This document shows positions 1-59,339 of a DNA stretch of 59,339 nt, one piece after another. The first letter of the stretch is position 1. Every line of letters starts with the position of its first letter. Location of the stretch: positions 1 through 59,339 of the IMG/VR virus record IMGVR_UViG_3300028883_000010; one strand, 5' to 3'. This stretch comes from a virus. Below the pieces are notes generated by a model, which saw only the letters and a list, made by a program, of their open reading frames with translations, had not been told where the DNA came from and searched no databases. Made by a program: the position numbers and the translations under genes.

Positions 1-31
1 GTTGAGATAACTTCTCCGGCAGCTTTTCGTT
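1..31. repeat. Terminal direct repeat, left copy
   Basis: The first 31 bases are identical to the last 31 bases of the window (59309-59339). The coding frame of the tail-fibre gene passes through the repeat without a break when the ends are joined. This is what a circular or circularly permuted genome gives when it is assembled with a short overlap. A true 31-bp physical terminal repeat would be very short for a phage, so an assembly overlap is the likelier explanation. Confidence 0.9.
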
Positions 32-3000
32 ATTATCGAGTTCAAATTTTAACAAAACAATTAGTTCCGGGGCAGAGTTCTTTTGCTTATGTGGGAATAG
101 GTGAAGCTGAATTTACCCTTTCTGAAGCAACGGTTGATTTAAAAATTGATCACGAAAAAATCGATTCAACGCTTTCAGATTTTCCGGTTATGGTTAACCT
201 AGCGGCTTATCCGGAGGTTTTTACAGCTTTAGGAGAGGATGCCAATAGAAAAAAGATAACTCTTGAAAATGCAAGTGGCGATGCTCTTTATGGTGAAATT
301 GAACATTTTGATTATTCCAATAAAAAAGGAATTCTCTGGACAAAACTTCCCTCTGTTTCAGATTCAGAAGACACCGAATTTTCTTTAGTGGCAGGCGCTG
401 CAAAAGCGGTAACAGCTAAATCAGTTATTTTTGATATTGCTGACAACTATGGTTATTCTGGTGTTGTTGGTATTAGGTCTGTAGATTTTTATAAAAATGA
501 CGAAAAGATAACTATTACAGGCTCAGACATTACAGCTTATGCGACAACAACTTTTAGTAATTATGATCCAGAATGGGCCTTTGTTACAGCCTTATCTAAA
601 ACAGGATTGGGGTCTAGTAATTCTTGGGCGTCAGACTCAGCAACTATTGCATCTCGGTTAAGTGTTGTCTTTAACACCGAAATTGAATTTGATAAAATTA
701 TAATTAATAATTACCATCATGAAGGCACATTAACTGATGCTGGTGCAAAGAATATAAAAATAAACATCTCTGATGATTCCATTACTGATACCACCTATAA
801 TGCAGCAATTTCTAATAGTACTGAAATTTTTGATGGCCAAATAGCAGAACACGCCGCTTCAAATGTGGCTGATGACCAAGAGTTTCCTCTTTACGTTGAT
901 GACACCGGAGGATGGGCAGCACAGCAAGTTTGGGATGATAATTTCAAAGCAGTTTACCATATGGCTCAAGACCCTTCTGGTGGTTCTGGCTGTATCCTTG
1001 ATTCTACTTCTAATGCCAATCATGGAACACCTGCAGGCTCTATGCTCACAGGGGATCTTGTTGATGGAGAATTTGGCAAAGCATTAGATTTTGATGGTAC
1101 GGATGATTATATAGAAATTTCTGATCATGCTGATTTTGATATAACAGATTATCTAACACTTGAAGCTCATGCAGATATTAATTGGACAACGTTAAATGGT
1201 GTTGCTGGTCCTTTAATAGCAAAATCAAATTGGGCATCTTCTGGATATGGCTATTTACTTGCTGCTAATGACTCAGCTTTAGTTGAAGCTATAACAATTC
1301 AAGCATACAAATCAAGTGACAATTATATAACAAAATCCCAAGAATCGGTATCAGAAGGTTGGCAAACTATTTGTGGTGTTTATGATAAAGATGCTTCTGG
1401 AACAGATAAAATAGATTTGTTTCGCAATGGTTCGACTACTGGAACGGCTTCAACAAATAATTCTTACGATAGTATTGGAGAAAATAATCTCCCTATTCGT
1501 ATAGGTCGTGACTCTGGTTCTAATAATTTTTTCTATGCTGGTAAAATTTCAGAAATTCGTATTTCAGATATTGCTCGTTCAGCCGCCTGGTTAAAAGCGA
1601 CTTATTATTCCAATAAAGACCTCCTTGTTTACCGGGATGTTGATATTGACGAGGATTATACAAAGCGTATTCGCTTTGAAATCAACCCAGATTTAATTGA
1701 TTCCGAGTTAACCGACTTCCCGGTTATGCTTAATCTTTCCAGTGCCTCTGGAATCTCTGACAAAGATATTACCGCGATTTTTGATGAACTTACCTCTGAC
1801 GCAAATCGCTTTAAAATAAAAGTCACAACTGATGATGGTGTTGAATGCCCTGTTGAAATTGCCTATTGGGATGATACTACTGAAAAGGCACAGCTGTACG
1901 TCAAATTACCCACGGTTTATGCAGATAAAAAGACTGTTTTTTATCTGAACTATGCCTCTACAGCGAGCCCCTATTATAGTGCTAAATCAGTTATTATTGA
2001 TTTTACAAATAATTGGGGGGCTAGCACATATACAAGTATTCGGTCAGTTGAGTTTTATAAGGATGGAGTACTCTTACCCCTTACCCAAAGTGATTACACA
2101 GCTTATCATTCCAGTATTGTAACAGAAACTTATAACTCAAAATATGCCTTTGATACTTCTTTATCAAAGGTGGACGGATGGGGTTCTACTTCTTGGGTCT
2201 CTGATAGTGGGGATTATACAAACCAAAGAATAATTTGCGTTTTTAATACATCAATTGAGTTTGATGAAATAGTTATAAATAACAACCATGATAGTGGAAC
2301 AAGGTTAACCGAGACCTGTAAGGACATCCTCCTTTATATTTCAGATGATGCCATCACGGATACCACTTATGGGAATGCTATTTCAAATAGCACCCTTCTC
2401 TTTGACGGACAAATACCCCAGCATGTGGCATCCAATATAGAAGATCCCCAATATACAGTTTATGGTAATGTCGGTGATACCAGCCAAACAGCCTCTCAAC
2501 AGGTTTGGGATGATGATTTTAAGGCCATTTACCATATGAGTCAAGACCCCAGTGGTGGAGCCGGTTGTATCCTTGACTCAACTTCAAATGCTAATCATGG
2601 AACGCCCTTAGGCACTATGCTTACGGGGGACCTTGTTGACGGTCCGTATGGGAAGGCTATTGATTTTGACGGAGTTGATGATGGTATTGATACTGGATTA
2701 ACTTTCAGCAATGCAACAGGTGCAACACTTGAAGCCATTGCATCTTTTGCTGAAAACGGCGGGACCGACTCAGAGCACACAATACTTGACCTCGATGAAA
2801 ATGCAGACGTTTGGGTTTTACGACATGGCTTAGGTAAGGTTCAATCTTCAATTAAAACAGGAAATAGCAAGCTTACCTCTGATGGGCTAAATAATTCTCA
2901 GTTCTATGGTATCCAGGCAACCTATAATCAAACTACCCATTTACTTTATATTGATGGGAATCAAGTCGGAACGGATAGCTACACTACAGCATTAGACTCC

Positions 3001-4074
3001 GCAGCTTTACCAATCAGGATCGGTAAAAGAAATAGCGCAAAAAGTGGAGACCGACAGTTAGCTGGAAAAATTGCCGAAGTTCGAGTTTCCTATACGAGTC
3101 GTTCAGCAGCATGGGTTAAAGCAACTCATTATTCAGGTACTGACGCCCTTATTACCTTTGGCTCAGAAGAGGCGGAGACCCCGGCTGTACCGGGAACAAC
3201 AGGGGATATCACGGCAACCCTGCCGGCGCTTACCTGTGAGATAAATACCCTTTACAGTGGCTTGAGCGCAAGCCTACCGGCCTTGACCTGTGAGATGGTA
3301 GCGGGCGCCTATATGGCCGCAACCCTGCCAGCGTTGACAGCCAGCATCCAGGCGGACGCATTCAGCTTTTCCGGCGACCTGGTCGACAGTCTCGGCGCCC
3401 TAACCATGACAGGCGTCACCGATCAATACCGGGAGGTCGAGGGCACGCTTCCCGTCATCACATGCGAAATGGCAGGCGTGGCAAACAAGATTGCCATGGC
3501 CTGCGAGCTGCCCGCCCTGACCGCGGCCATCCATGCCGCCGGCCATCTTTCCGCCAATACCCCGGGCCTGGCCATGACCGGGACCGGTTTCAATGAGATT
3601 CTCGCCCAGGTGGCGGCCGAGATCCCCGGGCTTTCCATGCTGGCCCAGGCCGGCGCCCGCATTTCCATTGACCTGGTCTGCCCGGCCGTCGCCATGGTCG
3701 GCAGAAACCAGGTAGTAACGCAGCTTTCAGCCACAGTTCCGGCGCTGCGGGTGTCAATTTCCGGCAACGCCGACAGCGCCCCGGCCATTGCCGCCAGCCT
3801 GCCGGCAATCCGGGCAGCCCTGACCGGCCACAGTAGCGCAGTCGGTGCCATCGCTGCCAATCTTCAGGCCTTGACTTTTTCCGCCACAGCTCAAACCGGC
3901 ATCGTCGGCAACCTGGCAGCCAGCCTGCCGGCGCTCGGCCGCTGCCGTATATCCGCGGCCCCTGGTGGCCCGGCAACCCTTGACTGTGCCTTGCCGGCCC
4001 TGGAACTGCTGGCCGTCGTCAATAACTCGAACAGGGACGCCGTATTGCGGCACGCCCGGGGACAGATCAGATAA
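1..4074 (+). CDS. Tail fibre / receptor-binding protein, main part (5' end at 58949)
   Basis: This is the main part of a 1,477-residue protein whose first 120 codons lie at 58949-59308; position 1 continues that frame. Domains in order are an N-terminal F5/8 type C (discoidin-like) sugar-binding domain ending near base 120, then two tandem copies of a block of about 500 residues (about bases 139-1620 and 1678-3140). Each block has a DUF2341-type start (DFPVM.NL), a second discoidin-like insert and a LamG/concanavalin-like domain (AIDFDG..D). The C-terminus (bases about 3200-4070) is a run of short repeats on the pattern LPALT. Bases up to about 3170 are clearly AT-rich while the LPALT part is GC-rich, so the binding region looks recently acquired. 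These domain types suit host-surface glycan binding at the tail tip. The virion role is inferred. A GTG at 91 is not the true start. Confidence 0.8.
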   Translation, partial: VEITSPAAFRYYRVQILTKQLVPGQSSFAYVGIGEAEFTLSEATVDLKIDHEKIDSTLSDFPVMVNLAAYPEVFTALGEDANRKKITLENASGDALYGEIEHFDYSNKKGILWTKLPSVSDSEDTEFSLVAGAAKAVTAKSVIFDIADNYGYSGVVGIRSVDFYKNDEKITITGSDITAYATTTFSNYDPEWAFVTALSKTGLGSSNSWASDSATIASRLSVVFNTEIEFDKIIINNYHHEGTLTDAGAKNIKINISDDSITDTTYNAAISNSTEIFDGQIAEHAASNVADDQEFPLYVDDTGGWAAQQVWDDNFKAVYHMAQDPSGGSGCILDSTSNANHGTPAGSMLTGDLVDGEFGKALDFDGTDDYIEISDHADFDITDYLTLEAHADINWTTLNGVAGPLIAKSNWASSGYGYLLAANDSALVEAITIQAYKSSDNYITKSQESVSEGWQTICGVYDKDASGTDKIDLFRNGSTTGTASTNNSYDSIGENNLPIRIGRDSGSNNFFYAGKISEIRISDIARSAAWLKATYYSNKDLLVYRDVDIDEDYTKRIRFEINPDLIDSELTDFPVMLNLSSASGISDKDITAIFDELTSDANRFKIKVTTDDGVECPVEIAYWDDTTEKAQLYVKLPTVYADKKTVFYLNYASTASPYYSAKSVIIDFTNNWGASTYTSIRSVEFYKDGVLLPLTQSDYTAYHSSIVTETYNSKYAFDTSLSKVDGWGSTSWVSDSGDYTNQRIICVFNTSIEFDEIVINNNHDSGTRLTETCKDILLYISDDAITDTTYGNAISNSTLLFDGQIPQHVASNIEDPQYTVYGNVGDTSQTASQQVWDDDFKAIYHMSQDPSGGAGCILDSTSNANHGTPLGTMLTGDLVDGPYGKAIDFDGVDDGIDTGLTFSNATGATLEAIASFAENGGTDSEHTILDLDENADVWVLRHGLGKVQSSIKTGNSKLTSDGLNNSQFYGIQATYNQTTHLLYIDGNQVGTDSYTTALDSAALPIRIGKRNSAKSGDRQLAGKIAEVRVSYTSRSAAWVKATHYSGTDALITFGSEEAETPAVPGTTGDITATLPALTCEINTLYSGLSASLPALTCEMVAGAYMAATLPALTASIQADAFSFSGDLVDSLGALTMTGVTDQYREVEGTLPVITCEMAGVANKIAMACELPALTAAIHAAGHLSANTPGLAMTGTGFNEILAQVAAEIPGLSMLAQAGARISIDLVCPAVAMVGRNQVVTQLSATVPALRVSISGNADSAPAIAASLPAIRAALTGHSSAVGAIAANLQALTFSATAQTGIVGNLAASLPALGRCRISAAPGGPATLDCALPALELLAVVNNSNRDAVLRHARGQIR
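139..3140 (+). repeat. Tandem duplication of DUF2341 + LamG block
   Basis: Two blocks of about 1.5 kb, roughly 139-1620 and 1678-3140, encode the same domain order and share long stretches of protein identity. Examples are the segments around QVWDD.FKA.YHM, DPSGG.GCILDSTSNANHGTP and SAAW.KATHYS. The nucleotide sequences have diverged at many third positions, so the duplication is not brand new. Confidence 0.75.
3205..4065 (+). repeat. LPALT-type degenerate repeats in the fibre C-terminus
   Basis: About fourteen short units with cores such as LPALT, LPVIT, IPGLS and VPALR recur every 20-30 residues. Two more units open the next gene (4074), so the repeat array crosses a gene boundary. Regular spacing of a short beta-strand-like core suggests a repetitive fibrous stalk. 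The function is not known. Confidence 0.65.
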
Positions 4075-4664
4075 TGGGAGACATCAGCGCAAGCTTGCCG
4101 GCCATCACCGGCGAAATTACAGCCCTTGACGACACGCTCGACTTTGATATCCCGGCCCTTACCAGCGCGATCGAGGCCACAGTACACGAAAACGCTCTGG
4201 CCCTTGTCCTGGATACCAATCTACAGGCTAAAGCCGCTACAACGCAATACACGGCGTTTCCGGTCAATTCCATGGCCATGGTCAACGGAAAAATTTTAGC
4301 CGCGGCTGAATCCGGGCTTTTCCAAAACACCGGTGACCATGACGGGTCCGATCAGATAGACGCATTTTTCGAGCTGCCTACCATGGATTTTGGCATCAAA
4401 CAGGTTAAGCGCCTGCGGTTTATTTACCTGAGTGTTGAAACCTCCGCGGCCACAAACCTGACCATCACCGTGTCGACGGAACTCGGAAAGACCCAGACGA
4501 TTACAATCCCGATAGCTGCGGCCGGCCAGCACGCTATTCGGGAAACCGTCACCCGGAAGGTTTACGGCCGATATTTTACCATCCAGGTAAGAGGCAACAA
4601 TTTTTCCATCGATGAAATCAAAGTGCTTCCAGTGGTGTTGAATCATGGCAGGAACCGGAATTGA
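4074..4664 (+). CDS. Virion structural protein following the fibre
   Basis: A 196-residue protein whose ATG overlaps the TAA of the fibre gene by one base, so translation is coupled. The first 30 residues hold two more LPAIT/IPALT units like those ending the fibre gene. The rest is a beta-rich, Thr/Ile-rich domain (about residues 80-190) of the kind seen in phage tail accessory proteins. It may be a separated C-terminal piece or a partner of the fibre. I recognise no named family. The structural role is inferred from position between the fibre and other virion genes. Confidence 0.7.
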   Translation: MGDISASLPAITGEITALDDTLDFDIPALTSAIEATVHENALALVLDTNLQAKAATTQYTAFPVNSMAMVNGKILAAAESGLFQNTGDHDGSDQIDAFFELPTMDFGIKQVKRLRFIYLSVETSAATNLTITVSTELGKTQTITIPIAAAGQHAIRETVTRKVYGRYFTIQVRGNNFSIDEIKVLPVVLNHGRNRN

Positions 4665-6783
4665 TAACGTCCTTCTGAGCAGGGACCTTGAGCACTACGA
4701 CCCGGAAACCATCAAGCGGTTTCATGGCATTGCCCGGGCACAGCTGGAGATACTCGAAAACTTCATGCGATTCCAGGGCCTGAAACAGTGCATCCGCCGG
4801 GTGAGCCTTGGCGGCGGGGTGGTGGTCGATTGCGCCATTTCCTTTGGCCGGCGCCGGGCGCTTGTGCATGTGCCGACCGTCGGCGGGGAGGAGCCCGGGA
4901 CCGAGATCATCAGGACAGTTACCCAATACCTACTTGTCGTTTTTGGTAACCCGGAGGAATACCTGTCTGTCAGCTATGGTAAGAATTCCCCGCTTTTCCT
5001 GGCGGCCGAGGCTGTTTTTTGTACCGAAGGATCAGGCCTTCTAACCTATGTGGAAGGTGGGCAAATTTACGGGTCCTTTACCATGTGTTTCGAGGGCATG
5101 GTCAACGGTGAGGATTCCGGGGCCTTTGCGTCCATCAATGCGGCCGTTGAAGAGCATTATACCCGGACGTACAACAAAAAAGAAATTTTTGCGGAAACCA
5201 TCGATGACGCGATTTTATCGGAGGATGCCCCGGAGATCGTTTCCCCGCTTGATCAGTATCCGACCGGCAACGTTCCGGCCAACAGTGACCCCCCGTCCCG
5301 GCAGGAATGGTCAAAGACCGTCGGGGATTTGTGTGTGTCTGCCTTTATCTTTTATCCAATGGGGCGCGGATCACTCGGCGCCGACAAGTGGGCCGTATCA
5401 GCTACTATGAAGGGCACGGTCCTGGACTGGCAGACGCCAGGCATCAAATATTATCCCCAATCCGGGTTTTGCCGTTCAGTCTGTAAGCAAGCGACCTGTG
5501 ATGTTGCAGACTCTTGGATCAATGTTCATATCGGTTTTGACGCCTGGACGGAAGTTAATGCAGAAACTGGCGCTCTGGAATACTTTGTTGGTCTAATGGC
5601 GGATTACGAGGAAGAATTTTCCATCTGGAAATACAACCCCGAGACCGGGGCTATGGAAAAACAATATCTGTATTATTCCCGAGTCCGATCAACCAAGTTT
5701 GAGCCCACCTATCATCCGGACAGGCATGTTCGTTTGATTGGCTATGGTGGTACAAATTCAGCTACTCAAAAAGCCTATTGGTGTGACTTAGGACGCTCCG
5801 GGGATTATTTCGAGGAAGACCTTATCAATGAACAAATCGGAACTTGTCATCAAGTTGATGGGGATATCGTTACAGCAGCATGGCACCCGGCTGAACGCAA
5901 ACTCTATTTTGTGACTGACGATGATGTTTCTGATCCTTCTGAAAGTGGGACACCTCCATGGGCTACATTTACTCCAAGGGAAACACCAAATCCACCAAAT
6001 CCATATTGCTTTGGATATTTTACCTATAATCATGCTGTCCATCTAATTGATTCTGTTGACTATGAAGTTACATGGCAAGGCAACCCATATACAATAGAGG
6101 GCCGACGAGCCTTATGTAGTGAATGGCCTACCCACCGGGACCTTTGGGCGGGCGCTCGTTCAGTAATCCATAGTGAAAGCATTCAGTCCTACCAGCATGG
6201 TAATTTTAAAATTGATGATTTGAGTCTTTCGAAAGGTAGTCATCAGGAAGTTACAGAATCACAGCAAACTTTAGGTTGGCGCCGATATATGCCGGGTTTT
6301 GATTATGATGATCCCCCATTAGAGGGTTTTGATCTTCAAGGGATTTATAATTATGGATTTTGCAAGCCTTCCGGCCGTCATGAATACGACCTCCATAAAC
6401 TTGGCATCAACCCCAATGGCGGCCTTTCCTATGAGTATTCAGAAATTGGGTATGAGGAAGTTTCAAAGGTCGACACGACCGGCAGCACCTGCGAGGCCAC
6501 AGAATGGAGTGAGCCCATTCAAGGCGGCGGGTACACGGAATACCTTTGTGGCGGCTTTCCCTGGGACGGCGCATGGCGGGCCGTGCTGCTTTCCGGAGCC
6601 GGCCGCAATTCTGCATTAGAGCCCCTGCCGAAAACTGAGCACAACGGCCTGATTATCATGAAGGATTCAGACACCGGTGAATTAAAACTGTTCGGTGAAG
6701 GCAATGCTCTTTCACTGGGGATTTATTCACGAGCATTTTTCAAACAGGTGGAGGTTATCACCGAAACCGAGGAGGAAATATAA
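4645..6783 (+). CDS. Large virion/tail protein of unknown family
   Basis: A 712-residue protein overlapping the previous gene by 20 bases. It has no signal peptide, no membrane segments and no motif I recognise. The N-terminal 200 residues look alpha/beta; the middle is rich in Tyr, Trp and Gly. Bases about 5470-6470 are visibly AT-richer than both flanks, which matches the composition of the fibre's receptor-binding half and suggests exchange of the central domain. The final residues are acidic. Its place in the late operon argues for a tail or baseplate-like component. Confidence 0.7.
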   Translation: MAGTGIDNVLLSRDLEHYDPETIKRFHGIARAQLEILENFMRFQGLKQCIRRVSLGGGVVVDCAISFGRRRALVHVPTVGGEEPGTEIIRTVTQYLLVVFGNPEEYLSVSYGKNSPLFLAAEAVFCTEGSGLLTYVEGGQIYGSFTMCFEGMVNGEDSGAFASINAAVEEHYTRTYNKKEIFAETIDDAILSEDAPEIVSPLDQYPTGNVPANSDPPSRQEWSKTVGDLCVSAFIFYPMGRGSLGADKWAVSATMKGTVLDWQTPGIKYYPQSGFCRSVCKQATCDVADSWINVHIGFDAWTEVNAETGALEYFVGLMADYEEEFSIWKYNPETGAMEKQYLYYSRVRSTKFEPTYHPDRHVRLIGYGGTNSATQKAYWCDLGRSGDYFEEDLINEQIGTCHQVDGDIVTAAWHPAERKLYFVTDDDVSDPSESGTPPWATFTPRETPNPPNPYCFGYFTYNHAVHLIDSVDYEVTWQGNPYTIEGRRALCSEWPTHRDLWAGARSVIHSESIQSYQHGNFKIDDLSLSKGSHQEVTESQQTLGWRRYMPGFDYDDPPLEGFDLQGIYNYGFCKPSGRHEYDLHKLGINPNGGLSYEYSEIGYEEVSKVDTTGSTCEATEWSEPIQGGGYTEYLCGGFPWDGAWRAVLLSGAGRNSALEPLPKTEHNGLIIMKDSDTGELKLFGEGNALSLGIYSRAFFKQVEVITETEEEI

Positions 6784-8715
6784 ATGGGCACTTGGGTTAA
6801 TATGTCGGATGCGCCGGACGTTGTAACGCATTTTGGCAACACACACGATCTTGTTGAAAACCGGTTTGACCTGGCCGAACAATACGCCCGGGAAAACCTG
6901 ACCCTGGCGCAGCAGTATATAACGGACCTGACCACGCTGTTAAATTCCCTGGAGGTCCCGTCAACCGAGACCATTGAAGACATCGAGGTCCCGACCATCA
7001 CGCCCCTGGATTACAGCGCCCGGCCGGAAATGTCGGATGCAATTGATTCCTTCCCGGAGTTTGACGACCCGGCCCCGACCATGGAGGCCTTGGCAGACGT
7101 CCCGGACATCGATACGGCGGATATTCCCGAGGAAAATTTTAATTTCACGGAAAACATTATTCCGGTGCCCAGTTTCAATGACATTGCGCCGCCAGATGAC
7201 AACATCACCATCAACACCGTCGAGACGCCGGCAAAACCGGACCTGACCACGCCGGCGCCGATCGCCTTCGAAGATTTGGAAATTCCGGCGCCGCCCACCA
7301 TCAGCCTGCCGGATTTTGATTTAAACGTTCCCAATTTGGGAACTCTTAACGACCCGGCGCCGTTTTCCTATACGGAGGCCCCGTATAATTCCGACGTCTG
7401 GTCGGATCTGCTGGACAAGGTCCTGACGGACATCAGGAACGGCGGTACCGGCCTGGATGTCACCGTAGAGGCCGAGCTGTACGACCGGGCAAGGGACCGG
7501 CAGCGCGACGAGAACGAGCGCCTTTATCGGGAGTCTGAGGATACCTTTTCAGCCACAGGGTTTCCGCTGCCCCCGGGTGCCCTGGCTGCCCGCCTGGCCG
7601 AAGTCAGCGCCGAAATATCCCGGAAAAATGACCAGATGAGCCGGGAAATCATGATCAATCAGGCGGAGCTTGCCCAGAAGAATACGCAATTCATGGTTGA
7701 AAAAGGGATCCAGCTGGAGGGCATACTCCGCGATTTTTTCAACCAGCAATCCAACCGGGCCCTAGACGCGGCCAAGTCGGTGGCCACGATCGGCATTGAA
7801 GTTTTCAAGGCCCTGGTGACCAAATACAGCGCCGCTCTGGAAAGCTACAAGGCCGAGGCCGCGGTTTACGAATCCCGAATCAAGGCGGCCCTGACCACGG
7901 CCGAGATTTACAAAACCCAGATTCAGGGACTGGAGGTTTCCGCAAAGGTCCAAAGCGTCAAGGCGGATGTCTACAGGGCTCAGGTGGAGGCTGTAAACAC
8001 AGTTGCCAAGATTTACGAAACCGAAATGCAGGCGGCCAAGGTTCAATCAGAGGTCGAGCTTTCCAAGCTGGAGGTCTTCAAGGCTCAGACACAAGCATAT
8101 GTTGCGCAGCTGGAAGGCGAAAAAACAAAGTTTCAGGTCTATTCCGCACAGGTGGACGGGGAAAAGGCCCGGGTCCAGGTTTACGCCGAAAACGTCAAGG
8201 CCTACATCGCCCGGGTAGAGGCTGCCAAGTCAACGGCCGAGATCGAAGCTATCGCCGCCGAGAACGTCCTCAAAACCAATCAGCTGAAAATCGACAAATA
8301 CCGCGCCGACCTGGCCCGGTATCAGGCCCAGATAGAGGCCGAGATCAAAAGCGCCGGCCTGCAGGTGGAGGCCTTCAAAACTGAGGTCCTGGCCTACAAT
8401 GCCGAGACCGACGCCGTTAAAGCGGAGAACTTGGCCAAGATCCAGGAAATGACCGCCAACGTCAGTGTCGCTGAACTCCGATTGAAAAAGGCGGTTGCCC
8501 AGATCGAGGCCATTTCAAACAGCTATGTTGCCTTGAAGGAGCTGCAATCCAAGGGCACCGAGGGCATTATGAATGTCGGGGCGCAGCTGGCGGCATCGGC
8601 CATGAACGCCGTGAACGCTTCGGCCAGCTATGACGCTTCCAGCCGCAGCAGCAGAAGCGAAAGCCAGGATTGGAACGCAAGTATTTCTGAATCCCACAAA
8701 TACGAACACGAATAA
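6784..8715 (+). CDS. Coiled-coil internal virion protein
   Basis: A 643-residue protein whose ATG directly follows the TAA of the previous gene. Residues about 50-200 are acidic and Pro-rich with repeated D/E-I-P-x-P pieces. Residues about 270-620 form one long predicted coiled coil with approximate internal repeats (units such as KVQ.VKADVYRAQVEAV and EVELSKLEVFKAQTQAY). The C-terminal 25 residues are Ser-rich. Long helical rods next to a giant polyvalent protein recall podovirus core or ejection proteins. That role is inferred; no family is recognised. Confidence 0.75.
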   Translation: MGTWVNMSDAPDVVTHFGNTHDLVENRFDLAEQYARENLTLAQQYITDLTTLLNSLEVPSTETIEDIEVPTITPLDYSARPEMSDAIDSFPEFDDPAPTMEALADVPDIDTADIPEENFNFTENIIPVPSFNDIAPPDDNITINTVETPAKPDLTTPAPIAFEDLEIPAPPTISLPDFDLNVPNLGTLNDPAPFSYTEAPYNSDVWSDLLDKVLTDIRNGGTGLDVTVEAELYDRARDRQRDENERLYRESEDTFSATGFPLPPGALAARLAEVSAEISRKNDQMSREIMINQAELAQKNTQFMVEKGIQLEGILRDFFNQQSNRALDAAKSVATIGIEVFKALVTKYSAALESYKAEAAVYESRIKAALTTAEIYKTQIQGLEVSAKVQSVKADVYRAQVEAVNTVAKIYETEMQAAKVQSEVELSKLEVFKAQTQAYVAQLEGEKTKFQVYSAQVDGEKARVQVYAENVKAYIARVEAAKSTAEIEAIAAENVLKTNQLKIDKYRADLARYQAQIEAEIKSAGLQVEAFKTEVLAYNAETDAVKAENLAKIQEMTANVSVAELRLKKAVAQIEAISNSYVALKELQSKGTEGIMNVGAQLAASAMNAVNASASYDASSRSSRSESQDWNASISESHKYEHE

Positions 8716-8730
8716 AGAACGGGGGTAGAT

Positions 8731-9495
8731 ATGGCCTGGTTGACAATGAACCAACAGGAGCAACTTGAAAGAGACGAGCGGATTAAAAAAGATCGGCTCA
8801 CCCAACGGATTGAAGGCGACAAGGACGTTCAGCGCGTCAGGAACGCGGGGCAAATGGACGTTGCCAAATTCAAGGAAAAAGGCATCGATCGTCGCTTTGA
8901 TAAAGACATCGATTTTCGCACCGGCATTGCCGATCGGAAATTTGAATTTGACACGGCAGACGCGGACCGGACGTTCAACCTTCGGGAAGGCGACGCGAAC
9001 CGGACCTTTGCGGAACGAACCCGGCACAACACCGTAATGGAAGGCCAGGATAAGCAAAAGGTCGGCATCCAGAAAAGTACGCTCGATCTTCGCCGGGATG
9101 AACTCACCGCAAAAAATCGGCAGTTTGATCTTGAACGGTTTGATAAGCGGATGAATTCCGCCCTGGAGCGTGTCGACAAACAGTTTGAAAACATCCTGGG
9201 GGGTGAGGGCGGAGCCCGGCCCGGTGAGGCCGACATTGTCGGGCGCCTCAAAAGAATTGACGAACTGCAGGGCATGAGCGCCGACGAAGTGGCACAGAGA
9301 ACGTTTGATATGGCCTTGCAACAGAATATGTCCATACTGGAGACCTTGGACCCGTCCGAGCGGCAAGCCTATGTTGACCGGCTGCCCCGGACCATGCGGG
9401 AGCATTTAACAAAATTTGGGTTCAATACCGGCGAGCCTTCCTTTAGAATGGATAGAAACCGTCCGGAAGATGAAGGCAATCGCCTTTTCCAATAA
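8731..9495 (+). CDS. Charged helical virion protein
   Basis: A 254-residue, highly charged protein with recurring RRFDKDIDF / RKFEFDTAD-like pieces (about residues 50-150), probably helical throughout. A purine-rich GGGGGT ribosome site precedes the ATG by a normal distance. It sits between the coiled-coil protein and the giant polyvalent gene, so it may be an internal or chaperoning virion component. No known family is recognised. Confidence 0.7.
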   Translation: MAWLTMNQQEQLERDERIKKDRLTQRIEGDKDVQRVRNAGQMDVAKFKEKGIDRRFDKDIDFRTGIADRKFEFDTADADRTFNLREGDANRTFAERTRHNTVMEGQDKQKVGIQKSTLDLRRDELTAKNRQFDLERFDKRMNSALERVDKQFENILGGEGGARPGEADIVGRLKRIDELQGMSADEVAQRTFDMALQQNMSILETLDPSERQAYVDRLPRTMREHLTKFGFNTGEPSFRMDRNRPEDEGNRLFQ

Positions 9496-9525
9496 GCAGC
9501 GACGACAGCCAGGAGAAACCACCCA

Positions 9526-12500
9526 ATGGGATACCCGAGCACTGACGACCTTTTCGCACAGGACCTGGAAACCATCAGCTCAGACTTTGCCCGCCTTACC
9601 GGGAAAACAGACAGCTCCCAGGAGGCCCGGCCCGCCGATTTGACGCCGGCCGAGGCCGCTGATCATCAATTTTTTTCCGAGACATCTTCAAAATACCGGC
9701 AGTTGACCGGCCAGGAGGGAGATCCCTTTGTTCCGGATAGCCAGAAATCCCGCGAACAGCTCGCCAAGGAAAATATGGAAACCCGGAGTGAATTCACGCG
9801 GAATTTGCTTTCCGGCATCGATGACACCCAGGGGCTACTTTATGGCGCCGCCGGCCTGGTGGGCAAGGCATTTCATTCTGACACGCTCAGGGACTGGGGC
9901 TTTGAAAATTACAAGCGCAACATAGAGGAGGCGTCCCTCAACCCGTCCACCTTCAACAGCGTTTCAGAAGTTGACTGGACATCTCCCGGGGATGTCGGTA
10001 CCTGGTTTGCCGGTGTCATTGGTAAGCTGACGCCGACCATGGCCGAGATTATGGCCGCGTCCACCATTGGCACGGTAATCGCTCCGGGCGCCGGGACCGT
10101 CACCGGTGCGTTCAGCCGCGGCATCATTAAAAAGGCCATGCGTAACAAGGTGGCCAAGGCCATGGAGTCCAAGGCCGTCCAGGCCGTAGCAGCTAAATCC
10201 GGAGAGGCCGCAGCCAGGAAGGCGGCCGAGCGCCTGGTAGCCAAAGAGGTCGGCGGTAATATCGGGCTGGTTCTGGGGTCCACGGCCCTGGAGGCCGGCG
10301 GCATGTGGGCGGAAGGCGCCGAGGAATTCGGCGTTGAAAACAGCAATGAGTGGACCGCCGCGGCCCTGGGTCTGCTTTCCGGTGCAACTGAGCTGGTGGC
10401 GCCGTCTGGTACGTTTGTCCGGCGCGCCTTGGGGCTCAAGGAGGTTACCCGGGGTATCACCAAAGAGACCGCTAAGAAGTTGGTCCAGCGGGCCGGCAGC
10501 GGACAATTCATCAAGGCGATGATCAAGGCTGTCCCAGGGACCATGGCCAAAGAGGGAACGCAAGAATTTGTTCAGGAATTTATTTCAACCCTGAATATGT
10601 TTGTTCAGGACCCGGAGGAAAAGCTCTTTTCCCCTGAAAACATCCATCGATACATCGATTCAGCGGCCGCCGGCGCCGCGGCCGGTGTCCTTTTTGGTCT
10701 GGGGGAAGGCTACTCCGGTCATAAATCCCGCCTCAATGAGGCCCGCGACATCCTGGCCCGCCGGCAAGCTGCCGCCGACGCAGAGGAAGACGCGGACATC
10801 GCCGCCGCCGAAGCCGCCGAGAATGGGCCGGCCGCCGGCAAGACTGACGACATCAACGCTCCGGCCAATCCCGAGGCCGCAGCGAACGAATTCACCGACG
10901 AGGAACTTGCAGCAGCGGCCGCGGCCCGGGCAGAAGGAAAGACGGCAGACGCCCGGGCCGCCATGGATCAGGCCAATGAGGTCATGCAGGCGAAACAGGC
11001 ACAGCTCGACAACCTGAGTCGGTTTAAAAATCCCTCCAAGAAACAGCAGGCGCTCATCAAAAAGCTGAAAAAAGAGCTGAACGCCAACTATGGCAGCCCG
11101 GATGCCATGATTATCAATTCCGCCGAAGAATCCGCCCGGGCCTATGAGGATCAGCTGTCAGAAAGTCAAAAGGTTGTCACCCGTCAGAAAACCAAAGATG
11201 CCATTGAGGCCATCATGCAGACGACGGGCAAGTCAGCGCAGCAGGCGGCCCAGGACATCAAAAACGGTGCGGAAATTCATTGGAACCGGATGGTCCGGAA
11301 GGGCGCTCCGGATGCCAAAAAGTTTCAGGAGGAACGCCCGGACCTGGTTTCCCTGATTGACGGCTTGAGGAATGCGCCATCCCGAGAGGCAGCCGAGGAG
11401 GCCATCAAGAATCACAAGCTCGACGAAATCCGGGACAACGTCGGCGGCCGGCTTACAGAGGCCAGCAGCGAGGCGTTGACCCAGGTGCGGCAGCAATACG
11501 AGCATGAGGGCCGGTCCGACCTGGTGGCAATGATTGATTCCGAGTTGAGCACCCGGAATATTGCCACGGCCCTTTCACCGAAAAACAATAAAGAACGGTT
11601 TGTCACTCTTGGCGGCGCCATCCGGGCCATGGGCGGCATCAACCCGGCGGGCTTAAAATCGGATTACCTGGCCCAGTACAAAGACGCCGGCAAGGCCAAG
11701 CTATTCAATAAGGGCGGAGTGGAGATCGAAAAAGCGCAGACGGGTCTTGTGCGGGCCGGCTGGATGCTGCCCAGTGAGGACCTGGCCGGCATTCTGACCC
11801 ACAACCCCGATGCACTGAAGCGCGGCAAGCTGGACGCAGAGCCCAAAACCAAAAACCAGAAGGCGGCCGCGGCCGAGATCGATGAGTCAACCAATGTAGA
11901 CGTTGAGGCGCCCCCGGATTACGACAAGGAAGGCGCCTATAAAAAAGAATTGGCTGGAGACCTGGCAGAAGGCACAGAGGCCACCATGGTCATTGATGGC
12001 CAGTGGGACAAATACAAGGTGGTCGAAAATGACCCCCTGGGCGATGGCGTAACCCTCCAGGACGGCAAACAGATTACCATTCCGGCCGGCAAAGAGGTTG
12101 AGATCCTGGTATCCGACATCAAGGGTATCGAGGCCACAGAGAACGAGCGCGACCAGGTTCACGACTATTCTTCCACCCAAGTTGATATACCGGGGCCGGC
12201 TGCCGACGAGATCCGGGAGCTTGGGCAGCTCATTCCGGATGAGGAGCTTTACACAGACCCCAAAGACCCCTCATACGGCCGCGAAGAAAAGCCGCATGTC
12301 ACGGTAAAATATGGCGTGCACTCGGCAGACCCGAAATCGATTGAATCCGCCCTGGCAGGCGTCGGGCCGTTCAAGGTCACCATGGGGAAGGTTTCCATCT
12401 TTGAAAGCGATGATTACGACGTCGTCAAAGTCGACGTTGAGAGCCCGGAACTGCGCGCCTTGAACAAAAAAATTGCCGAGAGCACCAGCGTTACCGATAC

Positions 12501-15500
12501 GTTTCCGGATTACCACCCGCATGCCACCATTGCCTATGTAAAAAAAGGCGAAGGTCAAAAGTACGTCGGTGAAAACAGCCTCGAAGGCAAAGAAATCACC
12601 ATGAACGCCCTGACCTTTTCCGGCAAGGACGGGAAAGAGTCGGTTTTCGATTTGACAGAGCGCCGGCGGGCAGCCGGAAAGCCGAAGGCTGGCGAACAAC
12701 GCTCCGGCAATGACCGGCGCCAGGATACCGAGTATCGCAAACGCATTGATGAGATGACCCACGATGAGGCCATTGCCGAGCTGAAAAAGGATTCCACCGG
12801 CCTGACGAACCTGTTGTCAAAGCGGGCCTATGAGGAAGATCAAAATAAAAAACCGATCCAAGTAATGTTTGACATGGACGGGCTCGGCTATATAAACGAT
12901 CATGTAGAGGGTGGGCATTCACTCGGAGACAAGGCCATTTCCCTGTTTGGAAGAGCCATTGAAAAAAGCTCACTGGGCAAGGACGGGGTTCATTTTTCCG
13001 GAGATGAGTTCGGCACCCAGGCCGTGAGCTTGGATGAGGTTGAAACGGCCAAGGCCGAAATACGGGCATTCCTGGAGGCCCGCCCGCTTGAAATCATCAT
13101 CGATGACGTAAAATACCATCACGTTTTACAATTCAGCACCGGGACAGGAGACACACTCAAAAATGCGGATAAAAACCTTATCGCCCGAAAAGGCGAAAAA
13201 GAACGAGAAGGCACCCGACCGGCCAAAGGTTCTGGACTCGCGGCAATTACGCGAATTGATAGAGGCCGGGGGGAAGGTGACGTCAGTCAAACTGGAGGGA
13301 GTGGAACTCCTGGAGAAACCGCCGAAGCAGAGCCCGGAAAAGAAGGAGTAGCGCCCGAACCGCCGGCGCCGGCAGATCCCCGGGAAAAATTTACCCAGGA
13401 CATTGAACGGACGGGCTTTGCGATTGACCCGAAGGGCCGGTCCTATAAAATTATGCAATCGGACGCCGGCGGATTCTATGTCCGGATAACGGAAGATGGT
13501 TTCCGCACCGACCTTGGCGGCGATCCCCGGGGTGGCGGCTGGACACTGGGAGAGGCCCAGGCCAAAGCCATTGACCGGGCTTTCCCCGCAAAACCCGCGA
13601 AACCCACCAAAAAAGAAAAGGCCCTGGCAGACTATAAGGCCTACGTCGATAGCCTCACCGATGAGCAGCGCGAGGCCGTCAAGGACCATACCCCAGAAGA
13701 ACCAGCATCGCCCGCCAGTCAGATTTTAAAAATAAAAAAGATGCTGGCAAATCTCAAGGCGCCCGAAAACGTTGAAAGCGCATGGGATAGCCAGACGCCA
13801 GAGTCCCGCGGAATGATTGCTGAAATGTTGGGTATGGTGGCGGCCGGGAGCCCCAGTTCACATTATACAGAAATTGCGTTCAAAAACCTGTCAGACATTG
13901 ACAAGGAGGTTATCACCAAGGCGAAAGACCAGTGGGAGGGCCGCACGTTCTCCAGAATCGCCATCGGTGACAATGTCCAACCGCGCAAGGGCAGCGAGGT
14001 CCCAAAGAGCATGGCCGGGGCCGTCACCCATATCAAGCGGGACTACAAAACCGGGCAGGAAAAAATAAAAACCGAAAATTCTGGGAACCTTTATTTTCAC
14101 AACTACGATCTTGAAAAGGTGAAACGGAAAAAGACGCCGGCTGAGATCGAGGCCGAGCTTGACGACTTTTTCAAAGACGAGCGGGTGCCCGTCGGGTCCG
14201 TCCGGAAAGCATGGGACCGCCTGCCGTATGACGCCCGGCTCAAGGCCATGGAGGCCATTAACGCCCCGTCTGGTATCCATGAATATGTTGCCAGCCGCGA
14301 ATGGGCGGACATCGGCCCGGAGACTCAACGGCGCCTTGCCCGGGACCGTGACAAGTGGATGCCGACCCAGGAGCCGGCCGGCATCAGCATCGATGACGAA
14401 AACGCCGAAAAGGTCGGCAAAGATTGGGATAAGGAACTGACAAAATATGGCCGCCGGCAGGTGGCCTTAAAAATGGGATGGAACAGCTCATCCGCTGAAA
14501 GGATTGCCAAGACCCTATGGCAGCATCTGACAGACGCCGCCAAAAAAGTTTTGATCCGCAGCCATGAAAAATGGGCACCCACCGTAAAGGATAAGACCCC
14601 GGACCATGGGAAACCCGGGGCCAGCGAAAAGCTCTCTTTCTTTATCGGCAAACAGATCGCCGAGGGGAAAACAACATCCTGGCAGGCGCTGTTTAAAGAA
14701 GCCGACAAGGCTTTCGGAGGCACTCAGGCCGCGGGGGCCTATACTCCCAAAGACGCCTATGACGCAATGGAACTGGCCGTCAACCGGTTTATCTCGAAAC
14801 GGCCGAACCTTTATTCGCCGGACACGATATTTGAAGTTGTCGACGCCCAGAAGACCATCACCCGGCTGCAAAACCTGATTTCCCTCCTGCCCACCCAGAC
14901 CAAACGCACCCGGGAAATGGATCAGTTCCAACAATTTTCTACGCCCCCGGGCCTGGCCTATGCTGCAGCATGGGCAGCCCGACCGACAGCAAAAGATACC
15001 GTCATGGAGCCGAGCGCCGGAGTCGGCGGCCTGGCCGTGTTCGGTAAAACTGCCGGTGCCAAAACGATTGTCAATGAACTGAGCCCCAGGCGGGCCGAGC
15101 TGCTCAAGCTGATGGGCTTTGACCGGGTGTTCACCGAGAACGGTGAGCAGCTCAACAACATTTTGCCGGCCGATGTCAAGCCGACCGTCGTCTTAATGAA
15201 TCCGCCGTTTTCCGCCACGGCCGGCCGTACCCAGAAAAACAACACCATGAACGGTGCCCGGCACATTGAGCAGGCCCTGGCCCGGCTGGCGCCTGGTGGC
15301 CGCCTGGTGGCCATTGTTGGCCGCGGCATGGCCGATGACCGGCCGTCCTTTAAAAAATGGTGGACCCGGATGAAAGCGAAATACAATGTCCGGGCAAATA
15401 TAGGGATTTCCGGAAAGGAATACGCAAAATATGGGACCACCTTTGATAATCAAATCTTAGTTATTGACAAAGACGGCCCCACCAATGGTAACATTGTAAC

Positions 15501-18500
15501 CGGGTTTGTGGAGAAATTCAAAGACTTACCCGCCAAACTATGGGAGGTCCGAAATGACAGACCTGCAATCGATCAGGAAGGCCAATCTTCATCCCCTCAA
15601 TCAGAAGATACTGACGTTACTACGCAAGGAGGGAATCCCCCCGCGGACGGATCGGGTCCAGGTCCTGAATCTGCTGGATTGGGCACTGGAAAAGGGCCTG
15701 ATAACGGAGGAAGAACCGGAGGTCTGGAGTCTGGCAACGAGTCTGCCAATAATGAATCTGGATCCAGCGGAACTGATGGAACGGTTAAATCCGGAAGAAA
15801 CGATGACAGCTCAAAGCATCGGCCGGATAAAGACCGCGGAGGAAATGGCCGAGGAGATAGCGTATCTCCTGGAATTAATGACAAAGAATTAAGCCTTGAC
15901 GAGCTTTCCGACCTGTTCGACGAAGTCGCCGCAGAGGAAGGCCTGATTGAAAAGCCGACCGAGGCCCCGGCGCCGCCGACCAGCAAAGGCAAACCCACCC
16001 TGAAAGGCGCCGCAACGCACGCCGGCAAAGGTGCCAAGAAAGGCCTTGAGGCCGTCGCCGACATCCTGAAAGGCCTGAACCAGACCGGCGCCATTGGCGA
16101 TAACCTGCCCCCTTTAATCCATCCCGAGGCCTACGCCCAGGCCAAAGAGCATCTTGCAGAGAGCTACAATGAATTTGTTGCCGCCGGCAACGAAATCAAG
16201 GAATGGATCCGTTATGCGCTCAAACGCCTTACGGAACTGGGCGCCCCTGTTGGTATGTCCAAAAACTGGATACTGAATTTTTATGCCAAGGACCGCCCGG
16301 CCCCGCCAGAAAAGCCCGCCGAAACCGGAGTTGAAAACGTCGAAAACAAAGCCGAGGGTAAACTGACAGATTCCTTGTATGAGGTTTACAGACCCCGGGC
16401 GGCCATCGCCGGCAGCCGGCAGCATCCGACGCCGCTGGTTGAAAGCGCGGCCATGGCTGCCACCCAGGCGCCGCCCATCAATTACAAGCTGAGTATTTCC
16501 AAGGTTGCGATCGAAGGCGATCCGGCGGACCCCTCCAAAGGCATAAGTGATATTCAGCTGGAAGCTATCGCTTACGCCGGCGCTGCCCATGAAAAAATCC
16601 TGCCGAGCGGTGAACGCAAAGGCTTTTTCATTGGCGACGGTACCGGGGTAGGCAAGGGCCGGCAGATTTCCGGCATCATCTGGGACAACTGGAACAAGGG
16701 CCGCAAAAAGGCGGTTTGGATTTCAGAAAAATGGAGTCTGCTGAAAGACGCCAACCGGGATCTGACAAACGTCGGATGGAAAGAAGGCCCGGACCTTTTA
16801 TTCAGTCAAAAAGATACTGATGTGGGCAACGCCATTAAAAAGAAAGAGGGTATTCTCTTTACGGCCTATTCGACCGCGAGGGGTGGGTTTGACAGAATCC
16901 GAGATGACATAAGCGAACACGATACAATCGCCGCCCGGCGCCAGGACAATGATATGTCCATCCGGATCAACCAGATTATCAAATGGTGCGGCAAAGACTT
17001 TGACGGGGTCATCGCCTTTGATGAATCCCATAATATGGCCAATGCCGCACCGACCAAGGGAACCCGCGGGACTAAGGCGGCATCAAAGCAGGCGCTCGCT
17101 GGTATCTACCTGCAAAAGAAGCTGCCCAAGGCTCGTGTTGTATATGTGTCGGCTACTGGCGCCACTGAGGTTGAAAACCTGGTTTATGCCCGGCGCCTTG
17201 GCCTTTGGGGTGCCGAGACCCCCTTCAGAAGCGCCAGGGATTTTGTTTCCAAGATTGCCGCCGGCGGGGTGGCAGCCATGGAAATGGTGGCCGGCAATAT
17301 GAAATCTCTCGGGCTCTACCTGGCTCGGTCCCTGACGTATGACGGGGTCAAGTATGACCGCATGACACACAAGCTCAGCGACGCCCAGGCCAAAAAATAT
17401 AATGAGCTGGCCCAGGCCTGGCAGATTGTTTTGCAAAACATCAACGAAGCCGTTGAGCTGACTGGATGCAGCAAGGGGCAAGCTGCCATGTCGCAATTTT
17501 GGGGCGCCCACCTGCGGTTTTTCAACCAGATCATCACAACCATGGAAATGCCGTCAGTTATCAAGGCGGTTAAAAAAGACCTGGCCGAGGGCCGCACGGC
17601 TGTTTTACAGCTGATCGACACCAATGAGGCCGCACAAAACAGGGCATTAGCGAGTCTGCAGCAAGGGCAAGAGCTTGAAGACCTGGACATTACCCCGCGG
17701 AATGACCTGATTGCCTATCTCGAAAACGGTTTCCCGGTCCAGGAATATGAAACCGTTACCGATGAACACGGCCACGAGGTAAAACAGCCGGTTGTCGATT
17801 CCGAGGGGAAACCGGTTTTGAATGCCGAAGCTGTTCAGATGCGGGATGATTTGATTCTCAGAATCATGTCCATCAAAATGCCGAACGGCCCGCTTGATTA
17901 CCTGCTGAATGAAATCGGCCACGAGAATGTGGCCGAGGTTACCGGGCGCAGCCGGCGCCTTGAGCCGGACCCGGAAACCGGCCGGTTGAAAATTGTCCGA
18001 AGGACCCCAAAACATTCAGAGGCAGAAACAGAGGAATTCGACGCCGGAAAGCGCCGGGTGCTGATTTTTTCCGAGGCTGGCGCCACTGGCCGCAGCTATC
18101 ACGCCGACCGGACCATTGAAAATCAGGAGTTGCGCCGGCACTATCTGGTTCAACCCGGCTGGCGGGCGGACAAGGCTGTCCAGGGACTCGGCCGGACGCA
18201 CCGTTCCAACCAGGCGCAGCCGCCCGAATTTACCTTATGCACTACCGACCTGAAAGCACAGGCCCGCTTTCTGTCATCGATCGCCCGGCGCCTTGATCAA
18301 CTTGGCGCGCTGACAAGGGGCCAGCGGCAGACCGGCAGCCAGGGCATATTCCAGGCCCGGGACAACCTTGAAAATGCATATGCCCGCGATGCTCTCAAAA
18401 CCCTTTTAGAGGATATTCATGCCGGGGATGTCCCGGGGATCACGGTTGACGACGTCCGCGAACAAATGGGGATTGACCTGGAAGCCGGAGACACGCTTCC

Positions 18501-21500
18501 CGACGTGGCGACCACTCAGTTTTTAAACCGCATGCTTTCCATGACGATCGACATGCAAAACTTGACGTTTGACGCCTTCACCAGCCGTATGGACCGAATC
18601 ATTCAGGCCCATTCCGACGCCGGCACGCTTGACGTCGGTATCGAAACAATCACCGGTACGAGCGTCCGGCAGATCGATAGCCAGGTTATCCGAACCGATG
18701 AAACCGGCGCCGAGACCAAATATGTTCAGCTTGACGTTGACAACCCGGCTGCCATCAATGACTTTGATTCCATAGCTGAAATGTTCGCCGGGCGCGGCGG
18801 GTTTGTCAGAAACCTGAAATCCGGGAAGGTTTGGCGGACGTCTCCTGAACGAGACCGCACCACCAGCACCGGCGAAGTGGTCGGCTATCGAATGCTAATT
18901 TCACCTGGCAACACTCATCAGCGAATTGATGTTAACAAGCTAACGCCGGATAAATATGAACCTTTGTCAAAGGTCGAGGCACAGGCTTACTGGGAGGCCG
19001 AATATGAGGCCCTCCCGAAGGTCACGACCGACAAATATCACATCATCACTGGCGCAATCCTGCCTATCTGGGACCGTCTGGGCGGCAAGGCCACGATTTA
19101 CCGATTCCAGACGGACGATGGCAGCCGCTTTCTTGGACGCGCGATTCCGCAAGCCCAGTTGCAAGCCACCATGAGGAGCCTTGACATCGAGGCCGGCAAG
19201 GTGAAATATACCGGCAAACAAGTTGTTGACGCTGCATTGACCCAGGGTACCAAGTTTTCTTTGGAACACAGGTGGTTTATTGAGCCGGTCATGGTTTCCG
19301 GTGACCAGCGCATTGAATTGAAAGGCCCTGATTATGATGACCTGGACTGGATGGACCGCCTTGGTATCATTAACGAGCGGATCGGCTGGCAAGCCCGATA
19401 CTTTGTGCCGACCGACAAGCGTGCAGCCGGCATCATAGATGATGTCATCAATCGCCATCCGGTCATTGCCATTGAAAGCGGCAAGCGGGGCGGCGCCAAT
19501 ATGCGCCTGGATTCGGATACGACTTTTTCCAGGCCGAGCCCGTCGGAGACCGACACCACAAACAAAAGGATAGATGAATATGGCGGGAGGCCGATTTCAA
19601 AAGAAACAAGCCCGTCGCAGCCGGGCAAAGTCACTGAGAATTCAAAAAAGCTCCATGAGACCATCGCCAAGCTGTTTGATCATCTGCCGAAAAACACCTT
19701 CACAGAAGTTGCCGCCGATGACGTCGGCGACCCCTCTACTTCATTTGCTCGAAGACTTGCCGACATCTACGGCAAAAAAATAAGCTTTTTCCATAACGCC
19801 CACCCGGAAACATTCCGCTTTGACGGGGTCTCAACCGGTCCACTCAAAGGGACCGTTTTTGTCAACGCGGATTCCAAAAAGCCTCATCTGGTTATCGCCG
19901 GCCATGAATTTGTGCATGAAATGCGCCGGGATCAGCCGGAGCTGTATCGAGAATTTGCCCGGACCATGGAGGGCATGCTCAAAAACTTCACCGATTTCAA
20001 AGCCTATTTTGACAGCCTCACAACCCGGGACGGCACCGGCAAGCTTTCAGACGACCGGATTTTCGAGGAGCTGCTCGCTGACTTTGTCGGTGAACAGATG
20101 ATGACTAAAAAATTTTGGCGAGATTTCAGCCAGGGGAAACCGTCCCTGTTTGAAAAAATCGCCACCATGTTCATGAATTTCCTGGATAAGGTCCTATCCC
20201 AAATAAAGGTAAGCAAGGGGTCTGAGCAATATTTCAACGACCTGGAGCGGGCCAGAAAGGCCGCTGCCGGCGCCATGTCCGAATATGCCACCCGGCAGGC
20301 CGCCGGCCAGGGCCGGAACAAGACGGCGCTTTCGAACGAAATTGCCGACGTGTGGCATTCGCAAATGGAGGGGGCCCTAGCGCAGAAGCTGCCCGGCAAA
20401 GGCTCGCCGGCACAATTCAAACAGATGATCCAGGCATGGGCCAAAAAGGGCCAGATCAAAGCCGAGGAGCTTGAATGGTCCGGGCTTCTGGACTGGCTGG
20501 ATAATGGCCTCTACGAGAAGCGGCTTGACGATTTAACCGGGGAATTGACAGTCCGGCAGTTTAACGAAAAAGGTGATAATCATTGGCAGGCCCAGGCCAA
20601 GAAGGCTGCCCAGAAAGTAAGCAAGACCGAGGTCATGGACTTTTTGAAATCCAACCGGCTGCAGGTGAAAGAGATCAACCGCGGCGGCCCCGATCCATAT
20701 ACAAGGACGGCCCAGGATTGGCGCCGATACCTGGTCGATGAAATGTATGTGCGCGAAGCCGAAGCCGAAGACATGACCGACCAAGAAATTTATGGTTTCG
20801 TTGGCGAGGAAATCAGCGCCGGAACAATCCACAATACCCGATATGAAAACTATCAAGAGCCCGGCGGGAGAAATTATCGTGAGCTGTTGATCACCTTGCC
20901 GCCCAAAACCCCGGCCGCTGTTACGGCATATCATAAGGCCTTGCAGGATATGGCCAAGAAATACGGTGCCGATTATTTGGAGCTGGCGAGTTTCGGCCAC
21001 GCGCGCGAAAACTTGTTTAAACGGATGCCGACGCTGGAGGTTGCAGATTTTCGTGAAATAGAAGCCGCCTATTTAAAAGCCCGCAACGAATTTGAAGGGG
21101 ACAACTATCAATCTGGGCATTGGTCCGAAAAGAATGTTCTATCCCACGTCAGATTCAACGAAAGAACCGACGCGGACGGGGCGCGGGTGCTGTTTCTTGA
21201 AGAAATTCAATCGGATTGGCATCAGGCGGGGCGGAAGGAAGGGTATGCCAAGGACATAACAGGGTGGAGTGCCGTTCGTACGGGCCGGAAAAATGAAAGG
21301 GGTCGTGCGGAGTGGACCGTCAAAAATCCGGATGGAGATGTCCAAGGCACTGTTTTTGCTATTCGCGAACAAGGCGCGATTAGGAGAGTGGCAAAAGCCC
21401 CGGTTAACGCTCCCCCAGACGCCCCCTGGAAAAAGACCTGGCCGATAAAAACCTTTCAGCGCATGGTGCGGTACGCGGCGGAGAACGGGTTTGATAAAAT

Positions 21501-24500
21501 CGCCTGGACACCCGGGGAGGTTCAGGCCGCCCGGTACGACCTGAGCAAGCATATCAAGGAAATCAATTACGAACAGGATACCGACGGGTCCGACAATTAC
21601 GACCTCCAGGCGATAGGCCATGACGGTAAAGAGGCCTTTTCCGAGGAAGACATCACCATCGCCCGTATCGAAGAACTGGTCGGAAAAGAAATTGCCCAGA
21701 AAATCCAGTCCGGTGAAGGCCGCGACGATTCGAGCGAGTACCGGAGTTGGCGTTCTCTTTCTGGTCTTGATCTGAAAGTCGGCGGCGAAGGCATGAGGGA
21801 ATTCTATGACAAGATCCTACCCGCCGAGGTCAATAAATTCTTTGGTAAGAAAGCTTGGGGCAAGGCCCGGGTGGGGACGACCGAGGTCATAATCCCCAAA
21901 GCGCCGAAACTCCCGCCAACGCATAAACCATACCCCCTTGAGGTGTGGTCTCTACCCATAACCCCCGAAATGAGAGCTATGGCCCTGTTCGAGGGTATGC
22001 CGACCTTTGCCGGGGTGCCTAAGAAATCGGTAAAGGCCTATAAGCTGTTCCGGACCCTGAAAAGCAAGCCCGGTGAGCTATTCCCCCTCTTTATCGGTAA
22101 AACAAAGCCCGTCGCGGTAGGCAAATGGGTTGACGGGGAGTTCATCCCCACCAAAGGCTTTGCACAGCGCCCGGGATGGCACGCCGGCGCTCTGCCGATC
22201 GCTCCGCATTTGCGGCAGAAGGCAACCGGCAAAATTGCGCCTGATCGGGTATGGGCGGAAGTCGAAATGCCAGCGGACAAAGATTGGCAGCAGACAGCCG
22301 ACCAGAGCCCGACCCGGGACATCCGGGACCAAATCCCCGAAGATGGCCATTATCGATTCAAAACCAGCAAGCTGCAGGGCGGCGCCTGGATGATCGGCGG
22401 CGGAGTCAAGGTCAATCGGATCTTAACCGACTCCGAAGTTGCACAGGTGCTGCGCGAGGCTGGATTCGCAGACGACGAGATCACAAACGAACTGCATGAC
22501 CCGAAATCCTTAGACGAGGCCCCGACTTTTTCCCGCCCAGGCCCCCAGAAGGTTTCAGACGTGCTGCCCGCGGAAGTTGCCAGGCGCATGGCCGCGGCCA
22601 AGGGTGTTGACAAGACCCGGTTCATGGACCGTCTGAAAGCTGCCGGCCGCAAGATCAAAGAGGAGGCCGCCCACTTCCCGGGGCTCACCCGGATAGAGGA
22701 CGTCAATCAGCGGGCCGTTTACAAGGAGATCCTGCGGCAGCATCAGGAAATACCGAGCAAGGCCCAGGACGCGGCCGCCCGGGCCATCAAGGGCTTTCTG
22801 GCAGACCTGACGCCCGAGGAATACGATATGTATTCACTCCGGATCATTCTTGGCGACGAAATGCGGTGCATTGAAGACGGGCAGCGCACAGAAAAGAACC
22901 TGCCATTTGGATTCAAATCGTTTGCCGAGCTTGGCAATAGTTTTGATGGCCTGAACAGCATCATCAACCATAACCCCAGGGTAAAAAAGGCCCTGGCCAA
23001 ACGGAAGGCTTTTCAACGCGATTTGGCACAGAGCCTGGTTGACATGCAGGTCTTGAAACCGGAAATTCTCAAATCGGACGAATATTTCCACCACCAGGTA
23101 CTTGAGTACTGGAATGCAAAGGAGGCGGAATTCAAAGGCATCGGTGTTTCGTCCAGTGACGCCCGGTCTCACTGGCGGCCCTGGATGGCCAGCCGGAAGG
23201 ACAGCGCCAAGGATTACAACACGGAATATGCAGAGGCCGAGCTGATGACAGTGGCCCAGATGATTGGCCAGGTTGAAACGGCAAAGAGCCTGCGGCGTCT
23301 ACGGCAGGAATCCGACATTCTCGGCGACCTGAATTCGATTGCCAAACAGAATAACCATCAAGCCGTCTGGGATGCGTTCCAGTTCAACCCGGCGACGTCA
23401 GACCCCAAAGACGATCCATTTTTACCCTACCGGCAGGCCATCGCCATGGGCATTCAAAACCTGGTGAAGATGGCCGGCAAGGAACAACTTGAATATGACA
23501 GCGAGTTTCAGGACGTTGTTGACGATCTGATGGACCAATACTATGCCGGCAAGGATGAGGAATACGATTACCCTGGCAAGATCATGGACTCCGGCCGTTT
23601 CTTTCATTTTCTGAGTCACCAAATCAATGCCAAGCTCAACGGGTCCGGGCACGCGGCCACCATCTTCAAGGGCATCAAAAGCCGCGAACAGTTTACCAAG
23701 GATGTTTTGGGAGACGCCTTCCAGACCGGTCTGGACATCATCCCCGAGGGATACACCCGCTGGCAGCCGGACAAAAACAAGGGCTGGTTCTGGACAAACT
23801 CCATTGCCGACAACGTCCTTGAAAAAGTTGTGTCCGGTGAAAAATCCCTGGAGGATAAAGACGTTCGTAAGGTCCTGGCCAAGGGCCGGAGCGTTTACTG
23901 GGTAGTGCCCGAGGGCCTGGCCGATACCATGGACAATTTCCGGCCGGTCCAAAAGGAAGGCATGTTCGGAAACATGCTGACGAACACCATGCAGGCATGG
24001 AAACAGTACATCCTGATGAACCCCCTGTCGGTGGTCAAATACAACGTCAACAATATGTCCGGCGACATGGACGCGGTCCTTGCCTGCGATCCTCAGATAA
24101 TGAAGTACGCCAAAAAGGCGCTTTCCGACCTGCGGCCATGGATGAAGCACGATCCGGCAGCCAGCCGGGCCCTAGACGAAGCCCGGGACCTTGGCGTCAT
24201 TGGCAGCGGGTTTTCCGTCCAGGAGGTTGAAGACACCCTCAAGGTTCTCGGGACCGATCGACTTTTGAATGACGTCTTTCTCGGAAAAAGCCCGGGGCTC
24301 ACTCAGAAATATTGGACAAGCGTCAAAACTTTGACGACCCTGCGGGAGAACATGCTTCGGCTGGCCGCCTTCCGGTATTTTCAGGATGCCATCAAAAATC
24401 GGGAGCGCGGGACCCTGAAAAATTACGGGGCCTCGAATCCCAAAGAGGTTGACGCCCTCATCAGAAACGGCATGACCAAGGATGCCGCCGCCAAGCTGGC

Positions 24501-25569
24501 CCGGGAACTTCTGGGGGACTACGGCGCCATTTCCCGGCATGGCGAATATCTCAGATCCCATATGATCCCCTTTTATAGCTGGCTGGAAATCAACACTCCT
24601 CGCTATGTCTATATGATGCGGAATCTGAAATACAATTCCGGCGAGGTCACCGGCGGCAAGGCCCGGATTGCCGGGACCCTGGCCAAACGGGGCAGCGTGT
24701 TTGCGCTCAAAGCGGGCATGCTGTTTGCGGCCGTGAGCCTTTATAACGCCGTCGTCTGGCCGGAGGAGGAGGAGGAACTCGGGGAGGCCGGCCGCCGGCA
24801 GCTGCATATTATTCTTGGTCGGCGGGCGGACGGATCCATTATCACCCTTCGGTTTCAGGGGGCCTTGTCAGATGCGCTTTCCTGGTTCGGCGCCGAGGAT
24901 TTTCCGAATGACGTTCGAGAGGTCACCCAGGGCAAGGCTTCCATAGGCGACAAACTCAAAGAGGCGTCAAAGGCCGTTGCAAACAAGGGCCTGCAGGGAT
25001 TCCGGCCGGATGTGAAAATCTTATTTGAAAGCCTCACCGGGAAAAAGCTTTATCCGAATGCGTTTTCCCCGCGGCCGGTCCGGGATAAAGTCGAAAACAT
25101 CCTATCAACGGTCAAGCTGAACCTGCCCTATCAGTGGGCGATGGGCAGACCGCACCGGGGCTCCAGTGTCCCGGAACAGCTGGCCAACGATTTGACGAGT
25201 ATCCTGCTTTACACGACCGAGCCAGGGGTACAGGCTTATTACGATGCCCGCCGGATGGTATTTGACTGGCAGGATAAAAAGGGCATTGAAAAGAACTATG
25301 GGCAGCCGACCAGCAAGGGAAACGCCCTGTACTACTACAAACAGGCCATGAAATATGGCGACCTGCGGGCGGCCAAAAAATACCTGAAAGAATATCAGAA
25401 GCTCGGCGGCACAAAGACCGGCCTGAAACAGTCTATCCGGATGATGCACCCGCTTTCCGGAATCAAACAGACACAGCGGGCCGCATTTGTCCGCGGGCTG
25501 TCGGCAAAAGAGCGGGCCACAGTGGAACGCGGTATCACCTGGTACCGAAAAACATACATGAAGAATTAA
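9526..25569 (+). CDS. Giant polyvalent virion protein (2H phosphoesterase, GGDEF, DNA methyltransferase, strawberry-notch helicase, zincin)
   Basis: One open frame of 5,347 codons with AGGAG before the ATG. Domains, by residue: Ala/Gly-rich hydrophobic stretches (about 100-400); a 2H phosphoesterase with paired HVT (about 923) and HAT (about 999); a GGDEF domain with SGDEF (about 1158); an N6-adenine methyltransferase with EPSAGVGG (about 1827) and NPPF (about 1892); a Gly/Ser/Asp-rich linker (about 2010-2122); a strawberry-notch SF2 helicase with Walker A GDGTGVGKG (about 2371), DESH (about 2499) and GLGRTHRSNQ (about 2888); a zincin HEFVH (about 3460); then polyvalent-protein domains around EEIQSDWHQ (about 3900) and RPGWHAG (about 4216); and a C-terminal region with a membrane-like segment near 5060. 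Methyltransferase plus this helicase is the combination in P1 DarB, which is injected to block restriction. Injection here is inferred. Two +1-frame nested genes lie inside. Confidence 0.9.
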   Translation: MGYPSTDDLFAQDLETISSDFARLTGKTDSSQEARPADLTPAEAADHQFFSETSSKYRQLTGQEGDPFVPDSQKSREQLAKENMETRSEFTRNLLSGIDDTQGLLYGAAGLVGKAFHSDTLRDWGFENYKRNIEEASLNPSTFNSVSEVDWTSPGDVGTWFAGVIGKLTPTMAEIMAASTIGTVIAPGAGTVTGAFSRGIIKKAMRNKVAKAMESKAVQAVAAKSGEAAARKAAERLVAKEVGGNIGLVLGSTALEAGGMWAEGAEEFGVENSNEWTAAALGLLSGATELVAPSGTFVRRALGLKEVTRGITKETAKKLVQRAGSGQFIKAMIKAVPGTMAKEGTQEFVQEFISTLNMFVQDPEEKLFSPENIHRYIDSAAAGAAAGVLFGLGEGYSGHKSRLNEARDILARRQAAADAEEDADIAAAEAAENGPAAGKTDDINAPANPEAAANEFTDEELAAAAAARAEGKTADARAAMDQANEVMQAKQAQLDNLSRFKNPSKKQQALIKKLKKELNANYGSPDAMIINSAEESARAYEDQLSESQKVVTRQKTKDAIEAIMQTTGKSAQQAAQDIKNGAEIHWNRMVRKGAPDAKKFQEERPDLVSLIDGLRNAPSREAAEEAIKNHKLDEIRDNVGGRLTEASSEALTQVRQQYEHEGRSDLVAMIDSELSTRNIATALSPKNNKERFVTLGGAIRAMGGINPAGLKSDYLAQYKDAGKAKLFNKGGVEIEKAQTGLVRAGWMLPSEDLAGILTHNPDALKRGKLDAEPKTKNQKAAAAEIDESTNVDVEAPPDYDKEGAYKKELAGDLAEGTEATMVIDGQWDKYKVVENDPLGDGVTLQDGKQITIPAGKEVEILVSDIKGIEATENERDQVHDYSSTQVDIPGPAADEIRELGQLIPDEELYTDPKDPSYGREEKPHVTVKYGVHSADPKSIESALAGVGPFKVTMGKVSIFESDDYDVVKVDVESPELRALNKKIAESTSVTDTFPDYHPHATIAYVKKGEGQKYVGENSLEGKEITMNALTFSGKDGKESVFDLTERRRAAGKPKAGEQRSGNDRRQDTEYRKRIDEMTHDEAIAELKKDSTGLTNLLSKRAYEEDQNKKPIQVMFDMDGLGYINDHVEGGHSLGDKAISLFGRAIEKSSLGKDGVHFSGDEFGTQAVSLDEVETAKAEIRAFLEARPLEIIIDDVKYHHVLQFSTGTGDTLKNADKNLIARKGEKEREGTRPAKGSGLAAITRIDRGRGEGDVSQTGGSGTPGETAEAEPGKEGVAPEPPAPADPREKFTQDIERTGFAIDPKGRSYKIMQSDAGGFYVRITEDGFRTDLGGDPRGGGWTLGEAQAKAIDRAFPAKPAKPTKKEKALADYKAYVDSLTDEQREAVKDHTPEEPASPASQILKIKKMLANLKAPENVESAWDSQTPESRGMIAEMLGMVAAGSPSSHYTEIAFKNLSDIDKEVITKAKDQWEGRTFSRIAIGDNVQPRKGSEVPKSMAGAVTHIKRDYKTGQEKIKTENSGNLYFHNYDLEKVKRKKTPAEIEAELDDFFKDERVPVGSVRKAWDRLPYDARLKAMEAINAPSGIHEYVASREWADIGPETQRRLARDRDKWMPTQEPAGISIDDENAEKVGKDWDKELTKYGRRQVALKMGWNSSSAERIAKTLWQHLTDAAKKVLIRSHEKWAPTVKDKTPDHGKPGASEKLSFFIGKQIAEGKTTSWQALFKEADKAFGGTQAAGAYTPKDAYDAMELAVNRFISKRPNLYSPDTIFEVVDAQKTITRLQNLISLLPTQTKRTREMDQFQQFSTPPGLAYAAAWAARPTAKDTVMEPSAGVGGLAVFGKTAGAKTIVNELSPRRAELLKLMGFDRVFTENGEQLNNILPADVKPTVVLMNPPFSATAGRTQKNNTMNGARHIEQALARLAPGGRLVAIVGRGMADDRPSFKKWWTRMKAKYNVRANIGISGKEYAKYGTTFDNQILVIDKDGPTNGNIVTGFVEKFKDLPAKLWEVRNDRPAIDQEGQSSSPQSEDTDVTTQGGNPPADGSGPGPESAGLGTGKGPDNGGRTGGLESGNESANNESGSSGTDGTVKSGRNDDSSKHRPDKDRGGNGRGDSVSPGINDKELSLDELSDLFDEVAAEEGLIEKPTEAPAPPTSKGKPTLKGAATHAGKGAKKGLEAVADILKGLNQTGAIGDNLPPLIHPEAYAQAKEHLAESYNEFVAAGNEIKEWIRYALKRLTELGAPVGMSKNWILNFYAKDRPAPPEKPAETGVENVENKAEGKLTDSLYEVYRPRAAIAGSRQHPTPLVESAAMAATQAPPINYKLSISKVAIEGDPADPSKGISDIQLEAIAYAGAAHEKILPSGERKGFFIGDGTGVGKGRQISGIIWDNWNKGRKKAVWISEKWSLLKDANRDLTNVGWKEGPDLLFSQKDTDVGNAIKKKEGILFTAYSTARGGFDRIRDDISEHDTIAARRQDNDMSIRINQIIKWCGKDFDGVIAFDESHNMANAAPTKGTRGTKAASKQALAGIYLQKKLPKARVVYVSATGATEVENLVYARRLGLWGAETPFRSARDFVSKIAAGGVAAMEMVAGNMKSLGLYLARSLTYDGVKYDRMTHKLSDAQAKKYNELAQAWQIVLQNINEAVELTGCSKGQAAMSQFWGAHLRFFNQIITTMEMPSVIKAVKKDLAEGRTAVLQLIDTNEAAQNRALASLQQGQELEDLDITPRNDLIAYLENGFPVQEYETVTDEHGHEVKQPVVDSEGKPVLNAEAVQMRDDLILRIMSIKMPNGPLDYLLNEIGHENVAEVTGRSRRLEPDPETGRLKIVRRTPKHSEAETEEFDAGKRRVLIFSEAGATGRSYHADRTIENQELRRHYLVQPGWRADKAVQGLGRTHRSNQAQPPEFTLCTTDLKAQARFLSSIARRLDQLGALTRGQRQTGSQGIFQARDNLENAYARDALKTLLEDIHAGDVPGITVDDVREQMGIDLEAGDTLPDVATTQFLNRMLSMTIDMQNLTFDAFTSRMDRIIQAHSDAGTLDVGIETITGTSVRQIDSQVIRTDETGAETKYVQLDVDNPAAINDFDSIAEMFAGRGGFVRNLKSGKVWRTSPERDRTTSTGEVVGYRMLISPGNTHQRIDVNKLTPDKYEPLSKVEAQAYWEAEYEALPKVTTDKYHIITGAILPIWDRLGGKATIYRFQTDDGSRFLGRAIPQAQLQATMRSLDIEAGKVKYTGKQVVDAALTQGTKFSLEHRWFIEPVMVSGDQRIELKGPDYDDLDWMDRLGIINERIGWQARYFVPTDKRAAGIIDDVINRHPVIAIESGKRGGANMRLDSDTTFSRPSPSETDTTNKRIDEYGGRPISKETSPSQPGKVTENSKKLHETIAKLFDHLPKNTFTEVAADDVGDPSTSFARRLADIYGKKISFFHNAHPETFRFDGVSTGPLKGTVFVNADSKKPHLVIAGHEFVHEMRRDQPELYREFARTMEGMLKNFTDFKAYFDSLTTRDGTGKLSDDRIFEELLADFVGEQMMTKKFWRDFSQGKPSLFEKIATMFMNFLDKVLSQIKVSKGSEQYFNDLERARKAAAGAMSEYATRQAAGQGRNKTALSNEIADVWHSQMEGALAQKLPGKGSPAQFKQMIQAWAKKGQIKAEELEWSGLLDWLDNGLYEKRLDDLTGELTVRQFNEKGDNHWQAQAKKAAQKVSKTEVMDFLKSNRLQVKEINRGGPDPYTRTAQDWRRYLVDEMYVREAEAEDMTDQEIYGFVGEEISAGTIHNTRYENYQEPGGRNYRELLITLPPKTPAAVTAYHKALQDMAKKYGADYLELASFGHARENLFKRMPTLEVADFREIEAAYLKARNEFEGDNYQSGHWSEKNVLSHVRFNERTDADGARVLFLEEIQSDWHQAGRKEGYAKDITGWSAVRTGRKNERGRAEWTVKNPDGDVQGTVFAIREQGAIRRVAKAPVNAPPDAPWKKTWPIKTFQRMVRYAAENGFDKIAWTPGEVQAARYDLSKHIKEINYEQDTDGSDNYDLQAIGHDGKEAFSEEDITIARIEELVGKEIAQKIQSGEGRDDSSEYRSWRSLSGLDLKVGGEGMREFYDKILPAEVNKFFGKKAWGKARVGTTEVIIPKAPKLPPTHKPYPLEVWSLPITPEMRAMALFEGMPTFAGVPKKSVKAYKLFRTLKSKPGELFPLFIGKTKPVAVGKWVDGEFIPTKGFAQRPGWHAGALPIAPHLRQKATGKIAPDRVWAEVEMPADKDWQQTADQSPTRDIRDQIPEDGHYRFKTSKLQGGAWMIGGGVKVNRILTDSEVAQVLREAGFADDEITNELHDPKSLDEAPTFSRPGPQKVSDVLPAEVARRMAAAKGVDKTRFMDRLKAAGRKIKEEAAHFPGLTRIEDVNQRAVYKEILRQHQEIPSKAQDAAARAIKGFLADLTPEEYDMYSLRIILGDEMRCIEDGQRTEKNLPFGFKSFAELGNSFDGLNSIINHNPRVKKALAKRKAFQRDLAQSLVDMQVLKPEILKSDEYFHHQVLEYWNAKEAEFKGIGVSSSDARSHWRPWMASRKDSAKDYNTEYAEAELMTVAQMIGQVETAKSLRRLRQESDILGDLNSIAKQNNHQAVWDAFQFNPATSDPKDDPFLPYRQAIAMGIQNLVKMAGKEQLEYDSEFQDVVDDLMDQYYAGKDEEYDYPGKIMDSGRFFHFLSHQINAKLNGSGHAATIFKGIKSREQFTKDVLGDAFQTGLDIIPEGYTRWQPDKNKGWFWTNSIADNVLEKVVSGEKSLEDKDVRKVLAKGRSVYWVVPEGLADTMDNFRPVQKEGMFGNMLTNTMQAWKQYILMNPLSVVKYNVNNMSGDMDAVLACDPQIMKYAKKALSDLRPWMKHDPAASRALDEARDLGVIGSGFSVQEVEDTLKVLGTDRLLNDVFLGKSPGLTQKYWTSVKTLTTLRENMLRLAAFRYFQDAIKNRERGTLKNYGASNPKEVDALIRNGMTKDAAAKLARELLGDYGAISRHGEYLRSHMIPFYSWLEINTPRYVYMMRNLKYNSGEVTGGKARIAGTLAKRGSVFALKAGMLFAAVSLYNAVVWPEEEEELGEAGRRQLHIILGRRADGSIITLRFQGALSDALSWFGAEDFPNDVREVTQGKASIGDKLKEASKAVANKGLQGFRPDVKILFESLTGKKLYPNAFSPRPVRDKVENILSTVKLNLPYQWAMGRPHRGSSVPEQLANDLTSILLYTTEPGVQAYYDARRMVFDWQDKKGIEKNYGQPTSKGNALYYYKQAMKYGDLRAAKKYLKEYQKLGGTKTGLKQSIRMMHPLSGIKQTQRAAFVRGLSAKERATVERGITWYRKTYMKN
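13163..13351 (+). CDS. Nested small gene, +1 frame inside the polyvalent gene
   Basis: A 62-codon frame with its own ATG and an AGGAG 12 bases upstream (13146-13150), ending in TAG at 13349-13351. Its product is basic with a credible amphipathic core (VLDSRQLRELIEAGGKV, then VTSVKLEGVELLEKP). The main frame over the same bases is low-complexity (Gly, Thr, Glu, Pro) linker just after the GGDEF domain. Complex protein in the alternative frame and linker in the main frame is the usual look of overprinting. It may be chance, since GC-rich genes often have long shadow frames. No family is recognised. Confidence 0.4.
   Translation: MRIKTLSPEKAKKNEKAPDRPKVLDSRQLRELIEAGGKVTSVKLEGVELLEKPPKQSPEKKE
15554..15892 (+). 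CDS. Nested gene, +1 frame inside the polyvalent gene
   Basis: A 112-residue frame with ATG at 15554, a GGGAGGT ribosome site at 15542-15548 and a TAA stop. The product reads like a folded helical protein (LNQKILTLLRKEGIP, VLNLLDWALEKGLITEEE, MAEEIAYLLELMTKN) with acidic and hydrophobic periodicity. The main frame here (about residues 2010-2122) is almost pure Gly/Ser/Asp/Asn/Pro linker between the methyltransferase and helicase modules. It uses the same +1 frame as the 13163 nested gene. I judge it a real overprinted gene or the relic of a separate gene kept when two neighbours fused. Function unknown. Confidence 0.55.
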   Translation: MTDLQSIRKANLHPLNQKILTLLRKEGIPPRTDRVQVLNLLDWALEKGLITEEEPEVWSLATSLPIMNLDPAELMERLNPEETMTAQSIGRIKTAEEMAEEIAYLLELMTKN

Positions 25570-25596
25570 TTATTTTTAACGAGGGGGGCCTTGATC

Positions 25597-26052
25597 ATGC
25601 AGAAATTGAAAAACTTTTTTATCCTGATGGTAACATTTCTTGCCCTGGCGCTTTTGATCACCTGTGCGATTGCCGGCAACGCCGGGGCTGTAACCCTGGC
25701 ATGGGATTCGCCATCTGACAACCCAACCGGCTATACACTCTATTTCGGGCCGGATGGTGACACCAGCAAATACCGAAAGTCGTTTCCGGCTGCCGACGTT
25801 GCGAATGATGACACGCAGTGCCGGTATGACATCGATGATGGGTATTTCCCAATTGGCGAACCGGCGACATTTACGCTTTACGCCTACGATGCCAACGGGG
25901 TTTCCGGCCCGTCAAATAGCCCGACCTGGACACGGCCGGCCTATGCGCCGCCACCCGATGTTTTGCCGCCGGCCGACGAGTCGCAGCCGCCGGCGCCTCC
26001 TGGAAATCCAGTCATTTCCTTCACGTTCAATTTTGCGGCTCCGGTCCAGTAA
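25597..26052 (+). CDS. Exported protein with fibronectin III-like domain
   Basis: A 151-residue protein. I chose ATG 25597 over the in-frame TTG at 25591 because the GAGGGGGG ribosome site (25581-25588) is properly spaced only for the ATG. It starts with a signal peptide (basic start, about 20 hydrophobic residues, likely cleavage after NAGA). The segment LITC resembles but does not match a lipobox. Residues about 30-100 look like a fibronectin type III fold (VTLAWDSP, GYTLYFGPDG), followed by a Pro-rich tail. Placed between the polyvalent gene and the lysis genes. An envelope role is likely but unproven. Confidence 0.7.
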   Translation: MQKLKNFFILMVTFLALALLITCAIAGNAGAVTLAWDSPSDNPTGYTLYFGPDGDTSKYRKSFPAADVANDDTQCRYDIDDGYFPIGEPATFTLYAYDANGVSGPSNSPTWTRPAYAPPPDVLPPADESQPPAPPGNPVISFTFNFAAPVQ

Positions 26053-26084
26053 CCCGCTACCAGAAACTCAGCAGAGGAAGAACC

Positions 26085-26444
26085 ATGGCACTCACAAAAG
26101 CGGACAGAGAGGAAATAGCCGAGATTATCACAACGGCGGTATCAAGCAGTATGCGGGAGATGGCGCCGGCCTGCGGCCTGCTGCCCAAGGATACACAGGA
26201 CGAAATCCCAAAATTTATGCCGCATTTCATGGGCATGGTCAAGGACATCGGGCATGGCGACTATGCCCATGGGATTGAGACCCTGCGCGTTAACCTGAAA
26301 ACCATTTCCGGAATCCGGACGGTATCGTCTCAATTCATGACAAGGGTGGTTGCCGTCCTGGCCGCTGGCCTTACCGGGGCAATCATTTGGTGTTTGATCA
26401 ATGGCGCCCATGCCTGGGCGAAGCTGAAAGGATGGGTTGAATGA
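26085..26444 (+). CDS. Small membrane protein at the start of the lysis cassette
   Basis: A 119-residue protein with a soluble helical N-terminal part and one membrane segment near residues 88-108 (VVAVLAAGLTGAIIW). AGAGGAAG precedes the ATG. It overlaps the next gene by four bases (ATGA), so they are translationally coupled. The position just before DUF5675 and a small holin-like gene suggests a role in lysis, for example as an accessory holin. No named family is recognised. Confidence 0.65.
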   Translation: MALTKADREEIAEIITTAVSSSMREMAPACGLLPKDTQDEIPKFMPHFMGMVKDIGHGDYAHGIETLRVNLKTISGIRTVSSQFMTRVVAVLAAGLTGAIIWCLINGAHAWAKLKGWVE

Positions 26445-26851
26445 TACTGCCGACAGTTGATCTGATACGGATGGAAAACAGTTTTGACGGCGGCGCCCTG
26501 GGTGCCCTGCGGATCGGGAAAAAGCTTTTTTGTACGACCCTGGAGCCGGCAGACCGCGGAAACAAACCGGACGTTTCCTGTATCCCCCCCGGGCAATACC
26601 TTTGCCGCCGGGTCCAGAGCCCCAGATTCTGGGATACATTCGAGGTTCTGAATGTTCCGGGGCGGACCCTCATCTTGTTTCACCCTGGAAACAGGATGCA
26701 AGACACAGAGGGCTGTATTCTGATTGGTCGGACCTGGGGGCAGCTGGAAGGGGATAGGGCAGTATTGAATTCCGGAAACACCTTTGAACGGTTCATGATT
26801 GAAATGAAGGGTGTTGACGAATTCATTTTGACCATCACGGAAAATTATTGA
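26441..26851 (+). CDS. DUF5675 family protein, lysis-associated
   Basis: A 136-residue protein matching the DUF5675 pattern: LEP near residue 32, SCIPPGQY, RVQSPRFWDTFEV, then LFHPGN and EGCILIG. The spaced His and Cys in HPGN...GC resemble the catalytic pair of L,D-transpeptidase-like enzymes, though the family's reaction is not established. Phages often carry it beside holin and endolysin genes, as here. It overlaps the previous gene by four bases. Confidence 0.8.
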   Translation: MILPTVDLIRMENSFDGGALGALRIGKKLFCTTLEPADRGNKPDVSCIPPGQYLCRRVQSPRFWDTFEVLNVPGRTLILFHPGNRMQDTEGCILIGRTWGQLEGDRAVLNSGNTFERFMIEMKGVDEFILTITENY

Positions 26852-26864
26852 AAGGAGAACCCTC

Positions 26865-27047
26865 ATGAAAAAAATTACAGCGATCATTGACTATCTGAAG
26901 CAGCCCTCGACATTAAAGGGCTTGGTTGCCCTGGCCGGCTTACTCGGCTATGCTGTTACACCCGAACAGCTATCAGCGTATGCGTTGATTTTGCCTTTAA
27001 TCGTCGGCTTGTTTGAAGTCGTCAGGAATGAGGATAAAGCAAAATGA
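26865..27047 (+). CDS. Holin-like small membrane protein
   Basis: A 60-residue protein with AAGGAG before the ATG and one or two hydrophobic segments (LKGLVALAGLLGYAV and AYALILPLIVGLF), a charged start and a charged tail ending KAK. Size and topology suit a phage holin. It overlaps the next gene by four bases. The call rests on topology and position only. Confidence 0.65.
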   Translation: MKKITAIIDYLKQPSTLKGLVALAGLLGYAVTPEQLSAYALILPLIVGLFEVVRNEDKAK

Positions 27048-27583
27048 TAAACGAGCGGAAAATAAAAGGCCCTGAAGACCTGAAAGAGATCTCCCCGGAC
27101 CTGTTTCCGCTGCCAGTGTTCAGCTACGCTATCGGATCACCGGTGGCGTCGCTGATCGCTGCCAAGGAAAAGGGCGTCTATAACCATTATATGTGGCTCA
27201 TCGATGCCGAGACGATTGCAACTCAGGATTGGATTTTTAAACAATCGCCGGTTGAAAAGTACATGCAGGGCCGGCATGCTCTTAAATTCGTGTGCATGCC
27301 TGGATGGAAAAAATTAAAACGGGCCATGCTCAAAGCCTTTATTGTACGGGACCTGGACCGGCCATGGTACCGCCGGTTATACGACATCCCGGCAATTATA
27401 GGCCAGGCAATCAATTGTGAGTGGCTGCAGATTCCGGGGTTTGACATCTGCAGCGACAAGGCCCGGCACTTGGCCAAAGTGGATCCACGGTATAACCTGG
27501 CCCACCCGTCGCCGACCAACATCAATCAGTGGATGAAACAGACGGAAGGCTATGAGGTTTGGGGGCGGTATCGGCTGGATTGA
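27044..27583 (+). CDS. Candidate papain-like hydrolase (permuted NlpC/P60 type), possible endolysin
   Basis: A 179-residue protein with no signal peptide. It has a His in NHYMWLID (about residue 45) and a Cys in FDICSDKA (about residue 145), followed by a conserved-looking end (LAHPSPTNINQWM). His before Cys is the order seen in circularly permuted papain-like amidases (YiiX/NlpC group). It is coupled to the holin-like gene. If the call is right it would be the muralytic enzyme, because no classical lysozyme or amidase is present nearby. It overlaps the end of the convergent gene at 27522 by 62 bases. Confidence 0.5.
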   Translation: MINERKIKGPEDLKEISPDLFPLPVFSYAIGSPVASLIAAKEKGVYNHYMWLIDAETIATQDWIFKQSPVEKYMQGRHALKFVCMPGWKKLKRAMLKAFIVRDLDRPWYRRLYDIPAIIGQAINCEWLQIPGFDICSDKARHLAKVDPRYNLAHPSPTNINQWMKQTEGYEVWGRYRLD

Positions 27584-27866
27584 AAAATTCAAACTCAACC
27601 ACGACTTCTGGAATGTCTATCAACCATTGGTCAGGCAAGAAATCATCCTCATGCACATCCAAAATGGTGGCTTCTCGGCTTGAGGTGAATGGGGCATAAA
27701 TATGTTTAGTCGGCCCTCCACCTTCCGGGGTGTACGGTTTTCCGTCTGGCTTGAAAAATTTGATTGTTTGAAAATCAATTTTACCGAACTTTTCAACAAG
27801 AAATTGAGGATCAAGAATCCAACTGGGCAATGCGGTCAGCATGTTGGTTAATTTTATTTTCATCAT
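27522..27866 (-). CDS. Leftward small gene next to attP, unknown
   Basis: A 114-residue protein. AAAAGGAC lies just upstream of the paired ATGs (27866 or 27863). It shows a PTKHIYAPFTSSREA-like centre and an acidic, hydrophobic C-terminal half. It converges on and overlaps the last late gene. Position between the late operon and attP, on the opposite strand, is typical of genes expressed from the prophage, but no function can be read. Confidence 0.55.
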   Translation of the reverse strand: MMKIKLTNMLTALPSWILDPQFLVEKFGKIDFQTIKFFKPDGKPYTPEGGGPTKHIYAPFTSSREATILDVHEDDFLPDQWLIDIPEVVVEFEFFNPADTAPKPHSLPSVSSTD

Positions 27867-27904
27867 ACGGTCCTTTTAATTTGTCGGTTGACTGCGGTGT
27901 GTAT

Positions 27905-28054
27905 TTACCCCTTGGGCCACGGCCTATCCGCAGCTTTCCTCTCTCTCAGTTCTTGATATACTTCCAGAAAACGCCGTTCGAGACTTAGATAGCAAACAAC
28001 AGCTTGTTCTTTGCTGTCAAACAGGTCCTCAAATTTGGTTTCATCGTAGAGCAT
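27905..28054 (-). CDS. Very small leftward gene next to attP, unknown
   Basis: A 49-residue acidic and helical protein starting MLYDETKFEDLF. I chose ATG 28054 because AGGGAGAT precedes it; a longer frame back to 28123 has no such site and adds a Lys-rich piece. Same orientation as its neighbour at 27522 and probably co-transcribed. No family is recognised. Confidence 0.5.
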   Translation of the reverse strand: MLYDETKFEDLFDSKEQAVVCYLSLERRFLEVYQELRERKAADRPWPKG

Positions 28055-28092
28055 TTGATCTCCCTTGTGTTTTTGGCCATGATATGAGAAAT

Positions 28093-28104
28093 ACTTTTTG
28101 CAAA
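28093..28104 (+). repeat. attP flanking repeat, left copy
   Basis: The 12-mer ACTTTTTGCAAA occurs here and again at 28302-28313, on either side of the tRNA half-gene. Paired repeats flanking a core in attP are what integrase arm-type binding sites look like. That role is inferred. Confidence 0.5.
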
Positions 28105-28131
28105 CTTTACGCAGAGAGCGCAAAGAAAAGC

Positions 28132-28158
28132 CCGGTTTAGGCCGGTTTAGGCAGGTTT
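28132..28158. repeat. Short tandem repeats in attP
   Basis: CCGGTTTAGG occurs twice in direct succession (28132-28151), followed by a partial copy AGGTTT. They lie between the left flanking repeat and the tRNA terminator. They are possible binding sites for integrase or the excisionase-like protein. Confidence 0.45.
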
Positions 28159-28170
28159 GAGAATTCCAAC

Positions 28171-28209
28171 AAAAAAAGGATTTCGGCCATATGTGCCTGA
28201 AATCCTTTT
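28171..28209 (-). terminator. Rho-independent terminator of the captured tRNA unit
   Basis: On the minus strand an 11-bp stem, AAAAGGATTTC paired with GAAATCCTTTT (28199-28209 with 28174-28184), is followed by seven T. It lies nine bases after the CCA of the tRNA fragment, so the phage supplies both the tRNA 3' end and its terminator to the host locus after integration. Confidence 0.75.
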
Positions 28210-28217
28210 AAATATTC

Positions 28218-28266
28218 TGGAGCCGGCGAGCGGACTTGAACCGCTGGCCTGCTGATTACGAATCAG
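28218..28266 (-). tRNA. Partial tRNA-Thr(CGU), 3' half: attP core
   Basis: Read on the minus strand this gives the anticodon arm with loop TTCGTAA (anticodon CGT), a five-base variable region, T arm AGCGG-TTCAAGT-CCGCT, acceptor strand CGCCGGC, discriminator T and CCA. The 5' half (acceptor, D arm) is absent; upstream sequence is unrelated from tRNA position 27 on. A tRNA 3' half next to an integrase gene is the classic attP core, whose recombination with the host tRNA-Thr gene restores a full tRNA. It does not encode a working tRNA by itself. Confidence 0.85.
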
Positions 28267-28301
28267 ACGCCCCGTGTAATAAAAACAGATAGTTAAGCCT
28301 G

Positions 28302-28313
28302 ACTTTTTGCAAA
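28302..28313 (+). repeat. attP flanking repeat, right copy
   Basis: Second copy of ACTTTTTGCAAA, in direct orientation relative to 28093-28104. It lies between the tRNA fragment and the integrase stop. Confidence 0.5.
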
Positions 28314-28358
28314 TATTGTGCAGAAACGATAAAAAAAAAGAAAAGTTTAAGCGGGCGC

Positions 28359-29393
28359 TCACACCATTTTCCCCATTTCATCCTCGACCACCTGGTCATA
28401 AATTTCGGCATAAATCTGAGTTGTCCGGATGTCTGAATGGCCCAGGATTTTCTGGATGATTTCCAGCTTAATTCCCTTTTCAACCATCCGGGTTGCCGAC
28501 GTATGGCGGAGGCTGTGAAAGCTGTATCGATGGCTATCGAGTTTGCAGGCCACCACGATCTTATGCGTTTCCCGGCTTAGATAATCTTTGTGGTGCCGAG
28601 CGAACACCGGGCCGAGGTCTTTTGAATCCCCCATGGCCTCGACGGCCTCTTTCAATAACGGGATGTTTCTTTCCTTGTCACCTTTGCCAACAATTCTGGC
28701 CCGGCCGTGTACCGCCCCCCTGGGCTCGTCATAAATAGTGACGTTCTGCCAGGTTAAATTCAGGCACTCTTGACGCCGGCAGCCGGTATAAAGCGCAAAG
28801 GTGATATAGCGCCACATTTCCGGGTGTTTTTCCTGGGCATAGGCAAGGATCTTATCCATGTGGTTTGCCGGAACTACCTTTGGCTTGCGCTTTGGGGTTT
28901 TGACCTTTGGGATTTTCGGCAGGCGTTCGGCATACCCCAGGGTTACCGCCGTGTTGAGCGCGGCCTTGATATGTCTCAGATAGGTTCTGACGCTATGGCC
29001 GGAGAGCCCCCGGGAAAGGCAGGCGTCCTTGAACTTGATCAAATCACGATCGTTGATAGCCCGGACGGCCCGCTTGTGGCCGATGACATCCCCCAGGGAC
29101 CGGAGGGCCAGCTCATCCATTCTGAGGGTGTCGGCGCTCAGGTCTGTACGGCCCGCCTTTTCGATGTAATCGGTTTTAAAATCAATCAGGGTTATCCGCT
29201 GTCCCTGATCCAGTTCGGCTACCCTGGACTTGTGCCATTTGCGCTCCATGACGCGCAAAAGCTCTTTAGCTTTTTTAAAATCCTTGGTTTTGAGGGTTCT
29301 CAGCTTGCCATTGGGGAAACGCCGGCAGCGGGGAAAACGGGCATAATAGGTGCCGTATTCTGGGTGTTTCCAGAGGTTCATGGGGGTAATCAT
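28359..29393 (-). CDS. int: Tyrosine-recombinase integrase
   Basis: A 344-residue phage integrase. N-terminal arm-binding and SAM-like core-binding regions (about residues 1-170) precede the catalytic domain. Visible catalytic residues are Arg in TGCRRQE, Lys in the hairpin VGKGDKER, HSLRHT (His-x-x-Arg), the second His in LGHSDIRTTQ and the nucleophile Tyr in TTQIYAE. It would recombine attP (28.2 kb) with the host tRNA-Thr gene. It is coupled by a four-base overlap to the excisionase-like gene upstream. The family is certain. Confidence 0.95.
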   Translation of the reverse strand: MITPMNLWKHPEYGTYYARFPRCRRFPNGKLRTLKTKDFKKAKELLRVMERKWHKSRVAELDQGQRITLIDFKTDYIEKAGRTDLSADTLRMDELALRSLGDVIGHKRAVRAINDRDLIKFKDACLSRGLSGHSVRTYLRHIKAALNTAVTLGYAERLPKIPKVKTPKRKPKVVPANHMDKILAYAQEKHPEMWRYITFALYTGCRRQECLNLTWQNVTIYDEPRGAVHGRARIVGKGDKERNIPLLKEAVEAMGDSKDLGPVFARHHKDYLSRETHKIVVACKLDSHRYSFHSLRHTSATRMVEKGIKLEIIQKILGHSDIRTTQIYAEIYDQVVEDEMGKMV

Positions 29394-29641
29394 ATGCCCA
29401 GTTCCTCACAAATTGCAAGCGCCTCTTTTTCAACGGTGCTGGTTTCGCACATCGATTCCATATATCTATCCAGGCTCAACCGATCGATAAACCGGGTTTT
29501 TCTTTTATCATCAACCACCCGGCCGCCTTTGATTTTTCCGGCATCCAGCAGGCGCAAAAGTAGGGTTTCGCCAAGGGGGCTATACTTTTTCGCGTCTTTT
29601 ATGCTCATCCAGCGCGGGTATGTGTCGGTTGATGCGGGCAT
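29390..29641 (-). CDS. Excisionase-like DNA-binding protein
   Basis: An 83-residue protein with a winged-helix/MerR-like pattern: WMSIKDAKKYSPLGETLLLRLLDAGKI, then a positively charged wing and FIDRLSLDRYM. Directly upstream of, and overlapping, the integrase, which is the usual place for a recombination directionality factor. The role in excision is inferred from position. Confidence 0.7.
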   Translation of the reverse strand: MPASTDTYPRWMSIKDAKKYSPLGETLLLRLLDAGKIKGGRVVDDKRKTRFIDRLSLDRYMESMCETSTVEKEALAICEELGI

Positions 29642-29642
29642 T

Positions 29643-30161
29643 CTAATTGAGGCCTGGCGTTTTTATTTTACCGGCTTGCCAGTTTTCTATAAAATCTATC
29701 AACTGCCATCCGGTGATAATCCTTAGCGGCCTTTTCCCATATTTCGTGTTTACAATTCTTTTTACAATGAACCCAATTTCTCCGCTATCCATCCATTTTT
29801 TTATCTGATTTTCGCTGACATTAAGGACTCCAGATGCTTCGGGTATGGTATATGTGACGTTAAATTGTACTATGCGCTCAACAAGTCTCTGCTTGCTTTC
29901 TTGGGCCTTTGTTTTTTCTTTTAAAACCCTTTTTGGGGTGGGGCGCATTAGGTTATGTTTTGGCTTTTCTGAATAGATTGCTTCGCGCTCAGCTTCCAAG
30001 GCTTCTTTTCTTGTCTCGAAACTCTCTATTTCGACCCTATTAATTTGATTAAACCAGTGCGCATGCTGTTTGTGTTGCGCTAATCTGTTCAATGCGTTTA
30101 AAGAAACGCCGACATAAAGCAAATTATTGTCTTTATCAAAATGGCGGTAAAGATTTTGCAT
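29643..30161 (-). CDS. GIY-YIG nuclease fused to a helix-turn-helix domain
   Basis: A 172-residue protein. Residues 1-75 show a GIY-YIG nuclease pattern: YRHFDKDNNLLYVGVSLNALNRLAQH, then a conserved-type Glu in AEREAIYSEKPKHN. Residues about 105-165 form a second domain (YTIPEASGVLNVSENQIKKWMDSG) like an excisionase or MerR helix-turn-helix. The fusion suggests a site-directed nuclease or homing-type enzyme. It lies one base upstream of the excisionase-like gene. Confidence 0.7.
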   Translation of the reverse strand: MQNLYRHFDKDNNLLYVGVSLNALNRLAQHKQHAHWFNQINRVEIESFETRKEALEAEREAIYSEKPKHNLMRPTPKRVLKEKTKAQESKQRLVERIVQFNVTYTIPEASGVLNVSENQIKKWMDSGEIGFIVKRIVNTKYGKRPLRIITGWQLIDFIENWQAGKIKTPGLN

Positions 30162-30163
30162 TT

Positions 30164-30571
30164 TTAATTCTTTTCCATTTCAACAATCACAGCAGCACAA
30201 ACATAGTTCATAGCCCCAAGCAATTCAGCAACGGCCGCGTCACGATCCAGGCGCCGGCTTTCATAAATTTTTTTGACGGCCTGGCCGAGCGGATACCCGG
30301 GCCCTAGCCGGCGGGTGATTTCACAAATCGGTTGTTTGTCGAATGGTTCACCGTCTGAGGCATGGCGCATTTTGCCCTTGCCGGCGGCGGCCTGATTCAT
30401 GGCCAAGCGTTGAACTTCAGCAAGGCTTTCATAATTTTTTGGACCCTCCAGATAATCAATCGTGTCCGCTGCCGCATGGATGTACTCGTAAAAATCACTA
30501 TTCTCTATGCCTGACACGCGTTTTTCTGCAAGATCTCTCAATTTGTTAGAATCCATCCAAGGGCCTTTCAT
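30164..30571 (-). CDS. Hypothetical early protein
   Basis: A 135-residue, mostly helical protein with GAGGAG before the ATG, that site lying inside the end of the upstream gene. It contains the segment PFDKQPICEITRRLG and a small-residue-rich C-terminus (AVAELLGAMNYVCAAVIVEM). No family is recognised. It is part of the leftward operon. Confidence 0.65.
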   Translation of the reverse strand: MKGPWMDSNKLRDLAEKRVSGIENSDFYEYIHAAADTIDYLEGPKNYESLAEVQRLAMNQAAAGKGKMRHASDGEPFDKQPICEITRRLGPGYPLGQAVKKIYESRRLDRDAAVAELLGAMNYVCAAVIVEMEKN

Positions 30572-30573
30572 TT

Positions 30574-30771
30574 TTACTCCTCAATAAATTGCAGTTGAGC
30601 AATCCGGGTTTTCCCGTATTTGTCACCCAGTTTTTCCTGGAACACCTTCACGTTTTCCAGGGAAGCGGCGCCCTGGTCGGTATATTGTTCAAAGACAATC
30701 GGCCGGCAGCGGTCATCAGGTTTGTAATGGTCCCGTTCGGCTACCAGGACATAGAGTTTTTCATTTTCCAT
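30574..30771 (-). CDS. Hypothetical early protein
   Basis: A 65-residue alpha/beta-looking protein (LYVLVAERDHY, then FEQYTDQGAASLENVKVFQEKLGDKYGKTRIAQL). AAGGAGA precedes the ATG. No family is recognised. Co-transcribed with its leftward neighbours. Confidence 0.6.
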   Translation of the reverse strand: MENEKLYVLVAERDHYKPDDRCRPIVFEQYTDQGAASLENVKVFQEKLGDKYGKTRIAQLQFIEE

Positions 30772-30842
30772 AGGTTCTCCTTTGTGGCAATTTGTGGCTC
30801 ATATTTTGGGAGCCATGAGCCATAAACCGCTTTGTTGTTAAT

Positions 30843-31016
30843 TTAATAGCCACGCCTATCAACGAGCCAACACCCGAGCATGACGGCAATGGCGCCAAAA
30901 ACTTTCCACCAGCTGGCGTCATAGTGTTGCGGGACCCCGTACATGATGCGGATCACGTTCATAAAGCAGACGCCGCCGGCCAGGAATGTGGCCGGGAAAG
31001 AGATATATTTAATCAT
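30843..31016 (-). CDS. Small two-segment membrane protein
   Basis: A 57-residue protein with an ideal AGGAGGT ribosome site just upstream of the ATG. Two hydrophobic segments are visible (YISFPATFLAGGVCFMNVI and WWKVFGAIAVMLGCWLV) with a basic end DRRGY. The two segments and short loop suit an inner-membrane protein. No family is recognised; it could be a superinfection-exclusion or host-takeover protein, which is speculation. Confidence 0.6.
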   Translation of the reverse strand: MIKYISFPATFLAGGVCFMNVIRIMYGVPQHYDASWWKVFGAIAVMLGCWLVDRRGY

Positions 31017-31031
31017 TTGGAGACCTCCTTT

Positions 31032-31190
31032 TTAATCGCCTAATCCGTGTTCTCGCCTGTAAAACATTTCGATGGTTCGACGGACCTTCCAAGAAAGCCC
31101 ATCGTATTTGGAATGTCCCATCCGTTTGGCCCATCGGCGGTAACATCTGCCATCGTGCGGGGGCTGCCACTTTCCGGTTTTGTTGGTCAT
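31032..31190 (-). CDS. Small basic hypothetical protein
   Basis: A 52-residue basic protein (MTNKTGKWQPPHDGRCYRRW start). I use ATG 31190, which overlaps the TGA of the upstream gene by four bases, rather than a longer frame from 31232. It may bind nucleic acid, judging by charge only. Confidence 0.55.
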   Translation of the reverse strand: MTNKTGKWQPPHDGRCYRRWAKRMGHSKYDGLSWKVRRTIEMFYRREHGLGD

Positions 31191-31474
31191 TTGCCTGCCC
31201 TCTTGTCGGTTGCCATCCACGCCTCTTCCCATTTATGCAAGGCCTCTAAGATTTTCTCCACAGCTTCCGGTAGTTGCGGGACAACAATTTCACGAATGGT
31301 CATTTTTTCATACATAATCGATGCAAGAACAGCGGCATCCCTTATTTCTGATGGTGTAAAACGACACATTCGTATGTGTGCATGCATCATGTCCACCAAG
31401 GCCCTAAAATCGTTGTCACGGTTGTACCGTTTTTCTGGTGTATTTGGATAATCGTATTGTATTTGTGGCTCCAA
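31187..31474 (-). CDS. Hypothetical early protein, TTG start
   Basis: A 95-residue helical protein. The start codon is TTG at 31474, supported by AGGAGG five bases upstream. Contains FRALVDMMHAHIRM and TIREIVVPQLPEAVEKILEAL. No family is recognised. It overlaps the next gene by four bases. Confidence 0.6.
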   Translation of the reverse strand: MEPQIQYDYPNTPEKRYNRDNDFRALVDMMHAHIRMCRFTPSEIRDAAVLASIMYEKMTIREIVVPQLPEAVEKILEALHKWEEAWMATDKRAGK

Positions 31475-31488
31475 AGGGGCCTCCTTTC

Positions 31489-31785
31489 CTATTCAAACAG
31501 CTGCCGCTGTTTCGGATCCTTTGACGGATGACGCTTGCCGGCGTGCATTTTTGCGTCGTATTTCAGATGACAAGGGGCACACATCGCGGCCAGGTTTTCC
31601 GTCCGGCAATCTGCCTCTATATGGTTACAATGCGCGACTGTGAGCGTATTTTTGTGGGTATCGAAGGCCTCCCCGGGCCGCCTGCATTGTTTACCTCAGC
31701 ACTCACACTGCCAATCGGCTTCAATTTTGACGGCCAAGGTGATTTCTGGCCATTCATCCGGGTATTTGCTCCAGTCTACCGGCAT
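31489..31785 (-). CDS. HNH endonuclease with in-frame UGA at a zinc-ligand cysteine position
   Basis: Ninety-nine codons from ATG 31785 to TAG 31489, interrupted only by TGA at 31696-31698 (codon 30). Before it: MPVDWSKYPDEW to DWQCEC; after it, in the same frame: GKQCRRPGEAF, LTVAH, NH, ENLAAM, CAPCH, KYDAK. This is the small phage HNH nuclease family, which as I recall it reads CExCG.xCRRPGE here, so the UGA stands exactly where the second Cys of the first CxxC zinc knuckle is expected. No other stop or frameshift occurs. Readings are selenocysteine, stop-codon readthrough, or a single nonsense mutation (Cys TGC/TGT to TGA). Its start overlaps the upstream gene by ten bases. Confidence 0.7.
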
Positions 31786-32027
31786 GATTTTGCCAGCTCC
31801 TTTTCAAGCTTATCCAGGCGGCCCCGCATTACGTCTATGTATCCCTGGAGCGTTTCAACGCCTTCGGGCAGGCCGATAGGTAAAACAATGAATTGGCACA
31901 CAACGGGGCTGTTTGAAAAATCAGTGCGCGTCATTGCGACAGCATGGTCCGTCTCCAGATCCAAGGAATGCACGCCACCCATTCCCCTTGTTACTACGCT
32001 TCCTATTATGGTTATTTTTTTTGGCAT
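31776..32027 (-). CDS. Hypothetical early protein
   Basis: An 83-residue protein starting MPKKITIIGS. ATG 32027 is chosen because GAGGGAG sits just upstream. The C-terminal half is a helix (VETLQGYIDVMRGRLDKLEKELAKS); the N-terminal half is beta-like. Its end overlaps the HNH gene start, so the two are coupled. No family is recognised. Confidence 0.6.
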   Translation of the reverse strand: MPKKITIIGSVVTRGMGGVHSLDLETDHAVAMTRTDFSNSPVVCQFIVLPIGLPEGVETLQGYIDVMRGRLDKLEKELAKSCR

Positions 32028-32038
32028 TACGCACTCCC

Positions 32039-32254
32039 TCAATCAATCTGTTTCCGGGCAAGGATTACAGCCTCACGAAAGGGGTTCGGCTGCCGTTCCA
32101 GTCGTGGAAGCAGCTGATTTAATGCGATCCACCGGCCGGCCTGGTGACCGAACTCAGAAAACCTGTAATCGGCCAGTGCGGCCCAGGCCTTCCGGGCGGC
32201 TTTGGCCATTTTGTCGGTGATCAATCCGGCGGTGTCGTTCAGTCTGTCATCCAT
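32039..32254 (-). CDS. Hypothetical early protein
   Basis: A 71-residue protein with ARKAWAALADYRFSEFGHQAGRW and LERQPNPFREAVILARKQID segments, helical and mildly basic. TGAGGGG precedes the ATG. No family is recognised. Confidence 0.55.
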   Translation of the reverse strand: MDDRLNDTAGLITDKMAKAARKAWAALADYRFSEFGHQAGRWIALNQLLPRLERQPNPFREAVILARKQID

Positions 32255-32301
32255 GGCTACCCCTCAAAAAAAGTTAACGTAGGAGGTTAATAATTTTCTA
32301 T

Positions 32302-32634
32302 TTAATGAATGGTGGCGCCGGATGCTTTTTCGTCCATCGCAGCATCGACCTCAAACCCTTCGGCTTTATCTTTTGCAGCTTGCGCGGCGGCCAATTCGGC
32401 TTGTCTGGAAGCCACGGCCCCGATGACCTGAGCGGATATTTGAGCAAAGGTTTCCATGGGCATGTTGCCAATCACTATGGGGGTCACCGGATCTTTACCG
32501 GTTTCCTCGAAAACGGCCATGCCCATTCTAATTTTACTGGCAGGGGTTCCGGACACTTCTGAAATCGTTTTGATTACTGCTTCTGCAATTTTGTTGGCGT
32601 TTTCGCCAGGTCCTAATTTAATTTTTTCTGACAT
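32302..32634 (-). CDS. Hypothetical early protein
   Basis: A 110-residue protein with an ordered N-terminal half (NKIAEAVIKTISEVSGTPAS, PVTPIVIGNMP) and an Ala-rich helical C-terminal half (AAAQAAKDKAEGFE). It overlaps the upstream gene by 22 bases. No family is recognised. It belongs to the recombination-linked leftward operon. Confidence 0.6.
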   Translation of the reverse strand: MSEKIKLGPGENANKIAEAVIKTISEVSGTPASKIRMGMAVFEETGKDPVTPIVIGNMPMETFAQISAQVIGAVASRQAELAAAQAAKDKAEGFEVDAAMDEKASGATIH

Positions 32635-32843
32635 GCCTCTATCCTTTCAATAATTTGTTCTGGGGTTTCCATTACGTCCGTTGGTAATTCCGGATCATCT
32701 CCGATTAAAAATATCCTTGTAAAGGAGACGGTATCTTTTAGTTGGGAGTCATAAGCGGTATCTCGAACCATGCTGGCAATTGCTGCCGGGTTTATATAGA
32801 CAGGATTTGCCCCATACCTTGGTTTTAATTTTAAAAAGTGCAT
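32613..32843 (-). CDS. FlbD-like small protein
   Basis: A 76-residue protein starting with a pattern typical of FlbD-like small phage proteins: FLKLKPRYGANPVYINPAAI, then TRIFLIGD and ETPEQIIERIEA. Such proteins are common in phage early regions, and their job is unknown; the flagellar name is historical. The similarity is to the general pattern only. Confidence 0.5.
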   Translation of the reverse strand: MHFLKLKPRYGANPVYINPAAIASMVRDTAYDSQLKDTVSFTRIFLIGDDPELPTDVMETPEQIIERIEACQKKLN

Positions 32844-32849
32844 ACGGTT

Positions 32850-33542
32850 TTATTTCTCCTTGCAGACATAGACAGGCTTGCCGGTAAGTCGCTCGATTTC
32901 GGTTTGAAACAGGTTTTCGTCGCTGTTGTCTCGACTCAGATGCAGCAGGTAAATTTCACGGACCCGGGAAAGGTCATTGGCCTTAAAAAATTCTCGGACA
33001 TTCTCCAGGCTGAAATGCGATTTGAATAGGCGCTTTTTCTGGGACGGATGAAGGTCCGGACTCAGGGTGTCGATGCTGTAATTGCATTCGATCGCAAAAA
33101 TGCTGACATCCTTGAATTTGTATCGACAAAAATAGGTGTCAGTGGCAAAGACGAGCTTGTCATCACCATCTGTCAGGAGCCAGCCGACGGACCCGGGGCA
33201 ATCATGTTCAGTGGGGAAAGCGATCACCTGGAAATGGTCAATGGTGAACTGCTGCAGGGGCTCGACGATATGCAGCCGATGGCCGGCCAGGTCTAGGGCC
33301 CGGGCGGTCTCGGCCGTCATATAGCAATCAATGCCGGCCGCCATGACGGCCGCGGCGCCCTTGGCGTGGTCCATATGGGCATGGGTGACAAGGGCGGCCC
33401 TGATACCGGACAGCTGGTAATTCAGGGCCGCTCTGATTTGTTTGATCGTAACGCCGGCCTCTATCATCAGCGTGCTGTTACCGCTGCCCGCGGTGTAGAG
33501 GTTGCCGGCGCTCGAACTGTAATATGGCTGGAAGTTGATCAT
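32850..33542 (-). CDS. Metallo-beta-lactamase-fold hydrolase
   Basis: A 230-residue MBL-fold protein. Metal-binding residues are visible in THAHMDH (about residue 55), a later His in FPTEHDCPG, Asp in FATDTY and His in LLHLSRDN. The SSSAGN start matches the YycJ-like branch found in phages beside RecT. It probably acts as a nuclease or phosphodiesterase; substrate unknown. Its ATG directly follows the RecT stop, so they are co-translated and may work together in recombination. Confidence 0.85.
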   Translation of the reverse strand: MINFQPYYSSSAGNLYTAGSGNSTLMIEAGVTIKQIRAALNYQLSGIRAALVTHAHMDHAKGAAAVMAAGIDCYMTAETARALDLAGHRLHIVEPLQQFTIDHFQVIAFPTEHDCPGSVGWLLTDGDDKLVFATDTYFCRYKFKDVSIFAIECNYSIDTLSPDLHPSQKKRLFKSHFSLENVREFFKANDLSRVREIYLLHLSRDNSDENLFQTEIERLTGKPVYVCKEK

Positions 33543-34508
33543 TTAAAATTCCGGAACATCCTCGTCGGTGATTTCCTGGTTCAGGTTTTCCATCCAGTCG
33601 TCATCTTCCGGGGGGCCTTCCGGGGCGGGTTCCTGGGGGGTAGGCTTGCCGGCCGTTTTCGGCTGGTTTCCCTTCGGGGCCTGTTTGCCGTTACCCTGGC
33701 CGGCGGTGGGCTGTCTCTTTTGAGTTTTGGGACTGGCCGTTTCCGTCTGGGGCCTTACCCTGGGCTTTTCAACTGCGGTCTTTTTTTGTGAGGGGTCCGG
33801 AAGTGCCCCGGCCGCGGTCGACGGTCCTTCTATCGTAAAATCGACCTCTTCTTTATTGGCCAGAGTTTCAGCTTTGACATCTACAACGTCGTCGTCGACA
33901 CCTTCCATTTCTTCAGCGCTATACAAGCCTTTCAGTGCGTCCGGCCATCCGTCGCGCAGGGTAAAAGCGCGAGCCCTCATTTTGAGCATGCGTTTCGGGT
34001 TTGTTTGCCAAACGCCGGCTTTAGTCCAGAGACCGGCTTTTTTTGCGTCGGCAACGGAATATTCGTTTACAAAAAGGCCCCGCTTTCTCAGATCATCAAG
34101 CGAAAGGTCTGGATCATATTTAAAGCCGGTCCCGTTTCTTTTGGCGACACAAATCGCCCGAAAATCATCTTTAGGGAATGTGCCTTCAAAATATTCTACA
34201 AAAAACTCACAGGAGCCTGAATTCATGACCAGGGCCTTCTGGGCGTCTCCCCACACCGTCGGCATGCCATTGACACTGGCAATATTCTGGAGCGATGTTA
34301 GCGTATCCATGCCAAGTTGCGCCCCCAGTTGTGTTGCCACAAGGATGCCGGCCGGGTTATTTGTGTAGGCCTTGGGTACCATGCCGGATTTGGCATATAC
34401 CTCTGCAATGTACCAAGCCTGCTTGAAGCTTTCCGGGCAAAACTGCCCGTCTACAATCCTGATGTCGTCTGGCGCCCTTAGCGCTATTTCTTTGGTTTGT
34501 TCTGCCAA
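33543..34508 (-). CDS. recT: RecT-family single-strand annealing protein
   Basis: A 321-residue protein. The best start is TTG 34508, with AAGGAGG seven bases upstream; the ATG at 34535 lies before that ribosome site. The RecT core occupies residues about 15-210 (YAKSGMVP, PAGILVATQLGAQLGM, NPKRMLKMRARAF.LRDGWPDALKGL). The C-terminal third is a Lys/Pro/Gln-rich linker ending in an acidic tail (DDDWMENL, EDVPEF), like tails that dock SSB-type partners. It would anneal single strands during phage recombination with the Rad50-like ATPase upstream. Confidence 0.9.
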   Translation of the reverse strand: MAEQTKEIALRAPDDIRIVDGQFCPESFKQAWYIAEVYAKSGMVPKAYTNNPAGILVATQLGAQLGMDTLTSLQNIASVNGMPTVWGDAQKALVMNSGSCEFFVEYFEGTFPKDDFRAICVAKRNGTGFKYDPDLSLDDLRKRGLFVNEYSVADAKKAGLWTKAGVWQTNPKRMLKMRARAFTLRDGWPDALKGLYSAEEMEGVDDDVVDVKAETLANKEEVDFTIEGPSTAAGALPDPSQKKTAVEKPRVRPQTETASPKTQKRQPTAGQGNGKQAPKGNQPKTAGKPTPQEPAPEGPPEDDDWMENLNQEITDEDVPEF

Positions 34509-34540
34509 TTTGATACCTCCTTTTTTTTGTGACATTTCCC

Positions 34541-34561
34541 GGGGGCACGAAAACGGCCCCC
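34541..34561 (-). other. Intercistronic hairpin before recT
   Basis: GGGGGC and GCCCCC flank an inner CG-AAAA-CG hairpin, giving a stable stem in the 70-base gap between the Rad50-like gene and recT. There is no T-run, so it is more likely an mRNA stability or processing element than a full terminator. Confidence 0.45.
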
Positions 34562-34578
34562 AGAAATGTTACAGTTTT

Positions 34579-36522
34579 TTATGCAGCCTTTTTGGTTTCG
34601 GCCCCGAAAACAAGTTCCGGGTGATCCGGGGATACAAACAGCCTGATCTGTTGGGCGGAGGTCTGGTACAAGTCGGTGACGGCCTCGGCATTGTCCACAA
34701 AGATCGGGAAGTCACGGCCATGATGGGCGGCGACAACCTCACAGATGGAAAGCCCGACATTGATTCGCATGGCGTTGTTCAGGCTGCCATAGGGCACGCC
34801 GTCGACCGTGACCTCGCAGCATTCAGCGAGTCCGCCGTTAATCTGTTCGTCGAACAGCTTGAACCTGGCCAGGTCGAATTTTTCGTTGATGCTGGTTTCC
34901 AGCATGGAAACCTTGGCCCGAATGAAATCTTCACAAAGGTTCAATTCGCATTCGAGCCTTTCATACTCGGCGGCCAGTCTCTTTTCATCGGCCATGTACT
35001 TTTTAATACGCTCATCGATCTTGGAATTTTCCTCAATCTGCAGGATTTCCGTATCAAGTTTGGCCTTCTGCGATTCGATTTCTCCAATTTCCGCCTTGAG
35101 GCTTTCAACTGCAACGCTGTTTCCGTCCTTGATACCGTCAATTTCCGTCTGCAGCGTTATGGTACGGTCCGCCATTTCCTTGTGTGCGGGCGGGAATTCA
35201 GCCTGTTTAATCGGTTCTTCCTCGGCCTTTTTAAGATTTGCCTTGGCCTTGGCAAGCGCCTTTTCAGTGCTTTCGATTCCAGCCAGCGCCTTTTCCCGGT
35301 CAAGGCGGGAGGCTTTCAGTTCGGATGAGACAGCCTTGCCGGCGTTGTTGATATTCCTTTTGCGGTCCGCCTGCTGCTGGTTGAAGGCAGCCCGGGCATT
35401 CTTCCGTGCTTCCTCGATCTGGTTTTCCGGTATGTCCTGGCCGCAGGTGGGGCAGATGGTGACGATTTCATCGGTGTCAAAGGTTTCCGCGTCGACCTTG
35501 AAAAATTCATCGCGTTTATCGGCGATTTGCTTTTCAAGGGCCGCAATTTCTTTTTCGATCCGGTTCAGCTTGCCTTTTTCACCTTCCAACACCCGATCCA
35601 GGGCATCAACGGCCCGACGGCATTCTTCTACAGCATCGTCATGGTCATCCTTGGCCTTGCGGTTTTCCCTGCTGATTTCAGATTCAATGCGGATCCGCTT
35701 TGCATCGATTTCAGCCAGCTCTTTTTCACGCGAGGCAATGCCGCCGCCGTTTTCCAGATTGATAAGCTCGGCGTTCTTTTCTTTGAGCCGTTCGTTTATG
35801 CCGGCCAGGGCAGACTTGACCGTTTTTTCGCCGCGGGCCTTGACAAAGCTGTTGTTTGCCTCATCGATCCGGATAGGTAGGGCCTTCAATTCTTCATTGA
35901 TTTTTGTTTTTCGGGCCTTGATAATTTTTTTGTGATCATCGATGTTGCGCCCGTTCAGGACGCCGGCCAGGTCTGCCAGGTCCTCATTTGCGTCGATGAC
36001 ATCGGCATCGGTGATGTTCCCGCAAATCTCCAGCAGCAGCGCCCGGCGCTTCTGCCAGGTCATGACCTCATTGAAATAGCGGGGGTTCGTCAGGAGACGG
36101 AAGGTTTGTTCCTCGGCGATGGTTTTGACGGTGTCATCAAATTCTTTTTTTTTCGTGGGCACGCCGTCAATGAAATAGTCGGTAGTGTGACCGGTGAATT
36201 CTTTCGAGGCCGATCCTCTTTTTTTGGTGTATTTTTCGTAATAGACTTTTTTCAGGGTGATCTGTTTGCCATCAAACTGAAAGACCCCCTCGACGGATAC
36301 GTCTATGTTGGTTTTCGGCTTCCCGTCGGCGCCCAGGGGTTTGATTTCAAACTGGGCACTGTTCAGCGAGTCCTTACCGAACAGGAGCCAAAAGAAAGCA
36401 TCGGCAATCGTCGTCTTGCCGGTACCGTTATCGCCGAACAGCTCGACGGTTTCGCCCCGGGGTTCAATGATAAAATCTGAGAGCCCTTTGAAGTTTTTCA
36501 TGACCAGCTTAATCAGTTCCAT
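34579..36522 (-). CDS. Rad50/SMC-like ATPase with zinc hook
   Basis: A 647-residue ATPase of the SMC/RecF/Rad50 group. Walker A is GDNGTGKTT (about residue 31). Two long coiled-coil arms (about residues 200-330 and 375-530) flank a CPTCGQ hook (about residue 350) like the Rad50 zinc hook. The C-terminal lobe has IFVDNAEAV in the Walker B place (Asp-Asn rather than the usual Asp-Glu) and no obvious LSGG signature. AAGGAGA precedes the ATG. It probably processes DNA ends with a nuclease partner; the MBL-fold protein downstream is a candidate. No SbcD-type nuclease is seen. Confidence 0.85.
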   Translation of the reverse strand: MELIKLVMKNFKGLSDFIIEPRGETVELFGDNGTGKTTIADAFFWLLFGKDSLNSAQFEIKPLGADGKPKTNIDVSVEGVFQFDGKQITLKKVYYEKYTKKRGSASKEFTGHTTDYFIDGVPTKKKEFDDTVKTIAEEQTFRLLTNPRYFNEVMTWQKRRALLLEICGNITDADVIDANEDLADLAGVLNGRNIDDHKKIIKARKTKINEELKALPIRIDEANNSFVKARGEKTVKSALAGINERLKEKNAELINLENGGGIASREKELAEIDAKRIRIESEISRENRKAKDDHDDAVEECRRAVDALDRVLEGEKGKLNRIEKEIAALEKQIADKRDEFFKVDAETFDTDEIVTICPTCGQDIPENQIEEARKNARAAFNQQQADRKRNINNAGKAVSSELKASRLDREKALAGIESTEKALAKAKANLKKAEEEPIKQAEFPPAHKEMADRTITLQTEIDGIKDGNSVAVESLKAEIGEIESQKAKLDTEILQIEENSKIDERIKKYMADEKRLAAEYERLECELNLCEDFIRAKVSMLETSINEKFDLARFKLFDEQINGGLAECCEVTVDGVPYGSLNNAMRINVGLSICEVVAAHHGRDFPIFVDNAEAVTDLYQTSAQQIRLFVSPDHPELVFGAETKKAA

Positions 36523-36548
36523 CAGCGTTCTCCTTTTTTTGTTAAGCT

Positions 36549-36583
36549 TAAAAGGGCGGGCGCTGGCTGCCCAGGCCCGCCCT
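36549..36583 (-). terminator. Intrinsic terminator or attenuator, leftward operon
   Basis: On the minus strand GGGCGGGC (36575-36582) pairs with GCCCGCCC (36554-36561), plus one A-T pair, followed by TTTTAAGC. It lies in the gap between the gene at 36605 and the Rad50-like gene and would reduce read-through. The short T-run suggests partial termination. Confidence 0.55.
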
Positions 36584-36604
36584 GGTATTTTTGCCAGGTG
36601 CCGG

Positions 36605-37330
36605 CTATGCGATTACCGGGATGTCAACCGCCTTCCGCAGGTATTCGGCGATGTTGTGCATCGCTTCAAGCTTCCATTTTCCGCCGTCTGCAATGTGCAG
36701 AGAACAGGCCATGCCGTTTCGGTTGTTGAGCCTGAAAATGACCTGAGACGCTGGCTGTTCGACTTCGCGAAACGTCCGGTAGGGCCGGAGGGTTAGCGGA
36801 TTCTTGATTTTAACCTGAGACTTGGTATGGATGCCGGTCTTGATCTGAATGGACTGGGAAAACCCATCATCCTTGTTTTCGACGATCTGTTCATTGGCCA
36901 GGTTTCCAAGCATGTCGATTAGCGCATCAATTTGTTCATCCGGGACAAACATGGATTGCAGGGCAATGATAAAATCTTCCAACTGGATCCAATGGCCGAA
37001 GCTGAATTTTCCACCTTCCAGCAGTGCCGTCAGGTAGTTGAAACGGATGTTGTCGTTTTTCGGATCAAGATGCCCGAACAGATTGACGGTATCGTAATCC
37101 TGGACATGCAAAAACAGCGCGTCCGGATCGTAAGGAATGTCATTGCTTTCCAGATACCCCTTAATGCTGTCCAGTGTGTGTGTTTTCAGGTGGTCAGGTG
37201 CGTGCTGTTCCGGCGCCTTGAGCCGGGAAACGGCCCGGCCGTTCGCGCGGTCAATGTATAGATTTTCATCATGTTCGAACTCCCGGGTTTTCCCCAGGGA
37301 AAGAACCTTTTCAATGGCTTCCGTGATCAT
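36605..37330 (-). CDS. Hypothetical protein of the recombination operon
   Basis: A 241-residue protein. Its middle holds FLHVQDYDTVNLFGHLDP and GGKFSFGHWIQLEDFIIALQSMF, and its end TFREVEQPASQVIFRLNN. The pattern loosely recalls the DUF2303-type proteins of some phages, but I am not sure of it. Its start overlaps the upstream gene by four bases. Position beside RecT and the ATPase suggests a recombination accessory. Confidence 0.6.
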   Translation of the reverse strand: MITEAIEKVLSLGKTREFEHDENLYIDRANGRAVSRLKAPEQHAPDHLKTHTLDSIKGYLESNDIPYDPDALFLHVQDYDTVNLFGHLDPKNDNIRFNYLTALLEGGKFSFGHWIQLEDFIIALQSMFVPDEQIDALIDMLGNLANEQIVENKDDGFSQSIQIKTGIHTKSQVKIKNPLTLRPYRTFREVEQPASQVIFRLNNRNGMACSLHIADGGKWKLEAMHNIAEYLRKAVDIPVIA

Positions 37331-37725
37331 CCTATTTTACCTCCCCTTATCGGTTTGACATTGCCAAACGGCAATTGTTGTTGTGGGGCTATGCGTTCGC
37401 GCGCGTAGGTGCGCCCTTTTTCATCCAGTTTGATTTCCGCCAGGCCCTTGATGGATTCGTGTCCGGACAGCTTGGTTGACTTGCAGTTCATGGCAAAGGC
37501 CAGCATCGAGCGGCCTTCATCTGCAGGTACAACTGCCACCTTGAGCGTGATTTCGCGCGGTTTGGCGTCTGTGTTGATGTCGACAATGTTCGGCAAAACC
37601 TCATCATTGAGGACCCGGTCAAAGGCCTCGATGGCGCCGCCGCCCAGGATTGTAATTAACGACATCCGATCCTCATCGATGACCTTGTCAAGCATTTCCC
37701 GTAAAAGCTCATAGCGATCTTCCAT
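37327..37725 (-). CDS. Hypothetical protein of the recombination operon
   Basis: A 132-residue alpha/beta-looking protein (SLITILGGGAIEAFDRVL, EITLKVAVVPADEGRSMLAF). GGGGGTGG precedes the ATG. It is coupled to the gene at 36605. No family is recognised; phages often carry a small protein of this type upstream of a RecT-type module. Confidence 0.6.
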   Translation of the reverse strand: MEDRYELLREMLDKVIDEDRMSLITILGGGAIEAFDRVLNDEVLPNIVDINTDAKPREITLKVAVVPADEGRSMLAFAMNCKSTKLSGHESIKGLAEIKLDEKGRTYARERIAPQQQLPFGNVKPIRGGKIG

Positions 37726-37729
37726 TTTG

Positions 37730-37852
37730 TTACCACCCCCTTCCAGCTGTTTGAATGATGACGGTTACCACGGCCAGGGCCGCAGCAATCAGCGCGACCT
37801 CGATAAGCATGTCAACCGTTTCCCTGCCAAACCGCCAAATTTTATCTTTCAT
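37730..37852 (-). CDS. Very small single-pass membrane protein
   Basis: A 40-residue protein starting MKDKIWRFGRETVD with one membrane helix (VALIAAALAVVTVII). I chose ATG 37852, which has AAAGG upstream, over a longer frame from 37954 whose extra residues look non-coding. It would be the first gene of the leftward operon. Function unknown. Confidence 0.5.
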   Translation of the reverse strand: MKDKIWRFGRETVDMLIEVALIAAALAVVTVIIQTAGRGW

Positions 37853-38126
37853 TTTTTTGCCTTTGATATAACCCTGGCCGCCCGCATTGGCTGATGAAGT
37901 GCGCCCGCCGGAGGCGGCCAGGGTGTTTGATAGGAGCCGACGGACGCGGGACATCGGAAAACTTTAAACCTTCCTGCTTTGGGAAAACGTTACAAATTCC
38001 TGTTGTGTTGCTGCCGGCATGCCCGGGTTCGCTCGCCTGTCAAAGCGAATTGCGAGGGGCTCGCCGGTTTGACACCTAAGTTGATCCGCCTGAAGGCTTC
38101 AAAGGTTAAGATGTCAACGGCAGATT

Positions 38127-38141
38127 AGGACATATTGTCCT
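38127..38141. promoter_or_regulatory. Repressor operator O1
   Basis: The palindrome AGGACATATTGTCCT. It shares AGGACA-N3-TGTCCT with O2 and O3, all within 860 bases of each other around the repressor gene. Binding by the repressor or Cro-like protein is inferred. Confidence 0.8.
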
Positions 38142-38149
38142 ATAAAGCA

Positions 38150-38164
38150 AGGACAAAATGTCCT
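38150..38164. promoter_or_regulatory. Repressor operator O2
   Basis: AGGACAAAATGTCCT, same half-sites as O1. Centre-to-centre distance to O1 is 23 bp, about two helical turns, which would allow cooperative binding on one face of the DNA. Confidence 0.8.
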
Positions 38165-38211
38165 TTTTTATAAAAAAAAGGGGTTATGAAAGGACGGATT
38201 GGCAAAAGGCA

Positions 38212-38242
38212 TAAAAAAACCCCGGGGGAGTTCCCGGGGTTT
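38212..38242 (-). terminator. Terminator of the repressor gene
   Basis: On the minus strand AAACCCCGGG pairs with CCCGGGGTTT across the loop AACTCC and runs into a stretch of seven T. It lies 30-60 bases past the repressor stop codon and separates the repressor transcript from the left control region. Confidence 0.8.
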
Positions 38243-38243
38243 A

Positions 38244-38264
38244 GGTGGTGGTGGTGGTGGTGGT
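38244..38264 (+). repeat. (GGT)7 trinucleotide tract
   Basis: Seven GGT units between the repressor stop codon and its terminator. Runs of GG could form a weak two-layer G-quadruplex on the plus strand. It is outside coding sequence, so length changes would not alter a protein. Confidence 0.7.
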
Positions 38265-38273
38265 GGGTACGGG

Positions 38274-38921
38274 TTAGCTGCTTATTATAACAATTATTTT
38301 ATCCAAATTATGCGGCGCATGGCCATGGTTGAAATATAGTGGTTTTTGAACCAGGCTGAATGGATGTAAAATATCTTGGTTTGTACCTCGTTCAATCCAG
38401 GTGATGTGTGACAGCTCGCCATCATTAAAAATGATCTTGTCTCCGTTTTTTATTTCCTCCGGATCTGCTTTGCGGGCAATCAGAACATCACCGCTTTTAA
38501 ACATGGGAAACATCCTATCCCCAACAATTCGGATGCCATAATATAATGAAATGTCTTTTTTGGGGAAATCATGAACCAGGCTTTTTATATCGATAAGACC
38601 GAAGTCATGATCATTATCAAAATGGTAATGCCTTTTAAATTGGTTGTTTGACGTTTCTGCCACGATTCTTACTTGATCCTCCCTGCTGCCAAGCAATTCA
38701 TCTCGGGATACATTTACACCGTATCTTTTAAACATTTTGACGACTCGGTCGACTTGATCCATCTTCCAGTGGTGTTGACCTTTTAGGAGTCTGTAAAAAT
38801 GCGATGGGTCAAAGCCAGCTGCTTCGGCAAACGATTTTCGCGTAACGCTGCCTTGAATTTTGGAAAGCGACCTTACCACGCGATTTCCTATCCGTCTATC
38901 GTTTTCGGATAGTTTTTTCAT
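38274..38921 (-). CDS. LexA/CI-like prophage repressor, S24 domain without catalytic serine
   Basis: A 215-residue repressor. Residues about 15-75 are a helix-turn-helix (TRKSFAEAAGFDPSHFYRLLKG). Residues about 120-215 are an S24/LexA-like domain: IRIVGDRMFPMFKSGDVLIA, then FNDGELSHITWIERG. In active members the first motif reads GDSM.P with Ser as nucleophile; here it is Arg. The usual Lys near the second motif is not evident either (SHITWIER). So RecA-stimulated self-cleavage is unlikely. It would bind O1-O3 and hold lysogeny. The gene is followed by its own terminator. Confidence 0.85.
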   Translation of the reverse strand: MKKLSENDRRIGNRVVRSLSKIQGSVTRKSFAEAAGFDPSHFYRLLKGQHHWKMDQVDRVVKMFKRYGVNVSRDELLGSREDQVRIVAETSNNQFKRHYHFDNDHDFGLIDIKSLVHDFPKKDISLYYGIRIVGDRMFPMFKSGDVLIARKADPEEIKNGDKIIFNDGELSHITWIERGTNQDILHPFSLVQKPLYFNHGHAPHNLDKIIVIISS

Positions 38922-38961
38922 TTTTTTGCCCCAAGGAAGGATAATGAGTCTTTTTTCTATA

Positions 38962-38991
38962 TTGACAAAAGGACAATTTGTCCTATATGAT
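38962..38991 (+). promoter_or_regulatory. Rightward early promoter with operator O3 in the spacer
   Basis: TTGACA (38962-38967) and TATGAT (38986-38991) are 18 bases apart; TATATG at 38984 would give 16. The operator AGGACAATTTGTCCT (38970-38984) fills the spacer, so a bound repressor must block RNA polymerase. Transcription would begin near 38998, next to the Cro-like gene's ATG. Confidence 0.8.
38970..38984. promoter_or_regulatory. Repressor operator O3
   Basis: AGGACAATTTGTCCT, the third copy of the AGGACA-N3-TGTCCT palindrome. It lies upstream of the divergent repressor gene as well, so it can control repressor synthesis too. Confidence 0.8.
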
Positions 38992-38998
38992 TTCTATT

Positions 38999-39163
38999 AT
39001 GAAAAACAAACTCGAAATACTTGAAAAACGGTTCAAAACCAGACAGGCCGTCGCGGATCGCCTCGGAATCAGCTTGAGGCATTACAGAAGGATAAAAAAA
39101 GATGGTCGCGTTTCAAAGCCCGTTGGTTTGTTAATAGAGGCCATTTTGGCCGCTAAACGATAA
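38999..39163 (+). CDS. Cro-like regulator, probably leaderless
   Basis: A 54-residue basic helix-turn-helix protein (FKTRQAVADRLGISLRHYRRIKKDG). I chose ATG 38999. It falls seven bases after the -10 hexamer, so the mRNA would have almost no leader, as for lambda cI from its maintenance promoter. An upstream frame start at 38978 lies inside the operator and is not credible. Divergent from the repressor and controlled by O3. Confidence 0.7.
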   Translation: MKNKLEILEKRFKTRQAVADRLGISLRHYRRIKKDGRVSKPVGLLIEAILAAKR

Positions 39164-39265
39164 CCCATAGCACGGGCTTTGGGATAGGTCTATTTTTATT
39201 TAAAACTGTGTCCATTTTATTCTTTTTTAAAACAATTTCAAGCAACCTAATTTGTATGGTTTTGT

Positions 39266-39514
39266 ATGAAAATCACGGACATATTAGACGAAATCATTGA
39301 TAAAGAAGGCGGTAAGGTCATAGCCGCTGCGGCCGGAATTGATCAATCCTTGCTTTCCCGTTTCAGAAACGGCACCAAACCCCTGAAAATTGGTCAAATC
39401 CAGGCGATATTTGAATTTTCGGAGTACATGCTGACAACTCAAGACCATCAAGCCGATTTAAAAAAGGCTATCGTAACGGTTGCCGGGCTCCTCAAGGAGG
39501 AGATGGGCCGATGA
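39266..39514 (+). CDS. CII-like helix-turn-helix regulator
   Basis: An 82-residue protein with a phage regulator helix-turn-helix (GGKVIAAAAGIDQSLLSRFRNGTKPL) and a helical C-terminus (LKKAIVTVAGLLKEEM). Second gene of the rightward operon, the position of lambda cII. No strong ribosome site is seen. It overlaps the next gene by four bases. Confidence 0.7.
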   Translation: MKITDILDEIIDKEGGKVIAAAAGIDQSLLSRFRNGTKPLKIGQIQAIFEFSEYMLTTQDHQADLKKAIVTVAGLLKEEMGR

Positions 39515-39783
39515 TACAGAGCCCCTGCCAGTCATGCCCGCTGAGTTGTCGGGATAAAAACCATTGGGCATGTAAACATTGCAAGGCCCGAAAGCTCTAC
39601 ATCGATGCTATCGAACACGACGCAGATTACACCGGGCTGTTTGTGGATGACATCAACTCAAAAATCAAGGCATGGATTCCGACCCCCGCCGAAATAGCGG
39701 CTGCCGCACTAAAGCAAAAACTGACCGCCGCCACTTATCCCCCCAAAAAACACAAATCCAAAATACAGAGGCCCGCGGAATGA
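39511..39783 (+). CDS. Cys-rich zinc-binding protein
   Basis: A 90-residue protein. The first 28 residues hold six Cys in CQSCPLSC, WACKHCKARK, likely binding zinc. The remainder is helical with a basic end. It overlaps both neighbours by four bases. Function unknown; co-expressed with replication genes. Confidence 0.65.
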   Translation: MIQSPCQSCPLSCRDKNHWACKHCKARKLYIDAIEHDADYTGLFVDDINSKIKAWIPTPAEIAAAALKQKLTAATYPPKKHKSKIQRPAE

Positions 39784-40598
39784 AACGAGGCTACACGAAA
39801 TCATACCGCAAGGAACTTGAATCCGATATTTGGATGATGCCGCCTTTGTATCACCGGGTATTTCATTACCTGCGCCAGAAAGCCGAATGGAAACCGACCA
39901 TTTTCCCGACGCGAAAAAAGTTCGGGATTGCCGTGAACCCTGGGCAGCTAATCACCAGCATGGGTAATATCGCCGAAGGCGTTGCATGGTACGAATACGG
40001 CGCCAGGAAAGTCCCAAATCGTAAAACCATTAGGGACGTTTTGACCTGGCTCGAAGGTAACACCATGGTAACAGTTTTTAGTAACAAGCGCGGAACGTTC
40101 ATTATTATAAATAATTGGGATGTTTACAACGTTTCCGACAACAAGAAAGTAACACCGGGGAAACAGCCGGAAGTAACACCGGAGAAACACAGACCGGACA
40201 TACCTAAAGAAGTTAAAGAATTTAAAGAAAAAAAGAAAAAACCTAAAACCCTCTTTGTCGAAACTCAAATTGAGTTTCGACTCGCCCAATACCTTTTCCA
40301 ACTTATTCGCCGAAACAATCCCACCGCCAAAGCCCCAAATTTCCAGACATGGGCCAAGCACATCGGTTACATGATTCGCCTGGACCACCGGGACCCAAGA
40401 GACATCCAGACGGTAATTGAGTGGTGTCAGCAGGATTCTTTTTGGCTCGCAAACATCCTGTCAACGGCAAATCTCCGGGAAAAGTATGACAAACTTTGGA
40501 TGAAAATGACCAGGGGGGGGCGGGGAAATAGCAGATTTGACTTGCATGAGCATCTTGTTCAGGTCGGAAGGGAATTCGTTGAAGATGAAAGTATCTGA
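39780..40598 (+). CDS. Replication initiator-like protein (O-type)
   Basis: A 272-residue protein. Residues 1-110 form a winged-helix initiator region (ESDIWMMPPLYHRVFHYL, VNPGQLITSMGNIAEGVAWYE, RKTIRDVLTWLE). Residues about 120-160 are a Lys/Pro/Glu linker, and 165-272 a helical C-terminal domain (FQTWAKHIGYMIRLDHRD). The order resembles phage replication proteins that recruit helicase. The linker-coding bases hold origin-like repeats (see 40147). It overlaps the following gene by 14 bases. Confidence 0.75.
   Translation: MKRGYTKSYRKELESDIWMMPPLYHRVFHYLRQKAEWKPTIFPTRKKFGIAVNPGQLITSMGNIAEGVAWYEYGARKVPNRKTIRDVLTWLEGNTMVTVFSNKRGTFIIINNWDVYNVSDNKKVTPGKQPEVTPEKHRPDIPKEVKEFKEKKKKPKTLFVETQIEFRLAQYLFQLIRRNNPTAKAPNFQTWAKHIGYMIRLDHRDPRDIQTVIEWCQQDSFWLANILSTANLREKYDKLWMKMTRGGRGNSRFDLHEHLVQVGREFVEDESI
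40147..40255. other. Candidate replication origin inside the initiator gene
   Basis: Two direct repeats, AAGTAACACCGGRGAAACA, at 40147-40165 and 40171-40189 (period 24). Next comes a strongly A-rich stretch from about 40203 to 40250. Iterons followed by an easily melted AT-rich tract inside the initiator gene is the arrangement of the lambda origin. Confidence 0.5.
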
Positions 40599-41094
40599 CA
40601 AAAAACGGTTTGCAGCAGCCTTTCAATCCTTGTGTGAAATTTTCGGCAAAGAATCAACCAAGATAATGCTGAAAGGATATTTCAGAGCCCTGGAACGCTT
40701 GTCTATTGATCAGGTTGAAGCCGCCATTTCCCAGGCAATCAAAACCTGTACTTTTTTGCCAAAGCCAGTTGAATTGATCAATCTTGTTCCCGGAGGCAAG
40801 GCCCCGCAGCTGGAGCACAAGGCCGGCGCCGAGGCAGATCGGATTCTATCTCATATGAAATTAAAAGGCTCAAGTGTCTGGCCGGATCTTAGCAAGGATC
40901 CTATTACCAAACACTTGATGACAAGCCGGTGGATATACAACTTGTGGGCGCGAAACATGATCGAGGCGGATGAACATTGGTGGCGAAAACAGTTTGTCGA
41001 GGCATACCAGGCCCGACAGGAAACCGATATGTCGCCTCAGATTGAGGCAGCGCCCAGAGTTTTAAAATTATGTTCAGGAATAGGAGGAAATTAA
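40585..41094 (+). CDS. Helicase-loader-like replication protein (P-type)
   Basis: A 169-residue helical protein starting [16 protein letters not shown], with [29 protein letters not shown] and [12 protein letters not shown]. This is the pattern of the phage DUF6475-like/helicase-loader group. I use ATG 40585 rather than 40537, because the longer frame would lie deep inside the initiator gene. It would load the host helicase at the phage origin. Confidence 0.7.
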
Positions 41095-41098
41095 AAAA

Positions 41099-41563
41099 AT
41101 GGCATCGTTAAACAAGGTTCAGCTTATCGGCAATCTCGGGAAGGATCCGGAAGTCAGGTACACCCAGGGCGGCACGGCAGTAGCCAGTTTCAGTATGGCC
41201 ACTTCGGAAAAATGGAAAGACAAAAATAGCGGTGAAATGCGGGAACGCACCGAATGGCACAATATCGTCGCATGGGGCCGCCTGGCGGAGGTTTGCGGAG
41301 AATACCTCCACAAGGGAAAGCAGGTTTACATTGAGGGCCAGCTGAAAACCGAAAAGTACGAAAAGGACGGGGTCACCCGGTACGCCACAAAAATTACAGC
41401 TCAGTCCATGAAAATGCTCGGCAGCAATCCACAGGGCCAGCAGCCGGGCGCTCAGGGTGGCGGATACGGTAACGGCGGTTACCCGGGGCCTGGAAACAGC
41501 GCGGCCCCTCCGGAATACGACGGCCCCCCGCCCGGCGGCTATGACGATGATATTCCATTCTGA
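41099..41563 (+). CDS. ssb: Single-stranded DNA-binding protein
   Basis: A 154-residue SSB. The OB fold covers residues 1-110 ([37 protein letters not shown]). A Gly/Pro/Gln-rich linker follows, and the C-terminal tip is DDDIPF, the standard partner-docking peptide. AGGAGG precedes the ATG. It acts with the replication genes upstream and probably with RecT and RusA. Confidence 0.97.
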
Positions 41564-41757
41564 TGGCCATGAAACCAAACGCGAATCTGCCGCCGGCATG
41601 CCCACTGCGCGGGAAACCGTTTACCAAGGCATGCCGGTTTCACCCCTGGGCCTTTTCAAAGTTGCTGCGGGAAAAGGCTATTCCGAATCCGGATGGCAGC
41701 TGTCCGTTATTGAGGGTCTGCAGGCTGAATAGAAAAAGGAGGAACCACAGTGGATGA
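41563..41757 (+). CDS. Small basic Cys-containing protein
   Basis: A 64-residue basic protein whose ATG overlaps the SSB stop by one base. Contains CPLRGKPFTKACRFHPW and GSCPLLRVCRLNRKRR; the four Cys could bind zinc. No family is recognised. It could be a non-coding frame, but the tight coupling to SSB supports it. Confidence 0.5.
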   Translation: MAMKPNANLPPACPLRGKPFTKACRFHPWAFSKLLREKAIPNPDGSCPLLRVCRLNRKRRNHSG

Positions 41758-42502
41758 ATCTATTCGAAATGAGTTAACGATTTTTGTTTACGGCAAAAAA
41801 AAGGTTAGGACCGTGAATATCGGTGATGAGATTTGGTTCGTCGCAAAAGATGTCGCTGAAGCTCTCGGGTACACATGGAGCGGAAGCCGAATCAAGCATA
41901 TCCCGGACGAATGGAAAGGGATGACATCGGTTGTCACCCCCTCTGGAACCCAAGCAATGGCGGTACTTTCCGAGCAAGGGCTTTATTTCTTTTTGGGCCG
42001 ATCTGATAAGCCGGCCGCTGTCCCAATGCAAAAATGGGTAGCAGGGGAAGTTTTACCCTCTATCCGCAAAACTGGATCATACGGAAAAGATCCAATTGCC
42101 GCCCTGAACGATCCTGCAACCATGCGGGGGTTGTTACTTACATATTCCGAGAAGGTTCTTGCTCTTGAATCTCAAGTTGAACAGCAGGCCCCAAAGGTTG
42201 ACGGTTTCGATCGGATTTCAGACGCGGATGGATCAATGTGTATTACTGACGCGGCAAAAACGTTACAGGTCCGCCCAAAGGACCTTTTTCAATATCTGTC
42301 AGCACAAAGCTGGATATATCGTCGTACCGGTTGCAAGCACTGGGTAGGGTATCAACCTAAACTACAACGAGGAGTGGTGGTTCACAAGGTTACGACTTTC
42401 GAACGAGCCGACGGTACCGAAAAAATAACAGAACAAGTAAGGATTACGCCGAAGGGTCTTGCTGAATTGGCTGAAAAATTTTCGGCTAAAAAAGCCGCAT
42501 AA
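41750..42502 (+). CDS. BRO/ANT-type antirepressor
   Basis: A 250-residue protein with GTG start and AGGAGG upstream. Residues 10-105 are a BRO-N domain (WFVAKDVAEALGYTWS, VVTPSGTQAMAVLSEQGLYF, KWVAGEVLPSIRKTGSY). Residues about 145-250 are a KilA-C/ANT DNA-binding domain (ITDAAKTLQVRPKDLFQYL, QVRITPKGLAELAEKF). Phage antirepressors of this build inactivate prophage repressors by binding them. Since this phage's repressor seems unable to cleave itself, this protein is a good candidate for the induction switch. Confidence 0.85.
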   Translation: MDESIRNELTIFVYGKKKVRTVNIGDEIWFVAKDVAEALGYTWSGSRIKHIPDEWKGMTSVVTPSGTQAMAVLSEQGLYFFLGRSDKPAAVPMQKWVAGEVLPSIRKTGSYGKDPIAALNDPATMRGLLLTYSEKVLALESQVEQQAPKVDGFDRISDADGSMCITDAAKTLQVRPKDLFQYLSAQSWIYRRTGCKHWVGYQPKLQRGVVVHKVTTFERADGTEKITEQVRITPKGLAELAEKFSAKKAA

Positions 42503-42520
42503 AACCATGAAAGGATGAAT

Positions 42521-42862
42521 ATGGAACTAAGAGAATGGCAGAAAAAGATTCACGAAAACGCGGTAGCTCACGGATGGCACGATAAGCCCCGCAGCGACGG
42601 GGAGATTATTGCCCTGGTTCACTCCGAACTATCGGAAGCCCTTGAGGAAATTCGAAACCACCGGGCTTTTACAGAAATTTATTTTGAACCGGACAAAGAA
42701 GGTATCCCGAAACCCGAAGGGGCGGCCGTTGAGTTGGTCGATGCAGTGATTCGCATTTTGGATGCTCTGGCTCTAAAAAAAGTGGATGCCGAGGAAGTGC
42801 TGGAGCTGAAACACAGATACAATCTTACTCGGCCCTATCGCCACGGCGGAAAGGCGCTTTGA
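42521..42862 (+). CDS. MazG-like nucleotide pyrophosphohydrolase
   Basis: A 113-residue all-alpha NTP-PPase pattern: REWQKKIHENAVAHGWHD, then HSELSEALEEIRNHR (ExxE metal site) and ELVDAVIRILD (ExxD). ATG 42521 is preferred over 42515, since AAGG ends six bases before it. Such enzymes cleave nucleoside triphosphates; in phages they may clean the nucleotide pool or lower alarmones. Confidence 0.8.
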   Translation: MELREWQKKIHENAVAHGWHDKPRSDGEIIALVHSELSEALEEIRNHRAFTEIYFEPDKEGIPKPEGAAVELVDAVIRILDALALKKVDAEEVLELKHRYNLTRPYRHGGKAL

Positions 42863-42863
42863 T

Positions 42864-42962
42864 ATGGAAGAATTTATAAGGCACCTATGGCACATGCCCA
42901 GGGAAGAGTTTTTAACCCTGATATTGCTGGCGGCCCTATTTATTTATGCGTTCAGAAGGTGA
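42864..42962 (+). CDS. Tiny single-pass membrane protein
   Basis: A 32-residue frame, one base after the MazG-like gene's stop: charged start (MEEFIRHLWHMPREE), a hydrophobic stretch (FLTLILLAALFIYAF) and RR end. The tight packing and sensible topology support it, but at this length chance cannot be excluded. Confidence 0.4.
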   Translation: MEEFIRHLWHMPREEFLTLILLAALFIYAFRR

Positions 42963-42967
42963 TTCTC

Positions 42968-43156
42968 ATGGCCACCTGCCCCAAATGTCAAACCAAGATC
43001 AAATATTACCACGACAAAAAACAGCCCATCTGGCACCGGGAATGCGATTGTTTGCACATCACGGCGGCCACCTTCCAGACCCTGAGCCGGAAGGCCCACC
43101 AGGTGCACAGAGGGGAATGCACTGAAAAGGAGATCAACCAATGCGAAATGGAATAG
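42968..43156 (+). CDS. Zinc-ribbon protein
   Basis: A 62-residue protein with CPKCQTKIKYYHDKK near the start and a further ECDC; ATG 42968 follows AAGGTGA. It overlaps the next gene by 16 bases. The zinc site is clear, the function is not. Confidence 0.6.
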   Translation: MATCPKCQTKIKYYHDKKQPIWHRECDCLHITAATFQTLSRKAHQVHRGECTEKEINQCEME

Positions 43157-43461
43157 TGTCAAAACACAAAGTCGATGAAAACGGCAACCCCACCGGCGGG
43201 GCTACCACCGGGACCGGAATCCGCATCCAGTGGCAAAATGGCCCCCTCGGAACCGGTAAAGACCGGAAGGAGCCCAATGGCGCCTTTGTCGAAGACGTCA
43301 TCGATGCTGCCCGGGACCGTCTGGAATTTTATCAGGGGTCCCAGTTCCGTTGCAACATGAACAGCCTGGCCATATTTCACCTGGAAAAGGCCCTGGAGTT
43401 TCTGGACAGGCGCACCAAAGAGCGCGAGGCCCGAGGGATTGAAGGGACACATACAATTTAA
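43141..43461 (+). CDS. Candidate Acb2/Tad1-like cyclic-nucleotide sponge
   Basis: A 106-residue protein. The N-terminal half reads GTGIRIQWQNGPLG and EPNGAFVEDVIDAARDRLEFYQ; the second half is a helix hairpin (CNMNSLAIFHLEKALEFLDRRTKEREARGIEGTHT). This pattern, to my memory, matches phage proteins described as Acb2/Tad1 hairpin-domain proteins, some of which bind cyclic nucleotides and block CBASS or Thoeris. The match is from recall, not from a search. It is in the early rightward operon, where anti-defence genes are common. Confidence 0.5.
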   Translation: MRNGIVSKHKVDENGNPTGGATTGTGIRIQWQNGPLGTGKDRKEPNGAFVEDVIDAARDRLEFYQGSQFRCNMNSLAIFHLEKALEFLDRRTKEREARGIEGTHTI

Positions 43462-43481
43462 ACTTTAGCTTGGGAGATTTT

Positions 43482-43700
43482 ATGGCAAAAGTCAAAATAA
43501 AGCAGGCAGGCGGGAAATATGGCGAATTTGTTTGTCCGGTATGCGGGTATGATAAGGCCGCATACAAGTTTACGGCTGCTTCGGGGTGGTGCGATAAATG
43601 CGAAGCTCATTTTAATCATGTTGGAGGGCCGGCATTGGAATCTGTCAGAGATGACGGGAAACATGGAGACTTCTGGATGGAATTGGAAATTGAACTTTGA
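43482..43700 (+). CDS. Zinc-finger protein
   Basis: A 72-residue protein with CPVCGYDK and CDKCEAHFNH, a four-Cys zinc-finger or rubredoxin-like knuckle, and an acidic C-terminus. GGGAG precedes ATG 43482. No family beyond zinc binding is recognised. Confidence 0.65.
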   Translation: MAKVKIKQAGGKYGEFVCPVCGYDKAAYKFTAASGWCDKCEAHFNHVGGPALESVRDDGKHGDFWMELEIEL

Positions 43701-43712
43701 AAGGAGAAATAA

Positions 43713-44177
43713 GTGGCAAGTAGAGCCCGGATGAAAACATTTACCGCACTGGCATTTGCTCGCGGATTGGCACTGACTTTTGAGTCTGTTTACAGAACAA
43801 AAGAGCGGAACAAAACCATTCTCGCGATACTGGCCCGCGTTAAATCTGCATCAGACGCGGCGTTTGATATGTGGCCCCACGACCTGACGCAAAAAGACAT
43901 CAGGATTCTCAGCGCAAAAATAGAGGCGCTCAGGCAGGAACAATTCAGCGAGGGGAAACCTGCAACGGTTTTGATTTCCTTTACCGAAGGTGTCGTCGGC
44001 GATGTTCGGGACCACATTAAAAACAGCCGACGCGGCAAGGCGCTTGACGAGTTGATCGCGGCGCTTGAGGCCTGGCGGAAATATTATGACCGCAAAGGCG
44101 ACAAGTTCGATGAATACGACGAGGCCAACGAGGGGGTCAAAGCCTGGGATAAAAAAATAGAGGCGGAAGCGGCATGA
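43713..44177 (+). CDS. Hypothetical early protein, GTG start
   Basis: A 154-residue, mostly helical protein beginning at GTG 43713 with AAGGAGA upstream. Contains LTQKDIRILSAKIEALRQEQ and ALDELIAALEAWRKYYDRKG. It overlaps the RusA gene by four bases. No family is recognised. Confidence 0.65.
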   Translation: MASRARMKTFTALAFARGLALTFESVYRTKERNKTILAILARVKSASDAAFDMWPHDLTQKDIRILSAKIEALRQEQFSEGKPATVLISFTEGVVGDVRDHIKNSRRGKALDELIAALEAWRKYYDRKGDKFDEYDEANEGVKAWDKKIEAEAA

Positions 44178-44557
44178 AACAGACCGTATTCATTCCCGGA
44201 CCGCTGCCGGGCCTCAACGAGATCATAGCGGCTTCAAAGCGGCGTCTCAAAAAAAACGGCCGCCGGCGGGTGTTTGAGTTTTCACAGATGAAAGCGGACT
44301 GGGACATGCGCGTTTCTATTGCCTGTAAAATGGCCGGCATGGTCCCCATGAAGCGTGCCGACATCGGCATTATCTGGGTTGAAAAAGACCGCCGGCGGGA
44401 TCCGGACAACATCATGGCCGGGAAAAAGTTTATTCTCGATGGTCTGGTAAAAGCCGGGATTTTAAAAAACGACGGGTGGCGCCAGGTCGGCAGCTTCACG
44501 GAGATCGTTGAAGTCGGGGAGCTGCCCGGCGCCCACGTAACGTTGATCGGAGAATGA
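44174..44557 (+). CDS. rusA: RusA-family Holliday-junction resolvase
   Basis: A 127-residue protein of RusA type: FIPGPLPGLNEII at the start, then the catalytic region DRRRDPDNIMAGKKFILDGL with Asp residues and the conserved Lys, and LKNDGWRQV. It cuts four-way junctions made by phage recombination and replication. Co-translated with the genes on both sides. Length and motif order are as expected. Confidence 0.9.
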   Translation: MKQTVFIPGPLPGLNEIIAASKRRLKKNGRRRVFEFSQMKADWDMRVSIACKMAGMVPMKRADIGIIWVEKDRRRDPDNIMAGKKFILDGLVKAGILKNDGWRQVGSFTEIVEVGELPGAHVTLIGE

Positions 44558-44766
44558 TGCATATGGAGGCATTCGCTACAAAATGGGCCGGTATCGCCGA
44601 TATGCTTGGCCGCTCAATCTCATCTGCAAAGCGGCTCTACTACCGTCACGGTCTGCCTGTTGTTAAAGAGTGCGGGGTGCCAACGTTGCTATGGTCTGAT
44701 TATTTGAAATGGAGAAAAACAAAAATAGGAGATACGAAGGATGAAAAGGACACCAAAAAGGATTGA
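44554..44766 (+). CDS. Helix-turn-helix protein
   Basis: A 70-residue protein with a putative helix-turn-helix (GIADMLGRSISSAKRLYYRHG) then a strand-like wing and a very basic/acidic tail (KDEKDTKKD). It resembles the small DNA-binding proteins found before phage late genes. It overlaps RusA by four bases. Confidence 0.6.
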   Translation: MMHMEAFATKWAGIADMLGRSISSAKRLYYRHGLPVVKECGVPTLLWSDYLKWRKTKIGDTKDEKDTKKD

Positions 44767-45121
44767 AACTGAACATGAAATTGAGGTCAACAAATTCATA
44801 AAGCATGCGGAAGCTGTGGCCAATGATGCTGTCAAAAGAAAAGATTATACTGTCCCAAGTGAATATCGACGCGACTGGGGGCGGGTTTTCATAAAAGAAA
44901 TGGACCGCTTGACGGCTGCGGCTGGATTGCGGGTGACCAACGATCCAGCAGGGAAACGGGCATATCATAAAGCAAAAAAGAAGCAGGCCCTCGAAGGTGT
45001 AACAAAGATCAAGGACCTGCTTTCAAAAGTTGTGGAAAAAAATGATCGTCACGGCGTCGCTGATGAAGTCGATTCCGCCATTTCTGCTCTGGGCGCCTAT
45101 AAAACGTTATTGGTGGCTTAG
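44741..45121 (+). CDS. Hypothetical protein, last gene of the early rightward operon
   Basis: A 126-residue basic, helical protein (INKFIKHAEAVANDAVKRKD-like start, DWGRVFIKEMDRL, KIKDLLSKVVEKND). It overlaps the previous gene by 26 bases and, at its end, the convergent XRE gene by 15. No family is recognised. Confidence 0.6.
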   Translation: MKRTPKRIETEHEIEVNKFIKHAEAVANDAVKRKDYTVPSEYRRDWGRVFIKEMDRLTAAAGLRVTNDPAGKRAYHKAKKKQALEGVTKIKDLLSKVVEKNDRHGVADEVDSAISALGAYKTLLVA

Positions 45122-45295
45122 CGCGATTAACCTTTTAAGGGCCGCAGCTGGTATAGCCCTGCGGCCCTGTTCCCAGTTTTCAATCGTTCTCGGGCTCCGG
45201 GCCACAAGCTCGGCCAGATCTGCCACCGACCATCCTTTTTTCTTTCGGAGTTTTTTGACGGCCGCGGCCGGGTCTGTTTCAAATTCTTTTTTCAA
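45107..45295 (-). CDS. XRE-family regulator
   Basis: A 62-residue helix-turn-helix protein: LRKKKGWSVADLAELVARSPRTIENWEQGRR, ending AALKRLIALSHQ. AAAGGGGAGGG-like purines lie upstream of the ATG. It closes the leftward operon 47112-45107. A natural guess is that it binds the palindromes in that operon's promoter (47149, 47181). Its 3' end holds a 10-bp inverted repeat (45138-45168). Confidence 0.8.
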   Translation of the reverse strand: MKKEFETDPAAAVKKLRKKKGWSVADLAELVARSPRTIENWEQGRRAIPAAALKRLIALSHQ

Positions 45296-45309
45296 AGGTT
45301 CCCCTCCTT

Positions 45310-45828
45310 TTAGGCCGCCAGGTAATCAGCCCGGACCTGGGCGGCTGTTTTTATGATTGCACATTCTGTTTCGACCACGCGGCCGGCAATTGCCGGCGTT
45401 GAAAAGATCCATTGCCCCGGCATGCCTTCGCTGATTGCATATCCGCAGTACACAGCTTTGTAATTATCAAGGGTCATTTTTTTGCGTTTACCATTTTGCC
45501 ACTGATGGAAACAAACAATATCTCCATCGAGGCTTTTAAATGTGCCGGCGAGCTCGAACCCTGATCCCTTGTAAAACGTTAAATCGACAAAACCCGCGGA
45601 TGTGCGTTTACCCCCCAATTTAACAAGGATTTCTCCGACCTGTAACATGCGGCCGTCCTGCAGCTGTACCGGAGTTGTGCTTAGCCTGGGCTTTGTGTGG
45701 AAGCCGAAGAACCAGCACTCCCATACTGAAAACTTGTCGTAAGCAAATTCTGTGTAAACCGGGACCCGCCGCGGTTTCCTGGCCGGCACGCTGCCGGCGG
45801 GAAGTGGCTTGTATTCGTGTTTATTCAT
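45310..45828 (-). CDS. Hypothetical protein
   Basis: A 172-residue, Trp- and Phe-rich protein with beta-strand character (FSVWECWFFGFHTKPRLS, TFYKGSGFELAGTF) and CGYAISEGMPGQW. No family is recognised. Middle gene of the leftward 45-47 kb operon. Confidence 0.6.
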   Translation of the reverse strand: MNKHEYKPLPAGSVPARKPRRVPVYTEFAYDKFSVWECWFFGFHTKPRLSTTPVQLQDGRMLQVGEILVKLGGKRTSAGFVDLTFYKGSGFELAGTFKSLDGDIVCFHQWQNGKRKKMTLDNYKAVYCGYAISEGMPGQWIFSTPAIAGRVVETECAIIKTAAQVRADYLAA

Positions 45829-45845
45829 TGATCACCATCCCCCTT

Positions 45846-46604
45846 TTATAAATAAGTCGTGTCGTTTTCAAATTCCTGGATGAAAAAACAGTCACTTCCC
45901 ATGCCCGGGATGGTGTACGGGAACGGCTTTTCCATGGGGATTTCATCCGCATGCTTCATGATTGCAGCAGATAGGTCATTTCGCAGAGCGGGGGGCATTT
46001 TGCCGGCATCGTCCCACTTCACGGCGTCATCAAAACCTTCTATGTGGCACCATGCGTCATATTCGCCGGCGGAGTCCCACACATGATACCAGACCGAATT
46101 ATCCCTGACCCAGTAAAAAGACGCTTCGTCGTTGACCGCCTTGACGGCTTTCCAAAATTCATCCGGTTTAAAAGGGGCATCGAAAATTTTTCCATCGATT
46201 TCAACGTCTGACCCTTCCACAATCGATGAAACCCGGACGCCGGACAGGTCCAGTTTTTCAATCGGGGTTTTGTCGGGGAGGTCCTGGCCATACACCCATT
46301 CCCCATCGATTCGGAATCCGACCATGGGGCCGCAGGCCGTACCTTTATATAAGGCCCGGTAAAATTTCCAGGCATTTTCGGCTATGTTTTTCACCAGGGC
46401 CACGATGCTATCAAACGGATCGCTTTCCGGGTGCATTGTGTGCTGCCATTCATGCCCGCAGTCCTCACAATGCAGGCCGACCGTGCCGGCCCGCTGGTTG
46501 GTCCCGGATTCTTCCAAGATGTCATTGCCGCACTTCGGGCACTTGGCGCCCATTTCTCCCCAGTCCGGTGTATTGTCCCAAGGACATTCTTCATATGGAT
46601 TCAT
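45846..46604 (-). CDS. Zinc-ribbon protein of unknown role
   Basis: A 252-residue acidic protein. CPKCGNDIL and HCEDCGHEW (residues about 20-50) form a zinc ribbon; the rest has many Trp/Asp and is probably one or two beta-rich domains. Start ATG 46604 is chosen because AAAGGAGTAACC precedes it. No named family. Confidence 0.65.
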   Translation of the reverse strand: MNPYEECPWDNTPDWGEMGAKCPKCGNDILEESGTNQRAGTVGLHCEDCGHEWQHTMHPESDPFDSIVALVKNIAENAWKFYRALYKGTACGPMVGFRIDGEWVYGQDLPDKTPIEKLDLSGVRVSSIVEGSDVEIDGKIFDAPFKPDEFWKAVKAVNDEASFYWVRDNSVWYHVWDSAGEYDAWCHIEGFDDAVKWDDAGKMPPALRNDLSAAIMKHADEIPMEKPFPYTIPGMGSDCFFIQEFENDTTYL

Positions 46605-46648
46605 GGTTACTCCTTTGCTGTGCCCCGGCCGGAGCCGGGGCGGTTGAT

Positions 46649-46903
46649 TTACATCCAATCAAACGGCTTGCCGTTTTTCGAATATTGCAGCTCGGTGCAT
46701 CCCAGGCCGCCCATGCCGAAGTCATCGAGGGGGTCGAAGTCGCATTCCATCATACGGCCCTCACAGTAGAGCTGCCGGTCATCGTCATACATTTTGAAAC
46801 GGACCGGCATGTTCTCCGGTTTGAGATCCGCGGGGAAGCTGCGGGATTTAATACCCACCAATTTACTGTCAATGTGGTCCTTGGTGATGATCCAGTGATT
46901 CAT
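46649..46903 (-). CDS. Hypothetical protein
   Basis: An 84-residue protein starting MNHWIITKDHID, with VRFKMYDDDRQLYCEGRMME and an end rich in Gly (DDFGMGGLGCTELQYSKNG). AAGGAGG precedes ATG 46903. This pattern of a small protein reporting a short C-terminal GC-TELQY segment is seen in other phages, function unknown. Confidence 0.6.
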   Translation of the reverse strand: MNHWIITKDHIDSKLVGIKSRSFPADLKPENMPVRFKMYDDDRQLYCEGRMMECDFDPLDDFGMGGLGCTELQYSKNGKPFDWM

Positions 46904-46920
46904 GGTCGAGCCTCCTTTTT

Positions 46921-47112
46921 TTAACAGTCGTAAGCCTTGCAATAAATGTCCTCATAAACTTCTGAAACCAAAAAATCGAACAGGGTTTCATCGTTGTAAT
47001 TCCGCCATCCGTACGCTGTTTTAAGGCAGCTGAACATTTCGGCGGCCGGTACGTCCCCGCGGTATTCTCGCCAGGCCCAGGCAATTTCTTTTTTTGTGCT
47101 TTTTGTTTCCAT
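46921..47112 (-). CDS. Small hypothetical protein, first gene of the leftward operon
   Basis: A 63-residue acidic protein (METKSTKKEIAWAWREYRGD start, TLFDFLVSEVYEDIYC end). AAGGGGG precedes ATG 47112. It is the first gene after the leftward promoter at 47146-47173. No family is recognised. Confidence 0.55.
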   Translation of the reverse strand: METKSTKKEIAWAWREYRGDVPAAEMFSCLKTAYGWRNYNDETLFDFLVSEVYEDIYCKAYDC

Positions 47113-47145
47113 AGGTCCCCCTTGATTTGGTGGTTTTTGGTTTAT

Positions 47146-47173
47146 TTTATACGTCATTGACGTATGTTGTCAA
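47146..47173 (-). promoter_or_regulatory. Leftward promoter with operator in the spacer
   Basis: On the minus strand TTGACA (47168-47173) and TATAAA (47146-47151) are 16 bases apart, a good sigma-70 promoter for the 47112-45107 operon. The palindrome ATACGTCATTGACGTAT (47149-47165) lies inside the spacer and runs into the -10. Confidence 0.75.
47149..47165. promoter_or_regulatory. Palindromic operator, copy 1
   Basis: ATACGTCATTGACGTAT, a perfect 17-base palindrome around a single central base. It overlaps the leftward promoter and shares the pattern ATACGYC-N3-GRCGTAT with copy 2. Confidence 0.7.
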
Positions 47174-47180
47174 GTGTTAA

Positions 47181-47197
47181 ATACGCCTATGGCGTAT
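47181..47197. promoter_or_regulatory. Palindromic operator, copy 2
   Basis: ATACGCCTATGGCGTAT, 32 bp centre-to-centre from copy 1 (about three helical turns). On the plus strand it extends to a 9-bp stem followed by TTTTT, so it could also act as a terminator for rightward transcripts. Confidence 0.65.
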
Positions 47198-47215
47198 TTT
47201 TTTACATAACGGAAT

Positions 47216-47284
47216 ATGACCCGGTTTGACACGACATGACCCGATTTGACACGGCATGACCCGATTTGGCACGGCATGACCCGG
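47216..47284 (+). repeat. 20-bp tandem repeats upstream of terminase (possible packaging site)
   Basis: Three full units of ATGACCCGRTTTGRCACGRC and a partial fourth, with exact 20-base period. They end at the ribosome site of the small terminase gene. Tandem sites with a two-turn period next to terS suit binding by a TerS ring, marking the packaging start. This role is inferred. Confidence 0.65.
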
Positions 47285-47294
47285 AGGGGTGGGG

Positions 47295-47918
47295 TTGAAG
47301 GGTTTCAGCACTTTGTTTTATTCTGGCCGCACTATGGCAAAGCGGAAATTTATAGATTGGGACAGCATTAAGCCCTTGTGGTGTTCGGGCATGTCAAACT
47401 GTGAGATCAGCCGGCAGTATGCTGCGGATCATGTTCATAGCCAGACCTACCGACAGACAGTCACAGAGGCCGCCATCCGAAAACAAGCCAAGGCCAAAAA
47501 GTGGCAGCGGAACATTGCCAATAAGGTCAAAGATCGGGTTCGAGAAAAGTTAGTTCGAAGCGAAGTTCGAACCTCGAACAAAAAGGGGATGTCCGAGGAT
47601 GAGCTCATAGAGGCAGCAGCTGAAAAGCCGGTTGCGGTCCGTATGCTGCAGCGGGGCCGGGCTCAGGAACTGGCACAGACTGGGGATGACCTCCAGCAGG
47701 GGATTAATTATCAGCTCGACAAGTGGCGCGACGAAAAGACCGGCAAAGTCATTCTCCCGTTTATTCAGATGTACGAAGTGGTCAAGACCTATGCCAAGCT
47801 GGTGGCCGCCCGGAAGAACCTCCAGGAAATGGAGTCCGACGCCTTCGGGTTGAACGATAAGGATGACCAGGGGAAAAAGCGGATCCGGATCACCAGGTTC
47901 AAGGAGGATGCCGATTGA
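47295..47918 (+). CDS. terS: Terminase small subunit
   Basis: A 207-residue protein. Start is uncertain: TTG 47295 has GGAGGGG five bases upstream; ATG 47334 (MAKRKFIDWD) has no clear site but begins the well-formed part. Residues about 30-85 form a helix-turn-helix (CEISRQYAADH, TEAAIRKQAKAKKW) of the TerS DNA-binding type, followed by a helical oligomer region. It is directly followed, with overlap, by the large subunit. It would recognise the packaging site, perhaps the repeats just upstream. Confidence 0.8.
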   Translation: MKGFSTLFYSGRTMAKRKFIDWDSIKPLWCSGMSNCEISRQYAADHVHSQTYRQTVTEAAIRKQAKAKKWQRNIANKVKDRVREKLVRSEVRTSNKKGMSEDELIEAAAEKPVAVRMLQRGRAQELAQTGDDLQQGINYQLDKWRDEKTGKVILPFIQMYEVVKTYAKLVAARKNLQEMESDAFGLNDKDDQGKKRIRITRFKEDAD

Positions 47919-49192
47919 CAGTAGCGACGGCCCAACCATACGACGTTGAGATTGAAATCTCTGAGGGGATTTACAACTCCGTCTATATTCCGTACCTGGA
48001 GCTCACCAGGCCAACGGAAATCTTTTATGGTGGGTCATCCTCTGGCAAATCCTATTTCCTGGCGCAGCGGGCCATTGAGGACCTGCTCGCCGGCGGTCAC
48101 AACTATCTGTGCTGCCGGAAACGCGGGAACAGCCTGGGCAAATCGGTTTTCAATGAATTGGTCAAGGCCATCACCCGCCTGAAAGCTACACATCTGTTTA
48201 ATATCGTCCCGTCCCAGGGGCATATTACCTGCGTCAACGGGTACCAGATCCTTTTCAGTGGTCTGGATGACGTTGAAAAGATCAAGTCCATCACGCCAAA
48301 GCTCGGGGTCATCACCGACATATGGCTTGAGGAGGCCACAGAGGCCGCCCTGTCCGACGTCAAGCAGCTGCGAAAAAGGTTGAGGGGGAAGGCCACCTAT
48401 GATGGCCGGCGCATCAGGAAACGCATCATATTAAGTTTCAACCCCATTTACCGAACGCACTGGATTGTCAAAGAGTTTTTCGACCCGATCGATTGGAAGG
48501 ACAATCAAAAGCATTACCTGGACGATTCCATTTCCATTTTAAAGACCACGCACCTGGACAACGAGTATCTTGATGAGGACGATCACAATGAGCTTGAAAA
48601 CGAGACGGATAAATATTGGTACCAGGTCTACACTCTTGGAAATTGGGGTATCCTTGGCGACGCAATTCTCACAAACTGGCGAACCGCTGATTTGTCCGGA
48701 CTCGCCCATACATTTGACCATATCCGGAACGGCCTTGACTTCGGATACTCCGCCGACCCGAACGCCTTCGTCAGACTCCATTATGACCGTCGGCATAAAA
48801 AAATCTGGATCTTTAACGGGTGGCACGAGCGGGGCCTTACGAATCCGCAAATAGCCAAACGGCTGAAACCGATCATCGGGCATGAATGCATCTTCTGTGA
48901 CAGCGCAGAGCCCAAATCCATTCAGGAATTGAAAGACGAAGGCATAGACGCCCGTCCGGTAAAAAAGGGGCCGGATTCACTCCTATACAGCATCAAATGG
49001 TTACAGAAACACGAAATCATCGTTGACGAGAGCCTTCAGGGTGTCGTCAACGAGCTGAACACCTGGCAATGGAAAAAGGATAAGGACGGCAACAGCCTTC
49101 CGATTCCGGTTGATGCCGACAACCATTACATCGACGCCACCAGGTACGGCTGCGAGATCGAATATCTCGGCTTTTTCGGGGATGTCCTATGA
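47915..49192 (+). CDS. terL: Terminase large subunit (PBSX type)
   Basis: A 425-residue packaging motor. Start is TTG 47915 with AAGGAGGA six bases upstream. ATPase domain: Walker A GGSSSGKSY (about residue 40), Walker B IWLEEATE (about residue 140), coupling segment ILSFNP. Nuclease domain: GLDFGYSADPNA, CDSAEPKSI, and DADNHYIDATRYG carrying acidic catalytic residues. It translocates DNA through the portal and cuts it. Length and motif order fit the family. Confidence 0.95.
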   Translation: MTVATAQPYDVEIEISEGIYNSVYIPYLELTRPTEIFYGGSSSGKSYFLAQRAIEDLLAGGHNYLCCRKRGNSLGKSVFNELVKAITRLKATHLFNIVPSQGHITCVNGYQILFSGLDDVEKIKSITPKLGVITDIWLEEATEAALSDVKQLRKRLRGKATYDGRRIRKRIILSFNPIYRTHWIVKEFFDPIDWKDNQKHYLDDSISILKTTHLDNEYLDEDDHNELENETDKYWYQVYTLGNWGILGDAILTNWRTADLSGLAHTFDHIRNGLDFGYSADPNAFVRLHYDRRHKKIWIFNGWHERGLTNPQIAKRLKPIIGHECIFCDSAEPKSIQELKDEGIDARPVKKGPDSLLYSIKWLQKHEIIVDESLQGVVNELNTWQWKKDKDGNSLPIPVDADNHYIDATRYGCEIEYLGFFGDVL

Positions 49193-49890
49193 CGGAGATC
49201 ACGACATACATTGAAATTGACAAAAGCGCTTTCGAGGCCGGCACCCGGCAGGCTCGTTATGACTGGGCAACGGTCACCGGGCAGCCGGCACGATTGCGCC
49301 CGCCAATTTACCGGGACACCCGGGATGGCCAGGGCTATTGCAACATTCTCGGCGCCTTGGCCTATCCGGCCATGGAGCCCGGGTGTATGATCATCCTTGG
49401 CATTACCACCGACAAAAATTTTAGAATCCTGGAGTTCCGGGAGCACCGAACAGTGGCCCGGCTGCTGGAGGATGCCGTTTTGACCCGGCGCCTGTACGGG
49501 TGGGGCCTGGATAAGCATGTCCTGAGATCCTGGACCGGCGACGAGCTGAGGTATCAGACGATCGTGTCCAAGATCAGCCAGGAGATTGAAAAGCAGATGG
49601 GCCAGGATACCGGGCTTTACATCCGGGACCCGCTCGACTTCCGGGAACGGCATGCTTTCCCGCTCTACATGAATCAGATCCGGCAGACCCTGAAGGATGG
49701 GCGCCTGGATATTCCGCAGGTTGATTTGATTACCCGCCTGCAGGCCATGCAGCATGACGCCGCTGAAAAGGGCCGGATAGAGGATTACCCGGCCGCCGGC
49801 ATCCTGGGCGGGATAGTCAACAGCATCCTGACTGAAGAACCATGGTTTGAAACCGCCGAAGATGGCGACGCATACAATTATAACGATTGA
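49189..49890 (+). CDS. Hypothetical protein coupled to terminase
   Basis: A 233-residue protein overlapping the terL stop by four bases. Contains GYCNILGALAYPAMEPGCMIILG, a basic middle and an acidic end. No family is recognised. The tight link with terL suggests a packaging or head role. Confidence 0.65.
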   Translation: MTEITTYIEIDKSAFEAGTRQARYDWATVTGQPARLRPPIYRDTRDGQGYCNILGALAYPAMEPGCMIILGITTDKNFRILEFREHRTVARLLEDAVLTRRLYGWGLDKHVLRSWTGDELRYQTIVSKISQEIEKQMGQDTGLYIRDPLDFRERHAFPLYMNQIRQTLKDGRLDIPQVDLITRLQAMQHDAAEKGRIEDYPAAGILGGIVNSILTEEPWFETAEDGDAYNYND

Positions 49891-49901
49891 GGAGGTTCCC
49901 A

Positions 49902-50675
49902 ATGAAATTGAGAAAGAGCTTTTTGTTTTTGTCCATTCTGTTCCTGGCCGTCGCTTGCATGTTCGGCGTCAGTATTGATGTTGCCTTTGCCGGAGACAAG
50001 GCGGTCACCGTCGGAGGGCGGGCAACCTATCCCATCCTGGATGAGGATGCCATGGGGTCCGATTCGGATAAAAGCCTGGCAACGCAGCAGAGCATTAAAG
50101 CCTATGTCGACACGCGAGACCAGGTGATGGCCGGCGGGGTGGCTGCCCCGGGAACGGTTGTCACCAGCGATTACCTGGCTGTATCTGAATACGGCGCCGG
50201 GTTGATTCACAAAACGGTTATCACGGCAGCGGCCCTACCCATGGCCTTGGCAGACGTCGCCGACACAGTGGCCTATGTTGGAACCAAACTTTATGATTTT
50301 CCGGCCGGCGCGATCATGATTGTGGGGGCCACGGCGGATCTGGAGCTTGCACTATCCAGCGCGGGGGTAAACGCCGACTGGGACGGGGATTTCGGTGTCG
50401 GGACGGTCACCGCCAGTAACAACGCCACGCTTGCCACGACCGAACAGAATATCATCCCGACCACGGCAACGCCCCAGGCATCCGAGAGTGAGACGACCGC
50501 AACTGGCCAGTCCACGGCAACCGAAAACGCTGTCGTTGATGGCACCACCACGGCCCTGGATATGTACCTGAATTTCCTTGTCGATGACGCGGATCAGGAT
50601 GTCACCACGACCGCCTGCAATCTTCTGGTTACCGGCACGATTACCGTTTATTGGATCAATCTCGGAGATTATTGA
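49902..50675 (+). CDS. Head-fibre-like protein with an N-terminal signal peptide
   Basis: A 257-residue protein; ATG 49902 has GGAGG upstream. It begins with a clear export signal (MKLRKSFLFLSILFLAVAC, likely cleavage after VAFA). Next comes SDKSLATQQSIKAYVD, a motif common in phage fibre proteins, and then Thr/Ala-rich beta sequence. A signal peptide on a fibre-type protein is unusual, since virions assemble in the cytoplasm. It may be a surface protein of infected cells or lysogens instead. Confidence 0.65.
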   Translation: MKLRKSFLFLSILFLAVACMFGVSIDVAFAGDKAVTVGGRATYPILDEDAMGSDSDKSLATQQSIKAYVDTRDQVMAGGVAAPGTVVTSDYLAVSEYGAGLIHKTVITAAALPMALADVADTVAYVGTKLYDFPAGAIMIVGATADLELALSSAGVNADWDGDFGVGTVTASNNATLATTEQNIIPTTATPQASESETTATGQSTATENAVVDGTTTALDMYLNFLVDDADQDVTTTACNLLVTGTITVYWINLGDY

Positions 50676-50678
50676 TCA

Positions 50679-50843
50679 ATGAGTTTATCCAAACTCGAAC
50701 AGCTGCAGATGGTTGTGGCAAAGATGAGCCGGGAGCTGGCCAAGCTGGTTGAAGGCGACCAGACAAGCAAGGTCCGGTTTGAAGTCGACGTTTCACAGGG
50801 CAGGGTGAGAACCCCAGTTATGGAGACCCGAAAGGCCCTGTAA
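50679..50843 (+). CDS. Small helical protein
   Basis: A 54-residue protein with an amphipathic helix (LEQLQMVVAKMSRELAKLVEG) and a basic end, four bases after the previous stop. CGGAGA lies upstream. No family is recognised; it could be a small head component. Confidence 0.5.
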   Translation: MSLSKLEQLQMVVAKMSRELAKLVEGDQTSKVRFEVDVSQGRVRTPVMETRKAL

Positions 50844-50864
50844 AGACATAGGTTCCCTGGCAGC

Positions 50865-50882
50865 CTCTTTCTAACGAAAGAG
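50865..50882 (+). other. RNA hairpin before the portal operon
   Basis: A perfect 7-bp stem, CTCTTTC / GAAAGAG, with a TAAC loop, nine bases upstream of the larger terminator-like structure. Confidence 0.6.
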
Positions 50883-50890
50883 AACCTCGA

Positions 50891-50963
50891 AGGCCCGAAT
50901 TAATAGCACCTGGGGAGGTTTTTTATCCTTTTCCCTCCCCGCTATTGGTTCGGGCCTTTTTTT
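50891..50963 (+). terminator. Long three-part hairpin with T-run
   Basis: Nested stems: GGCCCGAA with TTCGGGCC, AATAGC with GCTATT, and GGGGAGG with CCTCCCC, separated by a small internal loop and a 4-base ACCT bulge, then seven T. It would stop or slow transcription between the terminase block and the portal block. The length and nesting exceed what a simple terminator needs. Confidence 0.7.
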
Positions 50964-50976
50964 CTGGAGAAAGCGC

Positions 50977-51294
50977 ATGGATTCACATCTCACGTATCTG
51001 ATTTTTGGATGGCTCGCCACGTTGACCGGTACGCTTTTGGGCGGGCTCCTGGTTTTCAAAACCAAACGGGACCCCTCTGAGGCGTCTTTGTTTACACCAC
51101 CGCCCGATGGCGAGGCCTTCAACCTGACGGACGAATTTTCCGGCGGCATTGGTGGTGACGAAACTAGGGCCCGGGACCTTCCACAGCCAATCAAAGAGGC
51201 CAATGACCGGTTTGTCGACATATTCGCCGAGAACCTGGCCAAAGAGGCCGGCCGGCAGACATCTAAGCCGGTGCCTGAGAAGGAGGCCCCCTGA
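50977..51294 (+). CDS. Membrane-anchored small protein
   Basis: A 105-residue protein with one membrane helix (LTYLIFGWLATLTGTLLGGLLVF) and an acidic soluble part (EAFNLTDEFSGGIGGDE). Its TGA overlaps the next ATG by one base. Unknown function. Such a protein beside the portal is unexpected for a head gene. Confidence 0.6.
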   Translation: MDSHLTYLIFGWLATLTGTLLGGLLVFKTKRDPSEASLFTPPPDGEAFNLTDEFSGGIGGDETRARDLPQPIKEANDRFVDIFAENLAKEAGRQTSKPVPEKEAP

Positions 51295-51584
51295 TGGCAG
51301 CCAAGAAAACGACCACGAAGCCCAAGACCACCCTGCATGTCAAGTGCCCGAACTGCGGCGGAATTTATCACCGCATCACCAAATCATATCGGGCCAGACG
51401 CTCGGCCAACCCCGGCATGCTGGAGCTGCTGCCGAAATATGCCGCCTATGGATGGACGCCGCCGCCGCCGGACCCGAGCGCGGGTTATGGCTGCTTGGAA
51501 TGCCCGAGCTGCGGGGCCGCCCTGGCGCCGTCCGGGAAGCTGAAAACCGTCCGGGTAAAGGTGGAGACCGATGAAAAAGTATAA
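51294..51584 (+). CDS. Zinc-ribbon protein before portal
   Basis: A 96-residue basic protein. CPNCGGIYHRI near residue 18 and CLECPSCGAAL near residue 66 give a four-Cys (or more) zinc site. It overlaps the portal gene by 14 bases. Role unknown. Confidence 0.65.
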   Translation: MAAKKTTTKPKTTLHVKCPNCGGIYHRITKSYRARRSANPGMLELLPKYAAYGWTPPPPDPSAGYGCLECPSCGAALAPSGKLKTVRVKVETDEKV

Positions 51585-53463
51585 GGACATCGCCGAATAC
51601 AGCCGCAATGAGCCGCCGCCCGAGAATCACCCTGATTTGGGAAAGTGGGTCTGGAATCTGTTTGAACAGGCCTATTCCGATAAGGAGCGACTCGGCATCC
51701 TGGACCGCTGGCGGGAAAATTATAAGCTGCTGCGCGGCAACCATTGGGGAGACCTGGCCCGGACCGATCGAAACAAGATCACCGTCAACCTGTTCTTTGC
51801 CAACGTACAGCGGACAGTCGCCAATGTTACCAGCAAAAACCCGGTTGTCGAAGTGGTCGACCTGGACGGGTACACGGATAAGGCCGATCAGGTCCTGACG
51901 ACCAAGATCCGGAAATGGTGGAGCGAAACAGAACAGCAATCCAGCCTATCCCGATCATGCCAGACGAACGAGGTTTTCGGCATCACCATTGAAAAGGCCT
52001 GTTGGGACCCGGAAGAACGGCAGCCGAACCCGGTTGTCATGGACCCCTACGCCTTTTTCCCGGAATCCGGATTGACCGGAGACCTGCAAAAGGCCGCCGT
52101 CTTGATCCATGCCTATGCAATGGACGTTTCCAGGGTAGAGGCGCAATTCGATGTTGAAGGCGTTGACGCCGAAGACGTCCGGCAAGTTCTCGGCCGTGAG
52201 GACCGCGAGAACGTCCGGCCGAATGAAACCATGCTCAATCGGACCACCGGTATTGTGCATGACCAGGTCAAAAACAATGTTTCCTTGGTGCCCGGCGCCG
52301 TTGATGAGGCTCTCGTCGTTGAACTCTGGACCCGGGATTACACCGAGGTCATGGTCGACACCGGTGAAGTTGATGAAGGCGGCAAGCCGATCAAAGTCAA
52401 GGCCTTGAAATACCCCGACGGCATCCGGGTCATTACCGTCTGCAACCGCGGCGAGCTGGTTCTCGCCGACATGGAAAACCCCAATATCAATTTTGAGCTG
52501 AATCTGGATCAGATCAGCCGAACATACGCATGGGGTCGGTATCCATTCTATTACGCCAATTCCTACGAAGATCCCTCATGTATCTGGGGATTCTCGGCCG
52601 CCGAACAAACCGGCGAACTCAATAAAAGGATCGATGAGATTGTTTCCCGCCTGGCGTCCTGGGCCAATCGGGCCATGTCACCGCCCCTGCGGGTGGATAA
52701 GGGCTGCGGCATCACCCGGAAAATGATCAACAACAAGCCCAACCTGATTCTCATGCCGACCAGGCCGAACGCCAGGATTGAGTTTATCCCGGTGCCGAAC
52801 CTGCCGTCTGGATTTTTCCAGGTGGTGGACATGCTGGTCAATTTCCATGACCGCATTTACCAGATCGAAGACGCCGACCGCGGGGTAGTGCCCCAGGGAG
52901 TGACGGCCGCATCGGCCATTGTGGCGCTGCAGGAACGTAACGCGGTCCTCATTCAGGCCAAAATCAGGGCCATCGAGCGCCTCACCCGCGAGCGCGGCAG
53001 GTGGGCCATTTCATTTCTGCAGAACTTTTCCGACCGGATCGAGACCATCGAGGCCTCCGGGGAGAAATACGAATTCCAGGGCATCGGTCTTGCCGGCCGG
53101 CATTTCAATTATGTTGTCGAATCCGGATCCACAGTGGCCAGGACCAACGTCCAGACCCAGGAACAGGCGATGACCCTATTCAAAATGAACGTCATCGACC
53201 GCCAGGCCCTACTCGAAACCCTGAATTTCCAAAATTACAAGGAAGTGCTCGAACGCATCGGAGAAAGCCAACTGGATATGTACATCCAGGGCCTGATTCA
53301 GGCCGGGCTTTCCCAGGAACAAGCCGCCCACCTGAAAAGCTACCTGATGGAAAAACAGGTCGGGCAGCCGGAGCCGGCAGCCGCCGGCGGCGGAGCACCG
53401 ACAACCGAAACGCCAGGACCGAAACCAGGCACCCCGCGCGCGCAGCAGGGGGCTACTGCATAA
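51571..53463 (+). CDS. Portal protein
   Basis: A 630-residue podovirus-type portal. The N-terminal part has KERLGILDRWRENYKLLRGNHWGD and NKITVNLFFANVQRT. The core has the long helical segments with RPNARIEF and GVTAASAIVALQERN. The Gln/Ala/Pro-rich C-terminal tail is probably disordered. Size and position after the terminase genes and before scaffold and capsid support the call. Twelve copies would form the vertex channel used by TerL. Confidence 0.85.
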   Translation: MKKYKDIAEYSRNEPPPENHPDLGKWVWNLFEQAYSDKERLGILDRWRENYKLLRGNHWGDLARTDRNKITVNLFFANVQRTVANVTSKNPVVEVVDLDGYTDKADQVLTTKIRKWWSETEQQSSLSRSCQTNEVFGITIEKACWDPEERQPNPVVMDPYAFFPESGLTGDLQKAAVLIHAYAMDVSRVEAQFDVEGVDAEDVRQVLGREDRENVRPNETMLNRTTGIVHDQVKNNVSLVPGAVDEALVVELWTRDYTEVMVDTGEVDEGGKPIKVKALKYPDGIRVITVCNRGELVLADMENPNINFELNLDQISRTYAWGRYPFYYANSYEDPSCIWGFSAAEQTGELNKRIDEIVSRLASWANRAMSPPLRVDKGCGITRKMINNKPNLILMPTRPNARIEFIPVPNLPSGFFQVVDMLVNFHDRIYQIEDADRGVVPQGVTAASAIVALQERNAVLIQAKIRAIERLTRERGRWAISFLQNFSDRIETIEASGEKYEFQGIGLAGRHFNYVVESGSTVARTNVQTQEQAMTLFKMNVIDRQALLETLNFQNYKEVLERIGESQLDMYIQGLIQAGLSQEQAAHLKSYLMEKQVGQPEPAAAGGGAPTTETPGPKPGTPRAQQGATA

Positions 53464-53520
53464 GACAAACAGGAACGTTTTAAAAGTGAGGTTTTGTCTT
53501 AACGAAAGGAGAGCGCACCA

Positions 53521-53970
53521 TTGAAGATTTTTCTTGGAGGAACATGCAACGGGTCCAGATGGCGGGAGGCCGGATTCATTCCATACCTGGAACCCGGGAT
53601 AGAGGCCTTCAACCCGGTTGTTGACGACTGGAACGAGGAAGCCCAGGAGCGCGAGCGGCACGAACGGGAGCATTGTGACTTTTGCCTGTACGTCATCACT
53701 CCGCTGATGTCCGGGGTCTATTCGATCGCCGAGGCCATCGAGGATTCCAACAAGCGGCCGGGAAAGACCGTCTTTTGCCTGCACAACGCCGATTACGCCG
53801 GGTATCTGGACGCCTCAAAGCCCCCGCTGCCAGAAACAGAAATCAATTTTTCAGAATCTGAGCTCAAGAGCCTGGATCAGGTCGGCCGCATGGTTCGGCG
53901 CAATGGCGGCCGGTATTTCGACAGCATCAAGACCGCCGTCGATTTTTTCAATTCACAAATCGAGGAATAG
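53521..53970 (+). CDS. Nucleoside 2-deoxyribosyltransferase-like protein
   Basis: A 149-residue protein starting at TTG 53521 with AAAGGAG upstream. The start KIFLGGTCNGS, Asp pair in VVDDWNEE and CDFCLYVITPLMSGVYSIAEAIEDS fit the nucleoside deoxyribosyltransferase fold, with the Glu of SIAEAIE in the catalytic place. It lies oddly between portal and scaffold genes. It could act on nucleotides or NAD-like compounds. The substrate is not readable from sequence. Confidence 0.75.
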   Translation: MKIFLGGTCNGSRWREAGFIPYLEPGIEAFNPVVDDWNEEAQERERHEREHCDFCLYVITPLMSGVYSIAEAIEDSNKRPGKTVFCLHNADYAGYLDASKPPLPETEINFSESELKSLDQVGRMVRRNGGRYFDSIKTAVDFFNSQIEE

Positions 53971-53973
53971 CAA

Positions 53974-54258
53974 ATGCCGCTTTACACCTACGAATGCGAC
54001 GAATGCAAACACGAATTTGAGGAAGTAAGGCACCTGGCCGAATACGACGTTCACCCGCTTTGCCCGCATTGTCAATCCGGGCACGGCCGGCACGTCATCG
54101 TTCAGGGCCATGGCGGGAGTCATGGGGATGAACCTGTTTGGCTGGATGACAGCGTCCGCGGAGCACTCCAGGACCTGGAAGACCCAACAGAGCGCCCCAT
54201 TGAAAACCGCACCCAATACAAGCGCCACCTCAAGGATAACGGCATCGTAGAGCGATAG
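53974..54258 (+). CDS. FmdB-type zinc-ribbon protein
   Basis: A 94-residue protein. The start MPLYTYECDECKHEFEE and CPHCQSGHGRH match the FmdB zinc-ribbon family; the remainder is phage-specific. Three bases after the previous stop. Function unknown in phages. Confidence 0.75.
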   Translation: MPLYTYECDECKHEFEEVRHLAEYDVHPLCPHCQSGHGRHVIVQGHGGSHGDEPVWLDDSVRGALQDLEDPTERPIENRTQYKRHLKDNGIVER

Positions 54259-54336
54259 CCGCCCGACCGGTGAACGCAACCCAAAAACCGGGATAACTGC
54301 CCACGCGGCAGCCCCATCAGGAAAGGAGAGTACGTC

Positions 54337-55125
54337 ATGTCAGGAATTATGCCAGCAGGAAGCCAGCCCCCAAAAGCCGACACCCCCGCACCCGGGGATA
54401 ATGCCGACGGAAAAGCCGCAGCCGACAACGGCGGGCAGGGACAGAGTGAGCCGATTCTCGGGAAGTTCAAATCTCAAGACGATCTGATCAAAAGTTATCA
54501 GGAGCTTGAAAACAAGCTGTCCGAGACAGGCGCTCAGAACAAACAATTGACAGAGTTGTTGCTCAACAAAAATGCGGCGCCCACGGAGCCTGCCAAACCG
54601 GCAGAACCCGAAGGCCCGTCATATGACGAGCAACTTGCCGCCATTCAGCAGGATGTTGAAGACGGCAAACTGACAGTCGCCGAGGGCATCGTCAAGTCGT
54701 CAAACCTGGCCGCAGAGCACGCCACGCAGCAGGCGCTGACCCGGTCCGAAAAGATGCAGCAGGAAAAGGCCATCAAGAGCGAACAGGCCGCATTCCTTGA
54801 ACAGCATCCGGATTTCGAGGAGCTCAAGCGAACAGGCGTTTTGGACAAGGTCAAAAAGAACATGCCGCACCTGCATGATGATTTTTCGGCCTATTTCCAG
54901 CACAAGGCCACGGTTGCCATGACAGAGGCCGATGAGGCCAGACGGCAGGGCGAAGAAAAGGGCAAACAGGAGGCGGCCCGCATCGCCGATGGTGACAGAC
55001 GTACGAAAAAGGTTCTCCAGCAACCCGGAAAGAGTGCCGCGGAGGTCGGGCGAACCACAACCCGTAAATCCGCGGCGGACATTAAAGCAAGCATGCTCGC
55101 GAGGCTCAACGCGCTTGACAGCTAA
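54337..55125 (+). CDS. Scaffold protein
   Basis: A 262-residue, acidic, helical protein with a disordered Pro/Gly start, a coiled-coil middle (LIKSYQELENKLSETG, LAAIQQDVEDGKLTVAEG) and a basic C-terminal helix (ADIKASMLARLNAL) suited to contact capsid protein. AAAGGAG precedes the ATG. Its place immediately before the major capsid gene supports the call. Confidence 0.8.
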   Translation: MSGIMPAGSQPPKADTPAPGDNADGKAAADNGGQGQSEPILGKFKSQDDLIKSYQELENKLSETGAQNKQLTELLLNKNAAPTEPAKPAEPEGPSYDEQLAAIQQDVEDGKLTVAEGIVKSSNLAAEHATQQALTRSEKMQQEKAIKSEQAAFLEQHPDFEELKRTGVLDKVKKNMPHLHDDFSAYFQHKATVAMTEADEARRQGEEKGKQEAARIADGDRRTKKVLQQPGKSAAEVGRTTTRKSAADIKASMLARLNALDS

Positions 55126-55171
55126 GTAGCACCCGGGCGCCGGGGCCTTCGCAGAATATGGAGGTATAACC

Positions 55172-56134
55172 ATGGATTTAACCCAACTGCAGGCAATCAC
55201 CGAGGATTTTGTAATTAACAATCCCGTCGATATTTATTTCGACGACAATGTGCTCCTTTACATGCTGATGGCCGGGGGCAAGTTCAAAGACAACCTGGTT
55301 ACGCCGGGTGAGCTGGTCGACGGCGGCACGATGATTCGAGCATTCCTCGAGTACGGAAAGTCGCACGGCGGCTCTTACGGCAACACCACCAAAATTCCGC
55401 AGTCCAAAAAGGACATTCTGAATGCGGCCCGTTTCCGATGGGCTGGCTACTATGCCTCGAACACCATCGATCTGGACGATCAGGTCCAGAACTCCGGGAA
55501 ACAGGCCATGGTCAACCTGGCATACGCCAAGTTGCAGAACATTCAGAAAACCATCCGGGACAGCATGGGCACGGATATTTATGCGTCCGCGGCAGATGCC
55601 AAGTGTTTTCTGGGTCTCGGCAACCTGTTCGACACCACCACGGACACCGCATACGGCAGCATCGCTGAGGACGATATGGCCAACTGGAAAGCCAACGCTA
55701 CCGGCGCCATCGGTACCATTTCCTTTAAGGTCATGCAGGCCCTGCGCCGGGGCGCCAAGGTCGGCCAGAACAAGGACGCCAAACCCAACCTGTATATCAC
55801 CACGGATGTCCTGAAAGACGGGTTTGAAAGAACCCTCCAGGTCCAGGCCCGGTATGCAGACGTTGACTTGGTCAACGCGGGTTTCGACAACGTTCTTTTC
55901 GGCGGGCAGCCGGTAGTTGCCGACGACAAACAGTCCAGCGGCTATATCGACGCCCTGAACCTGAACTATTTGTCGGTCAAGACCCACAGCAAGTATCAGT
56001 TCACGCCGCCCAAATGGGAGTACAGCAAGGATCAGCCGGATACCCTGACGGCCAATACCCGTTGGATTGGCCAGCTGATTTGCACCAATCGTAAGGCCCA
56101 CAACCGGAACACCGGTGTCACTGAGCCTGAATAA
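55172..56134 (+). CDS. Major capsid protein
   Basis: A 320-residue protein with the features of an HK97-fold coat protein: helical N-terminus, GELVDGGTMIRAFLEYG segment, long spine-like helix region (GKQAMVNLAYAKLQNIQKTIRD) and beta-rich end. GGAGGT precedes the ATG. Scaffold upstream and decoration, adaptor genes downstream agree. No delta domain or protease gene is evident, so maturation cleavage is doubtful. Confidence 0.85.
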   Translation: MDLTQLQAITEDFVINNPVDIYFDDNVLLYMLMAGGKFKDNLVTPGELVDGGTMIRAFLEYGKSHGGSYGNTTKIPQSKKDILNAARFRWAGYYASNTIDLDDQVQNSGKQAMVNLAYAKLQNIQKTIRDSMGTDIYASAADAKCFLGLGNLFDTTTDTAYGSIAEDDMANWKANATGAIGTISFKVMQALRRGAKVGQNKDAKPNLYITTDVLKDGFERTLQVQARYADVDLVNAGFDNVLFGGQPVVADDKQSSGYIDALNLNYLSVKTHSKYQFTPPKWEYSKDQPDTLTANTRWIGQLICTNRKAHNRNTGVTEPE

Positions 56135-56158
56135 AGCCTTGATGTAGGCAAGTAACGA

Positions 56159-56184
56159 CGGCGGGGGCCTCTGAGCCCCTGCCG
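56159..56184 (+). other. Hairpin after the capsid gene
   Basis: A stem of ten pairs, CGGCGGGGGC with GCCCCTGCCG, and a 6-base loop, in the 87-base gap after the capsid gene. There is no T-run, so it may stabilise the capsid mRNA rather than stop transcription. Confidence 0.55.
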
Positions 56185-56221
56185 CTTCCCATCACCACTT
56201 TTTAAAACAAGGAGATCAACC

Positions 56222-56575
56222 ATGGATCAAGACATTCATTTTCAGCACAGCATGACCGGGTCCACCGGTGCGGCCGTGACCGAATATTTCCGCGTTCCCT
56301 ATCGGTGTACCCTCCGGGACGTCAAAGCCGTTGCCCAGGCCGATATTGGCGACAGTGAAACCCTTACCCTGACCGAGAAAGTCGCTGGTACCGCCCTGGG
56401 TGTCGCTGCCTTTGGCGATGACATTGCCGCGGGCGCCCTTGCAACCTGGACGGCCGATGCAGACAACGGCGACCACGTTCTCGAAAAAGGCGAATTCATC
56501 AAAATCGTTCTCACCCAGTGCACGGCAGCCGGCAAGGTGGACATTGACATCGAACTTGACCCCTACGCGAGGTAA
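56222..56575 (+). CDS. Head decoration-like protein
   Basis: A 117-residue beta-rich protein (VTEYFRVPYRCTLRDVKAVA, then FIKIVLTQCTAAGKVDIDIE). AAGGAGA precedes the ATG. It follows the capsid gene directly, where small head-decorating proteins are often found. No named family. Confidence 0.6.
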   Translation: MDQDIHFQHSMTGSTGAAVTEYFRVPYRCTLRDVKAVAQADIGDSETLTLTEKVAGTALGVAAFGDDIAAGALATWTADADNGDHVLEKGEFIKIVLTQCTAAGKVDIDIELDPYAR

Positions 56576-56581
56576 TAGCCG

Positions 56582-57250
56582 ATGACACTGAGCGAACTCA
56601 TTGAGAGCGTTCAGGACGCTATCCAGGACGATGGCTATACGAGCACGGTCCTGACTACCCTGATAAACCGGACGATTAAAAAAATCGCCCGCGGGGTGGC
56701 CATGCCGGGCAAGTATAGCCTGAGTCCGCCGCTTCCGTCGCTCTACACCGCAGGCGATGTTGAAACGACAGCCACCGGCATCATTTCTTTACCGCCGGAT
56801 TATTCCCGGCCGGCGAACATGGTTGTCGATTCTGACGGCAAACTGATCACCATCAAGGATTCATTCAGGGATTTCATCAAGGTCTATGGGCGCGAGCTGA
56901 ACGCCGGCAGCCCGTATATTTGCACGTTTTACGGAAAGCGTTTGTTTTTCCGGGACGTGCCGGCAGCCGCGGAAACCCTGACGGTTCATTATTACAAGAA
57001 CCCGGAACCCCTAGAAGATGACGCCGACGAGCCCGAGGACATCCCCGAGGAGCTCCAGGATGAGCTCATCGTGTCCGATGTTGCCGGATACATCTACAAC
57101 CTGATTGAGGACGGCATGGACGGGCAGAAGGTCAACACGCAGAACTATCTCAACCGGTTCAATGCGGGCCTTTTCGCGCTGGAGCTGCTGCTTGGCGAAG
57201 ACGGGGAGCCGATCGAATACGACGACGACTCAGCGGGGTACATACCATGA
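56582..57250 (+). CDS. Head-tail adaptor protein
   Basis: A 222-residue protein with a helical start (LSELIESVQDAIQDDGYTSTVLTTLINRTIKKIARG) and a helical end (PEELQDELIVSDVAGYIYNLIEDG, NRFNAGLFALELLLGE) around a beta insertion. This is the pattern of P22 gp4-like/phage adaptor proteins that extend the portal. It overlaps the next gene by four bases. Confidence 0.75.
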   Translation: MTLSELIESVQDAIQDDGYTSTVLTTLINRTIKKIARGVAMPGKYSLSPPLPSLYTAGDVETTATGIISLPPDYSRPANMVVDSDGKLITIKDSFRDFIKVYGRELNAGSPYICTFYGKRLFFRDVPAAAETLTVHYYKNPEPLEDDADEPEDIPEELQDELIVSDVAGYIYNLIEDGMDGQKVNTQNYLNRFNAGLFALELLLGEDGEPIEYDDDSAGYIP

Positions 57251-58155
57251 ACCCGATTATCGTTTTTGCCGGCGCCACAGGCCTGAATACGGTAGCTGAT
57301 CCGGTCCGGGTGCCCTTCCAGAAAAACGGCATTACCGACCTGCAGGCGGCCGTGAACGTCTCCATTGACAAAACGTTGAGGGTCAACCGGCGCCGCGGCC
57401 TCAACCTGCTGCAGGCCGGCAGTTACCACAGCCTTTTTTGTGACGGCGGAGACGCCTTCGTCTGTTCGGCTGCCGGCGCCATTTACCGGATCGGGCCGGA
57501 TCTTTCCTTGCAAGGAGTCCGATCCGGGCTCACGGCCGGCGCCCGGGTGTCTTTTGTTCAGGTAGGGGATTACACATATTACGCCAATGGCCACGAGCGC
57601 GGACGCATCAAGGACGGTGTGTCCTATGCCTGGGCAGAAGGCACCTACACCGGACCGACCACAAACCGGCAGTTTTTCGGCCCCATGTCCGGCCATCACC
57701 TGGCCTGGGCTTTTTCCAGGATGTTCATTGCCGAAGACAACGCTGTTTGGTGGAGTGAGCCCTACAATAATGATCTTTTCAACCTGGCGGAATCTTTCGC
57801 CCCTTTCAACACCAAAGTTTTGATGGTCAAGCCCGTAGATGACGGGTTGTTCGTATCGACGTCAAAGAACACCTATTTCCTGGCCGGCAAAAAGCCCCGG
57901 GAATTTGTCGCCCAAAAGGTGGCGCCTTATCCGGCCATCGAATGGAGCGACGCGACCGCCTATGTTCCTGGGGCAGATGTCGGGCTCAAGGATCCACGGC
58001 TTTGTGCGCTTTGGGCAAGCCCCGAAGGCGCCATCCTGGGCACGGCCGGCGGGAGCATCATCAATCTTAACAAAGACAAAATCGTTTATCCGGAGACCGG
58101 TCAAAAAGGGTTTGGCTGTCTCATTGGCTACAATTTTATTCATGGATTGGAGTAA
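57247..58155 (+). CDS. Tail nozzle/hub-like structural protein
   Basis: A 302-residue beta-rich protein with a repeated pattern of short strands (LFCDGGDAFVCSAAGAIYRIG, SFVQVGDYTYYANGHERGRI), as in beta-propeller-like podovirus tail proteins. It follows the adaptor directly. The exact role (stopper or nozzle) is a guess from position. Confidence 0.6.
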   Translation: MNPIIVFAGATGLNTVADPVRVPFQKNGITDLQAAVNVSIDKTLRVNRRRGLNLLQAGSYHSLFCDGGDAFVCSAAGAIYRIGPDLSLQGVRSGLTAGARVSFVQVGDYTYYANGHERGRIKDGVSYAWAEGTYTGPTTNRQFFGPMSGHHLAWAFSRMFIAEDNAVWWSEPYNNDLFNLAESFAPFNTKVLMVKPVDDGLFVSTSKNTYFLAGKKPREFVAQKVAPYPAIEWSDATAYVPGADVGLKDPRLCALWASPEGAILGTAGGSIINLNKDKIVYPETGQKGFGCLIGYNFIHGLE

Positions 58156-58160
58156 AAATC

Positions 58161-58886
58161 ATGGCTCTCAGACTTTCTACAGGATTGCGAAACGCAATGA
58201 TGGACAAAAAGGCAGAGGCGCTGAACCTGATTACCGGGACCACCATTTCCTTTGGTGACGGTACCGGGTCCAGCTCAAGGGATCAGATTCTTGATTCCGG
58301 TAATGGCCTGGGTGACTTCGTCGTCGGCGACAAGATCACCGTTGCAGGCTCGACCAGCAACAACGGCACGTTTGAAATCCTGGCGGTTGCCGCCGGCGCT
58401 ATCGAAGTGGCCGCCGGGTCCCTGGAGACCGAGGAGGATGGTGACCAGGTCATTCTTGCAGCTGCCCGCGGCGGCAGCTTTTCGGATCTTTTCCGACAGG
58501 GTGTCTTGCGGATCTTCACCGGCACGCAGCCGACGGATCCGGATGACGCCGAATCCGGCAGCCTTTTGGTGGAGATTTCACAGGGCTCCGCGGCCTTTGT
58601 GGCCGACACGCTCGCAAACGGCCTGAACTTCGGCGCTGTTTCCGAGGGCGCCATCGCCAAGGAAACCGGGGAGGTATGGTCCGGCGCGGCCAGTGCCACT
58701 GGTACGGCCGGATGGTTCCGGTTTTATGACAATGGCGTTGATACCGGGGCCAGCTCCACGGCCATCAGATTTGACGGCGCCATCGCTACCAGCGGGGCAC
58801 AGCTCAATATGTCCAATACCGCCATCACCAGCGGCGGGACCACGACCATTGACACCGTTGCTATCACCCTGCCGTATGCAGCGTAA
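58161..58886 (+). CDS. Beta-rich virion protein
   Basis: A 241-residue protein rich in Gly, Ser, Thr and Ala with repeated short strands (DKITVAGSTSNNGTFEILAVAAG, GWFRFYDNGVDTGASS), typical of phage tail or decoration proteins. No family is recognised. It ends before a hairpin that precedes the tail-fibre gene. Confidence 0.65.
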   Translation: MALRLSTGLRNAMMDKKAEALNLITGTTISFGDGTGSSSRDQILDSGNGLGDFVVGDKITVAGSTSNNGTFEILAVAAGAIEVAAGSLETEEDGDQVILAAARGGSFSDLFRQGVLRIFTGTQPTDPDDAESGSLLVEISQGSAAFVADTLANGLNFGAVSEGAIAKETGEVWSGAASATGTAGWFRFYDNGVDTGASSTAIRFDGAIATSGAQLNMSNTAITSGGTTTIDTVAITLPYAA

Positions 58887-58903
58887 TTAATTCTTATACT
58901 TAT

Positions 58904-58932
58904 CCCCGGGGGGCCTAAGAGCCTCCCCGGGG
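58904..58932 (+). other. GC hairpin before the tail-fibre gene
   Basis: CCCCGGGGGGC pairs with GCC-CCCCGGGG (one bulged T), 11 pairs around a 6-base loop. No T-run follows, and the next ATG is 17 bases away. It marks the exact edge where the AT-rich fibre gene begins. Confidence 0.65.
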
Positions 58933-58948
58933 TGTAAGGGGTCCCCGT

Positions 58949-59339
58949 ATGGCCATTACTTTAGTAGGATCAGATACAATAAAAGCCAACTGTACGGTGT
59001 CAGGAAACTATTCTAGTTTTTATGGCTATAAAGCTTGGAATGGCACTTTAACAGACAGTGATGATACCTGGCTTTCAGACTCCGATGGTCCACAATCTGA
59101 CGGCTCTTGTTGGATTCAATGGGATTTTCTTAGTGCCGTTTCAGTTGCGTCTTTTATTTTTTGGGCCAGAAATGGGGGCTCTCAAAATGGCTTTCCTGAT
59201 AGCATTAAAGTTTTAGGAAGTGATACAGGAAGCTTTTCAGGAGAAGAGACCAATTTAGGGACATATAATTGTTCTCAGCCATCAGGGGCAGGTGAGCCCT
59301 GTAATGCTGTTGAGATAACTTCTCCGGCAGCTTTTCGTT
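58949..59339 (+). CDS. Tail fibre / receptor-binding protein, N-terminal part
   Basis: ATG 58949 opens a frame that runs off the right edge and continues at base 1; 58949-59308 gives 120 codons before the repeat. The segment reads as an F5/8 type C (discoidin-like) domain: a Trp-rich start (YKAWNGTLTDSDDTWLSD), SCWIQWDF and FIFWARNGGSQNGFP, completed at the left edge by FRYYRVQILTK. It is AT-rich throughout, unlike the genes before it. GGGGT precedes the ATG. Confidence 0.8.
   Translation, partial: MAITLVGSDTIKANCTVSGNYSSFYGYKAWNGTLTDSDDTWLSDSDGPQSDGSCWIQWDFLSAVSVASFIFWARNGGSQNGFPDSIKVLGSDTGSFSGEETNLGTYNCSQPSGAGEPCNAVEITSPAAFR
59309..59339. repeat. Terminal direct repeat, right copy
   Basis: Exact copy of bases 1-31. 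Removing one copy yields a circle of 59,308 bp. Confidence 0.9.

Follow-up and report, generated by a model that had tools for sequence, protein, structure and literature searches.

GGDEF domains have already been reported in the polyvalent proteins of phages, with a suggested role in signaling, and delivery together with the DNA has been proposed for such proteins (Iyer et al. 2017; PMC5512222). The giant prophage protein WP_004096050.1 of Acetonema longum is an example. Phages also carry the domain as a protein of its own. In several records, the standalone protein of Pseudomonas yuaviruses (gp43 of phage MP1412; phage AN14) is labeled a diguanylate-cyclase GGDEF protein, and the Bordetella vojvodinaviruses LK3 and CN1 encode standalone GGDEF proteins as well. 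LK3 lysogens of Bordetella bronchiseptica are reported to overproduce biofilm, although the connection to the GGDEF protein that LK3 encodes is one of correlation only (PMC8471281). Among bacteria, the obvious points of comparison are the cyclases PleD, WspR, DosC, and DgcR.

The window analyzed here, the whole stretch of 59,339 nucleotides, belongs to a temperate tailed phage that encodes an integrase, RecT-like and DnaD-like proteins, an anti-repressor, a terminase, a portal, and a head protein. A giant protein of this phage carries a genuine, phage-specific GGDEF domain. Its open frame of 5,347 aa occupies positions 9526 to 25569 on the plus strand, as do all of the features within it described below, and its sequence places it in the polyvalent class, being giant and holding several unrelated enzymatic domains. 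A 2H phosphoesterase domain lies just upstream of the GGDEF domain. Farther along are a probable DNA methyltransferase domain with an NPPF motif (positions 15199 to 15210; motif search, with a weak PF05175 match at E = 0.037), a strawberry-notch type helicase (AAA_34 plus Helicase_C_4, positions 16420 to 18648; PF13872, E = 7.8e-106, and PF13871, E = 4.4e-81), and HEFVH, a possible zincin protease motif found by an HExxH motif search only (positions 19903 to 19917). Compared by its published description, the Acetonema protein is alike in joining GGDEF to a helicase, a methyltransferase-like domain, and possibly a protease motif, and in its proposed mode of delivery (PMC5512222). The window protein differs from proteins of this type in having a 2H domain immediately before GGDEF, a helicase of the strawberry-notch type, and a GGDEF domain that lacks the lysine equivalent to PleD K332.

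Parts of the window protein recur in the polyvalent open reading frames (ORFs) of other viral contigs. Its C-terminal parts are 34 to 46% identical to a 4,039-aa protein found at L020/L021. There, one or more of the shared blocks, among them the counterpart of window residues 694 to 865, lie on the opposite side of GGDEF. The domains of these giant proteins are shuffled modules.

The GGDEF domain, including an N-terminal helix and a C-terminal tail, extends from position 12727 to position 13230 (residues ~1068 to 1235), as delimited by profiles, relatives, and an AlphaFold model. The initial annotation had placed a complete diguanylate-cyclase-like domain at 12730 to 13200, and its position was accurate; the motifs that it quoted (STGLTNLLSKRAY, FDMDGLGYINDH, GHSLGD, SGDEF, and ADKNLIARKG) all lie in the one plus-strand frame of the giant ORF. 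The profile scores of the window segment itself are below the curated cutoffs, both for Pfam GGDEF (E = 1.8e-4; 21.8 bits against 23.8) and for TIGR00254 (E = 2.1e-5; 24.3 bits against 37.4). The Pfam score is the lowest among the members scanned individually, whereas all 14 relatives scanned in this way exceed the Pfam cutoff. With the window domain alone as the query, a search of viral contigs gave no match, and when it was compared as one sequence with PDB chains, the sole match was to a bacterioferritin and carries no meaning.

Because the window's own Pfam and TIGR00254 matches are thin by themselves, relatives were sought. A tblastn search of phage records led to the standalone yuavirus protein (E = 3e-12 at best, 29 to 34% identity), and that protein, followed by alignments, served as the query on viral contigs. 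These alignment-based scans recovered 27 loci with the same domain, some of them near-copies. Most of the relatives on viral contigs lie in large ORFs (968 to 4,039 aa, some clipped by contig ends), but three (L008, L030, and L035) are standalone, at 158 to 184 aa from stop to stop. Metagenome-assembled bacterial genomes contributed two further members, L037 and L038, which were the only ones to show the phage-type signature among those examined in a genome scan that otherwise returned mostly ordinary bacterial GGDEF proteins. Plasmid matches were likewise ordinary cyclases. Of the matches in human faecal “phage” records, the four inspected in full resemble the usual sensor cyclases or response regulators of bacteria, and they served only as a bacterial outgroup.

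The family alignment has 27 rows and a mean column identity of about 40%, and every row matches Pfam GGDEF (E ≤ 1; best, 6e-19). An N-terminal helix segment precedes the D.LTG..NRRA motif, and the C-terminal signature reads K..RE..G.RA.RGE.PPG; this helix and this tail are common to the standalone forms and the giant-protein forms. The standalone forms, including those of the yuaviruses, have ~20 fewer residues before the last strand. In two yuaviruses, the standalone gene adjoins an anti-restriction gene. In four relatives (L018, L023, L024, and L038), the same protein also contains an inorganic pyrophosphatase domain, with variable spacing and order; such an enzyme would drive a cyclase reaction toward its product.

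A tree of 52 domains separates 29 phage-type rows from 23 bacterial rows with support of 100/99. The bacterial domains were chosen for convenience and come mostly from rumen and gut Firmicutes, and a wider sample could place some bacterial GGDEF domains inside; relative to the cyclases sampled, the phage-type domains form one clade in this tree. The window domain branches first under midpoint rooting, which was used for drawing only, and its branch is not unusual in length. The yuavirus proteins share with it the clade, the active site, and the C-terminal signature but differ in being single-domain proteins of about 157 aa that are shorter before the last strand and retain the K332 lysine. That polyvalent proteins contain GGDEF domains, and that yuavirus proteins are named diguanylate cyclases, was already known; what is new is that both groups belong to a single clade, that the clade conserves its active site, and that the window copy has lost a lysine.

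Structure prediction agrees with the profiles. An AlphaFold model of the window domain built with the family alignment has a pLDDT of 92.1 and a pTM of 0.84, similar to the model for the domain of relative L024 (92.4 and 0.83). Its listed structural neighbors are solved GGDEF proteins (Z = 12.5 to 15.3), and among viral models the Bordetella phage CN1 GGDEF protein gives the best named match. A profile of the 27-row family also matched solved diguanylate cyclases in the PDB (best E = 3.3e-17). The predicted fold of the window domain is therefore that of a GGDEF domain, as had been proposed from the motifs. The initial annotation had named two outcomes that would speak against it, a profile search or model without a cyclase fold and loss of the catalytic residues in all relatives; neither occurred, as the fold was found and the relatives keep those residues.

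Active-site positions were assigned from the residue list for PleD (PMC6629876) and the structure of DgcR (PMC8041772). The two metal ligands, at PleD D327 and D/E370, correspond in the window to D1116, the first Asp of a DMD motif (residues 1116 to 1118; positions 12871 to 12879), and to D1160 of the signature loop, and both are identical in 27/27 members. The loop itself, SGDEF (residues 1158 to 1162; positions 12997 to 13011), fits the signature [G/A/S]G[D/E]E[F/Y] (motif definition, PMC6456294), with G, D, and E in 27/27 and S in 26/27; the initial annotation had thus correctly described both the metal-binding Asp and the loop as kept. The guanine-binding residues (PleD Asn335 and Asp344) are Asn1124 and Asp1135, in the segment IND...GHSLGD (positions 12895 to 12930). 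Asn is present in all 27 members and Asp in 25, the other two having Asn instead. The second lysine (PleD Lys442, contacting the gamma-phosphate) is Lys1222, at the start of the tail KGEKEREGTR (positions 13189 to 13218), of which K, G, and R are conserved in 27/27. Near the position of Arg446, also a gamma-phosphate residue, the family has R..R and the window has K at the first of these, with an ambiguous register in this changed tail.

The window copy departs from its relatives chiefly at one catalytic position. The lysine of PleD K332, which belongs to the DxDxFK motif and acts on the alpha-phosphate held by the partner subunit, is present in the other 26 aligned members; the sole exception is the window, with Gly1121 (ggc, positions 12886 to 12888). 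It is one of the active residues by which GGDEF domains have been called functional (PMC6629876). The LTG motif has become LTN, and the alignment places two extra residues ahead of GH..GD, between the two guanine-binding positions. Overall, the window departs at 5/25 near-invariant columns, and only L036 is more deviant (6/27). Calling the domain complete, as the initial annotation did, overstates the case in view of the lysine, the LTN, and the two extra residues. Set beside PleD, WspR, DosC, and DgcR, the window domain has the same predicted fold, metal Asp, guanine-binding Asn and Asp, [S/G]GDEF loop, and second Lys, whereas it lacks an input domain of the usual type, has another C-terminal tail, falls in a separate clade as sampled, and has lost K332. 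With its ordinary branch length and most active-site residues kept, the copy looks altered rather than plainly decayed. Computation thus shows to which family the sequence belongs, which fold is predicted for it, which residues are conserved, the clade, and the absence of the lysine.

The neighboring 2H phosphoesterase (2'-5' RNA ligase superfamily, Acb1-like) spans positions 12211 to 12558 (residues 896 to 1011) and matches PF13563 at E = 4.1e-13. It resembles the anti-CBASS phosphoesterase Acb1 in having both HxT motifs (HVTVKYG and HATIAY) and in exceeding the cutoff of 27 for Pfam Acb1 (PF23474) when scanned alone (30.4 bits), although the score falls to 26.3 within a long segment and the general family of 2'-5' RNA ligases scores higher. 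The idea that 2H and GGDEF form a conserved pair was rejected. The flanks of 23 GGDEF relatives (up to about 750 to 800 aa) contained no Pfam 2H domain, leaving the window as 1 of 24, and the giant protein of L118 has a 60% identical 2H domain with no GGDEF domain beside it. Since the domains are shuffled modules, the pairing should not be overread. According to a review, Acb1 requires adenosine in its substrate (PMC10419184), so c-di-GMP would probably not be attacked by a 2H domain of the Acb1 type.

The genome setting bears on how the protein might reach the host. A 31-base direct repeat at both ends of the window (positions 1 to 31 and 59309 to 59339) suggests a closed circular contig, and its roughly 59.3 kb probably make up the complete genome. 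On such a circle, the giant gene comes after the head genes and those presumed to encode the tail. Coinjection of the giant protein with the phage DNA is plausible, given its polyvalent class and the place of its gene, which closes the series of structural genes. In the region from 51571 to 56134, the portal and major head protein are about 40% identical to those of MetMV, a Methanosarcina virus known from metagenomic data in which a giant gene (9 kb) also comes after the structural run, and the large terminase is nearest to those of Marinitoga phages (48 to 49%). A large ORF that is open at the contig start (positions 1 to 4074) encodes laminin-G-like lectin and DUF2341 domains and is possibly a receptor-binding or tail protein.

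Activity, product, dimerization, ejection, and host effect are what we infer from here on. Our preferred reading, to which we give a probability of roughly 0.55 as a whole, is that the family makes c-di-GMP, that the window copy binds GTP but cyclizes it poorly or not at all, that the protein is packaged and ejected, and that the domain is a mobile module, passed from one giant polyvalent protein to another and present by itself in yuavirus-type phages. A family domain would bind two Mg-GTP across a homodimer and form c-di-GMP, which would disturb the cyclic-dinucleotide pool of the host, either soon after infection or during lysogeny. In the window phage, the module follows the Acb1-like 2H phosphoesterase, and the protein that holds both is likely to be packaged and ejected. 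Because the active site of the clade is almost invariant, its function is probably conserved, with c-di-GMP as the likely product: the metal Asp, guanine-binding Asn, GDE loop, and second Lys are unchanged at a mean column identity of about 40%, as would be expected if the site is under constraint to work. The base-selecting residue is Asp and not Ser, in keeping with the use of GTP only and, therefore, with c-di-GMP (PMC6456294). For the window copy, GTP binding is likely and cyclization doubtful, since the alpha-phosphate lysine is a glycine; the copy could have weak cyclase activity or could bind GTP only. Counting against the preferred reading are the sub-cutoff scores and the departures at near-invariant columns of the window copy, as well as the lack of a visible dimerization partner.

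Two other readings concern the window copy. In one, its GGDEF domain has been repurposed or is decaying, binds only GTP or c-di-GMP, and serves the giant protein as a nucleotide-sensing switch or a sink. Receptor-like GGDEF domains in bacteria provide a precedent, and the missing K332 lysine, altered LTG, loop insertion, and lowest individual Pfam score are all in keeping with it, but the retained metal Asp, guanine-binding Asn and Asp, SGDE, and second Lys speak against it, and plain decay is at odds with a branch that is not unusually long; we regard it as a tentative possibility. The initial annotation had raised, as an alternative, the idea of a nucleotide-binding relic, which may apply to the window copy but not to the family. 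Its main proposal, a nucleotide cyclase, accords with the catalytic residues kept by the family, whereas the window copy, alone of 27 without the lysine and among the two most deviant members, accords with it less well. That this copy nevertheless tolerates the loss of the lysine, is an active cyclase, and, along the lines of the initial annotation, delivers c-di-GMP on entry is unlikely: it keeps the predicted fold and the majority of its catalytic residues, but the residue it lacks is on the active-residue list (PMC6629876), and each of the other 26 members in the alignment has it.

The product and the fold admit further explanations. The family could make another nucleotide that competes with defense signals, whether cGAMP, the product of Hypr enzymes, or one that is linear or mixed. 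The adjoining Acb1-like domain would suit this, as would the reviewed case of a phage nucleotidyltransferase product that competes with c-di-GMP at TIR-STING (PMC10419184). However, the cGAMP-making Hypr enzymes have Ser at the base-selecting position (PMC6456294), where the window has Asp1135 and the clade has Asp or, in two members, Asn; Hypr identity was rejected on this residue, and the broader proposal seems quite improbable. A chance or distant resemblance, with the domain belonging to another palm-fold group such as the minimal CRISPR polymerases, is very hard to credit. One member of 27 has a weak mCpol match (E = 0.081), but the Pfam GGDEF matches of all 27, on which an mCpol/Cas10 identity was rejected, and the GGDEF proteins found as PDB profile matches and structural neighbors point elsewhere. 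Bolder than any of these, and a long shot, is the proposal that a single polypeptide destroys adenine-containing defense signals through 2H and makes or holds a guanine-only signal through GGDEF, rewriting host nucleotide signaling on entry, with phages maintaining a monophyletic family of cyclic-dinucleotide synthases mostly in giant injected proteins.

The clade joins the GGDEF parts of polyvalent proteins to the small “diguanylate cyclases” of the yuaviruses, two groups kept apart in the literature consulted, and the window copy is a natural variant without the trans-acting lysine. Because cultured yuaviruses carry the intact standalone form, an effect of phage GGDEF proteins on host c-di-GMP can be tested. 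If true, control of c-di-GMP by a phage at entry would link the control of biofilm formation and motility with infection and lysogeny.

Follow-up and report, generated by a model that had tools for sequence, protein, structure and literature searches.

An in-frame TGA at a zinc-ligand codon of a phage HNH endonuclease gene, probably a fresh nonsense mutation

Background

When a phage nuclease gene is open from end to end but for one TGA, and that TGA stands where a zinc-binding cysteine is expected, is the codon read as selenocysteine (Sec), is it read through in some other way, or is the gene freshly broken? An original prediction raised these three options for a small HNH nuclease gene of a temperate tailed phage, whose virus record of 59,339 bp is referred to here, as a whole, as the window. 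In the literature that we searched, no paper came up that deals with both selenocysteine and HNH endonucleases.

Results

The window contains recognisable integrase, repressor, anti-repressor, RecT-like, SbcC-like, terminase, portal and major head proteins, and the HNH gene sits in the leftward early block of the phage. An AGGAG motif precedes its start, its first 10 nt are shared with the end of the upstream ORF, and a co-directional downstream ORF begins 14 nt past the gene. The features of the locus are as follows.

31489..31785, minus strand: HNH endonuclease gene, 98 codons and a TAG, with one TGA (translation, phrog_1571, match of the model to PDB 5h0m)
31696..31698, minus strand: in-frame TGA, codon 30, where the first CxxC zinc knuckle has its second Cys (homologue alignment, GVE2 HNHE Cys79)
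31577..31634, minus strand: H52 to C69, spanning the HNH catalytic core and the second CxxC, conserved and still in frame past the TGA (alignment)
31666..31679, minus strand: weak GGCC/CGGGGA/GGCC hairpin, not distinguishable from chance (folding comparisons)
31776..32042, minus strand: preceding (upstream) ORF in this operon, 88 aa, without a family match (ORF list, profile search)
31187..31474, minus strand: following (downstream) ORF in this operon, 95 aa, starting with TTG, without a family match (ORF list, profile search)

A second small endonuclease gene (phrog_3312; 29643-30161, minus strand) adjoins the integrase in the same early block. Elsewhere in the window, 9526-25569 is a single open frame for a giant phage protein of 5,347 aa, which has a 2'-5' RNA ligase / Acb1-like (anti-CBASS) domain (E 8e-12; against the Acb1 model itself E 8e-6, just below that model's cut-off) as well as a helicase of the Strawberry-notch type (AAA_34, E 7e-106; Helicase_C_4, E 8e-69). 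Positions 91-4074 encode a protein of 1,327 aa in which DUF2341 and two stretches of Laminin_G_3 (concanavalin A-like) were recognised; it is probably tail-associated or involved in host recognition.

The minus strand from 31785 to 31489 translates into 98 codons followed by a TAG stop at 31491-31489. The translation is MPVDWSKYPDEWPEITLAVKIEADWQCEC, then the internal TGA, then GKQCRRPGEAFDTHKNTLTVAHCNHIEADCRTENLAAMCAPCHLKYDAKMHAGKRHPSKDPKQRQLFE; it starts with M, reads WQCEC directly before the TGA and GKQCRRPGE directly after it, and ends in LFE. The TGA at 31696-31698 (codon 30) is the sole internal stop, which confirms the predicted single frame, uninterrupted except at this codon. When Cys is assumed at the TGA, residues 1-92 of the protein match phrog_1571 (HNH endonuclease) with an E value of 2e-18, bearing out the predicted nuclease identity. 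This family comprises short free-standing HNH proteins, with relatives in Mycobacterium and Gordonia phages and in cyanobacterial plasmids. The window's protein resembles it both in the full-length match (1-92) and in the order of its motifs (CxxC, H52, N64, CxxCH). The alignment shows H52, N64, C69, C72 and H73 all present and in frame after the TGA, with C72-H73 directly following the H52-C69 stretch. Unlike the phrog_1571 homologues, which have TGC or TGT, the window has TGA at the second zinc ligand, leaving the gene without a complete four-Cys zinc site in sense codons. Judged by its sequence, it is a disrupted rather than an active member of phrog_1571.

An AlphaFold model of the protein, built from an alignment of 59 sequences, reached a mean pLDDT of 87.8. 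Its best match among solved structures was the zinc-bound HNH nuclease of Geobacillus virus E2 (GVE2; 5h0m), with probability 1.00, a Foldseek E value of 0.017 and a TM score of about 0.55. The zinc ligands of the GVE2 HNH endonuclease are Cys76, 79, 114 and 117 (PMC5304195), and these align with codons 27, 30, 69 and 72 of the window's gene in an alignment that is itself weak (E 0.6). The TGA therefore stands on a zinc-ligand codon, opposite Cys79, as had been proposed from the knuckle motif. The likeness to 5h0m consists of the fold and the four aligned zinc-ligand positions; in contrast, identity is only 19%, and 5h0m has Cys where the window has TGA. Phage HNH genes of the GVE2 kind are described as adjoining the terminase (PMC5304195), whereas the window's gene lies about 16 kb from it.

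We then asked what relatives carry at codon 30. A first, single-protein search of viral contigs used patterns that were too specific and found no relatives, and neither did a pattern in viral contigs with TGA fixed; the looser pattern allowing any TGN at codon 30 then retrieved the family, with 71 stretches, most of them true HNH homologues. Together with further scans and annotated records, about 110 distinct HNH genes were read, the closest about 65-73% identical to the window's over the whole protein. Residue 30 is Cys in 100 of 100 aligned homologues, as the original prediction expected, and every homologue read that covers codon 30 has either TGC or TGT there; two close relatives carry WQCEC followed by TGC (L068) or TGT (L053). 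The window's TGA is one base change from the Cys codon of its relatives. Further TGA cases had also been expected at this codon, but none was found in viral contigs or among the roughly 110 genes, with patterns that permitted TGA and in collections that may omit records very near the window's own. A second scan of viral contigs, with TGA fixed and the flanks relaxed, returned no family member. Six TGA hits (L018, L021, L079, L204, L205 and L206) were rejected as unrelated frames, and the records of terminase and metallo-hydrolase relatives held no HNH copy.

An invariant cysteine is the classical place for Sec, so the position of this TGA, with the frame intact after it, is what would be seen if the host's SelB inserted Sec at the UGA as a structural zinc ligand of the nuclease. 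Against this reading, Sec mostly replaces redox-active Cys, whereas Cys30 is structural. The absence of any other family member with TGA at codon 30 also counts against it. Surveys of selenoproteins in metagenomes have required at least two TGA members for each candidate, and sequences with a lone TGA were left without a verdict (PMC2398784); in the viral contigs and loci read here, codon 30 has no second, independent TGA member. The position is also one that mutation would hit readily. The gene has 8 Cys codons, codon 30 included, and among its 42 stop-creating single changes 12 create TGA, 8 of them at Cys codons, in a count that ignores mutation bias. TGA opposite Cys is therefore the commonest form of TGA nonsense in this gene and, alone, is weak evidence for selenocysteine.

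The hairpin was weighed next. It lies at 31679-31666 as GGCC-CGGGGA-GGCC, starting 16 nt past the TGA with its loop at 20 nt. Bacterial SECIS (bSECIS) limits are a loop of 3-9 nt with G in the first two positions, a stem of at least 4 bp, a spacing of 16-37 nt and an energy of at most -7.5 kcal/mol (PMC13188914). With a spacing of 20, the loop CGGGGA and its G, a 4-bp stem and -7.5 kcal/mol, the window's hairpin is formally at the limit. In loop, spacing and loop G, as in having TGA opposite a conserved Cys, the gene is like bacterial selenoproteins with Cys homologues and a bSECIS element. However, -7.5 kcal/mol was also reached in 24 of the 77 Cys homologues scored by the same procedure, and among 2,000 synonymous recodings of the region 36% equalled or bettered the window's hairpin. 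Positive controls lay far lower, at -14.2 (E. coli fdhF) and -11.7 kcal/mol (E. coli fdnG), and at -13.2 and -17.7 kcal/mol for two formate dehydrogenases from the metagenome-assembled genome (MAG) of the closest relative. Over the 60-nt region, 187 of 200 shuffles folded more stably (z +1.28), and an Rfam search gave no match. Since Cys homologues and synonymous recodings match the hairpin and the controls are far stronger, it is uninformative on recoding, either way. The place, spacing and loop described in the original prediction stand; their meaning as a SECIS is not supported. With a hairpin no better than those of the Cys homologues and recodings, a structural, non-redox position and no second TGA member, the gene is unlike bacterial selenoproteins.

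L084, at 73% the nearest relative, is part of a Deltaproteobacteria MAG that has SelA and TGA-bearing formate dehydrogenases. SelA scored above cut-off in 136 of 148 genomes of that MAG's phylum, which may not be the phylum of the window's host. The common occurrence of Sec machinery there favours the selenocysteine reading, and by analogy the host of the window's phage could be Sec-competent. The L084 phage differs from that of the window, sharing only two further proteins at 36-39%, and when the terminase was used to look for the host, 395 genomes from one phylum yielded remote matches only. The original prediction had named a host without selenocysteine machinery together with relatives without TGA as what would refute it; the second part is what was found, no relative read carrying the TGA.

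Other decoding of UGA was considered as well, namely near-cognate leaky readthrough or a host suppressor tRNA (e.g. a Cys tRNA), either of which would yield some full-length protein. Genome-wide reassignment of UGA was rejected: TGA ends 15 of 38 selected ORFs in the window, the integrase and terminase among them. No tRNA genes were found in the window, which counts against such decoding. The open frame past the TGA, which exceeds chance in that the whole HNH domain continues with all conserved residues, would fit such decoding.

Broken copies of the gene were observed elsewhere in the family. One relative at 62% identity (L110:5001-5300) has a lone in-frame TGA at codon 60, the remaining frame being open; 66 of 100 homologues have Cys there and the rest Val, Ile, Met or others, and the position is outside the four zinc ligands. 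Another, L214 (minus strand, start at 5477), is interrupted by a single in-frame TGA where the family has its conserved Gly38; its cysteines are all intact. The L172 copy is frameshifted, and in the isolate Mycobacterium prophage prophiGD05-2 (L002:1001-1301) a frameshift splits the gene; this homologue is annotated only as a short hypothetical protein. From these lone TGAs and frameshifts, sporadic nonsense and frameshift is, at the level of sequence, normal in the family; it affects a few per cent of the genes and also strikes codons other than Cys.

These copies bear on each alternative. All three single-nonsense members (window, L110 and L214) have TGA, never TAA or TAG, which favours some decoding of UGA. 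Against it, other ORFs in the L110 and L214 loci end in TGA as an ordinary stop, as in the window, and the three sites would need different residues (Cys, Cys and Gly). We regard such decoding as very unlikely. The TGA at a glycine in the sister gene also argues against selenocysteine, which we hold to be highly improbable for this codon: the hairpin is uninformative, no relative shares the TGA, and sister TGAs fall at other codons. Finally, the TGA might be a sequencing or assembly-consensus error, the phage really having a Cys codon. One base would suffice, the remainder of the gene is undamaged, and the source is an IMG/VR virus contig, judged from its assembled sequence. Single-base substitution errors are, however, rare in covered consensus, and real stops and frameshifts occur elsewhere in the family, one of them in an isolate prophage; we consider an error improbable.

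Residues 31-82 score at the family median in the alignment of homologues. No decay was found in them: they break no 90%-conserved position and contain one rare residue only. The TGA is therefore recent or polymorphic, or read through, or a consensus error, and recency is the simplest reading because recoding has no support beyond the position of the TGA. Translation restart past the TGA was rejected, since the first ATG is in another frame and the in-frame ATG that comes next, at codon 68, lies beyond most of the catalytic core.

Discussion

A real, fresh nonsense mutation at codon 30 probably explains the TGA, and among the three options originally offered it is the best supported. Two points weigh against it. 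The part after the TGA has a median score for the family and a single rare residue, as recoding would likewise predict, and the TGA falls on an invariant Cys with a hairpin formally within bSECIS limits. We infer that the phage truly has this base, not a consensus error, and that translation actually terminates there.

Under a fresh nonsense mutation, the temperate tailed phage would carry, in its leftward early operon, a gene for a free-standing nuclease of the HNH (beta-beta-alpha-metal) type that has two CxxC zinc knuckles, and one base change would have turned the second zinc-ligand Cys codon into TGA in this copy of the genome. Translation stopping at the TGA would leave a 29-residue peptide without the catalytic core, and the nuclease would be off. 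Given that no decay is seen downstream, this loss would be recent or polymorphic. The gene would be dispensable, as it appears to be for the family members with frameshifts or stops.

If the codon were recoded after all, the phage would have a selenoprotein with Sec as a structural zinc ligand. The locus also carries a caution, as in a Cys-rich gene most TGA-creating point mutations arise at Cys codons. On the favoured reading of a fresh mutation, the phage has a common type of HNH nuclease gene in a copy with a nonsense codon, which would show that such small nucleases are readily lost.
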